Origin: Candidatus Brocadiaceae bacterium
GTDB taxonomy: Bacteria > Planctomycetota > Brocadiia > Brocadiales > Brocadiaceae
Reading direction: 5' to 3'
Length of the DNA stretch: 39,219 bases
NCBI GenBank assembly: GCA_015661205.1
Contig: JACVXV010000005.1
Span: forward strand, 1-39,219
Part shown: positions 1 through 39,219 of the stretch, in pieces
Position numbering within the stretch: the first letter of the stretch is position 1
Layout of the letters: each line of letters begins with the position of its first letter
Program-made: the position numbers and the translations under genes
The notes under the pieces: generated by a model
Database searches by the model: none
The model's input: only the letters and a program-made list of their open reading frames with translations
Told to the model about the DNA's origin: nothing

Positions 1-20
1 CTCTCATTTGCTTGTTCCAT
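1..20 (-). CDS. Start of a gene leaving the window (first codons only)
   Basis: On the minus strand an ATG at 20-18 is preceded by a near-perfect Shine-Dalgarno, AAAGGAGG, with a 5-base spacer (complement of about 26-33). The visible codons read M-E-Q-A-N-E. Too little is present to name a product. It lies 350 bases downstream of the ABC-3C operon in the same direction, so it could be an associated gene with its own promoter. The inverted repeat at 87-132 lies in its upstream region. Confidence 0.6.
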
Positions 21-370
21 TTTTCCCTCCTTTGAAATAATTTAAGTATAGCTTATTTCAATTAGAGAAATTCCGTTTCCGTCTGAAGCAGAACAATTTC
101 ATGTTTTATGAGAAAGTATGTATTGTTCTGCTGATTAAGTCCTTGTGAATCCAACAGATTTACTATTAATTTAAATAAAATTTGGTTTTTCAGGCAAGTG
201 CGTGAGTAAATATTTGGTTTTGTACTTCAATTCAACCTACAATACTTCTTTTTTGTGCCAGGATAAAACACCGTTTAGTTGGGTCAAGGCATGAAATCCC
301 ACAGATTATTGATTGCCGCGAACGGTTAATGTTGGACTTCGCTTAGGTTCAGACCAACCTGTTTCCCTGT
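21..370. other. AT-rich intergenic region downstream of the ABC-3C operon
   Basis: I see no coding signal in this 350-base gap. It holds the 11-base inverted repeat at 87-132 and otherwise AT-rich sequence that probably contains the promoter of the gene starting leftward at 20. No clear intrinsic terminator for the operon ending at 371 is visible. Confidence 0.6.
87..132. promoter_or_regulatory. Perfect 11-bp inverted repeat, possible operator or hairpin
   Basis: AGCAGAACAAT at 87-97 is the exact reverse complement of ATTGTTCTGCT at 122-132, separated by 24 bases. The pair sits about 70-110 bases upstream of the leftward start codon at 20, in AT-rich sequence. It may be an operator for a dimeric regulator or a hairpin in the 5' leader. 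Its position is seen; its function is inferred. Confidence 0.4.
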
Positions 371-2356
371 TCATTCAATCCATTCTGCCGGAATCAACTT
401 TTTCCCATATCGCCATTCCTCGACTTCATGGACACCTTCAATTCCGCCATATATACTATTGTCTGCATGATCAAGAATAATGCTTTGCCATGCACCTTCT
501 TTATCTAAAACTGATTTGGCGAGAGTTTTGAACATGCTCTTTACTGCTACAACATCTTCATCACGCTCATATTCAGGATCATTTTCCACATTCTCAACAC
601 CTCTCTTTACTTTGGGGAAATATACCTGGCTGGGTTGATCAAAAATTACGAAACTAGGAACACACGATGTCGCTCGCTCCAAAAAATATTCTTGCAAAGA
701 GCACATTAAAGCAATATGAAAAGACACCCAGTTTGAAGCACTACCAACTTCAGCAAGAAAATGCCAATGTTCATCATCACTTAGTACTGAAATATTTAAA
801 TCTTTAACACTAAATTTAGGAGCAATCTTTCGATACTTATCCTCTACATCCAAAGACTGTAAATGTTTAAGAATCCCTTGAGAGATGTAGGCCGTTGCGA
901 TGTCAATACATTGTTGTATACCTTTTCGGTTAACCAAATTTATCAGACTTTTATATTCCTCTTCTAAGATAGATATTTCTTTTTGAAACACACCACCATC
1001 TGCAAGACTTTCAAATGTTTCCAAAGAAGCTTTTAAATGTCCAAGAAATAGAAACATATTTTTCCTGCGCTGAAATTCTTCCTGCGCTTTTTTGTCCCGC
1101 GCCATCAACAAATCAAATCGTTTCTGATGCTTTTTCATTTGATCTAAACGGTTCTCCAATTCTAATTTGATTCGCTCTTCTTCTCTTACAAATGAAGTGG
1201 GTACTGCCGCTACGCTTTTTGCTTCATCTTCATACTTTTTGAATGCAGAGGAAATCCTAAAAAGTTCAGAGGTGCTATTAGGGTGTTCAGAACTCCCGCA
1301 GGCGGGACATCCCTTCGATTTTGATGCTATATTTTCCAACCATTGTGAAATATGTAATCTATCGACCCTCTTTCGCACAGAATTCCCATAATCGAGTAAG
1401 CCAGATTTCAAGCGTTGAACATCATTAAGTCTTTTTTTGGAAATACCAATCTCGGCGCTTATCCGTTCCTCTTCAAGTTCCAATTCTAAGACTTCTTTAT
1501 TCGCCTTTTCAATATTTCCAAATTTTGTCTGCGAATGTTCAGGAATGTGATCAATGATACGTTTCGCTGCCGCCAGCAAGTCTTCCGAGCTAGTCGCATC
1601 GGAAATATCTTCTTCCAGTATTCCATATTCCTTTGCTACTTTTATATGACCAAGCATATTAGCCATCCATGAAGTAGATATTGCCTTAGATTTTTCAAAC
1701 TCTCTTCTCAATTGATCGAGCCGCTTTTCGACAATCTGAAGACGTTGTCTTGCCGTTAAAATTTCAATATTCTCAGCACCCAAAATGAAAGGAAACCAAT
1801 TTCGTAACCGTTCCCGATGTTCATGTGCATGAGTTTTATAAAACAGTATGTTTTGATTGGCCACAATGTCCTGGTTTTGAAAAACCAATGCCATCATATC
1901 TCGAAACCCTAATCGAGATTGATAACCTTTTTCCCCATCCTCACCATCCAAACGAAGATAGGGTACAGATGAAATGGTGTTCAAAATATGCTTTACACCT
2001 TCAGTGGTTTCGTTTGTTTCTGTGATTGCAGGAGGGATGCTTACTATTGACCCACGCAAAAGATAAAAATCATTTGAAACGTTATTGCCAAGAGGGATTT
2101 TTCGAGAAATCAGAATTTGTTCTATTTCTGTTTGGAAAACAACCCCATACCAAGATGCATAATTACGAATAGTATCTATAGGTATAAAACAATCACTTGA
2201 AGCTAAACAATAATCAATAATTGGAATAATCGCAGATTTTCCTGTACGTGTCACCCCAGTTATGACGTTCACTTTTCCCGGTTTGAAGTCTACAATTCTT
2301 GGTGGAAATGCATCAGACTTTGGCCAAATGATTAATTTTAAAAGTTGAAATTTCAT
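371..2356 (-). CDS. DUF3732 ABC/SMC-like ATPase of an ABC-three-component system
   Basis: 661-residue ATPase, last gene of a three-gene operon. The Walker A motif is GVTRTGKS at residues 34-41. A coiled-coil middle carries a CPAC pair (C350, C353) resembling a Rad50 zinc hook. An ABC-signature-like stretch (GSASNW) lies near residue 538, a Walker B-like strand ends in FDQPSQ at 572-577, and a possible H-loop histidine is H630. The Walker B glutamate position is Gln574; as I recall, DQPSQ is usual in DUF3732 proteins rather than a defect. The start codon overlaps the stop of the middle-component gene by one base (TGATG), which implies translational coupling. In ABC-3C systems the ATPase is thought to act as sensor or motor driving an effector subunit. 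Composition is visibly more AT-rich than the housekeeping genes to the right, consistent with transfer. Confidence 0.88.
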   Translation of the reverse strand: MKFQLLKLIIWPKSDAFPPRIVDFKPGKVNVITGVTRTGKSAIIPIIDYCLASSDCFIPIDTIRNYASWYGVVFQTEIEQILISRKIPLGNNVSNDFYLLRGSIVSIPPAITETNETTEGVKHILNTISSVPYLRLDGEDGEKGYQSRLGFRDMMALVFQNQDIVANQNILFYKTHAHEHRERLRNWFPFILGAENIEILTARQRLQIVEKRLDQLRREFEKSKAISTSWMANMLGHIKVAKEYGILEEDISDATSSEDLLAAAKRIIDHIPEHSQTKFGNIEKANKEVLELELEEERISAEIGISKKRLNDVQRLKSGLLDYGNSVRKRVDRLHISQWLENIASKSKGCPACGSSEHPNSTSELFRISSAFKKYEDEAKSVAAVPTSFVREEERIKLELENRLDQMKKHQKRFDLLMARDKKAQEEFQRRKNMFLFLGHLKASLETFESLADGGVFQKEISILEEEYKSLINLVNRKGIQQCIDIATAYISQGILKHLQSLDVEDKYRKIAPKFSVKDLNISVLSDDEHWHFLAEVGSASNWVSFHIALMCSLQEYFLERATSCVPSFVIFDQPSQVYFPKVKRGVENVENDPEYERDEDVVAVKSMFKTLAKSVLDKEGAWQSIILDHADNSIYGGIEGVHEVEEWRYGKKLIPAEWIE

Positions 2357-2859
2357 CAGAATACCACCTTAAGATAAGCTGCAATGGTAGACAGATCGTG
2401 TTTAGAAAACCATTTCCCAAGAATCTCAGCCTTATTCCCATCATCCCTAATTTGTCCTTTCAAAGTTTTTTTGCGACCAGGGCGTTTTGTTAAATCGCGA
2501 GGATACAATTTGCCACTATCAGCATCCCAGACCATTAGTCCTTCAGCAATAGCAATATCAAGTGCCGCCAAAGTATATTCACGCCTCTCCCTTGCCCGCT
2601 CCTGTATGGTTAACAATATGTCTGAGTCTTTTGAGGCTTCAAAGCTACGCGCAAATGATTGTAGATCATTTCTCCTATTGCTTATTGGTTTAAGAAGTGC
2701 CTTATTCGTTAGTATGGCACTAGCCACAAAATGTAAAAGCCCAATTGGAGCATCCCCGTGCGGATGTCCATTGCAGTATCCTTGAGTAAACCTCCAAAGC
2801 AAATAGGCGCCTACCAGAGGAGTGTTCCAGAGTTTTACTTCCTCCACTAATTGTCCCAT
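2356..2859 (-). CDS. ABC-three-component system middle component
   Basis: Small protein (167 aa) between the DUF3732 ATPase and the nuclease-like protein. It lacks catalytic motifs I recognise. Its size, its helical N-terminus (MGQLVEEVKLWNTPLVGAYL) and its position fit the middle component of ABC-3C operons, thought to bridge ATPase and effector. I chose the ATG at 2859 over the in-frame ATG at 2898. An AAAGGAGG ribosome-binding site lies 6 bases upstream of 2859, and this start falls 2 bases after the previous stop, whereas the longer form overlaps the previous gene. Assignment rests on context and general resemblance. Confidence 0.8.
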   Translation of the reverse strand: MGQLVEEVKLWNTPLVGAYLLWRFTQGYCNGHPHGDAPIGLLHFVASAILTNKALLKPISNRRNDLQSFARSFEASKDSDILLTIQERARERREYTLAALDIAIAEGLMVWDADSGKLYPRDLTKRPGRKKTLKGQIRDDGNKAEILGKWFSKHDLSTIAAYLKVVF

Positions 2860-2861
2860 AA

Positions 2862-4100
2862 TCAATCCTCCTTTTGTTTTGGAAATAGTTTTTCCCACTT
2901 AGGATGCCAGCCAAGAACTGGTTTATTAGCCAGAGCATGATATGTCCCAGCGATCGTTGAGCAGGGAGGCGACATATCTCTGATTGTTTCCTTCCTTGAC
3001 TTGCAATCCCCTAAAAGCAATTGTCCTTTATCTTCTTCAGTTAAACTATTTTCAGTAATGTCTATTCTTTTTCTTTGGTTTTTCCAAAAGTTAATTAACT
3101 TTGTCTCAAAATCAGAAGCAACGTTTTCGTCAATGATTCCGCTCTCTATCCACCGTTCACGATTTACATCTGCTCTCAAAAAATCTGACACTGCCTCTAA
3201 TATATCATCATCAGTCGTGCCGATTGCATCAAGCTGTTTCAGATATATCGGATGAACCTTTACCTGGCTTTGGATATCTTCATCCTTTGGAGGATACTGT
3301 AATGTAAAATCAAGAAGTTCTCGACGACGAGTACGATCAAACAGAACTGAAAACTGGTGATTAAATTCTTCCCAACTTATGATTGCTAGTTCCCGTGCTG
3401 CAATTTTTTTAGTGATCACTTTCTGTAACCAACCACTGATTTCATCCATAAGAAATTCAATCTGGCTTTCTGGAACATGCTTGCGCTGAATTTCGTAGCG
3501 CGCTTCATCATAACCAACGTTACTTCCAATTTGAAGCTCAAATCTTTCCACTATTTTTGCCAGTAAAGACTCGTTTTGGTTAACCACGAAATCATAGTAT
3601 TTCCAAATATCATGGTCTTTTTTTATATCATTAAGTACTTTTTTTGCGTCATCAATTGCAGATTGCGCTTGCTGTTGGTTTTGCGCAGAACTAAATTTAC
3701 CGACAATACCGTTTCTTCCAGACTGATTACAATACAGGATAAATTTCGTTTTTCCTACATCTAGGTTTCTACTTATGATTGCTTCTATCCAATTTGAAAA
3801 CGTTTTCCACAAATCGGTCGATTTGTCGGTCAGGGGATTTCCAACTATTGAAGATTTGTCTTCCTCGGCAATTACCCCACCATCTGGTTTAAGGGTTGCT
3901 ACATCGCCTAGAACTTCAACACAAACAGCATCGCCTGGACCACTACTAAGAAGGTGGTACAATGCACGTGGAAATTGAATTGCATACCCTAGTAACTGAC
4001 CAGGCGCATTTGATTTCATTCGTATCAGTCTATTATCATCCAGAGAAGCCTCTGTCGTTTCACGAGAATCATCCCTTAGAAAATCAGGAACAGTCACCAT
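2862..4100 (-). CDS. ABC-three-component effector-like protein, predicted DNase domain
   Basis: 412-residue first gene of the operon. Residues 35-105 resemble the Cap4/DUF4297-type restriction-endonuclease fold: a GYAIQF helix, then acidic residues E62 and D66, an E80-D81-K82 triad and the stretch LTDKSTDLWKTFSNW. That is a plausible PD-(D/E)xK site. The middle is helical with no motif I know. The last about 30 residues (AGTYHALANKPVLGWHP and following) resemble the C-terminal domain shared by ABC-3C proteins, which probably docks to the middle component. Fold and nuclease activity are inferred from motif spacing; family membership is fairly secure because of the gene order. The start ATG at 4100 follows non-coding sequence. 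Confidence 0.8.
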   Translation of the reverse strand: MVTVPDFLRDDSRETTEASLDDNRLIRMKSNAPGQLLGYAIQFPRALYHLLSSGPGDAVCVEVLGDVATLKPDGGVIAEEDKSSIVGNPLTDKSTDLWKTFSNWIEAIISRNLDVGKTKFILYCNQSGRNGIVGKFSSAQNQQQAQSAIDDAKKVLNDIKKDHDIWKYYDFVVNQNESLLAKIVERFELQIGSNVGYDEARYEIQRKHVPESQIEFLMDEISGWLQKVITKKIAARELAIISWEEFNHQFSVLFDRTRRRELLDFTLQYPPKDEDIQSQVKVHPIYLKQLDAIGTTDDDILEAVSDFLRADVNRERWIESGIIDENVASDFETKLINFWKNQRKRIDITENSLTEEDKGQLLLGDCKSRKETIRDMSPPCSTIAGTYHALANKPVLGWHPKWEKLFPKQKED

Positions 4101-4474
4101 TTATTTCTACTTTTGTTTCTTCGGCCTACCTCTTAGCAAAACACTTAATATTCTATCATTCTAGCTAACTGCAAACGTAATATATCCTTCAAATCTATTT
4201 TCATCTTTAATTCGATTAATTGCTAGCATATTATCTTACGATATAGCGCATGTCAAGCCATTATCGGTATAATTACGCTGAATACACGAAACTTACGGAT
4301 TCCGATGAACACTGTCGAGCCGTGGCACATAGGCTGATCGTTGGGAACAGAGACGCAGGCTATATGGTCTGTGCGTCCACGAATGGATAGGAAGGGTTGT
4401 GTTACAGACGAACCGAAGGGTTGTCTGCGCTACGTGATCAAACGACGTGATGATAGTCAACCTTCAGTGTGTCG

Positions 4475-4500
4475 GGTGGATAAAGCGAAGCGCATCCACC
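4475..4500. repeat. GGTGGAT/ATCCACC hairpin repeat, copy 1
   Basis: GGTGGAT at 4475-4481 pairs with ATCCACC at 4494-4500 around an AAGCGAAGC-type loop. Related copies lie at 4970-4995 (opposite orientation) and 13244-13269 (GGCGGAT/ATCCGCC). The stem changes are compensatory between copies, which suggests the hairpin matters more than the primary sequence. Confidence 0.7.
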
Positions 4501-4969
4501 GAAAACAATAACACCGCAAAGAAGCAAAGGATGCGAAGAAAAAGGGGATTGAGAAATACGTGGTGGACGTGGTGATACAGGACAAACGCCTTAATCCACC
4601 CGCCGGCGCAGCAATTGCCATGAAATACAACCGGATTAGCGCAAAACTCATGCGGAGAAAAACTGCGTGATAAGATAGCAATGGGTGCATTCCCTCATTT
4701 TTGTAAACCCTTTGTCCCTGTAAGAATGGCTAGAAACGCCAATGCAATCAGCCGTCCCTATGGGACTAAAAATCCCGGCATATAGTCCCACCGATAAATC
4801 GGTGGGCTATTTCCATCTGTCCTTATGGGACAAAGCGCCAATTTTCTTTGCGTTCTCTGCGCCTTTGCGGTGTCCTTATTTTGTTTAAAAGCCAGGGGGC
4901 GGGGAAACCCCGCCCCTACGATGTTGATTTCTCTGCGGACTCCGCGTCCTCTGCGGTGATATTATTCCA

Positions 4970-4995
4970 GGTGGATACGCTTCGCTTAATCCACC
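4970..4995. repeat. GGTGGAT/ATCCACC hairpin repeat, copy 2
   Basis: Same hairpin family as 4475-4500 but inverted: GGTGGAT, loop ACGCTTCGCTTA, ATCCACC. It lies about 75 bases beyond the 3' end of the leftward AsmA gene. Confidence 0.7.
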
Positions 4996-5071
4996 CGCCA
5001 CACTATCCATTAAAAATCTGTGCAATCTGTGAAATCTGTGGTTCTGGTGGTTTTTTACCTGGTATGAGCAG

Positions 5072-7696
5072 CTATTTGAAAAGTCCCTTAAACAGTTTAT
5101 TGATAGTGCCTTCCTCTTTCTTCTGAGGTTGTTGTGGCTGGCTCTTGTCGTCTTGCTGTTTTGAGCCGGTTAATTTTCCGCCCAATTTTTCCAGTTCCTT
5201 CTTTGCGTAATATTGCGCGGTGGCCTTGGCAACGTACGCGGCGTCAAGGAGGGGTTTTGGTTTGCTCATGGTGCCGGTTATCGTCATCGGCAGCACCATG
5301 CGTTTCTCAGGGTTGATAAGGGAGTTGAGCGGTTCTGCTTTTTTGGCCAGCGTTGCCGAATAGTCGGGCGAAAGCATGATCTTTCCTTTCAGTGCAAGGT
5401 CTCCGGTATCGCAGGCAACCAGTCCTTCCATATAGGCGTCAGAGCCGGAAATTTCCTCGGTGTGGACGTTGTGCATGGCAAGGTCGTTTAAGGTGACCTT
5501 GCTATTTACCATCGTGAAATGGCTGTCCATAGAATCGAAGAAGGTCGATTGCTGTTTCTTTAATTTTCCGCCCTCGCCGCCTAAATAGGTGGATACGCCC
5601 TGCATACCGAAAAGTGATTCAAGGATGGTATCAACAAGGGTTAGGTTCAACAGCTCGCCATTATCCAGCCGGAATGACCCGCTGGCGTCAATAGGGCTTT
5701 TGCTCTCACTGCCCGCAACGCTATTTGCCGAAAAGGTACCGGAAAAGAGTCCCCGAAAGGTACCCTTGTAAGAGGTAAAGTTATCCATTGCTTCGGCCAC
5801 CTGTATATTCTTGATGACCGGCTTGGCGCTCCACTTGGATGTTTTCATGTCGAAGGTACTATCCAGGGTGACGATCCCCTGGAAGACGTTGACTTGAAAC
5901 CCGTGGACGTTGAGGATGTCGTTTTGGAAATTAAATTGTGCCTGCATTTTTTCAAAGGGAGAGGACTGTACCACGCCCTTTTTGACGGCCAGGCTGCCGC
6001 TTGCCTTGATGTCACTATCCTTCTTGTCCGCATGCACCTTCATTTCCAGTGCCTCAATGACGCTTTTCTGCGCAGGGGTTTTCTCATCCGCCGCAGATGT
6101 CTTGAGAGCAATCTTTGGAACGGAGAGTTGCATGTTGATGGCTGCGTCGTTCAGGGGTCCTTTTATCGACGCCTTGAAGGCAAAATCCCCCTCAGCGTCA
6201 TACTCCTTGAGCGCCGGAACCATGTCGTCCCAGCCCTGAAGCGCTGAGGTATTGGCGCCTAGCAAAAGGTCAAACCGGGGATTGGCAAGGCCATTAACAC
6301 TCCCGGTAGCCTTGAGGGACATGGTGTGGACGGTAAAGGCTAAGGGGTTCAATTGAATGTTTTCTCCCGACTTGGTTGCGTTGAAGGATATCTGGCAAGG
6401 CACGCTCTTTGGCTTGTGAAATGTTTCTCCATACCGGAGGTCAACGTCCTTCATTTCAAGGGTGCAGGATGCCTGGAGGTTATCCATGTTCCCCTTCGAA
6501 GTTACCTCCATGCCCATCATGCCGGAGAACGTCGTGTCCTTCGGCAACGTGTCCCTGATGGAAGGGCAGAAGACAAAGGCGTAGTTGGTGTCGAAGCCTT
6601 GCGCCCGAAAGGTTACGTCCCATTGTGGTTTTGTGCTAAACCCTTCCACTCGCCCCAACAGGGAAAGGCTGCTTTCGTTTAATTTTATATCCATCTGCTG
6701 GATATCCAAAGTCCCTTTTTCCTGGGAAAAATTAATTTTTTCCCGGAAGGTAAGGTTTGCTTTGTCCAGGACGTTGGTGCCGTCTGCGCCAGTGAGTGTC
6801 AATTCGCCACACTGTACGTCCCCCTCAACGTTTATGCCGCCAGCCATACTTCCTTTGAGAGAAACGTCCAGGGCAACCGCCCCGCTTACAGGCGTCATGG
6901 ACATCCCGGCGGGAATGAAGCGTTTGTAATCACCCAGGTTGAAGTCGTGCAGGGACAGCGCAATGCTTGCAAAGAGCCGGCTCATGTCCATGGCGTCACC
7001 CAAAGGCCCCAGACTGCCTTTTATCGTAAGATTCTGCTTCGTGCTGCCGGGTAGTCTGCAGGCGATGAAGGTGTTGATAGGGTTGTTTATTGATATATCC
7101 GAGAGCTTCAAGTCAAGCATGTCTACGGTGGTGCTTGTTGTCCCTTCTGGAGAGGATTCATCGGTAAAAACAATTTGCCCCTCGTTCAAGGTAAAGGCGG
7201 AGATCAGCAATCCTGCAAGGGAAGAAACGCCAACCGTTGGCGGTTTATTCCCTGTTTTCGCCTCTTTGCTTTCCGGCTTTGCAGTGCTGGTTGCTTGTGA
7301 ACCTGCTATATCATTGAAATTGAATTCCCCTTTCTTGTTTTTGATCAACTGTATCCGGGGTTTTTCAAGGATCAGTTCACCGACCTGCACCTGCTTTTTC
7401 AGGAGGGGGAGCAGTTTTATCTTAAGCTGCAAACGTTCCAGGCTCACAAAATCGCCTTTTCCAAATGTGGGATTCTCCGCAATACGAAGACCGTGGATAT
7501 CAGCGCCCAGACCGGAAAACAAGGAAAGCTCTATGTTGTCAAAATCCATGTCCCTTCCTAAGCTGGATTTGGCGATACTGACGATTTTTCCTTTGTAGTT
7601 GTTTAAGTCAATAACGAAAGGGGCTGCAATTACGCAGGCAATGAGGGGGAGGATTACACATAAGGCAATGATGATAATTTTCTTCAGTTTTTTCAT
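5072..7696 (-). CDS. AsmA family protein
   Basis: 874-residue protein with an N-terminal signal anchor (about residues 6-28) followed by an AsmA-type N-terminal region: the stretches FVIDLNNYKGKIVSIAKSSL and GDFVSLERLQLKIKLLPLL, then VGELILEKPRIQLIKNKKGE. The rest is long beta-rich repeats typical of AsmA/TamB-like proteins, ending in a charged Gln/Lys-rich tail. AsmA-like proteins sit in the inner membrane and span the periplasm, and are implicated in lipid transport to the outer membrane. Length is somewhat above E. coli AsmA (about 617 aa). It lies 99 bases downstream of the sucD gene on the same strand, so they may be co-transcribed. Exact cargo unknown. Confidence 0.85.
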   Translation of the reverse strand: MKKLKKIIIIALCVILPLIACVIAAPFVIDLNNYKGKIVSIAKSSLGRDMDFDNIELSLFSGLGADIHGLRIAENPTFGKGDFVSLERLQLKIKLLPLLKKQVQVGELILEKPRIQLIKNKKGEFNFNDIAGSQATSTAKPESKEAKTGNKPPTVGVSSLAGLLISAFTLNEGQIVFTDESSPEGTTSTTVDMLDLKLSDISINNPINTFIACRLPGSTKQNLTIKGSLGPLGDAMDMSRLFASIALSLHDFNLGDYKRFIPAGMSMTPVSGAVALDVSLKGSMAGGINVEGDVQCGELTLTGADGTNVLDKANLTFREKINFSQEKGTLDIQQMDIKLNESSLSLLGRVEGFSTKPQWDVTFRAQGFDTNYAFVFCPSIRDTLPKDTTFSGMMGMEVTSKGNMDNLQASCTLEMKDVDLRYGETFHKPKSVPCQISFNATKSGENIQLNPLAFTVHTMSLKATGSVNGLANPRFDLLLGANTSALQGWDDMVPALKEYDAEGDFAFKASIKGPLNDAAINMQLSVPKIALKTSAADEKTPAQKSVIEALEMKVHADKKDSDIKASGSLAVKKGVVQSSPFEKMQAQFNFQNDILNVHGFQVNVFQGIVTLDSTFDMKTSKWSAKPVIKNIQVAEAMDNFTSYKGTFRGLFSGTFSANSVAGSESKSPIDASGSFRLDNGELLNLTLVDTILESLFGMQGVSTYLGGEGGKLKKQQSTFFDSMDSHFTMVNSKVTLNDLAMHNVHTEEISGSDAYMEGLVACDTGDLALKGKIMLSPDYSATLAKKAEPLNSLINPEKRMVLPMTITGTMSKPKPLLDAAYVAKATAQYYAKKELEKLGGKLTGSKQQDDKSQPQQPQKKEEGTINKLFKGLFK

Positions 7697-7795
7697 GTAT
7701 TCATGTCTCGCAATCGTTATAAAATTTTCTTTGTTTACCGGTACTGTCTTGCCGTGAAAGGCAAAAAATTAATGTAGCAGAAGTATGTTGTTTAA

Positions 7796-8659
7796 TCAAG
7801 CAGATTGCACCGTTTTGCCGATATCGGAAGGGCTATCGACTATGACGGCTCCGGCGTTTTTAAGCGCGTTCATTTTTGAGGCCGCCGTGCCTTTGTTGCC
7901 GGAAATGATTGCCCCCGCGTGTCCCATGCGCTTGCCCCGCGGGGCCGTGCTGCCGGAAATAAAGCCGATTACCGGTTTTGTGATTTCCCGTTTGATTACC
8001 TCTGCCGCCTCTTCTTCCGCGCTTCCGCCGATCTCTCCAATCAATACGATGGCGGAGGTTTCCGCGTCATTTTGAAACAACCTGAGTATGTCGGTAAAGC
8101 CTAAGCCGATAATAGGGTCACCGCCTATGCCTATGCAGGTGGATTGCCCAATGCCCATCTGCGTAAGCTGCCAGACGGCCTCGTAGGTTAACGTGCCGCT
8201 GCGCGAGACAACGCCAACCGTGCCTTGTTTATGGATGTAGCCCGGCATGATTCCAATCTTGCATCTGCCGGGAGAAATAATGCCCGGACTGTTCGGTCCG
8301 ATAAGGAGCGCCTTGCTGTTTGAGAGGTATTTCTTTACCTTGATCATGTCAAGGGTGGGTATGCCCTCGGTAATGCAAACGATTAGCGCAATGCCTGCCG
8401 CCGCGGCCTCCATAATGGCGTCTGCCGCATACGGGGCAGGCACGTAAATAACCGAGGCGGTTGCGCCCGTCTCCGTTACCGCCTCGCAGACGCTGTCGAA
8501 GACGGGGATACCGCATTGGAGTGTGCCGCCCTTGCCCGGCGTTACACCGGCGACAAGTTTTGTGCCGTATTCCAGCATTTGCCCGGCGTGGAAACCACCC
8601 GCACGCCCGGTAATGCCCTGGCAGATAACCCGCGTTTCGTTATGTATTAATATGCCCAT
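7796..8659 (-). CDS. sucD: Succinyl-CoA ligase (ADP/GDP-forming) alpha subunit
   Basis: 287 residues, the normal length of SucD. The N-terminal CoA-binding Rossmann domain shows [11 protein letters not shown] and GVTPGKGG. The ligase domain holds the phosphorylated histidine in [13 protein letters not shown] (H247). IGPNSPGII and [10 protein letters not shown] are also family-typical. The enzyme interconverts succinyl-CoA and succinate with ATP/GTP synthesis as an alpha/beta complex. The usual partner sucC is not adjacent: upstream is 306 bases of non-coding sequence and then glycosyltransferase genes. The ATG at 8659 gives the conserved N-terminus, so no alternative start is needed. Confidence 0.95.
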
Positions 8660-8965
8660 GTGTTAATAGGACGGTGTCTTCTACCATCATTGGAGTTCTG
8701 TAAGGTGTTACCTAAAAAATAAAGTCTGGATAATCGCTTTTTTTATTTCTTTGTGCCTCTGTGTCTTTGTGTAATTACTTCTCATAGTAGTAAAATATTC
8801 TTTGCCAAAAATGCCGAAATATTTCTTCTAAGACACTATCCGTTAAGTTACTATAGCACACGCTTTTATCTTCTCGCAACACAGAAAAGGAATTTTGGTA
8901 GCGTAGGCATCCCGCCTGCATTCGTTTAATGAAAAGAGCCGGCAGGCTGGAAGTCTGCGCTACGG
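8660..8965. other. Intergenic region between sucD and the GT2-TPR gene
   Basis: About 306 bases without a gene. It holds low-complexity T-rich sequence (TTTGTGCCTCTGTGTCTTTG near 8750-8769) and a long imperfect inverted repeat at 8899-8962. A promoter for sucD may lie here, but none is obvious. Confidence 0.5.
8899..8962. repeat. Imperfect inverted repeat abutting the GT2-TPR stop codon
   Basis: TAGCGTAGGCATCCCGCCTGC-type and GCAGGCTGGAAGTCTGCGCT arms face each other across about 22 bases. The repeat begins 4 bases past the stop codon of the leftward gene, so it may form the 3' end hairpin of that mRNA. Words such as GGCTGGAAG also occur at 13182-13190. Confidence 0.6.
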
Positions 8966-10720
8966 CTACCTTTGCAATTTTTTCTTCAAGATGGCAAGGT
9001 TTTGTATGGCGTAGCTGCAGCGGGGATCTAGTTGTAGCGCGGCCTCAAGGCCGACTATTGCGGCATCAAATTTCCCTAATTTGGCGTAACAGGTGGCTAT
9101 GTTGGCAACGGCCATCGCGTCGGTAGGAAAGGCGGCCAGATACCTTCCCAGCAACTCTATCGCCTTGTTATACTCCTCAATTTCAATGCACAGGTTGCCG
9201 AGGTCGTGAAGCACCGAGCTGTTTGAAGGGTTTGATTTGAGCGTCCCTTCGATGAAGTTTATTACGCAGGCCTTGTCTCCCTTTTTATACTTAATCCGCC
9301 CGGTAAGACATCCCAGCCTTATGTTGTCGGAATATGATGGGATTATTCCGTTCAGTGTTTCTTCTGCCTCTTTAAGCTGGTTGGTTTGTATTAACAAGTT
9401 TATCAGGAGGAGATAGATATTTATGTCGCTATTACCCTTTTTTATCAGAAGCTTGAAGGTGTCGATGGCGGCGTTGGCTTTCCCTGCGGCTACCTGTATG
9501 TTCCCCAATCGCTGGTAAACTTCGTTGCCGGTTATGCCCTTGTTTATGGCCTCAATTGCAACCTGCTCCGCCTCTCCAAAACGGCTCTGCGCGGCATATA
9601 AACTCATAAGATTCAAGGAATAGACAGGCTCTGTATCGTTTAACCGGAGCGCCTTTTTGTAGGCCTGTTCGGCCTCGGCAAAAGACCCCATCCTGTCGTA
9701 ACAGATGCCAATGTTGTTGTATGCCTTGTGCTCGTAAGCGTAAGAGTCCACGATGTACAGGTTAAAGGCGGGGTTCTTGCTTTCCTTTTCTTTGGTAACG
9801 AGATATTTTTTAAAGGTGTTCAAGCTGTCCTCGTAGGCCTCTTTCTTTAAAAATATCTCTCCCATGGCAAACAGGATGTCGAGGGAATCCGGGGCTTCAT
9901 TTATTGCGTCCTTGCATATCTCGGCGGCCTTGTCGAGCTGCTTTTGGTTTATCCTGGCGTATATGAGGTCTATGTACATTCTTTGTTTGTGGTTTATCGA
10001 GGTAACGTCCTTTTGCAAGGTAAGATTTTGTAAACCCATCTCGCACAGCTCAATGACCTTATCATAGTTGCCTTCGTTTCTGTAGTTTCTGATGAGGTTT
10101 GCCAGGACAAAGGCATTGTTGGGGTCTTCAGCCAGTTGCTGCCGTAATAAGTCTCCCGACCGTTTGTATTTTTTCTGCATTTCAGAGCCGGGTAAGTTAT
10201 ATCCGTAATGTTGAATGCGGATTTCGGATTGAAGCGCACAGCCCTCAAAAACAAGCTGATTGTGAACGATGCCCTCAAAGTGTCCCTTCCCCCGCCGGAA
10301 TACGCGTGTGAAGTAGTGCTTTGACAGGCCGCCGGGAAGTTCGCTATAGATGGCGACAAGTATCGCGTTGTGTAGCCTGGTGCGGATAAGCGAGTGCAAA
10401 AGGGGGATATCCGCCTGCTCAAGTGATTCGTCGGCGTCGATTTGCAGTATCCAGTCGCATACCGCATAGCCGATCGAATGGTTTCGCGCCTCACTGAAGC
10501 TATTGCGCCAGGGGTGGTGATATACCCTTGCCCCAAAGGACGCTGCGATTTCAACCGTTCGGTCCGTCGAGCCGGTATCGACGATAATGATTTCATCCAC
10601 CGCGTTTTTAATGCTTTCCAAACACTGGGGCAGAAATTTCTCTTCGTTTTTAACGATCAGGCACGCAGAGATGGTCGGTCTCCCGCCGGTTTCAACAGAT
10701 TGGTGTTTTGGGATAATCAT
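8966..10720 (-). CDS. Family 2 glycosyltransferase with C-terminal TPR repeats (paralog 1)
   Basis: 584 residues from the chosen start. Residues about 14-120 are a GT-A family 2 domain: CLIVKNEEKFL, IVDTGSTDRTV and the metal/nucleotide-binding DAD at 95-97 in QIDADE. Residues from about 190 to the end are tetratricopeptide repeats. It probably transfers sugars onto a protein or surface glycan, with the TPR array choosing the acceptor. I preferred the ATG at 10720 to the upstream in-frame ATG at 10768, because the 16 extra residues would be encoded by a dispersed repeat (GGCCTTTCAGGCC module). The shorter form has the same length as the next paralog. Last of three paralogous genes in the same direction. 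Confidence 0.88.
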   Translation of the reverse strand: MIIPKHQSVETGGRPTISACLIVKNEEKFLPQCLESIKNAVDEIIIVDTGSTDRTVEIAASFGARVYHHPWRNSFSEARNHSIGYAVCDWILQIDADESLEQADIPLLHSLIRTRLHNAILVAIYSELPGGLSKHYFTRVFRRGKGHFEGIVHNQLVFEGCALQSEIRIQHYGYNLPGSEMQKKYKRSGDLLRQQLAEDPNNAFVLANLIRNYRNEGNYDKVIELCEMGLQNLTLQKDVTSINHKQRMYIDLIYARINQKQLDKAAEICKDAINEAPDSLDILFAMGEIFLKKEAYEDSLNTFKKYLVTKEKESKNPAFNLYIVDSYAYEHKAYNNIGICYDRMGSFAEAEQAYKKALRLNDTEPVYSLNLMSLYAAQSRFGEAEQVAIEAINKGITGNEVYQRLGNIQVAAGKANAAIDTFKLLIKKGNSDINIYLLLINLLIQTNQLKEAEETLNGIIPSYSDNIRLGCLTGRIKYKKGDKACVINFIEGTLKSNPSNSSVLHDLGNLCIEIEEYNKAIELLGRYLAAFPTDAMAVANIATCYAKLGKFDAAIVGLEAALQLDPRCSYAIQNLAILKKKLQR

Positions 10721-10744
10721 ATATTGTATAGAAATTTCAGAGTT

Positions 10745-11118
10745 AGGCCTGAAAGGCCGACAGGACATAGCGGGGGGTTCACCCCGTTAGATAACAGATT
10801 TCGAACAGGAGACACAATGAATACTCACCAGTTTTTCCAAAGTCACGCTACTCACTACAACACAATATCTAACGGGGTGAAGCCCCCTGAAAAATAATAA
10901 AATAATACAAGCCCCAAAGGGGCGACAGGGTATTTTGTTTTCGTGATAAAAACAATGGTAAATTCTAGGAAAGACAAGTGTCCAAGCCATGTTAAGCATC
11001 CTTTTCTGTCGCCCCTTCAGGGCTTGTTATAGTATTCCATTTACCAGGGGCTTCACCCCTGGCTATATACTTCCAGCCCTTCGGGCCTGTTGTAGAGCGA
11101 AGAGGTTCTTTGCTCTCT
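10745..11118. repeat. Composite palindromic element, copy A
   Basis: The left arm is GGCCTGAAAGGCCGACAGG, then a GGGGGG...CCCCCTG hairpin and a CAAGCCCC/GGGGCGACAG hairpin. Next comes a conserved spacer of about 75 bases containing GGTAAATTCTAGGAAAGA and CCAAGCCATGTTAAGC. The right arm then mirrors the left: CTGTCGCCCCTTCAGGGC, CCAGGGGCTTCACCCCTGG, CAGCCCTTCGGGCC. Copy B (34001-34270, inverted) and copy C (38981-39122, partial) share the spacer and right arm. The nested inverted structure suggests a MITE/REP-like element or a structured RNA. No transposase is seen nearby. Confidence 0.8.
10778..10881. repeat. Hairpin-bounded 104-base insertion inside composite element A
   Basis: TTCACCCCGTTAGATA at 10778-10793 is the exact reverse complement of TATCTAACGGGGTGAA at 10866-10881. 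The segment interrupts the GGGGGG/TGAAGCCCCCTG hairpin that is continuous in copy B near 34225-34250. The about 72-base interior resembles nothing else in the window. This looks like a small element inserted into, or expanded from, the repeat. Confidence 0.6.
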
Positions 11119-11132
11119 TATGAAAATGCACG

Positions 11133-11190
11133 GTTACAGAACGAAGTATCACTTCGTTCTACAAGTCAAAGTCGCCAACGGCCTAATTAA
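11133..11190. repeat. Modular palindromic element with AGAACGAAGT core
   Basis: AGAACGAAGT (11138-11147) and ACTTCGTTCT (11151-11160) form a perfect 10-bp stem with a 3-base loop. It is followed by the end module GTCGCCAACGGCCTAATTAA in inverted orientation. It directly abuts the next element (11191-11262) in tandem. A similar core (GAAGC...GCTTCGTTC) lies in the element at 15302-15404. Confidence 0.65.
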
Positions 11191-11262
11191 ATGTATAGGA
11201 ATTTCAAAGTAGGGACACGGTGCCCGTGTCCTTACGTGTGAACACAAATAGGTCGCCGAATG
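11191..11262. repeat. Modular palindromic element with GGACACGG core (inverted)
   Basis: The end module ATAGGAATTTCAAA is followed by the palindromic core GTAGGGACACGG...CCGTGTCCTTAC, then GTGTGAACACAAATAGG and the GCCGAATGCC end module. The inverted counterpart with almost the same core and ends is at 22687-22778. Related cores lie at 28078-28128 and 30672-30720. Confidence 0.7.
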
Positions 11263-11287
11263 CCTAATGTAAGGCACCCCATTAAAT

Positions 11288-13042
11288 TTACGTTTTTTTC
11301 TCCAGAATTGCAAGGTTTTGTAAGGCAAAATTACAGGACGGGTTAATTTGTAAGGCGGCTTTAAATCCATAGATCGCCGGCTCCAGTTTGCCCAATTTGG
11401 CATAACAGGCGGCCATGTTGGCGATGACCATTGCGTTGGGGGTTGCGGTGGTTTTGAGATGTTTTTCCAGCGCTTCTATAGCCAGGGTATATTCCTCAAT
11501 TTCCATGCAGAGGTCGCTGACGTCCAGGCAGGCGTCGCCTTCGAGCGTGTTTGACCGGAGAGCGTTCAAAATAAAGTCCACGGGGCCTTCCCGGTCGCCG
11601 TTTTTGTATTTGATCTTTTCCCGCAGGCATTGAAGCCCCAGGTGGACCGGATAGTAAGGGGTAATTACGTCCAGCGTTTCCTCAGCCTCCTTTAGTTGGT
11701 TTGTCTGTATAAGCAGGTTTATAACGTAGGTATAGGTAAAGGCGTCTTTCTCAGGGTTCGCTTCTATTGAGCGCCTCATGGCGACGATAGCGGCTTCGTT
11801 TTTCTTCTGCGTAGCGTATATTTTACCCAACAGGAGGTATATTTGATAGGGGGTGACGTCTCTTTCGATTGCAAGGTTCAGGATGTTTTCTGCGTCGTCC
11901 AGCCTGTTCTGCGATAGATAGAGATGGGCGAGATTGGTGTAGTACAAGGGTTCCTTGTTGCTGAGTTCAAGCGCCTTCTTGTAGGCGACTTCCGCCTCAT
12001 TGATAAGCCCCAGGCGTTTGTAACATTCACCCACGTGATTGTAGGCGCAGTGTTCGTAAGAATAAAAATCGGACGCAAGCAGGTTGAAGGCGGGTGTCTT
12101 ATTCTCCTTTTCTTTTTCGATAAGGTATTTTTTGAAATAGTTCAGGGCGTTGTGGATTTCTCCTTTTTTGAAGAGGGTCTCGCCCAATACCAATAACATG
12201 TCAAAATGTTGTGGGTTTTCGTCGAGCGATTGCTTGCAAATCTGTTCCGCCCTGTCCGTCAGGTTCTTATTTAAAAAGGCGTGCGCAAGGTCGATGGAAA
12301 TCTTTTGCCTTTGCCCCTTGAAGATAGCGTCCGTTTGCGGCACGGGCATACTTAACCCCTTTTCGCCCAATTCAATTACTTTGTCAAAGTCGTACTCATT
12401 TCTATAGTTCCGGATGAGGTTTGCCAGGGCAAAGATGTTGTCCGGCTCCCGGGCGACTTGTTCTCGCAGGAGGTCGCCGGTTCTTTTGTATTTTTTCAGC
12501 ATCTCGGATTGCGGCAAATTATATCCGTAATGATACAATTTTATCTCGGATTGGAGCGCATTGCCTTCGAATGCCAGTTGATTGTGTACGATACCATGAA
12601 AACAGGCCTTTCCCCTGCGGAATATCCTGGGAAAATAGTGTTTTGCCTGGCCGCCGGGAAGGTCGCTGTAGATGGCAACGTATATGACATTGTGTGATGG
12701 CGTCCGGATTAAGGTGTGCAGGCGGGGGACGTCTGATTGCTCAAGCGCTTCGTCTGCGTCAATTTGCAGTATCCAGTCGCACGTTGCGTAGCCGATTGAA
12801 TGGTTTCGCGCCTCGCTGAAGCTGTTGCGCCAGGGGTGGTGATATACCTTTGCCCCGAAGGATTGCGCAATCTCAACGGTTTTATCCGTAGAGCCGGTAT
12901 CTACGATGATAATCTCATCCGTTGCGTCTTTGACGCTTTTTAAGCACTGGGCGAGAAATTTCTCTTCGTTCTTGACGATCATGCAGACGGCGATCGTGGG
13001 TCTACCGGTTTTTTGTGCAACCGGTTGTTCTTGCGTGGGCAT
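11288..13042 (-). CDS. Family 2 glycosyltransferase with C-terminal TPR repeats (paralog 2)
   Basis: 584 residues, the same length and architecture as paralog 1 at 8966-10720. The N-terminal GT2 domain has CMIVKNEEKFL, IVDTGSTDKTV and QIDADE (DxD), followed by about ten TPR-like helical pairs. Long stretches are identical or nearly so in both (HHPWRNSFSEARNHSIGY; LLIQTNQLKEAEETL), so the pair arose by a fairly recent duplication. TPR residues differ much more than the catalytic domain, which suggests the same donor chemistry with different acceptors. The start ATG at 13042 follows a repeat-containing leader. Likely cytoplasmic or membrane-peripheral; no signal peptide is visible. Confidence 0.88.
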   Translation of the reverse strand: MPTQEQPVAQKTGRPTIAVCMIVKNEEKFLAQCLKSVKDATDEIIIVDTGSTDKTVEIAQSFGAKVYHHPWRNSFSEARNHSIGYATCDWILQIDADEALEQSDVPRLHTLIRTPSHNVIYVAIYSDLPGGQAKHYFPRIFRRGKACFHGIVHNQLAFEGNALQSEIKLYHYGYNLPQSEMLKKYKRTGDLLREQVAREPDNIFALANLIRNYRNEYDFDKVIELGEKGLSMPVPQTDAIFKGQRQKISIDLAHAFLNKNLTDRAEQICKQSLDENPQHFDMLLVLGETLFKKGEIHNALNYFKKYLIEKEKENKTPAFNLLASDFYSYEHCAYNHVGECYKRLGLINEAEVAYKKALELSNKEPLYYTNLAHLYLSQNRLDDAENILNLAIERDVTPYQIYLLLGKIYATQKKNEAAIVAMRRSIEANPEKDAFTYTYVINLLIQTNQLKEAEETLDVITPYYPVHLGLQCLREKIKYKNGDREGPVDFILNALRSNTLEGDACLDVSDLCMEIEEYTLAIEALEKHLKTTATPNAMVIANMAACYAKLGKLEPAIYGFKAALQINPSCNFALQNLAILEKKT

Positions 13043-13057
13043 TGTTTACCTGTCTTA

Positions 13058-13142
13058 TTTAAATTATGTCGCCGCCTACGGCGACATTTAACAGCGTAGT
13101 GGCAAGGCGCGCCTTGCCACTACACGTACGTTTGAATTTCTT
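13058..13142. repeat. Modular palindromic element with perfect 28-bp palindrome, copy 1
   Basis: The end module GTCGCCGCCTACGGCGACAT is followed by a perfect 28-base palindrome at 13096-13123 (GTAGTGGCAAGGCG and its exact complement), then the end module ACGTACGTTTGAATTTC. The same palindrome recurs at 15437-15464 and 30787-30814, always between the same end modules. It lies in the leader upstream of the leftward gene starting at 13042. Confidence 0.85.
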
Positions 13143-13243
13143 GATTTGGCAAAGGCTTCACACCTACTACATTTTCGCACAGGCTGGAAGCCTGTGCCAC
13201 CATATTCCCTATTATATACCTGTTTAACCTCAACAATTTCATT

Positions 13244-13269
13244 GGCGGATGCGTTTCGCTTCATCCGCC
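13244..13269. repeat. GGCGGAT/ATCCGCC hairpin repeat, copy 3
   Basis: GGCGGAT at 13244-13250 pairs with ATCCGCC at 13263-13269. This is the third member of the family at 4475-4500 and 4970-4995, with compensatory T-to-C/A-to-G stem changes. It lies 25 bases beyond the 3' end of the leftward gene ending at 13295 and could act as a 3' hairpin. Confidence 0.65.
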
Positions 13270-13294
13270 CTATGCACGGGTTTTTACCAAGTTA

Positions 13295-15298
13295 TTAGTT
13301 TTTATGTATTCTCATGATACCATTCTTTACTTCAAATATCCATCCAGGCCTATATTGTAAAACAAAACTACGCAATTCTTCAATAGTGGGATAACCATTA
13401 TCACCCGTGAAATCCTTCACGTCGTCTATAAGGATTACGTGATTCATAATCGTGTGAGCAAAAATAGTTTGTAATTCTTTTAGTATCGGTGTTTCTTGTT
13501 CACCCTTTGCAGTCCCTTTGCCGGAATAATGGCTATCAAGCCAGAATAGACACGTGCTTTGAATGGTACCAAGCAATTTGGGGAGGATATCGCCGCTGTC
13601 GCCCTCTATGATGTGAATATGCGCATCATGGGCAAAAATTGATTTTGTTAATTCACAAAGGTTGTGGTCCAACTCAATAGAAAATATTTCTTTAAACGTA
13701 TTTTTCATGGCGTATGTCGTGCTTCCCACAAATGTTCCGGTCTCAACCAGGATATCAATTGAAAACCGGGTTGCGTAATCTTTGATAGTTTTTTCCTTTT
13801 CTTTGTCGGGTGGAGGGGGTGTTATTTTTCCCGCCCTTGCCCAGGCATGTAATACTGCCCACCGGTGAGTATTTGCTTCCAATATGGTTTCCAAATTCAT
13901 ATCGAATTTGTTTGTATCCGATCGATTGATATTCCCCGCAGCGGTATAACCAATAATCGCTGCCTCCATGCAACCTAATTCCTCATAGCACCACGCAATA
14001 TTTAGCAAGGCCTTTTTATCATGAGGGCATTTCTTTAAATATTCTTCAAGGTACGGTATTGCCTTTCCATAGGCCTTTTGTAGTATGTACAAATCTCCTA
14101 ATTTCAAAAAAATGGCTTCACTGTGGATTCCTTCTAAAACAGCACGCAGCAAGGTATAGATGGCCTCCGTGTTATTATTAATACCCGAGTATATCCGCGC
14201 AAGATTTTCATACGCAGGAAGATATTTAGGGTTGGCATTAACCGCCTTTTGAAAATAGTCAATCGCCTTTTGCCGTTCTCCCAAATTTCCCAGGCAAAAA
14301 CCCAGTCCATTATATGCGGCATACTCATATCCCAACGTGTCAACCGTAAGCGGTATCGTGTGCATATTTTTGAGATACCATTCCCGCAGGGATAAATACC
14401 TGTCAAAGCAATCAATTGCCATAGAGTAAGAGCCTTCCATGAGGTGGGCGCAGGCAAGGGTGAAAACGATATCTATGTTTTCCGGGGTGTGGCCTCGTTT
14501 CGATAACGTTGATAAAGCGGTATTGCACAATTCGAGTGTTTTCGCCGGGGCGTTCGCATGGAGGCAGCAATTGGCGGTTTCATACAGGATCATTGTGTAG
14601 TGGCGCACATTGTTGTCGGGGGTGATGAGTTTGAGCGCCTCCTCGCCCGCCTTAATGCCGTCGTGAAACAGTTCCTGGGTACGGAAGTTTCTGATAAGGT
14701 TAAACCAGGCAAAGCCATTGTATTTGTCCTGTGATAATTGTTTTTTGAGTAAACAGGTGGTCAGTTCCCACTTTCTCCGCATCTTTTCCTTATTAAGGTT
14801 ATAGCCGTGGTGATAAAGCCTAATCTCCGTAGGCAGCCGCTCACCTTCCACCATGATTTGTTCGTGGATAATGTCCTGGTAAAAGGCCTTGCCGCGCCTG
14901 AATACCCGTGTATGGTAAAATTTGTGGAGGTTGTCGTTTATCGTGCTGAGAATGGCTACAGCAACGCCGTTATAGCGGGGGTTATTGATGGCCTGCCGCA
15001 GTGCGGGTATATCCGCCTGTTCCAGTTCTTCATCCGCATCGATCTGGAGAATCCAGTCTCCGGATGCATAACCCAGGGAATGAGTCCTTGCCTCACTGAA
15101 GCTGTCGTTCCATGCATGGTGATAAACACGCGCCCCAAAGCTTTTGGCAATAGCAACGGTATTGTCCGTAGAACCCGTGTCAACAACGATAATTTCGTCA
15201 ACGGTATTTTTAATGCTGTTCAGGCAGGCAGGAAGAAGGGCTTCCTCGTTCTTTACGATCATACAGGCGGAGATGGTGGGTTTTTTAGGGTTTTCCAT
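13295..15298 (-). CDS. GT2 glycosyltransferase-TPR protein fused to a methyltransferase-like domain
   Basis: 667 residues. Residues 6-110 are the GT2 domain (CMIVKNEEALL, VVDTGSTDNTV, DAD at 87-89 in QIDADEELE). TPR repeats fill about 180-490 (for example YNGLGFCLGNLGERQKAIDY). From about 515 the protein departs from its two paralogs and carries a Rossmann-like domain with ETGTFVGSTT (519-528), SIELDHNL and a later LIDDVKDF. That resembles class I SAM-dependent methyltransferases of the FkbM/TylF-like type. It may couple glycosylation with sugar O-methylation. First of the three paralogs in transcription order; the downstream TPR paralogs lack this domain. Methyltransferase activity is inferred from fold motifs only. 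Confidence 0.85.
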   Translation of the reverse strand: MENPKKPTISACMIVKNEEALLPACLNSIKNTVDEIIVVDTGSTDNTVAIAKSFGARVYHHAWNDSFSEARTHSLGYASGDWILQIDADEELEQADIPALRQAINNPRYNGVAVAILSTINDNLHKFYHTRVFRRGKAFYQDIIHEQIMVEGERLPTEIRLYHHGYNLNKEKMRRKWELTTCLLKKQLSQDKYNGFAWFNLIRNFRTQELFHDGIKAGEEALKLITPDNNVRHYTMILYETANCCLHANAPAKTLELCNTALSTLSKRGHTPENIDIVFTLACAHLMEGSYSMAIDCFDRYLSLREWYLKNMHTIPLTVDTLGYEYAAYNGLGFCLGNLGERQKAIDYFQKAVNANPKYLPAYENLARIYSGINNNTEAIYTLLRAVLEGIHSEAIFLKLGDLYILQKAYGKAIPYLEEYLKKCPHDKKALLNIAWCYEELGCMEAAIIGYTAAGNINRSDTNKFDMNLETILEANTHRWAVLHAWARAGKITPPPPDKEKEKTIKDYATRFSIDILVETGTFVGSTTYAMKNTFKEIFSIELDHNLCELTKSIFAHDAHIHIIEGDSGDILPKLLGTIQSTCLFWLDSHYSGKGTAKGEQETPILKELQTIFAHTIMNHVILIDDVKDFTGDNGYPTIEELRSFVLQYRPGWIFEVKNGIMRIHKN

Positions 15299-15301
15299 GG
15301 G

Positions 15302-15404
15302 ACACTTAAATTAGGCCTTCGGCGGCTTTTTCGATGTAGGGCGAAGTGCCACTTCGCCCATGACGAAGCAATCGCTTCGTTCTACAACTTTGAATTTCCT
15401 CTAC
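15302..15404. repeat. Modular palindromic element with GGGCGAAGTG core
   Basis: The end module TTAAATTAGGCCTTCGGCGG is followed by the core GTAGGGCGAAGTGCCACTTCGC, which continues with a GAAGC/GCTTC hairpin, and then the end module TTTGAATTTCCTCTACG. The ends match those of the adjoining 15405-15482 element while the core differs. The two copies are in direct tandem. Confidence 0.7.
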
Positions 15405-15482
15405 GTTAAAGTAGGCCTACGGCGACATTTAACGGCGTAGTGGCAAGGCGCGCCTTGCCACTACACGTGCGTTTGAATTTCC
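15405..15482. repeat. Modular palindromic element with perfect 28-bp palindrome, copy 2
   Basis: The end module GTAGGCCTACGGCGACAT is followed by the perfect 28-base palindrome (15437-15464) and the end module ACGTGCGTTTGAATTTCC. It is nearly identical to 13058-13142. It lies between the leftward genes at 13295-15298 and 15537-16289. Confidence 0.85.
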
Positions 15483-15536
15483 GGCGCGGTTAATTATAAC
15501 AAAAAGGCCGATTTTCGCACAACAGCAATTCCTTAC

Positions 15537-16289
15537 CTAGTTTTTTATCATGTGAACGCACCAGATGCAGGACTGAATGCCTTGTAAGCCGGACACGTCT
15601 TTTTCATTGCCGGATTCGGGAAAGAAAAATTGTTCCTCCCGGAGCGTAAAGCCGGCCAGAAGGGACAAAACCTGTGGTTTATTGAAAATTCTGTGGGCAT
15701 TGAAGCATAACGCCGATGTGTGGCTCAGGGGTACGCTGAAGAGAAAATGCCCTCCTGTCTTTATTACCCGGGAAACCTCATTAAAGGCCTTGATGCTTCC
15801 CTGTGTATCAATGGTATCTCCATAACGCCCCAGTCCGACGTGTTCAATCACACACAGACTGCACAGAAACTCAACGGCAGCATCCTCAAACGGCAAATCG
15901 GTAATAGTGCCGCGTTTACAGATGAGGCCGGGTAGCGAAACGGGCAAAGGCCTTACATCAATGCTGACGGTAGGAATGCATTGGGAAATAATTCCCACAA
16001 ACAACGCGGTAGACCCCACGTCCACCACCTGCTTTGGCCGTATTTCAAATATCTTTCGGGCAGCCCAGGTATTCTGGTAGAAGTAGTGTTTATCAAGGGG
16101 CGTTTCAAGTGTTTTTTCATCAAGAAAAGGCGTAAAAGCCAGAAGTGATTCTGCATTGCCATCCCGATAATACGCCTTAAGGTCTTCTATATATTGGGGA
16201 AATTTGGGATGAGACAATAGGGGGGAACCCGTTTGTTTAAGATTAGTTACATAACCCTTTAAACAATTGAGCATGTCACTTTGAAGCAT
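15537..16289 (-). CDS. SAM-dependent methyltransferase, DUF268-like
   Basis: About 250 residues. The motif VVDVGSTALFVGI is the SAM-binding loop, followed by an acidic position (VSIDVRPL), a DLPFEDAAVEFL stretch and VIEHVGLGRYGD, then the post-catalytic GGHFLFSVPL strand. The GLGRYGD stretch is characteristic of DUF268-type methyltransferases found in polysaccharide and sugar-modification clusters. Probably methylates a nucleotide sugar or glycan. The start is uncertain. The ATG at 16289 has a GGAGG upstream (11-base spacer); an in-frame ATG at 16319 would add ten residues but has no visible ribosome-binding site. Either way it overlaps the end of the epimerase gene, so the two are translationally linked. 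Confidence 0.8.
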   Translation of the reverse strand: MLQSDMLNCLKGYVTNLKQTGSPLLSHPKFPQYIEDLKAYYRDGNAESLLAFTPFLDEKTLETPLDKHYFYQNTWAARKIFEIRPKQVVDVGSTALFVGIISQCIPTVSIDVRPLPVSLPGLICKRGTITDLPFEDAAVEFLCSLCVIEHVGLGRYGDTIDTQGSIKAFNEVSRVIKTGGHFLFSVPLSHTSALCFNAHRIFNKPQVLSLLAGFTLREEQFFFPESGNEKDVSGLQGIQSCIWCVHMIKN

Positions 16290-17424
16290 GAGAACGCAAT
16301 CCTCCGGTATTTTTGCCATTTACAAAGGTGTTTCTGATAAAGTCAACAATGCGCTGTGCCGCGTGGCCATCGCCAAAGGGGTTTGGGATATGGGACATCC
16401 GGTTATACTCTTCCACGTCTTCCAGCAAGCGAGAGGTTTCCGCAATGATAGCATCGGGATTGGTGCCCACCAGTTTTGCGCCGCCTGCGTGTACAACTTC
16501 CGGACGTTCCGTTACTTCACGAAGGATGAGGACGGGCTTGTGCAGGGAAGGCGCTTCCTCCTGAATGCCTCCGGAATCGGTTAAGATGATACAAGCCTTT
16601 TTCATAAGGTGAACGAAAGGGACGTACTCTAACGGCTCTATAAGTATTACATTTGGCGTGTTTCCCAGGATAGGGAATACCGTATTCCGCACGTTTGGAT
16701 TGAGGTGTACCGGGTATACAAAGGTAACTTCCGGGTATCGCCGGGCTAATACCAGGATGGCATTGCACATATCGGAGAATGGCTTCCCGAAGCTTTCACG
16801 ACGGTGGGCGGTAATCAATATCATTCTGCCCTTGATGCCATTGAGCGCATCGTTGTCAAAGGTAAACGAACGCGACGCCACTTCCAATAAGGCATCAATG
16901 ACGGTATTACCCGTTACACAAATAGCGGACTCAGCGATCCCTTCGTTCAATAAATTTGCCTTTGCCGCATGGGTGGGCGCGAAATGAAGATATGCTATTA
17001 CACTCGTCAGGCATCGGTTCACCTCTTCAGGGAAAGGGTGGTATTTGTCATGTGACCGCAATCCCGCTTCTACGTGGCCCACGGGAATTTGTTTGTAATA
17101 GGCCGCCAGGGATGCGGCGAAAACCGTGGTGGTATCCCCCTGCACTAAAACCAGGTCAGGTTTTTCACTTTCATAAATGGCTTCTATATCCTTTAATACC
17201 TTGCAGGTTATATCGGACAAACCCTGGTTTGCCCGCATGATATCCAGGTCGTGATCGGGCTTGATTGAAAAGACGCCCAGCACGCTGTCGAGCATCTGGC
17301 GGTGTTGGGCCGTCACGGTAACGATGCTTTTCAAGGTGTCCGGGTACCGCTGTAATTCGTTGATTACGGGGGCAAGTTTTATGGCTTCGGGACGGGTGCC
17401 AAAGACTGTCATGATTTTATACAT
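16276..17424 (-). CDS. wecB: UDP-N-acetylglucosamine 2-epimerase (non-hydrolysing)
   Basis: 382 residues from the chosen start; the family is about 375. It shows the canonical TVFGTRPEAIKLAPVI N-terminus, LVQGDTTTVFA, GHVEAGLRS and the C-terminal TDSGGIQEEAPSL nucleotide-binding motif. It converts UDP-GlcNAc to UDP-ManNAc for surface polysaccharide or glycoprotein glycans. The frame is open upstream to 17526, but the ATG at 17424 matches the family start exactly and overlaps the preceding glycosyltransferase gene by only 8 bases. The downstream methyltransferase gene also overlaps it, so 15537-18487 looks like one operon. No dehydrogenase (WecC) is present in the window, so the product may be used as ManNAc. 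Confidence 0.95.
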   Translation of the reverse strand: MYKIMTVFGTRPEAIKLAPVINELQRYPDTLKSIVTVTAQHRQMLDSVLGVFSIKPDHDLDIMRANQGLSDITCKVLKDIEAIYESEKPDLVLVQGDTTTVFAASLAAYYKQIPVGHVEAGLRSHDKYHPFPEEVNRCLTSVIAYLHFAPTHAAKANLLNEGIAESAICVTGNTVIDALLEVASRSFTFDNDALNGIKGRMILITAHRRESFGKPFSDMCNAILVLARRYPEVTFVYPVHLNPNVRNTVFPILGNTPNVILIEPLEYVPFVHLMKKACIILTDSGGIQEEAPSLHKPVLILREVTERPEVVHAGGAKLVGTNPDAIIAETSRLLEDVEEYNRMSHIPNPFGDGHAAQRIVDFIRNTFVNGKNTGGLRSHASK

Positions 17425-18487
17425 AAAAATCTCCGCATTCAGAAATGCCGGCAACCTGGAGGACTGTTTTAAATCTTCTTGACCAGGTATGGCTGCGTAA
17501 ACACCTGTCCCGTCCCGCTGCCCCATTTTTTAAGGCAACGTCAGGGTGTGTCGTGTAATAGTATAACTTGGAAAGTAATTCTGCTTCACTCCGATAACAG
17601 TCAATCTCCGATCCAAGGTTAAAACAATTGGCCAGGTCATGATTGTAGGAGGTTAAATAAAGTCCTCCCATCAGGGGGACTTCAAAATCTCTTCCTTTTA
17701 GACCTGTTTGAAAAGAATTTTGAATAAAGCCAAAGCCAAGATTTACCACCGAACGAGAATAAATTGCGGCCATGTCTGAAAACAATAATTCACCGGATGG
17801 CCAACCCTTGCCAAATGTCTGCACCTGGATACCATGTCCCTTTAGCCAGGTAATAATTTGAGGCCTTACGCCATAACATTGTCCAATGAAGGAAACGGGA
17901 ATGTCTCTTGATAGAGGTAACGGGGAAAAGGCGTCGGGGTTGGCGCCCGGCGGGAGAAACAGGGCGCGTGCGCCTGCGCTATTATATTTCAGTACGTCCT
18001 CAGAAGATTGGCAGGTAATGTTAAAGTCAAATTCGGGCGCAATTTCAGCATTCCCGGAAAGACCGCCCGGTTCCTGCAATCCCCAGAACATGACCGTGTC
18101 GTCAAGGCTGATATTGATGGTTAGTAACCCCATGTTACCGATAGTCCGAATCGTCTCGGGATAAACCCATCTTCCCGAAAGGTAAGCAAAAAAAATGTCG
18201 ATTGCTTTCTCGTGATGCGCCGATTCAACGCGCCGCAGAAGTTCCTGGTTGAATGCGGGCTTACCCACCTGGCGCCAATCCGGGGCGTATTGATTAAATG
18301 CCGTCCCCCAGTCATAATGAATTACATCGGCAATCCCTGACCACCCGTCAACCAATCCGTATTTCTCCCAATTGACGTGGTGAACCGCCGCAAAGATGCG
18401 CGTCCTCTCTTTGCAGCCAAGCGTTTTGCCTGTCTTTGCAAGGTGTTCTTTTATTTTGCCTAACTGTTCTTCCGGGATAGTATTCAT
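17417..18487 (-). CDS. CgeB-like glycosyltransferase
   Basis: 356 residues. The C-terminal half resembles the Glyco_trans_1_2/CgeB family of GT-B enzymes: LPPGANPDAFSPL, IPVSFIGQCYGVRPQII, VQTFGKGWPSG, then the segment RDFEVPLMGGLYLTSYNHDL with its acid-containing donor-site motif, and CYRSEAELLSKLYYYTTHP. The N-terminal half forms the acceptor domain. It is the first gene of the glycosylation cluster in transcription order and overlaps the 2-epimerase start by 8 bases, indicating coupled expression. Substrate unknown; a nucleotide-sugar-dependent transfer to a surface glycan is likely. No clear Shine-Dalgarno precedes the ATG at 18487. Confidence 0.82.
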   Translation of the reverse strand: MNTIPEEQLGKIKEHLAKTGKTLGCKERTRIFAAVHHVNWEKYGLVDGWSGIADVIHYDWGTAFNQYAPDWRQVGKPAFNQELLRRVESAHHEKAIDIFFAYLSGRWVYPETIRTIGNMGLLTINISLDDTVMFWGLQEPGGLSGNAEIAPEFDFNITCQSSEDVLKYNSAGARALFLPPGANPDAFSPLPLSRDIPVSFIGQCYGVRPQIITWLKGHGIQVQTFGKGWPSGELLFSDMAAIYSRSVVNLGFGFIQNSFQTGLKGRDFEVPLMGGLYLTSYNHDLANCFNLGSEIDCYRSEAELLSKLYYYTTHPDVALKNGAAGRDRCLRSHTWSRRFKTVLQVAGISECGDFYV

Positions 18488-19063
18488 GGTACGTTATGTA
18501 AAAGATTTTTGCCTCATCCGCAGCCCGTGGTCACCGGGCTTATGTTTATACACATCTTTTGAGATGGCTTACGATTAACGGCCTGATATCTTTAGCCGAA
18601 TAAGACCCTCTGTTTTTTTGTACCCCAGACTGCATGTACCATGGTTTTAACGAATGCCATGCCTTCTTCCCATTATCGTCAGGGCTAAAGCCCATTCAGT
18701 GGTCATCACGAACCCCAGCCTGAAGGCTGGGGTTAATACAAAAGCGCTACGGCAGCCATACACGTAGCGTCCATCACGAATCGCAGCCTAAAGGCTGGGG
18801 CAATGGCCGGATGGTTTGGACACAAGCAGCCGGTAGTTTGGTTACAAGCAATATGAAATTATCTACGATCTGCCGTTCATTAACCCCAGCCTTCAGGCTG
18901 GGGTGCAGACACACGCCTACCCGGGCTTTAGCCCTGACGGCACACAACATGGCATTCTTCACACCTTGTTCATACACTTGAGCGGAAAGATGTGTATAAG
19001 CCTGTGGCTATATCCTGTCGGCCTTTCAGGCCTAACTTTGAAATTCCTCTACAATCAAGACAA
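18488..19063. other. Intergenic region with CAGCC/GGCTG hairpin repeats
   Basis: About 575 bases with no gene. Three hairpins of the type CCCAGCCTGAAGGCTGGGG occur (about 18713-18734, 18782-18801 and 18882-18903), plus several GGGCTTTAGCCC-like words and a CTGTCGGCCTTTCAGGCC end fragment of the composite repeat at 19013-19034, followed by CTTTGAAATTCCTCTAC. It probably holds the promoter of the glycosylation operon and the 3' end of the receptor operon. Neither could be pinned down. Confidence 0.6.
18713..18903. repeat. Cluster of three CAGCC-AAGG-CTGGGG hairpins
   Basis: Three short hairpins with the stem CCCCAGCC/GGCTGGGG and loop TTCA, TGAA or TAAA occur within 190 bases. They are part of the general palindromic repeat load of this genome. 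They lie between two leftward operons and may act as 3' mRNA hairpins, though none has a clear T-tract. Confidence 0.65.
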
Positions 19064-20038
19064 TCAAAATGGATAAATAAGGGTAAAAACGACAGCGTCA
19101 TTTGCATCGGCATTTGCCCCGACGTGCGCTCTTTGGTAACCCAAGAGTGTCTGGAATTTCCCATTTGACCAACTAATACCCGTGGTACTTGTTAAAGAAT
19201 TACTATCCGAAGCCGGCAGTTTTACGCCATCTTCTTCTTTATCGCCTTGTAAAAAGCCGTTAATTTCAAACAACAGGTCAAAACCTTTGGGTAAAAAATA
19301 GTCGATACCCAAATCGTAATTTAGGTAATTGCCATAGTTTGTTTCAACGCCATCAATCCGCACGTTTTCCGTAAAGCTGTATGTAGCATCTGCGTGGAGT
19401 ATAAATGGTTTTATCCTTTTTGATAAAATAAGCCCGTAGCCATGGTCGTAAGAACCGGTGCCCATTAAGTCCGTTTCAAGCTTATCAGTGTCTGCGTGTT
19501 GATATTTGCCTGTAGGCAACTTTAACTGAAATAACCCTGCTATATGAGGTAACCAGTCCTTTTCTTCAACAATACAATGACGTAAGAAAAGATAACTGTC
19601 GCCAAAACCATGGGAATTGGCGCTACTACCATCTTGCTTTGCAAAATTTTCCTGATAAAGCAGTTGTCCATCGATTTCCAATCTATCCGTGATACCGTAC
19701 TGTGCAAATAATTGCTGTTGAAGTTGATATTTTTTATCGCCGCCTGGTAAAGAATCATAGTTGCCTTCGGTATCAAACATACCCCTGGTTATGCTATGAA
19801 AGAAAAATGGTTGAATCACAAATTCCCCTTTACCACAAAGCGGCGCTGTCCAGGTAATAACGGGCCCTATTGAAATGGGATCCCATTTGTCTGGTTGTTC
19901 ATTTCCTTCAACTTGAGCAAAGGTATACCGTGTGTGGGCTGATACTATAAAACCCACCAAAGTAAACAGTATTAAAATTTTCAGCGCCGTATTCCCTGTC
20001 TCTATCTGTGCAATTTGTAGTTTTGAATGTTTTTCCAT
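19064..20038 (-). CDS. Outer-membrane beta-barrel protein (transporter/MetA-like), B12-regulated operon
   Basis: 324 residues. A hydrophobic signal sequence (about 19-40) ends at TFA, followed by a beta-rich chain ending in TLIYPF with the C-terminal phenylalanine of outer-membrane proteins. Phrases such as LQLKLPTGKYQHADTDKLET and GTGSYDHGYGLILSKRI resemble the Phenol_MetA_deg/transporter-like barrel family, whose substrates are mostly unknown. The ATG at 20038 is chosen because the earlier in-frame ATG at 20122 lies inside the receptor gene; no strong ribosome-binding site is visible. The receptor stops 34 bases upstream on the same strand, so both probably sit under the cobalamin-riboswitch leader. 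A role in corrinoid passage is inference from context. Confidence 0.72.
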   Translation of the reverse strand: MEKHSKLQIAQIETGNTALKILILFTLVGFIVSAHTRYTFAQVEGNEQPDKWDPISIGPVITWTAPLCGKGEFVIQPFFFHSITRGMFDTEGNYDSLPGGDKKYQLQQQLFAQYGITDRLEIDGQLLYQENFAKQDGSSANSHGFGDSYLFLRHCIVEEKDWLPHIAGLFQLKLPTGKYQHADTDKLETDLMGTGSYDHGYGLILSKRIKPFILHADATYSFTENVRIDGVETNYGNYLNYDLGIDYFLPKGFDLLFEINGFLQGDKEEDGVKLPASDSNSLTSTTGISWSNGKFQTLLGYQRAHVGANADANDAVVFTLIYPF

Positions 20039-20072
20039 TTTTATGAGGATAAGTTTCGTGAGCCATGCTCTA

Positions 20073-22238
20073 CTAAAACTTAAATTCAAGCCCTCCATAC
20101 GCAGTGAAGCCGAGGCTGCCAAATCCAGTCACCTCCTCATAGTCATAATCAAAAAGGTTTTCAAATCTGACATACGTTGTCATTGACTTTGTAATGTCAT
20201 ATCGGGTTACCATGTTGGCAGTCCAATAGTTGTCCATTTCCTCGCCGTCACTGTCTATCCTGTCTCTCACCATAATTCCGGTCATATTAACGTTCAATTT
20301 ATCCAGGGGTTGGGTGTTAATCCCCAGGGTTGCCCTGTTTTCCGGTCTACGGGGTAATTGTTGATCTTTATCCCTATCCAGTGTCTCTGTATAGGTGTAA
20401 GTTCCAACCAGTGAGAGCCTGGTAAGCGGTTTATAGGTTAAGGCCGTTTCAATTCCCTCCGCCTCTGCCCTTGCGATGTTTTCTGCCAAATAGCTTCCAT
20501 CACGTTGAACCGCAGCAGAAATTAAATTAGTAAAATCATTCTCAAAATACGTAACATCCAGGATAAGTTTGTTTTTAAGAATTTCTTTCTCTACCCCAAA
20601 GTCCCATCCCGTACTTTCTTCCGGACGGAGGTTGGGATTTCCATAGAACGGGAAAAAGAGTTCATTTAATGCAGGCGCACGAAAACCCTTCCCCCATGAC
20701 CCGTGTAATCGGGTGTCAATGTCCTCAAGGTTATATGACATCGTTGTCCTGTAAGTAAGCTTGTTTCCAAACGTGCTGTAATCATCGTAACGTAACCCGG
20801 CTGTCCAATGTAACGATTCAAACAATTCTATTTGATTCTGGAAGAACAGAGAGTTGTTCCAAAACGTCTTATCAAATTGGCCGTCGTTTTTGCCTTCCGC
20901 TACCTCATATTCATAACCCAAGGTTACCGTATCAATGTCAAATAAAGTAAAGTCAGATTGATGCTCGAGTCTCAATACTCGCGTAGAAATGCGAAACTCG
21001 CTCCATTCATCAGTGAGGTCAAAGCCTTTTAGTTCTGTATCGTTGATTGAGACGAGAAATGAAGGCGTCCACATATCAAAAAAGGTTTTGTTGACCTTAG
21101 TCGAAAAAAGGTTCTCATCTGTTGTCTGGCGTCTATCACGGTCATCTACCGGGCCGATGTCATATTCAAATCCATCGTACTCAAAATCCGAGTGAGCGCT
21201 CCTTATGGTTGTATCAACCCTTCCATTATCCAGGAAATTCCATCCCAGGCGTGAGGAACCGGTGAAATTATCATAACCATCCGCTTCGCTCCCACTGCCG
21301 GCAGCCGATATCCCGTGTGTCTTCAGATAGGAAGCGCCCACCGAATAATCAAATTTTTCTTTCCCACCGGAAACGCCGACATTTTCTCTCAAGGTATCGT
21401 GCGTCCCATATTCCGTCCCCAGGGCGATTTTGGTATCACCCACGCCTCTTTTGGTGATAATATTGATAACACCGCCAATGGCATCAGAGCCATATAATGT
21501 GCTTTGTGGACCGCGCAGGATTTCGACCCTCTCAATGTTGTCTGTTGTAAGATTCGCAAAATCAAATGCCCCGGTGGCAGGGCTATTCATTTGGACGCCA
21601 TCGACAAAAACCAGGGTTTGGGCAGAAGAGGCGCCCCTTATGAACAAACTGGTAGTTCCCCCTATGCCTTGCGTTCTTGCGACTTCAAGTCCTGGTGCCT
21701 GGCGCAGGACGTCGAGTAATAGTGACGCTTTGCTATTTTCTATGTCTTTTTGTGTGATGACGGATACAGAACTGCCAACATTCTTTAATGCCTGCTTTGT
21801 CCTTGTGGGTGTAATGACGGTTTCTTCCCCATTTTCGTTCTGCCCATCCTTGTCGTCTTGTGGTAAATTGTCTTTTGGTATTTCTGGCGAGGGCTTCTCA
21901 TCAACCGATGGTGGTGAATCTACCTTATGTTCTTCGCTGGTATTTTTTTCCTCATTTGGTTGTGTTTGTGTTGCTTCAATTGTTTTGGTTTCCTGTGCAG
22001 GTTTTGTTTCTTCTACAAGGTTTGGTATTTCTTCCTTTTCAGGTATGCGAATAATTAGCTTTTCTTGTGTGGCTTGATTAACCTGGTTTTCTGACGGTTT
22101 TAGAAGTTTTCTATCACGTGTCTCCTTTTTCCATTCCAACGTTGGAATGGGTTCTATTGCTTCCTCTACGGACTCGGCTTGACAATAAAAGCCAGGCGCT
22201 AAAATAATAATCATCAACATAATAAATACCTGTTTCAT
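20073..22238 (-). CDS. btuB: TonB-dependent outer-membrane receptor, BtuB-like
   Basis: 721 residues. A signal peptide (1-21) is followed by an unusual Pro/Glu/Lys/Thr-rich extension (about 22-137) and a TonB-box-like ETVITPTR at 139-146. The plug domain follows (VLRQAPGLEVARTQGIGGTT, FIRGASSAQTLVFVDGVQMN, VEILRGPQSTLYGSDAIGGV), then a 22-strand-type barrel ending in GLEFKF with terminal phenylalanine. Two cobalamin riboswitches upstream in the same orientation make vitamin B12 or another corrinoid the likely substrate. The symbol is given for similarity of role; the match to E. coli BtuB is at family level. The ribosome-binding site AGGAAG lies about 12 bases before the ATG at 22238. TonB/ExbB/ExbD and BtuCDF genes are not in this window. 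Confidence 0.88.
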   Translation of the reverse strand: MKQVFIMLMIIILAPGFYCQAESVEEAIEPIPTLEWKKETRDRKLLKPSENQVNQATQEKLIIRIPEKEEIPNLVEETKPAQETKTIEATQTQPNEEKNTSEEHKVDSPPSVDEKPSPEIPKDNLPQDDKDGQNENGEETVITPTRTKQALKNVGSSVSVITQKDIENSKASLLLDVLRQAPGLEVARTQGIGGTTSLFIRGASSAQTLVFVDGVQMNSPATGAFDFANLTTDNIERVEILRGPQSTLYGSDAIGGVINIITKRGVGDTKIALGTEYGTHDTLRENVGVSGGKEKFDYSVGASYLKTHGISAAGSGSEADGYDNFTGSSRLGWNFLDNGRVDTTIRSAHSDFEYDGFEYDIGPVDDRDRRQTTDENLFSTKVNKTFFDMWTPSFLVSINDTELKGFDLTDEWSEFRISTRVLRLEHQSDFTLFDIDTVTLGYEYEVAEGKNDGQFDKTFWNNSLFFQNQIELFESLHWTAGLRYDDYSTFGNKLTYRTTMSYNLEDIDTRLHGSWGKGFRAPALNELFFPFYGNPNLRPEESTGWDFGVEKEILKNKLILDVTYFENDFTNLISAAVQRDGSYLAENIARAEAEGIETALTYKPLTRLSLVGTYTYTETLDRDKDQQLPRRPENRATLGINTQPLDKLNVNMTGIMVRDRIDSDGEEMDNYWTANMVTRYDITKSMTTYVRFENLFDYDYEEVTGFGSLGFTAYGGLEFKF

Positions 22239-22270
22239 TTACGTTCTCTTCCTTCCTATACGATTAAAAC

Positions 22271-22311
22271 AAAAAAGCCCATTTCCTCGTAGAGAGAAGA
22301 AATGGGCTTTT
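22271..22311 (-). terminator. Intrinsic terminator between riboswitch B and btuB
   Basis: AAAAGCCCATTTC (22273-22285) is the exact complement of GAAATGGGCTTTT (22299-22311). Read on the minus strand this is a 13-bp stem followed by a T6 run, 33 bases before the receptor start codon. It is the expected expression platform of the riboswitch at 22371-22644. Corrinoid binding should favour this terminator. Confidence 0.88.
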
Positions 22312-22370
22312 AAAGTATAGATAGCAACGCCGCACCTCCTTTACTCCGAAGAAGTTTATTTTCAGCAAAT

Positions 22371-22644
22371 ATTACAGGCAGGTATTCTGACTTGCGGATC
22401 ATCCTACTGATTGCGCCTTCCCGGAAGCCGTTTAATCAGTTTAAACTGTTTAAACGGCTTTCCAGTGGCTTTGCAACGTTCGTCACCGATTACAGCGGCG
22501 GTACCGTTTCCTTTACTCCACAAAATAATCTGAAGTCAGACATCTTCCCGGATTGCATGGAAGTGATTGTGTAATCTGCAGCCTCTTCAAATTAAACAGG
22601 AGTTGGAATTCCCTTTTAATTCTGGTTGTATGACAACCTGTAAT
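22371..22644 (-). ncRNA. Cobalamin riboswitch B (proximal)
   Basis: Read on the minus strand it has the B12-box features: AAAAGGGAATTCC near the 5' end, a TACCGCCGCTGTAATCGGTG core, GCCACTGG, GGGAAGGCGC, and at the 3' end GATCCGCAAGTCAGAATACC. The closing stem P1 is perfect: CCTGTAAT (plus strand 22637-22644) pairs with ATTACAGG (22371-22378). It has larger peripheral arms than riboswitch A. It is followed by its own terminator (22271-22311) and then btuB, so it should switch off receptor transcription when adenosyl- or methylcobalamin is abundant. Confidence 0.92.
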
Positions 22645-22686
22645 GTGTAATGTATTATTTGTTACAGCGCTATGATGTCCTCCTTT

Positions 22687-22778
22687 TAATTAAGCCTTTT
22701 CGGCGGCTTATTTGTGTTCATACGTAAGGACACGGGCACCGTGTCCCTACAACGGCATTGGAATTTCTATACATTAAA
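22687..22778. repeat. Modular palindromic element between the two riboswitch cassettes
   Basis: It has the end module AAGCCTTTTCGGCGGCTT, then TTGTGTTCATAC, the core GTAAGGACACGGGCACCGTG TCCCTAC and the end module GGAATTTCTATAC. It is the inverted equivalent of 11191-11262. It separates the upstream cassette (riboswitch A plus terminator) from riboswitch B, which suggests insertion or repeat-mediated rearrangement of the leader. Confidence 0.7.
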
Positions 22779-22780
22779 AC

Positions 22781-22816
22781 AAAAAAACCCATATCTCCGG
22801 TGTGAAGATATGGGTT
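22781..22816 (-). terminator. Intrinsic terminator following riboswitch A
   Basis: AACCCATATCT (22786-22796) pairs exactly with AGATATGGGTT (22806-22816). On the minus strand the stem ends in a run of seven Ts. It lies about 95 bases past the 3' end of riboswitch A and resembles the terminator of riboswitch B in size and in the TTTTGTTTTAAT tail. No gene lies between it and riboswitch B. Confidence 0.85.
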
Positions 22817-22911
22817 CCATATTTTTATCAGCAGGATGCATTTGAAAACTGTCCCTGCAAATAGTTATATTTCACCTTCACCTTCTTTTCCGTCGAAGAC
22901 TACGTGAAGCA

Positions 22912-23106
22912 ACTACAGGCAGGTCTTCTGGCTCCCGGATCATCCTACTAATCACCCCTTCCCACCCTTTTAAAACAGGCAGTGGCATTGTGACGTTTGT
23001 ACCCGGTACAGCGGTGGGTCCGCTCCTTATCTCAAACAACACGAGACATGGATTCCCTTTTATTTCAACGCATCTCTGCGCTAAAATACCTATAATTTAT
23101 TTTCTA
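22912..23106 (-). ncRNA. Cobalamin riboswitch A (distal)
   Basis: Minus-strand features: AAAAGGGAATCC at the 5' side, a GGAGCGGACCCACCGCTGT core, GCCACTGCC, GGGAAGGGG, and GATCCGGGAGCCAGAAGACC at the 3' end. P1 forms between plus-strand 23099-23106 (CCTATAAT) and 22912-22919 (ACTACAGG) with two G-U wobbles. It is more compact than riboswitch B. Together with 22781-22816 it forms a complete upstream switch-terminator unit in tandem with the downstream one. Confidence 0.9.
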
Positions 23107-23250
23107 AACAAAAAGAGCAACTCATTCCTGTGTCAATGGGTGGCAATTCTACTGCAAGCAGTAACTATTTGTCAAATGAAATGTTTTGACGACAATTTCT
23201 GCTAAATTAACACGTATGCGGTAGCGAGTCACCCTTGATGTGGTTTCATT

Positions 23251-23278
23251 TTGACTTTCGTAATGAAAGAGATATAAT
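23251..23278 (+). promoter_or_regulatory. Sigma-70-type promoter of the RNase HII-like gene
   Basis: TTGACT at 23251-23256 and a perfect TATAAT at 23273-23278 are separated by 16 bases. The start codon at 23318 is 40 bases downstream. This is the clearest promoter in the window and lies in the divergent region shared with the riboswitch-controlled operon. Confidence 0.75.
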
Positions 23279-23317
23279 TTAACTGCATAGGAATTTTCAC
23301 TTTTTAAGCGAGCCGGT

Positions 23318-24283
23318 ATGACTATCATAGCAGGTATAGATGAGGCGGGATATGGCCCCGTGCTGGGGCCTTTGGTGATTACCGTCGCCGCATTCGACGT
23401 GCCGGACGAAAAGGCGCACGGCTCCCTATGGGAGCTGTTAAAAGAAGGCGTTTCCGACAGCCTGAAAGACAAGAAAAACCGGCTCTGCATCCGGGACAGC
23501 AAAAAACTGTACAACGCCCGCAGCGGCTTGCGGGCGGTGGAAGACGCCGTTCTTTCGTTCCTGCAGTTAACGGACGCAAAGACCGCGCCTTCCTTTTACC
23601 AACTGCTTGACCGATTGTCGTGCCACGACGCAGGTGCTCTCGCGCGTTACCCCTGGTATGCGGGTAAGGATTACACCCTGCCCGTCGCCACGAGTGTTTC
23701 CGCTGTACTGAATTACGCAAATTTGTTACAATATACCCTTGGCAGGCACAACGTGCGGTTCCACTACGCAGGCAGTTGCGTGCTGGCCGTCCGCGAATTT
23801 AACGAGCAAGTGCGCCTGAGCGGGAACAAGGGCGCGGTGCTTTTCCGCAGTTGCGCGTCACTTATCACAAAACTATGGGACGCCAGCGGCGACACGATAC
23901 ACCTGACCATCGACAAGCAAGGCGGGCGGAACTCATACCTTGACCCCTTACAGGAACAGTTTCCAACGGCGACGTTTCTGGCAATGGAGGAAGGGGCAAA
24001 GATTTCCACCTACGAGGCGACAAACGCGCAAAAGAAGAAGATGATACTCTCGTTCGTGGAAAAAGGCGAGGAGTCGTGCATGGCGGTGGCATTGGCGTCC
24101 CTGTTCAGCAAGTACGTCAGGGAATTGTTCATGCGTTTGGAAAATCAGTATTGGTTGCAATGTATGCCGGGCTTAAAGCCAACGGCAGGTTATTATGAGG
24201 ACGCGCATCGTTTTTTGTCACAGATCGCCCCGTTAATACGGGAAAAGGCTATCCAGGAAGACATTCTGATACGAATAAGATAA
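23318..24283 (+). CDS. Divergent RNase HII-like protein
   Basis: 321 residues against about 200-260 for typical RNase HII. The N-terminus is canonical (AGIDEAGYGPVLGPLV, with D8 and E9), and RDSKKLYNARSG (60-71) matches the family DSKKL motif. The third acid is probably D199 in LTIDKQGG. Around 249-265 the segment KGEESCMAVALASLFSK aligns with the usual KADxxxxxVAAASILAK, but the fourth catalytic Asp is replaced by Glu251. About 90 extra residues (about 80-170) lie between the DSKKL motif and the central core. RNase HII cleaves RNA-DNA hybrids and misincorporated ribonucleotides. Whether this variant keeps that activity is unclear. It has its own promoter and no overlapping neighbours. Confidence 0.8.
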   Translation: MTIIAGIDEAGYGPVLGPLVITVAAFDVPDEKAHGSLWELLKEGVSDSLKDKKNRLCIRDSKKLYNARSGLRAVEDAVLSFLQLTDAKTAPSFYQLLDRLSCHDAGALARYPWYAGKDYTLPVATSVSAVLNYANLLQYTLGRHNVRFHYAGSCVLAVREFNEQVRLSGNKGAVLFRSCASLITKLWDASGDTIHLTIDKQGGRNSYLDPLQEQFPTATFLAMEEGAKISTYEATNAQKKKMILSFVEKGEESCMAVALASLFSKYVRELFMRLENQYWLQCMPGLKPTAGYYEDAHRFLSQIAPLIREKAIQEDILIRIR

Positions 24284-24325
24284 GCGCAATAAAGTCACGG
24301 TACAACGAAAGGAGCTTTTGAGAAA

Positions 24326-25333
24326 ATGACGGTAAATGTGGCGGTAGTGGGCGCAACGGGCGCCGTAGGTGAGGAGTTTCTCCGGATACTGGAGAGCAGA
24401 AAATTTCCAATCAAGGAGTTGAGGTTATTGGCGTCAAAACGTTCTGCCGGTAAAAAAATACGCTTCTGCGGGGTCGATTACACCGTGCAGGAATTAACCA
24501 AAAACTCGTTCCAGGGTATCAAGATCGCCCTTTTCAGCGCGGGTTCAAGCATTAGCAAGGAATTTGTGCCTTACGCCATCGAAAGCGGGGCCGTATGCGT
24601 TGACAATTCAAGCGCCTTCCGGATGGACGACGACGTGCCACTCGTGGTGCCGGAGGTGAACCCCCAGGACATCAAGAAACACCACGGCGTAATCGCCAAT
24701 CCCAACTGTTCCACCATCCAGATGGTGGTTGCATTAAAACCGATCCACGACGTTGCGCGGATCAAGAGGATCGTGGTGTCCACCTATCAGGCCGTTTCGG
24801 GCGCAGGTCTGAAGGCCATTGACGAATTGGAAAAAGAGTCGGGCAGCATCCTTGCCGGCAAGAAGGATTTTAAAAGGACAATATTCCCCCATCAAATCGC
24901 CTTCAACGTCTTGCCCCAAATCCCGCAAAGCAGCGCCTTCCTGCCCAACGGCTATACGTCGGAAGAGATGAAGATGGTGAATGAAACCAAAAAGATCATG
25001 GGCGACGACAGCATCCGCGTAACGGCCACAACCGTCCGCGTGCCGGTCATCCGCAGCCACAGCGAGTCGGTAAATGTAGAAACGGAAAAGAAGATCACCG
25101 CCGCAGAGGTAAAGAAGCTCCTTTCAACGGCGCCGGGCGTTAAGCTCGTCGATGACCTGGACAACCAATTGTACCCGCTTGCCACGACGGCCGCCGGAAG
25201 GGACGAGGTCTTTGTCGGGCGCATACGCGAGGACGAGTCCATAGCCAACGGCATCAATATGTGGATTGTAAGCGACAACATTAGAAAAGGCGCCGCGCTC
25301 AATGCGATCCAAATTGCCGAGAAGCTCTTGTAG
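24326..25333 (+). CDS. asd: Aspartate-semialdehyde dehydrogenase
   Basis: 335 residues, the usual length. The NADP-binding loop is GATGAVGEEFL near the N-terminus. The catalytic cysteine is C128 in NPNCSTIQM, and the catalytic histidine is H245 in RVPVIRSHSESV. It reduces aspartyl phosphate to aspartate semialdehyde, the branch point to lysine/diaminopimelate, threonine and methionine. An AAAGGAG ribosome-binding site lies 11 bases before the ATG. It follows the RNase HII-like gene by 42 bases on the same strand and may be co-transcribed. A TCAGACCTTCAGGTCTGA hairpin begins 3 bases after the stop codon but lacks a T-tract. Confidence 0.95.
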   Translation: MTVNVAVVGATGAVGEEFLRILESRKFPIKELRLLASKRSAGKKIRFCGVDYTVQELTKNSFQGIKIALFSAGSSISKEFVPYAIESGAVCVDNSSAFRMDDDVPLVVPEVNPQDIKKHHGVIANPNCSTIQMVVALKPIHDVARIKRIVVSTYQAVSGAGLKAIDELEKESGSILAGKKDFKRTIFPHQIAFNVLPQIPQSSAFLPNGYTSEEMKMVNETKKIMGDDSIRVTATTVRVPVIRSHSESVNVETEKKITAAEVKKLLSTAPGVKLVDDLDNQLYPLATTAAGRDEVFVGRIREDESIANGINMWIVSDNIRKGAALNAIQIAEKLL

Positions 25334-25580
25334 CTCAGACCTTCAGGTCTGATGCACGTTGCATCAGTCGCCGGTCTGCGTTTGAAAAAGGTGCAACACC
25401 ACCGCAGAGGACGCGGAGGGCGCAGAGGAAAAGAGGGATAGGTTCGTAGAAGAAAAAATCCCGAAGGGATGACATGATTATAGAAAATAGCTGTAAAATA
25501 ACGTCCAACCCCGAAGGGGTGAAATAGCCTGTTGATAGCGAAAATATATAACCCCTTCGGGATTATAATAGGAATTTCAA
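25334..25580. repeat. CCCGAAGGGG-type repeats between asd and the hicB-like gene
   Basis: This gap holds a CAGACCTTCAGGTCTG hairpin at 25337-25352, the low-complexity word ACCGCAGAGGACGCGGAGG near 25400, then ATCCCGAAGGGATGACATG, CAACCCCGAAGGGGTG and AACCCCTTCGGGATTAT, ending in ATAGGAATTTCAA. The GAATTTCAA end module is the one bounding other palindromic elements here, and it abuts the ribosome-binding site of the next gene. Confidence 0.7.
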
Positions 25581-25592
25581 GGAGGTGGAAAA

Positions 25593-25793
25593 ATGAAAAA
25601 CACGCACCAATTACCTATATTACTAGAGAAAGATGAAGACGGCATCTATGTTGCGGAATGTCCTGTGTTTTCCGGCTGTTATACACAAGGAAAAACGTTA
25701 GATGAAGCATTAAAAAATATTAGAGAGATCATTGGATTATGCCTTGAAGAAAAAGAAAATAAAGAGGCTTTAAATAATTTTCATCCACATTGA
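25593..25793 (+). CDS. HicB-like antitoxin-family protein, no HicA partner
   Basis: 66 residues with the HicB partial-RNase-H fold signature: LPILLEKDEDGIYVAECPVF, SGCYTQGKTLDEALKNIREI and a short acidic helix (CLEEKEN). The AAGGAGG ribosome-binding site is strong. In toxin-antitoxin loci a HicA mRNA interferase (about 60-80 aa) normally lies next to it, but only 78 bases separate this stop from the following lipoprotein start, and upstream is repeat DNA. It has no C-terminal DNA-binding domain. It may be a solitary HicB-type (UPF0150) protein, which is common, rather than an active toxin-antitoxin module. Confidence 0.78.
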   Translation: MKNTHQLPILLEKDEDGIYVAECPVFSGCYTQGKTLDEALKNIREIIGLCLEEKENKEALNNFHPH

Positions 25794-25871
25794 AAACAAT
25801 TTAAATTCTAATAAATCAATCCAACCAACCGACCGCAAAAAGTGTGGCGGCTGATTTCTGCGGAGACAACT

Positions 25872-26711
25872 GTGAACAAAATCGCATACGGACTTTTTCT
25901 TTTTGCAATACTGTCCGCCGGATGCGCAACCACCAAGGCGCCGGCTTTGCAAAAGACGGTGTGGGAGGATACCTCCCTCCTTTTCAGAAATAACGGAGGT
26001 GTGGCGCAGGAGCTTTCGCCGCAGGAGGTTGTGGATACGGTGACTGCCCGCGGTTCGCAGCTTGTCACCTTTCGCGCAAACATGGAGATGTCCGTCGCCA
26101 CGCCGCAACTCAAAGGTACTGTTCGTTGCACGGGTATAATCCTGTATCAGAGCCCCAAAAACCTGCGAACTGTCGGCTCGAAATTTGCCTCAACGCTCTT
26201 CGACATATCGTCCGACGGCGACCGGTTCTGGCTGTACGTGCCGCAAGAAAATAAGTGTTATACCGGCAAGAGCGATACCTTTCACCGGGTGGAGGCCATA
26301 GGCGTCAATATCTTCCCGGGGGATATGGCGCATTTGTTCAATTACAAAGAGTTGTTGGAAGAAAAGACGACTACGGTAGAAATATGGCCTGCTTATTGGC
26401 TGGTTCACGTCCTGTATATGGGCGCTTCCGAGGTGAGTCTGAAGGGGAATTTATACGTAGACCGGGTCGATGGGGAGGTATTCCGGTGCGAGGTGTTTAA
26501 CCCGGACGGCTCTGTGCGGCTCCAGGCGCTGTTCAGCAACCCTGCCGCCATCAACGGATGCAAGGTACCTCAGAGGATTGACGTCCGCTGGCCTGCTTAC
26601 AGCACCACCCTCAGCATGACGTTTTCGAACATTACGGTAAACGGCGTCCTCGACCCCAAGGTGTTCGCGCCCGCCATGCCAACGGAAACGGAGACGATTA
26701 ATCTTAACTAA
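25872..26711 (+). CDS. DUF4292-like outer-membrane lipoprotein
   Basis: 279 residues from a GTG start. A lipoprotein signal, KIAYGLFLFAILSAGC, puts the lipidated cysteine at residue 18. The mature part is beta-rich (LVTFRANMEMSVATPQLKGT, then a FDISSDGDRFWLYVPQENK stretch) and resembles DUF4292 and LolA/LolB-like folds. It is likely attached to the outer membrane. GTG at 25872 is chosen over the in-frame ATG at 25842 because GGAG lies 6 bases upstream of it and the signal peptide then starts normally. Its 3' end overlaps that of the convergent rpiB gene by four bases. Function unknown. Confidence 0.75.
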   Translation: MNKIAYGLFLFAILSAGCATTKAPALQKTVWEDTSLLFRNNGGVAQELSPQEVVDTVTARGSQLVTFRANMEMSVATPQLKGTVRCTGIILYQSPKNLRTVGSKFASTLFDISSDGDRFWLYVPQENKCYTGKSDTFHRVEAIGVNIFPGDMAHLFNYKELLEEKTTTVEIWPAYWLVHVLYMGASEVSLKGNLYVDRVDGEVFRCEVFNPDGSVRLQALFSNPAAINGCKVPQRIDVRWPAYSTTLSMTFSNITVNGVLDPKVFAPAMPTETETINLN

Positions 26712-27160
26712 AATTCTTTGCCGTTTTCCGCGTGCGTGATTTTATCTACACGGCGGGCGTGCCTCCCGCCTTCAAAGGGGGTTTCCAGCCACAGCTTGAC
26801 CTTTTGTTCCAGGAGTTCTTCTTCTATTATATCGGCGCCTATACACAGCACGTTGGAATCGTTGTGTTTGCGGCTCATTTCAACGGTATAGAGGTTATGG
26901 CATAGCGCCGCACGCACCCCTTTGACCTTGTTGGCGATCAGGGACATGCCAATCCCGGTGCCGCAAACCAGTATCCCTCGTTCGCACTCCCCGGAACCCA
27001 CTGCCCGGGACGCCTTCAGGCCGAAATCAGGATAATCCACCGATTCATCGCCGGTCATCACGCCACAATCCTTAACCGTATGCCCCATTTGAGTCAACTG
27101 GGTAATCAAACGTTTTTTGAACTCAAAACCTCTATGGTCTGAAGCTAATGCAATTTTCAT
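26708..27160 (-). CDS. rpiB: Ribose-5-phosphate isomerase B
   Basis: 150 residues with the full RpiB/LacAB signature: MKIALASDHRGFEFKK at the N-terminus, the stretch VDYPDFGLKASRAVGSGEC, then GILVCGTGIGMSLIANKVKG containing the active-site cysteine, and CHNLYTVEMSRKHNDSNVLC. It interconverts ribose 5-phosphate and ribulose 5-phosphate in the pentose phosphate pathway. ATG at 27160 matches the family start; a TTG at 27172 would add four residues next to an AAAGGA. It lies 63 bases downstream of the Sua5-type gene and is probably co-transcribed with it. Confidence 0.94.
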   Translation of the reverse strand: MKIALASDHRGFEFKKRLITQLTQMGHTVKDCGVMTGDESVDYPDFGLKASRAVGSGECERGILVCGTGIGMSLIANKVKGVRAALCHNLYTVEMSRKHNDSNVLCIGADIIEEELLEQKVKLWLETPFEGGRHARRVDKITHAENGKEF

Positions 27161-27223
27161 TAGTGTAAGCAAAATCCTTTCCTAGTATTTTCAATAATTT
27201 GTTTAAGATTTGGGACATTTATA

Positions 27224-27853
27224 CTATACTTTCACTAAACCATGCTCAAGACAACTCCGTATACTTGCCTCCGTAATAATACCTTGACGAACAACCGCAA
27301 TACCGCCATCTTCTTCTGCCCGCACCATGGTAGAGGGGGAGCGAAACCGTGTGGAGCCACCATCGAGAATCAGAGAGACCTTTCCACAGAGGTCCATGAA
27401 TGCCTGCTGGGCATCCGTGGCAGGGGGATATCCGGAGATATTTGCGCTCGTAGTAACCACGGGGATATCCGCCATGCGAATCATATCCCTTGCCACGGCG
27501 TTATCGGGAAGCCGAATACTGACGTCTGTGCCGTCGGACAAGGGGAAAATAATGCCTAGCGGGCCGGGCCAGAAAAAATCCATTAACTTCATTGCCGTAT
27601 CGGATACGTCATCGACGTACAGCTTTACGTCGTCGCGGTCAGCAATCATCAGGGTGAGCCGTTTATCTTCCGGTCTCTGTTTGGCCTCATAGATGCATTC
27701 CACGGCCCGCGTATCGCCTCTGTAGGCACCCAGTCCATACACGGTTTCCGTAGGAAAGACAACCAATTCTCCCGCCCTCAATGCCCGTGCAGCCGCCTCT
27801 ATGTGTTTCCCATAAAGTTTTTGATCCTTAAGATTAAGTACAATCGTTTCCAT
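27224..27853 (-). CDS. Sua5/YciO/YrdC family L-threonylcarbamoyladenylate synthase
   Basis: 209 residues. Family motifs are FPTETVYGLGA, then AKQRPEDKRLTLMI (the KxRxxxK-type substrate site) and TSANISGYPPATDA. These enzymes make threonylcarbamoyl-AMP for the tRNA t6A37 modification; the length is that of TsaC/YciO rather than full-length Sua5 (about 340 aa). A GTG 12 bases upstream could add four residues. The ATG at 27853 was preferred because it gives a clean N-terminus, though no strong ribosome-binding site is visible. Followed by rpiB on the same strand. YciO paralogs cannot be excluded. Confidence 0.9.
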   Translation of the reverse strand: METIVLNLKDQKLYGKHIEAAARALRAGELVVFPTETVYGLGAYRGDTRAVECIYEAKQRPEDKRLTLMIADRDDVKLYVDDVSDTAMKLMDFFWPGPLGIIFPLSDGTDVSIRLPDNAVARDMIRMADIPVVTTSANISGYPPATDAQQAFMDLCGKVSLILDGGSTRFRSPSTMVRAEEDGGIAVVRQGIITEASIRSCLEHGLVKV

Positions 27854-28308
27854 CGGCAATACCACAAAGCTAAAAATAATTTAAAACCTGAAACTCGAAA
27901 CTAATAGTTTAATTCTTCAGCCGCACTATTTCAATATCTTTTATCATAACGACGTTCCCGTTGCCACGAAACCTAATAGCGTAAAGGCGGAAACTGACAA
28001 AAAGATTTTTGGATGTTTCGCGTCCCCCTTACCCAATCTGCGTCCATCCGCGGATATTTTCAACTTTATTATTATATTCACACGTAGGGACACGGCACGT
28101 CGTGCCCCTACTTTGAAATTCCAATTCGTTTCAATTATATGTTTATAGAAAAAAACCAGTTCCTTATTCTACATGAATAAGGTAGAATACCACGCTTACC
28201 GCGGAACAGGGAATATCGAATGTCGAAGAGAATACCTATTTCATCACGGAAAAGCCGTTTAACATAATAGCTTATTGAAACACTGTTTTGGGCGGGGGAG
28301 AAAATGAT
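27854..28308. other. Intergenic region before the chemoreceptor island
   Basis: About 455 bases between divergent genes. It holds a modular palindromic element (28078-28128), a perfect CCTTATTC/GAATAAGG hairpin (28162-28182) and the word CAGGGAATATCGAATGTCGA. Promoters for both flanking genes are expected here, but none was assigned. No coding signal. Confidence 0.6.
28078..28128. repeat. Modular palindromic element with GGGACACGGCACG core
   Basis: CACACGTAGGGACACGGCACG is followed by the inverted CGTGCCCCTAC and the end module TTTGAAATTCC. It is a short variant of the family at 11191-11262 and 22687-22778, with altered inner core bases that keep the pairing. Confidence 0.65.
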
Positions 28309-30555
28309 ATGCAGGAAAATTTAAGTACGCGGATTAAGTGGTTGTTTATTTTTAGTTTGTTCGGTGGGATGATTCCTCTGATCGCCATTGGGGTAATAAG
28401 TTATTTCAAGTCCACCAACGCCCTGGAACACCAGACTTTGGAACATTTGATAAGCTGCAGAAACGCGAAGAAGGCAAATATCGAGGCATGGTTTAAAGAA
28501 AAAGGCGCAAATATCGAAACCCTGGCAGATATCCCACAACTCGCGGAGATAACAAAGGAATTTAAAGTCGCTTTTAAGGAACTCGGCGCGGAAAAGACAC
28601 GCGACCTCTACATCTCAAAGAACCCCTTCCCCGCCGGGAAGAAGTCGGAATACATCGATGCCAGGGATGGCAGCAATTACACGAAGACGCACGTCAGCTT
28701 TCATCCATACCTCAAGGGTTATGCCGAGCAATATGGCTTCTATGATATCTTTATTATAGACGCAGAAACAGGAGACGTCGTCTACTCGGTTTATAAGGAA
28801 CTGGACTTCGGCTCCAATCTGCCCGCCGGGCCTTATAATACGTCGAATTTGGCAAAGTTATTCAGAGAGGTTAATACCTCTGCTGTAAACGCCGCCACCG
28901 ATCGCACGGGTTTTGCTGATTTCGAAGCCTACGCGCCATCCAATGGCGACCCTGCCGCATTTCTGGCACATCCCATTTATGATGGCAACCAAAAGGTGGG
29001 GATACTCGCCGTTCAGTTGCCGGTCAGCAAGATTGACGCCGTTATGCAGGAGCGTTCCGGTCTTGGAGAAACGGGCGAGACCTATCTGGTCGGACCGGAT
29101 AAGCTGCTCCGTTCCAATTCGCGGTTTTCCGAGAAGCCTACGATCTTTGTTCAAAAGGTGGATACGGTAGCGGTAAAAAAGGCGTTTGAAGGCAAGACGG
29201 ATTGTGAGCTTATCAAGGATTATAGAGGTGTCCCCGTTTTGAGCGCTTATGCCCCCTTCAACGCCCTTGGCCTGAACTGGTGTGTTATTGCAGAGATTGA
29301 TGAGGCTGAGGCAGACGCGGCCATCTACAGCTTGAGGATGTGGATGATTATCATCGGCATTGCCACGGCAGTCATGATGGGCGGGCTGGCATTCTTTGTC
29401 ACCAGAAACATGATTGCAATATCGAACGTCTTCAGGGAGATGCTTACGGAACTCCGGGGAAGCTCTTCCCAGGTGTCGGCAGCGTCTGAGCAGATATCGT
29501 CCTCCAGTCAGAGTCTTTCAGAGGCGACATCGGAGCAGGCGGCGTCTATCGAAGAAACGTCGTCTACGATGGAAGAGTTTTCATCCATGACGACACGGAA
29601 CGCAGACAACGCCTCAGAGGCGGCCAAGCTGGCCGCGGCTTGCAACGGCACCGTAGAGAACGCGACGGGCACGGTTGACTCCGGTAATAAGACCGTAGGT
29701 GAAATGGACCATGCGATGAAGGACATTTCCGGCAGTAGCGGAAAGATAGCGGGCATTATCAAGATCATCGAAGAAATCGCCTTTCAGACAAACCTGCTGG
29801 CGTTAAATGCGGCGGTAGAAGCGGCGCGGGCGGGCGAGCATGGGCGCGGATTTGCGGTGGTTGCCGAGGAAGTAAGAAATCTTGCGCACAGAAGCTCGGC
29901 GGCGGCAAAGGACATTACGTTATTGATTGCGGATAGTGTGAAGAAGGCTGAAGTGGGCATGGAACTGGTAGGCAAGACGAAGGGTGTATTTACCACCATC
30001 GCAAAGGTGTTTTCCGGGGTTGTGACACAGGTGAAAAAGGTGACGGATTTGATAAACGAGATATCGGTGTCGTCCCAGGAACAGACGAACGGTATCGCGC
30101 AGATAAGCAAGGCGATCCAGCAGATGGACCAGGTTATCCAGCAAAATGCGGCAACCGCCGAGGAAACGGCGGCGGCCAGCGAAGAGTTGACTGCCCAGGC
30201 GCAGGGACTCAATGCTATTGCAGATAACATAGGCGTGGCGATTGGCTTGGTTGAAGGTGCGGACGAAACAGTAAGTCTGGGCAAACCCGCAGCGCTCGCA
30301 AAGAACGTAGCCAGGTTTCAGAAAAAAGAGGAGGCGCAACCACAGAGAAGCGCCCGGATGTTGCCTAATTCCAAAGAGAAAGTAACCCTCACAAGGCCAA
30401 AGACTGGAGAAAGAAATACCGGTGCGCCCGTCCACCACAAACAGGCAGGCGCGTCGGGTGATGGGCATGCGAGGAAGCGCCCCCTTGGAGCGGTCAACCC
30501 GGAGCATTTGATTCCTATGACAGATGAGGAAGAAGGGTTTAAGGATTTTGATTAA
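28309..30555 (+). CDS. Methyl-accepting chemotaxis protein with Cache-type sensor
   Basis: 748 residues. TM1 about 11-33 and TM2 about 343-366 flank a roughly 300-residue periplasmic region like dCache ([37 protein letters not shown]). The cytoplasmic signalling domain (about 385-645) has the conserved hairpin tip [20 protein letters not shown]. No HAMP domain is evident: only about 20 residues join TM2 to the methylation helices. A poorly conserved 100-residue tail ends in EEEGFKDFD. The frame is open to a TTG at 28288, but ATG at 28309 with GGGGGAG 8 bases upstream is the better start. The signalling half is near-identical over long stretches to the receptor at 30896-32929. It probably controls a Che array through CheA/CheW encoded elsewhere. 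Confidence 0.9.
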
Positions 30556-30639
30556 GGGAAATGCCACGGGAAACTACCCCAGCGCCCCTCCCGGGAGTGG
30601 AATTCAAAAGTTCAGGTTCCAACCCAAACCCGCCGAAAT

Positions 30640-30668
30640 CTCGTTCCCACGCAGAGCGTGGGAACGAG
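30640..30668. repeat. CTCGTTCCCACGC perfect hairpin
   Basis: CTCGTTCCCACGC (30640-30652) pairs exactly with GCGTGGGAACGAG (30656-30668) around an AGA loop. A related hairpin, CTCGTTCCCAAG/CTTGGGAACGAG, lies at 38914-38943. Stem changes are compensatory between the two. Confidence 0.7.
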
Positions 30669-30671
30669 TTG

Positions 30672-30720
30672 ATGTAGGGACACGGCGCGCCGTGTCACCA
30701 CGTGTGAACACAAAAAATCC
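30672..30720. repeat. Modular palindromic element with GGGACACGGCGCG core
   Basis: GATGTAGGGACACGGCGCG and its inverted half CGCCGTGTCACCAC are followed by GTGTGAACACAAAAAATCC. It is a member of the 11191-11262 family and adjoins the 30757-30840 element. Confidence 0.6.
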
Positions 30721-30756
30721 GGCGAGGGCGTTTGGTTTTCCCTTTGAACACGTACA

Positions 30757-30840
30757 TAAATTAGGCCTTCGGCGGCTTTTAACAGCGTAGTGGCAAGGCG
30801 CGCCTTGCCACTACACGTGCATTTGAATTTCCTGTACGTC
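30757..30840. repeat. Modular palindromic element with perfect 28-bp palindrome, copy 3
   Basis: The end module AAATTAGGCCTTCGGCGGCT is followed by the perfect palindrome at 30787-30814 and the end module ACGTGCATTTGAATTTCCTG. The palindrome is identical to those at 13096-13123 and 15437-15464, although here the left end module matches that of 15302-15404. This shows that modules are exchanged. Confidence 0.85.
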
Positions 30841-30895
30841 GAGATAACAACCCGAAAGGGTTGACATATTACTTAACACCTATATGGGAGCGATT

Positions 30896-32929
30896 ATGAA
30901 AATGAGTATCGGCAAGAAGATGATGCTGGGCGGATTGATACCGACCCTTACGATAGGCATATTTATTTACATGCTTGTCTCTGAAAAAATACACGCAAAA
31001 TCGGAAAGCGACAGCGTCTGCGAACTCACCCAATATATTGTAACGGCGAGCGGCCTTGTACATGAATTACAAAAAGAGCGCGGCGCTTCCGCGGTTTTCG
31101 TGGGCAGCAAAGGAACCAGGATGAAGACCGAGCTTGATGGGCAGAGAAAAAATACCGACCGGGCGCTATCCGACTTCCAACAGTATATGGCGTCATTTAA
31201 TGCCGGACGGCACGGTTCTCAATTCAATTCATGTTTGAATACGGCCGTAAATAGTCTCAGTAATTTGCGCACAAAGAGGGATGCAATTAATTCACTTACC
31301 TTATCGAAAGAGGAAGCCATACAATACTACACCGCTGCCAACACCGCCTTTATTCAATCATTTGAACAGTGCGTACTGGAAGCAAACCACCCGCAACTCT
31401 CGACGCCTGTTTGCGCCTACGTGAGCCTTATATCGGCAAAAGAGCTTGCAGGCATTGAGCGGGCGACTATGAGCGGCGTGGCTACGACAAATACCGCCAT
31501 CAACACAAATACCTTGAGGAGTTGGATGGCCGCGTGGATGGGCGCCGAAAAACTTCTCCATTCCTTTGAATATCTCGCCTCAAAAGACGCGCGTGCCTTT
31601 TACCAATCAAGCCTTGCGGGAAACGTTTCGGAAAAAGTTGCAGACATACGGAACGTATTATTGGGAAAGGTGGGAGAAGGCAATTTTGGGGTCGCGGGAA
31701 AAGACGTGTTTGATGCCACAACGGTAAGAATCAACGCATTAAAAGCCGTGGAGGACTTTCAGGCGACCGAGGTTCAAAGCGTTTCCCGAAAAGTGGCTTA
31801 CAGCGCTATAATAGGCATCATCGTGTGCGCAGTTATTAGCGTTTTTTGCATTGCGTTAGGGGTGGTATTGACTATTTCCAATATAAATGTTGCCACAAAG
31901 GTAATGGAGACCTTTAAAAGCTTGCTTACGGAGCTTACCGGCGGCGCTTCGCACGTGGCTTCTGCATCGCAGCAGATATCGGCTTCCAGCCAGAGCCTTT
32001 CTGAGGCAACAACGCAGCAAGCGGCTTCCATAGAAGAAACTTCGGCAACGATGGAAGAGTTTTCTTCCATGACGTCGCGAAATGCGGACAATGCTTCAGA
32101 GGCGGCAAAACTGGCTGTGGCCTGCAACAATTCCGTTGAAAGCGGGCACGACACGGTTGAAAACGGCAACAAAACCGTAAACGAGACGGACCATGCGATG
32201 AAGGACATCTCTGCAAGCAGCGGAAAGATCGCCGGCATTATCAAGATTATCGAGGAGATCGCCTTCCAGACAAACCTGCTGGCGTTGAATGCGGCTGTGG
32301 AGGCGGCACGCGCGGGCGAACACGGGCGTGGGTTTGCCGTGGTGGCTGAGGAGGTGCGGAACCTTGCGCATAGAAGTTCGGCAGCAGCAAAGGATATCAC
32401 CTCGTTGATAGCGGATAGCGTGAAGAAGGCAGAGGCGGGCATGGACCTGGTAGATAAGACAAAGGGCGTTTTCATTGAGATAACCCAGGTGTTCACAGGG
32501 GTCATGGTGCAAGTGAAAAAGGTGGCGGACCTGGTGAACGAGATAGCCGCGTCTTCCCAGGAACAGACAAATGGCATCGGGCAGATAAGCAAGGCTATAC
32601 AGCAGATGGAGCAGGGCACGCAGCAAAACGCCGCAACCTCGGAAGAAATGGCTGCATCCAGTGAAGAGTTGTCTTCACGGGCGCAGGAACTCAACGGCCT
32701 GGTTGACAGAATCGCAGTGGAAATCAATTTACAGGATGATGGAACAAATGCAGTAGTTCAACCGACAACTACACCTAACAAAACAACCGGCTTTTTAAAG
32801 ACACGGGAAAATATGGCTACCCAGGCAACACCTGCCCACAATGCCAGGACAGGTCTTTTCGAAAAAAGACATGGGAAGGGGCTTGCATTAACAGAATCAA
32901 CGTCGGACGACGAAACAAAAGATTTCTAA
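30896..32929 (+). CDS. Methyl-accepting chemotaxis protein with NIT (nitrate/nitrite) sensor domain
   Basis: 677 residues. TM1 about 9-27 and TM2 about 302-326 enclose a helical NIT-type domain (about 48-285) with the hallmark [11 protein letters not shown] (58-68) and the second motif [13 protein letters not shown] near 184-196. This domain family is known or proposed to bind nitrate and nitrite. The signalling region (about 350-615) is highly similar to that of the receptor at 28309-30555, hairpin tip included. There is no HAMP domain, and the C-terminus is DDETKDF. The ATG at 30896 has GGGAG 5 bases upstream, so it is preferred over the ATG at 30884. A hemerythrin gene follows after 17 bases, so receptor and oxygen/NO-binding proteins are probably one transcript. 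Confidence 0.9.
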
Positions 32930-32946
32930 GGAGGTGAGGAGGGACT

Positions 32947-33357
32947 ATGGCGCTTAAATGGAGTGAAGAGTTATCAGTAGGCGTAGAGGCAATAGACAAC
33001 CAGCACAAGTCGATATTTGCCATGGCAAACAATTTACTTGATGCAATGGAAGCAGGCCATGGAAAAGAAGAGGTCGCTGAGACGATAGCGTTTTTAAGAA
33101 AATATATCTCGGATCACTTCTGTGACGAAGAAGAACTCATGATCAACCACAACTTTTCCGGTTACGCAGAACAAAGGAAAGAACACAAGCGATTTTTAAC
33201 GGAGTATTTAGCCCTGGAAGCCGAGTTTGAGGCAAAGGGAGCCTCTTCCCATTTTGTCGTGAAAACCCAACTGTTCCTGTCCTCCTGGTTAATAAACCAT
33301 ATCAACAAGTCGGATAAGGCTATAGGCGGGTTTTTGAAGAAGGAGTACACATTATGA
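32947..33357 (+). CDS. Bacteriohemerythrin lacking one iron-ligand histidine
   Basis: 136 residues, single hemerythrin domain. Six of the seven canonical diiron ligands are present: H20 (DNQHK), H57 and E61 (DHFCDEE), H80 (KEHKRF), H118 and D123 (NHINKSD). The position four residues before H80, normally histidine, is Gln76 (codon CAA). The coupled neighbour at 33354 has histidine there. Loss of that ligand may open one iron site, as in enzyme-like or NO-reducing diiron proteins, or may impair iron binding. An AAGGAGGTGAGGAGGG ribosome-binding region precedes the ATG. It lies 17 bases after the NIT receptor gene. Confidence 0.9.
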   Translation: MALKWSEELSVGVEAIDNQHKSIFAMANNLLDAMEAGHGKEEVAETIAFLRKYISDHFCDEEELMINHNFSGYAEQRKEHKRFLTEYLALEAEFEAKGASSHFVVKTQLFLSSWLINHINKSDKAIGGFLKKEYTL

Positions 33358-33773
33358 CGTTACAATGGACAGAAGATTTAGCGACAGGTGAACGTGTCAT
33401 TGATAATCACCACAAAAACATCTTCAAAGTGGCAAATGACCTGCAAGCGGCAATAAATGAGGGCAAAGGAGAAGAGTTCGCCGGAAAGATTCTCCAGTTC
33501 CTGGAATACTATGTGACCGAGCACTTTCGCGCTGAAGAGGATTTTATGACAAAGTACAACTATTTTCAGGGCTACACGGCACACAAGGCAGACCATAAAC
33601 AATTCATGAAGGATTTCGATGCCTTTAAGAAGGAATTTGCAACAAAAGGGGCAAGCGCATCACTGGCATTGCAACTTCAGTACTGGCTGTTTAACTGGCT
33701 GACAATCCATATTGGCCGGGAGGATAAAAAACTGGGGGCATTCATGCTGGCAAAACAAAAACACAAGGGGTGA
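33354..33773 (+). CDS. Bacteriohemerythrin, complete diiron site
   Basis: 139 residues, single domain with all seven ligands: H20, H57, E61, H77, H81, H119 and D124 (motifs DNHHK, EHFRAEE, YTAHKADHKQF, WLTIHIGRED). Such proteins bind O2 reversibly and may also handle NO or deliver O2. The ATG overlaps the stop of the preceding hemerythrin gene (ATGA, 33354-33357), so the two are translationally coupled and probably made in similar amounts. The pair may form a heteromer. Cytoplasmic; no signal peptide. Confidence 0.93.
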   Translation: MTLQWTEDLATGERVIDNHHKNIFKVANDLQAAINEGKGEEFAGKILQFLEYYVTEHFRAEEDFMTKYNYFQGYTAHKADHKQFMKDFDAFKKEFATKGASASLALQLQYWLFNWLTIHIGREDKKLGAFMLAKQKHKG

Positions 33774-34321
33774 TGCAGCCCACTGTTAGGAGCGAATCAT
33801 TTGTTTTCAATGGCCGAAACGAGCCCACGCCCATTCAAACAAATGCCTCGCCCCTTTATTGGCTGAATTTAAAAAACCGTCCCACCTTCTTGCAGCGCCG
33901 ACCTTTATGGTCGGCATTAGCGGGGGATAAACCACCGTGCTACGAGATTATTTTGAATTTCTGCCGGCCAGTTCAATCTACAAGATTGAACCGGCAGAAG
34001 CGAAGAGCCTCTTCGCTCTCCAGCAGGCCCGAAGGGCTGAAAGTATATAGCCAGGGGTGAAGCCCCTGGTAAATGCAATAATATAACAAGCCCTGAAGGG
34101 GCGACAGAAAAGGATGCTTAGCATGGCTGAGACACCTATCTTTCCTAGAATTTACCAGTGTTTCGATCCCGAAAACAAAACACCCTGTCACCCCTTCGGG
34201 GCTTGTATTTTTTATTATCTTTACAGGGGGCTTCACCCCCCGCTATATCCTGTCGGCCTTTCAGGCCTATCTTTGAATTTCCTATACGTTAAACTTCTTC
34301 AGGCTCCTGCTTTGCTGAACC
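33774..34321. other. Repeat-filled gap between the hemerythrin pair and the c-di-GMP gene
   Basis: About 550 bases without a gene. Hairpins GCCGACCTTTATGGTCGGC (33889-33907) and CTGCCGGCCAGTTCAATC with its complement (33961-33997) precede composite element copy B (34001-34270), followed by the end module CTTTGAATTTCCTATACG. The promoter of the long sensor gene may lie after 34270 but is not evident. Confidence 0.7.
34001..34270. repeat. Composite palindromic element, copy B (inverted)
   Basis: Read on the minus strand it reproduces copy A (10745-11118) without the 104-base insertion: GGCCTGAAAGGCCGACAGG, the GGGGGG...CCCCCTG hairpin, CAAGCCCCGAAGGGG, the spacer with GGTAAATTCTAGGAAAGA, then CTGTCGCCCCTTCAGGGC, CAGGGGCTTCACCCCTGG and CAGCCCTTCGGGCC. 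The spacer is the best-conserved part, although only the arms are needed for pairing. Confidence 0.8.
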
Positions 34322-37300
34322 ATGAATAAAGACTTTACAAAAAATATAACCGCACGATACACCATTGCTCTGGGTATCATTGCCGCGCTCAGCATAACGG
34401 CCTACTTTATGCTGAACAGGATCGTCACTTACCAGAAGACGGGCGGCGCGGCGATTAACGTCAGCGGAAACCTCCGGTGGTTATCGCAACGCGCTGCGGC
34501 ACATTCAGCGCTTTTGATAAATTGTGACGATCCGGATAAAAGAGAAAACTACCGGCAGGAATTATTGTCGATAGCCGGACGCATGGAAAATATTTATCAC
34601 GGGCTGCTGGACGGAAGCCGGGAATTGAACCTGCCGGGCAATCCGTCGCCTCAGGTACAGGCAATTATTTTTGAACCACCCATGTATCTTGGGAAAGGCA
34701 TTCTCTCCTACGTTGCTCAAGTTACTATTTTAGCACGCCAGCCAAACAGTAAACTTAACGGTAACAACTCTCATTACCGGTACATCATCACGGCTTCCAC
34801 TTCAAGGCTTATCGAATCTCTCATGACGTTGGTAAAACAGTATGAGAATGAGTTTTCCGAACGCAACGTCCGTTTACAAAATATAGAAACGGGCGTGCTG
34901 GGTTTTACCCTGTTTGTTCTGTTGCTGGAGGCGCTGTTTGTTTTTAAACCCATGGTGCGCCGTTTAAAACATGCCGCCTCCAGGATAATGGAGAGTGAAT
35001 TGCGCACCCGATCGATTGTAGACAGCGCATGGGATGGCATTATAACGGCTAACGATCAAGGCGTTATAGAGGCCTTCAATCAGGCAGCGCAGGCCATGTT
35101 CGGCTATGCCGCAGACGAGGTGCTCGGCAGCAGAAAAATCCATTCGATCATACCGCATCTCTATGATACCTATTTTCAAACCTTAAAGAACGCCCCCAGC
35201 CACGAGGCTGACCGCTTTGGCAACGCCGAGACCATAGGGCTGCGGAAAGACCACTCAACGTTTCAGATCGAAATGTCATTGAGCGAGGAGAGGGTAAACA
35301 ACCGGCGTTCATTTACGGTAATCGTTCGTGACATAACGGCGCGCAAGTTGCAGGAGGAACAGCTTCGTAAATTATCCTGCGCCGTGGAACAAAGCCCCAT
35401 AACGGTCATTATTACCAATACCCTGGGTATTATTGAGTACGTAAATCCAAAATTCGTTCAATTAACAGGCTATACGCAGGAAGAGGCCGTGGGGAAAAAT
35501 CCCCGCATCTTAAAATCGGATATGATGTTGCCGGAAGAATACCGGCAACTGTGGGAAACTATTACCACGGGCGGCGAATGGCGGGGGGAATTTTATAACA
35601 AAAATAAGAATGGCGCTTATTATTGGGAGGCCGCTTCCATTTCGGCTATCAAAAATCCCCTGGGTGAAATCACCCATTTCATTGCCGTTAAGGAAGACAT
35701 TACGGCAATGAAGCAGACGATGAACTGGCTGAAGGAAAGCCGTGAGCGGTTCCGCATGCTGATAGAATCCAGCAGGGACGGCATCATCTCATACAACAAG
35801 GAGTTTTGTTATATCATCTGGAACCGGGCTATGGAGCAAATATCCGGTATACCACGGGATGCGGCGCTTGGCAAAAACGCCTTCGAGTTGTTCCCGTTCC
35901 TGGATAAGGTTGGAGAGGGAGATTGCTTCAGGAATGCGGTAGAAGGCAAGGCCTCAGTCCGGCTGGCAATGCCTTACAATGTGCCACAGACCGACAGGCA
36001 TGGATATTTTGACAGCTCGCACTTCCCCGTATTCGATGCGAGTGAAAAGGTTGTTGGCGGTATGGCAATTATCCGGGACGCCACTGCCCGCGTGCGGACA
36101 GAGCGACGGATGAACGCCCAGTATATGGTAGCAAGAGTACTTTCAGATGCGGCGACGCAAAAGGACGCCTTTTCTGGAATTATACAGGTAGTGTGCGAGG
36201 CGCTAGGATGGGATTGTGGCGGCGTATGGCTTGTCAACCGGCGCGACGAGGTATTGCGGTGCGCAGAGATGTGGCACGTGCCCATCATGGAAATAACGCA
36301 ATTCAAAACGATCACCATGGAGACACCGTTTTCACCCGGCGTCGGGCTGCCCGGCCGCGTGTGGTCAAGCGAGAGTCCGGCGTGGGTCGAAGACATTGCG
36401 AAAGATGTGAATTTTACCCGTAAACACGCAGCCGTAAAAGAGGGGTTAAATAGCGCTTTTGCTTTTCCCATTGTCAACGGCAAGGAGATTCTTGGCGTGA
36501 TTGAGTTTTTCAGCCATCAGGCGCAGTCGCCGGATAATGGCCTGCTTAACATGCTGGGCGCAACCGGCAAGCAAATCGGACAGTTTATCAAGCGCAAACA
36601 GGCTGATGAGCAGCTTCAAAAACTATCGTACGCCGTTGAACAAAGTTCGAGCAGCATTGTAATTACCGACGCGGAAGGTGTTATTGAATACGTTAATCCG
36701 AGGTTTTCCCAGGTAACAGGCTACAGCGCAGAAGAAGTTTCGGGGATGACGCCACGGATATTAAAATCGGGTGAACATGATCCCGCCATATATAAAGCCT
36801 TGTGGGATGACATTACTTCAGGAAAAGAATGGCGGGGAGAGCTTTGTAATAAAAAAAAGAATGGTGAGTTATATTGGGAATACGCGTCGGTTGCCCCCGT
36901 TAAAGATCGCAATGGAAATACCACCCATTTTATTGCGGTGAAAGAAGACGTTACCCGCCGCAGGCAATTTGAGTCTCAGCTTTTGTTCCTTGCCAATCAT
37001 GACCCCCTTACAAATCTAATCAACCGCCGGTATTTCCATGAAAGGCTGGAGGACCACATCGGATACGCAAAGCGGTATGATAAACGCGGCGCGCTTTTCT
37101 TTCTGGACCTGGATAATTTCAAATTTATCAACGACACGCTGGGACATTTGGAAGGCGACAAACTCCTCGTAAAACTGTCGGCCTTTTTACAAAAACGGCT
37201 GCGAGACACCGACGTGCTGGGGCGGCTCGGCGGAGACGAATTTGCCATTTATCTCCCAAACGTGGATGCACACCAGGCAACGTCCGTTGCCACGCAGCTT

Positions 37301-38260
37301 TTAAAACAGACACAGGATGAAGCGATACTGTTGAGCAAACTTTATCAAAAAGTCACCCTAAGCATTGGAATAGCCTTGTTCCCCGATCACGGCGAGGCGA
37401 TAGCCACGTTGCTTGCCGCGGCAGACCTTGCCATGTACCAGGCAAAAGACAAGGGGAAAAATTGTTTTTGCGTTTATCAGGAAGAACATTCGGCAAGCAT
37501 CAAAAACAGATTGAGCTGGGAAGAACGCATTCGCAACGCCCTTCTCCACAACAGATTCACTTTGTATTTGCAGCCGATTCTTGACTTGAAGAATAATTGC
37601 ATCTCCGGGTATGAAGCGCTGCTGCGAATGGTGGATACGGACGGCAAGATGATTCCGCCTATGGATTTTCTCAGCTTTGCGGAACGGTCCGTCATTATAC
37701 ATGATATTGATCGATGGGTTGTCAGGAGCGCCATTTCTCTCATTGCAGAGCAAAAAGCGTTTTTTGCAGATAAGCACCTGGAGATTAACTTGTCCGGCAG
37801 GTCTTTTACCGATGAAGGCATGCTCTCTTTTATTAAAGAGGCGTTAATAACAAGCGGTATTGACCCCAGGAAACTGGTTTTTGAGATTACCGAGACCTCG
37901 GTGATTACCAACATCAGAGAGGCGCAGCATTTTATCTCTACGTTGGAATCCATGGGATGCCACTTTGCGCTGGATGATTTTGGCAAAGGGTTTTCATCCT
38001 TTGAATACCTTAAATGCCTGCCGGTCGAGTATCTCAAGATCGACGGTAGTTTTATCAGCAATCTTGCACAAGACCTGGTTGACCGGCAGTTGGTCAAGGC
38101 AATGGTTGTCATGGCCCACAAACTGGGAAAGCAAGTCACGGCTGAATTTGTCAGCGACGAAAAAACGTTGCAGCTTCTGAAAGAATACGGCGTAGACTAC
38201 GCGCAGGGCTACCATGTCGGTATGCCTAAAGAATGGGGGAAAATTATGCAGGAGATTTGA
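34322..38260 (+). CDS. PilJ-like/PAS/GAF sensor with GGDEF and EAL domains
   Basis: 1312 residues. TM1 about 13-32 and TM2 about 190-208 flank a periplasmic PilJ/NIT-like helical region (NVSGNLRWLSQRAAAHSALL, 46-65). Then come PAS1 (about 224-342), PAS2 (346-461), PAS3 (470-592), GAF (600-757), PAS4 (766-880), GGDEF (882-1052) and EAL (1063-1305). The GGDEF site is intact (970-974), with an RDTD product-inhibition site at 961-964, five residues upstream. The EAL domain keeps E1098-A-L, N1156, DDFG at 1218-1221 and KIDGSF, so both synthesis and hydrolysis of c-di-GMP look possible. PAS2 and PAS4 are clearly duplicated and carry the W-RGE/YWE pattern of NifL-like PAS domains, which often bind flavin. 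It may integrate redox input. The ATG at 34322 follows a repeat-rich leader. Confidence 0.92.
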   Translation: MNKDFTKNITARYTIALGIIAALSITAYFMLNRIVTYQKTGGAAINVSGNLRWLSQRAAAHSALLINCDDPDKRENYRQELLSIAGRMENIYHGLLDGSRELNLPGNPSPQVQAIIFEPPMYLGKGILSYVAQVTILARQPNSKLNGNNSHYRYIITASTSRLIESLMTLVKQYENEFSERNVRLQNIETGVLGFTLFVLLLEALFVFKPMVRRLKHAASRIMESELRTRSIVDSAWDGIITANDQGVIEAFNQAAQAMFGYAADEVLGSRKIHSIIPHLYDTYFQTLKNAPSHEADRFGNAETIGLRKDHSTFQIEMSLSEERVNNRRSFTVIVRDITARKLQEEQLRKLSCAVEQSPITVIITNTLGIIEYVNPKFVQLTGYTQEEAVGKNPRILKSDMMLPEEYRQLWETITTGGEWRGEFYNKNKNGAYYWEAASISAIKNPLGEITHFIAVKEDITAMKQTMNWLKESRERFRMLIESSRDGIISYNKEFCYIIWNRAMEQISGIPRDAALGKNAFELFPFLDKVGEGDCFRNAVEGKASVRLAMPYNVPQTDRHGYFDSSHFPVFDASEKVVGGMAIIRDATARVRTERRMNAQYMVARVLSDAATQKDAFSGIIQVVCEALGWDCGGVWLVNRRDEVLRCAEMWHVPIMEITQFKTITMETPFSPGVGLPGRVWSSESPAWVEDIAKDVNFTRKHAAVKEGLNSAFAFPIVNGKEILGVIEFFSHQAQSPDNGLLNMLGATGKQIGQFIKRKQADEQLQKLSYAVEQSSSSIVITDAEGVIEYVNPRFSQVTGYSAEEVSGMTPRILKSGEHDPAIYKALWDDITSGKEWRGELCNKKKNGELYWEYASVAPVKDRNGNTTHFIAVKEDVTRRRQFESQLLFLANHDPLTNLINRRYFHERLEDHIGYAKRYDKRGALFFLDLDNFKFINDTLGHLEGDKLLVKLSAFLQKRLRDTDVLGRLGGDEFAIYLPNVDAHQATSVATQLLKQTQDEAILLSKLYQKVTLSIGIALFPDHGEAIATLLAAADLAMYQAKDKGKNCFCVYQEEHSASIKNRLSWEERIRNALLHNRFTLYLQPILDLKNNCISGYEALLRMVDTDGKMIPPMDFLSFAERSVIIHDIDRWVVRSAISLIAEQKAFFADKHLEINLSGRSFTDEGMLSFIKEALITSGIDPRKLVFEITETSVITNIREAQHFISTLESMGCHFALDDFGKGFSSFEYLKCLPVEYLKIDGSFISNLAQDLVDRQLVKAMVVMAHKLGKQVTAEFVSDEKTLQLLKEYGVDYAQGYHVGMPKEWGKIMQEI

Positions 38261-38476
38261 AAAACCATTCCGACCGTCTGTATATGCCCCGTAGGGGCAA
38301 CCGCTAATAGACAGGCAATTCATTGCCTGTTTCCAATGTGGCGTGCCATAAAGTCCCGTAGGGACAACTGAAAACAAGGCAAATACCATAGATTGTGGAA
38401 CGTGTAATTCCGTATTACGCCCCCTCAGGGCTTGATACATCTTTTTATTTGTCATATTTTACCCGGAGAAATTGCA
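38261..38476. other. Short palindromic repeats between the c-di-GMP gene and hemerythrin 3
   Basis: The gap contains GCCCCGTAGGGGC, CAGGCAATTCATTGCCTG, GTCCCGTAGGGAC and CGCCCCCTCAGGGC words. They are hairpin-forming but not members of the two main repeat families. No gene is seen. Confidence 0.6.
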
Positions 38477-38896
38477 ATGGCAGACGATATCCATTGGAAG
38501 AAAGAGTACGAAATCGGAATAACAGAAATTGACAACCAGCACAGGAATTTCCTAATCCTGATCAATAACATACACGCGTATGCGGCGGGTAAATACAAAA
38601 TCCTTGCTTTGAAGCGGCTGGTAGAAGAGTTGACACTGTACGCGAAGTACCATTTTTTTAGTGAAGAAAACCACATGCTGGAAATTGCGTACCCACTTTA
38701 TAACGAACACGTCCGGTTACACGAAGACCTGCTGAGTTCGTTCAGCGAAATGATATTTGACACGGATTGCACCAACACGGACGTGCATAAATTGCATACC
38801 TTTTTGCTCGATTGGTTCAAAACCCATACGATAACGGAAGATAAGAAGCTTAGCGAATACGAGAAAACACTTATTGAAAATGCAAAGGTAGGGTGA
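38477..38896 (+). CDS. Bacteriohemerythrin, third copy in the island
   Basis: 139 residues with all seven ligands: H22 (DNQHR), H59 and E63 (YHFFSEE), H78 and H82 (NEHVRLHED), H117 and D122 (THTITEDK). The open frame runs back to 38432, but the ATG at 38477 has CCGGAG 9 bases upstream and gives the normal start (DIHWKKEYEIGI). Sequence is clearly different from the coupled pair at 32947-33773, so it is not a recent duplicate. It lies downstream of the GGDEF/EAL sensor in the same orientation and could supply or sense O2 or NO for it. Confidence 0.92.
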   Translation: MADDIHWKKEYEIGITEIDNQHRNFLILINNIHAYAAGKYKILALKRLVEELTLYAKYHFFSEENHMLEIAYPLYNEHVRLHEDLLSSFSEMIFDTDCTNTDVHKLHTFLLDWFKTHTITEDKKLSEYEKTLIENAKVG

Positions 38897-38913
38897 TAGG
38901 ATAACTACTTTCT

Positions 38914-38943
38914 CTCGTTCCCAAGTTCCAGCTTGGGAACGAG
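38914..38943. repeat. CTCGTTCCCAAG hairpin
   Basis: CTCGTTCCCAAG pairs with CTTGGGAACGAG across a short loop. Partner of the hairpin at 30640-30668. Here it sits where the left arm of the composite element would be expected. Confidence 0.65.
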
Positions 38944-38980
38944 CCTGCGCTGGAAGCTCCTGCTTCCTTTCGTTTCCAGA

Positions 38981-39122
38981 AACAAAACCTTGGTAAATTC
39001 CAGGAAAGACAAGTGTCCAAGCCATGTTAAGCCGCCTTTTCTGTCGCCCCTTCAGGGCTTGTTATCGTATTCCATCTACCAGGGGCTTCACCCCTGGCTA
39101 TATACTTTCAGCCCTTCGGGCC
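38981..39122. repeat. Composite palindromic element, copy C (left arm replaced)
   Basis: It carries the conserved spacer (GGTAAATTCCAGGAAAGACA, then CCAAGCCATGTTAAGC) and the full right arm (CTGTCGCCCCTTCAGGGC, CCAGGGGCTTCACCCCTGG, CAGCCCTTCGGGCC). The left arm seen in copies A and B is missing and a different hairpin (38914-38943) stands in its place. Confidence 0.75.
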
Positions 39123-39219
39123 AGGGCAACCTCATGAAATAAAAAAACTTAGGCCCCAACTGCCATTGTAAAACAGCCACAGGCAAGAGAAACATTGCTT
39201 TCTGACGTGAAAGCGATGT

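Follow-up and report, generated by a model that had tools for sequence, protein, structure and literature searches.

The stretch of DNA analysed here, 39,219 nucleotides long and referred to as the window, comes from an anammox bacterium of the Brocadiaceae and carries two cobalamin riboswitches in series ahead of a gene for a BtuB-like receptor. The aptamers, the terminators and the receptor gene are all located on the minus strand, and the features of the locus are as follows.

23146..23175, minus strand: sigma-70-like promoter TTGACA-18-TAGAAT ahead of unit 1 (11/12 match to consensus)
22901..23108, minus strand: aptamer of unit 1, a class A cobalamin riboswitch (RF00174, 80.7 bits, E 1.7e-18)
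22784..22818, minus strand: intrinsic terminator of unit 1 (consensus scan and hairpin energy)
22360..22656, minus strand: aptamer of unit 2, a class B cobalamin riboswitch (RF00174, 82.3 bits, E 5.9e-19)
22273..22311, minus strand: intrinsic terminator of unit 2 (consensus scan and hairpin energy)
20073..22238, minus strand: BtuB-like TonB-dependent receptor gene, the regulated gene (Pfam TonB plug and barrel domains)
19064..20122, minus strand: predicted outer-membrane protein gene, next after the receptor (weak Phenol_MetA_deg match)

Using Rfam cmscan on the window we found that both aptamers cover model positions 1-189 of RF00174, which is its full length, with scores to be compared with a gathering score of 31.5, and that no other Rfam match in the window lies above threshold; the whole genome (3.9 Mb, 96.7% complete) likewise holds two RF00174 matches, both of them in the window. 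This bears out the original prediction of two cobalamin riboswitches in a common direction, whose coordinates were correct to about 15 bases. The separate intrinsic terminator that it assigned to each unit is also there (22818-22784 and 22311-22273, each with a hairpin energy of about -22 kcal/mol, -21.8 kcal/mol for unit 1), the window's list of open reading frames holds none of 100 aa or more between the units, and the next gene downstream is indeed a TonB-dependent receptor. The interval between the units contains, at 22750-22728, one copy of a palindromic repeat (GTAGGGACACGG..CCGTGTCC) that is dispersed through the genome, with 154 strand-matches.

The best PDB matches of the receptor are BtuB, and its close relatives are found in Candidatus Brocadia, Kuenenia and other Brocadiaceae. 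Its top NCBIfam match is TonB-B12 (TIGR01779) at 316.1 bits against a curated cut-off of 599.7, and because the score is below that cut-off we call the protein BtuB-like only, though this is the best-scoring family. The predicted outer-membrane protein gene that follows possibly belongs to the same operon. In relatives (locus L058 of genome G024) a small DUF4430-like, transcobalamin-like protein and a CobN-like protein, both named from reading of their sequences, come after the receptor, and the window has neither of them. Elsewhere, the window encodes three tandem paralogous glycosyltransferase-TPR proteins (8966-15298), and at 28288-38896 chemotaxis receptors adjoin small hemerythrin-like proteins and a large PAS-GGDEF-EAL protein, names that were given from reading the translations.

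Two aptamers with their own expression platforms form a tandem of riboswitches of the same class, and that they share one RNA is suggested by the placement of promoters. The best inter-unit promoter candidate in the window, located at the start of unit 2, matches the consensus at 9/12 positions, close to the shuffle mean of 7.9, and we judge a promoter there to be unlikely. The only good promoter is the one upstream of unit 1, and the two units are therefore likely to be carried on one transcript.

RF00174 matches were found in 53 of 59 relatives of the same order. When matches within 700 nt were counted as one riboswitch cluster, these relatives and the window together gave 100 clusters, 50 doublets and 50 singles, from which the doublet L070 of genome G036 is to be discounted as it consists of two overlapping matches. 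Three genomes from elsewhere in the class, outside this order, also have doublets (G064, G066 and G071). Of the 50 doublets counted above, one has an inter-unit promoter candidate of 10/12. The view that tandem cobalamin units are unusual holds globally, where multiple-aptamer leaders make up less than 1% for AdoCbl switches (PMC2258182) and a later survey counted 26 AdoCbl doublets in total (PMC9481103), but it fails within this lineage, in which half of the clusters are doublets. The same-class, "pseudo-cooperative" tandems described in these two reports likewise consist of two complete serial units with their own expression platforms; they differ in that here such tandems account for half of an order's clusters and usually combine a terminator unit with a subsequent translational unit, whereas the window has a terminator unit followed by another terminator unit. 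In the open-access literature we found no paper linking anammox bacteria with these riboswitches.

By the sequence 3' of the aptamer, 139 of the 150 units could be sorted into three classes. Class A continues with GCTTCAC..TCTTCGATGGTAAAGAAGGTGAAGG, a spacer whose length varies and a terminator; class B with ACTTCTTCGnnGTAAAGGAGGTGAAGCG, a short linker and a terminator; and class R, which is translational, with TTTCCGAGGGGAAAAGGAG immediately before the start codon. Terminators are accordingly present in 61/61 class A units, 24/24 class B units and 0/54 class R units, and in a tree of the aptamers class R (53/53, support 1.0) and class B (support 0.998) are clades. The loops L5 and L13 read ACC/GGU in class A, UACC/GUA in class B and CCCC/GGGG in class R, a complementary change over 3-4 bases. 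These units share the core aptamer, B12 box and P1 of the AdoCbl riboswitch of RF00174, as well as the receptor and cobalt genes downstream, and have a putative counterpart of its L5-L13 pairing; they differ from it in the division into three classes and in the shortness of the putative L5-L13 pairings of A and B. The class B P13 pattern occurs in 22/62 genomes of the order, all of them Brocadiaceae. Among the genomes searched, the pattern CTTCTTCGN{2,5}TAAAGGAGGTG is confined to that family, and class B was found neither in 392 phylum-wide genomes nor in the order's other families.

Most doublets are of the types A-R (n=22) and B-R (n=17), so that the usual second unit is translational; besides the window, the A-B type was found in G009, G011 and G015. 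The order-wide doublets L040-L088, in which a terminator-type cobalamin unit is followed by a translational unit, have the layout of a dual-level gate. A TTGACA-16/18-TATAAT-like promoter is located upstream of most A-led doublets, at a similar place, and is mostly absent before B-led doublets. In the complete genome G012 a single run reads A-cbiM-cbiQ-cbiO-cobD-cobQ-B-R-receptor-ExbB-ExbD (we take the names cbiO, ExbB and ExbD from our reading of the sequences), and this gene order together with the promoter pattern places A next to the promoter and B-R inside the operon. Class A is therefore the promoter-proximal type of the lineage and class B its operon-internal type.

As for the origin of the A-B pair, 67% of the aligned aptamer positions are the same in unit 1 and unit 2. 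Aptamers in other genera are closer: the nearest of class A share 86-89% identity with unit 1, and class B-like ones share up to 90% with unit 2. Since each unit resembles its class-mates elsewhere (88-90% identity) more than its neighbour (67%), we reject a recent tandem duplication, and by these sequence comparisons the pair appears to consist of old paralogues of two ancient classes. In the window genome cobQ is located on another contig, with no riboswitch there, and one CbiM was found against two or three in relatives, a count to be read with the window assembly being incomplete; the A-B-receptor arrangement therefore resembles a locus of the G012 type minus its middle and its R unit. Most likely, as far as an incomplete assembly allows us to infer, A and B came to be adjacent when cbiMQO-cobD-cobQ and a third unit, of the translational kind, were lost. 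G009 and G011 have an R-led receptor that is separated from A-B by the remnants of a receptor gene. Instead of gene loss, a translocation could have brought about the collapsed operon at the window locus; G015 has A-B-receptor and, apart from it, a cbi operon led by A.

In both loops unit 1 differs from what is normal for class A: it has ACCCA in L5 and, in L13, GGA instead of GGU. Its kissing loop may therefore be weak. Such departures are what one would see if unit 1 were decaying and unit 2 were the sole regulator of the receptor. We regard this as unlikely, for unit 1 has retained a good RF00174 score, its promoter, its antiterminator and a terminator of -21.8 kcal/mol.

The elements by which the two units would switch are listed below.

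22876..22909, minus strand: P13-like hairpin of unit 1, with L13 loop GACGGAAAA where the class norm is GAUGGUAA (class A platform comparison, fold)
22875..22886, minus strand: putative antiterminator strand of unit 1, AGAAGGTGAAGG (duplex with the terminator 5' arm -12.2 kcal/mol, z -2.2)
22334..22355, minus strand: P13 hairpin of unit 2, ACTTCTTCGGAGTAAAGGAGGT, with a Shine-Dalgarno sequence in its 3' strand (class pattern, fold)
22333..22342, minus strand: AAAGGAGGTG, a perfect complement of the 16S 3' end CACCTCCTTT and also the putative antiterminator strand of unit 2 (complementarity, duplex analysis)
22310..22327, minus strand: mini-ORF TTG CTA TCT ATA CTT TAA, with its stop at the terminator foot (start, frame and stop conserved in class B)

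Pairing of the P13 3' strand with the 5' arm of the terminator has a mean energy of -11.7 kcal/mol in class A and -11.3 in class B, with -12.2 for unit 1 and -13.4 for unit 2 of the window. The z-scores against shuffles are modest, averaging -1.0 in class A and -0.6 in class B. Taken by itself, the pairing energy thus comes close to what chance would give, and the conserved position of the strand outweighs its energy as an argument for an antiterminator. When the tail of unit 2 is folded without the terminator 3' arm the antiterminator forms, and with the 3' arm P13 and the terminator form instead. The ligand of cobalamin riboswitches usually favours the kissing loop and P13, and this logic combined with the complementarity suggests that both units are OFF switches.

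We therefore think it probable that the BtuB-like receptor is controlled by two cobalamin OFF switches arranged in series within a single leader RNA. The aptamers, terminators, complementarities, promoter placement and class membership on which this model is built are direct results of the analysis. At low cofactor levels each terminator would have its 5' arm paired with the 3' strand of the P13 in its own unit, and polymerase would pass both units; with cofactor bound, the L5-L13 kiss would stabilise P13, free the terminator and stop transcription at unit 1. Polymerases that escape unit 1 would face a second test at unit 2, and the output would approximate the product of two dose curves, making the response steeper and less leaky. 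The ligand binding, direction of switching, steepness and evolutionary history in this model are what we infer from those results.

The original prediction had offered either a steeper response or a NOR-like gate. In the latter the two units would sense different corrinoids or cobalamin forms as two inputs, as might be read from the differences between classes A and B in L5/L13 and the peripheral arms and from their 67% identity. Against it, RF00174 is the best family for both aptamers and both classes precede genes for B12 import or synthesis; we consider it very improbable. Since a NOR gate needs two different inputs and both aptamers belong to RF00174, a steeper response to a single input is the simpler reading, and of the two gates the data favour the pseudo-cooperative one.

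Unit 2 has a further property, one that the original prediction did not mention, and it concerns the ribosome. In class B the P13 3' strand AAAGGAGGTG is a perfect 10-nt Shine-Dalgarno sequence inside the hairpin that the ligand would stabilise; the matching 16S 3' end motif TGGATCACCTCCTTT was found in five relatives and not in the window genome, presumably because its 16S gene is unassembled. This sequence is followed by a mini-ORF with TTG, GTG or ATG 6-10 nt after the end of GGAGG, 2-4 further codons and a TAA or TGA abutting the terminator. In a test of the linkers for a start, an in-frame stop and a stop no more than 4 nt from the GC stem of the terminator, 18/24 distinct class B linkers passed automatically where shuffles lead one to expect 2.8-3.8, statistics that overstate the significance because related sequences are among the linkers. 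Two more (G025 and G027) were positive by eye, which gives 20/24, and a second run found 18/22 class B linkers positive. On the aptamer tree the start columns changed 1, 0 and 1 times and the stop columns 1, 3 (A/G only) and 0 times, while the four codons between them changed a mean of 3.9 times per site (P 6e-4). Linkers of variant length (24, 26 and 27 nt) retain the frame through GTG or ATG starts at other positions. The conservation of start, frame and stop suggests that translation of the class B mini-ORF is probably under selection. The mini-ORF is absent in 4/24 linkers, through loss of the start in G024_L059, loss of the stop in G029_L131, and in both G015 copies; in one G015 unit (L117) the stop is lost, and the frame that begins at an ATG continues into the loop of the terminator. 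Among class A leaders, which served as a control, 9/60 had the pattern against 3.3 expected, and as these ORFs are mostly long and unrelated we make no general mini-ORF claim for class A. The class A leaders L092, L093 and L098, from related genomes, carry ORFs of about 14-16 codons that start near the P13 3' strand and end 2 nt before the terminator; here too the leader may be translated.

A conserved translatable leader ORF that ends at a terminator is what a translation-coupled attenuator has, and unit 2 may act as one, alone or together with the antiterminator. Without ligand, a ribosome would load on the Shine-Dalgarno sequence, translate the 5-codon ORF and at its stop cover the 5' arm of the terminator, allowing read-through; with ligand, P13 would hide the Shine-Dalgarno sequence, no ribosome would load and the terminator would form. 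Besides the ORF test, the slow change of start and stop columns relative to the codons between them and the frame kept across indels, precedent comes from E. coli, where the efficiency of a terminator fell from about 90% to less than 10% with a stop codon 5 bp upstream of it (PMC4824070). In the pyrBI attenuator and tR2 (PMC4824070) it is likewise a ribosome at a nearby stop codon that prevents the terminator hairpin, but the signal there is the position or supply of ribosomes, whereas here the riboswitch would gate ribosome access. For an upstream ORF gated by a B12 switch the nearest precedent is ppe2 of M. tuberculosis, in which the Shine-Dalgarno sequence of the uORF is also masked in an L13-bearing hairpin (PMC11260477); that system is translational, its uORF controlling translation of the next gene with intrinsic terminators not involved, whereas the class B ORF has 4-6 codons with its stop and ends at the terminator. 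Several observations weigh against coupling to translation in unit 2: the linkers that have no mini-ORF, the antiterminator, which uses the same bases and would hide the Shine-Dalgarno sequence, and the distance of only about 75 nt from that sequence to the terminator end, leaving a short time for ribosome loading. Given the apparently selected mini-ORF and the E. coli and ppe2 precedents, we place ribosome-assisted antitermination beside, or together with, the plain antiterminator, and our grading of it overlaps with that of the serial-switch model because both can hold together. We tentatively propose, then, that class B aptamers of the Brocadiaceae control access to the Shine-Dalgarno sequence of an ORF of 4-6 codons, counting the stop, and that the ribosome terminating there blocks the terminator.

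If this is true, class B would be a translational riboswitch acting as an operon-internal transcription switch, with the ribosome as its antiterminator, and we found no such case in the open-access literature searched. Cobalamin doublets have been reported as rare, yet they form half of the clusters in the anammox order, where a terminator-then-translation layout recurs and the targets are receptor operons as well as cobalt/cobamide operons. An order this rich in doublets, with distinct classes and targets, therefore offers a natural series for testing what is gained from a second riboswitch.
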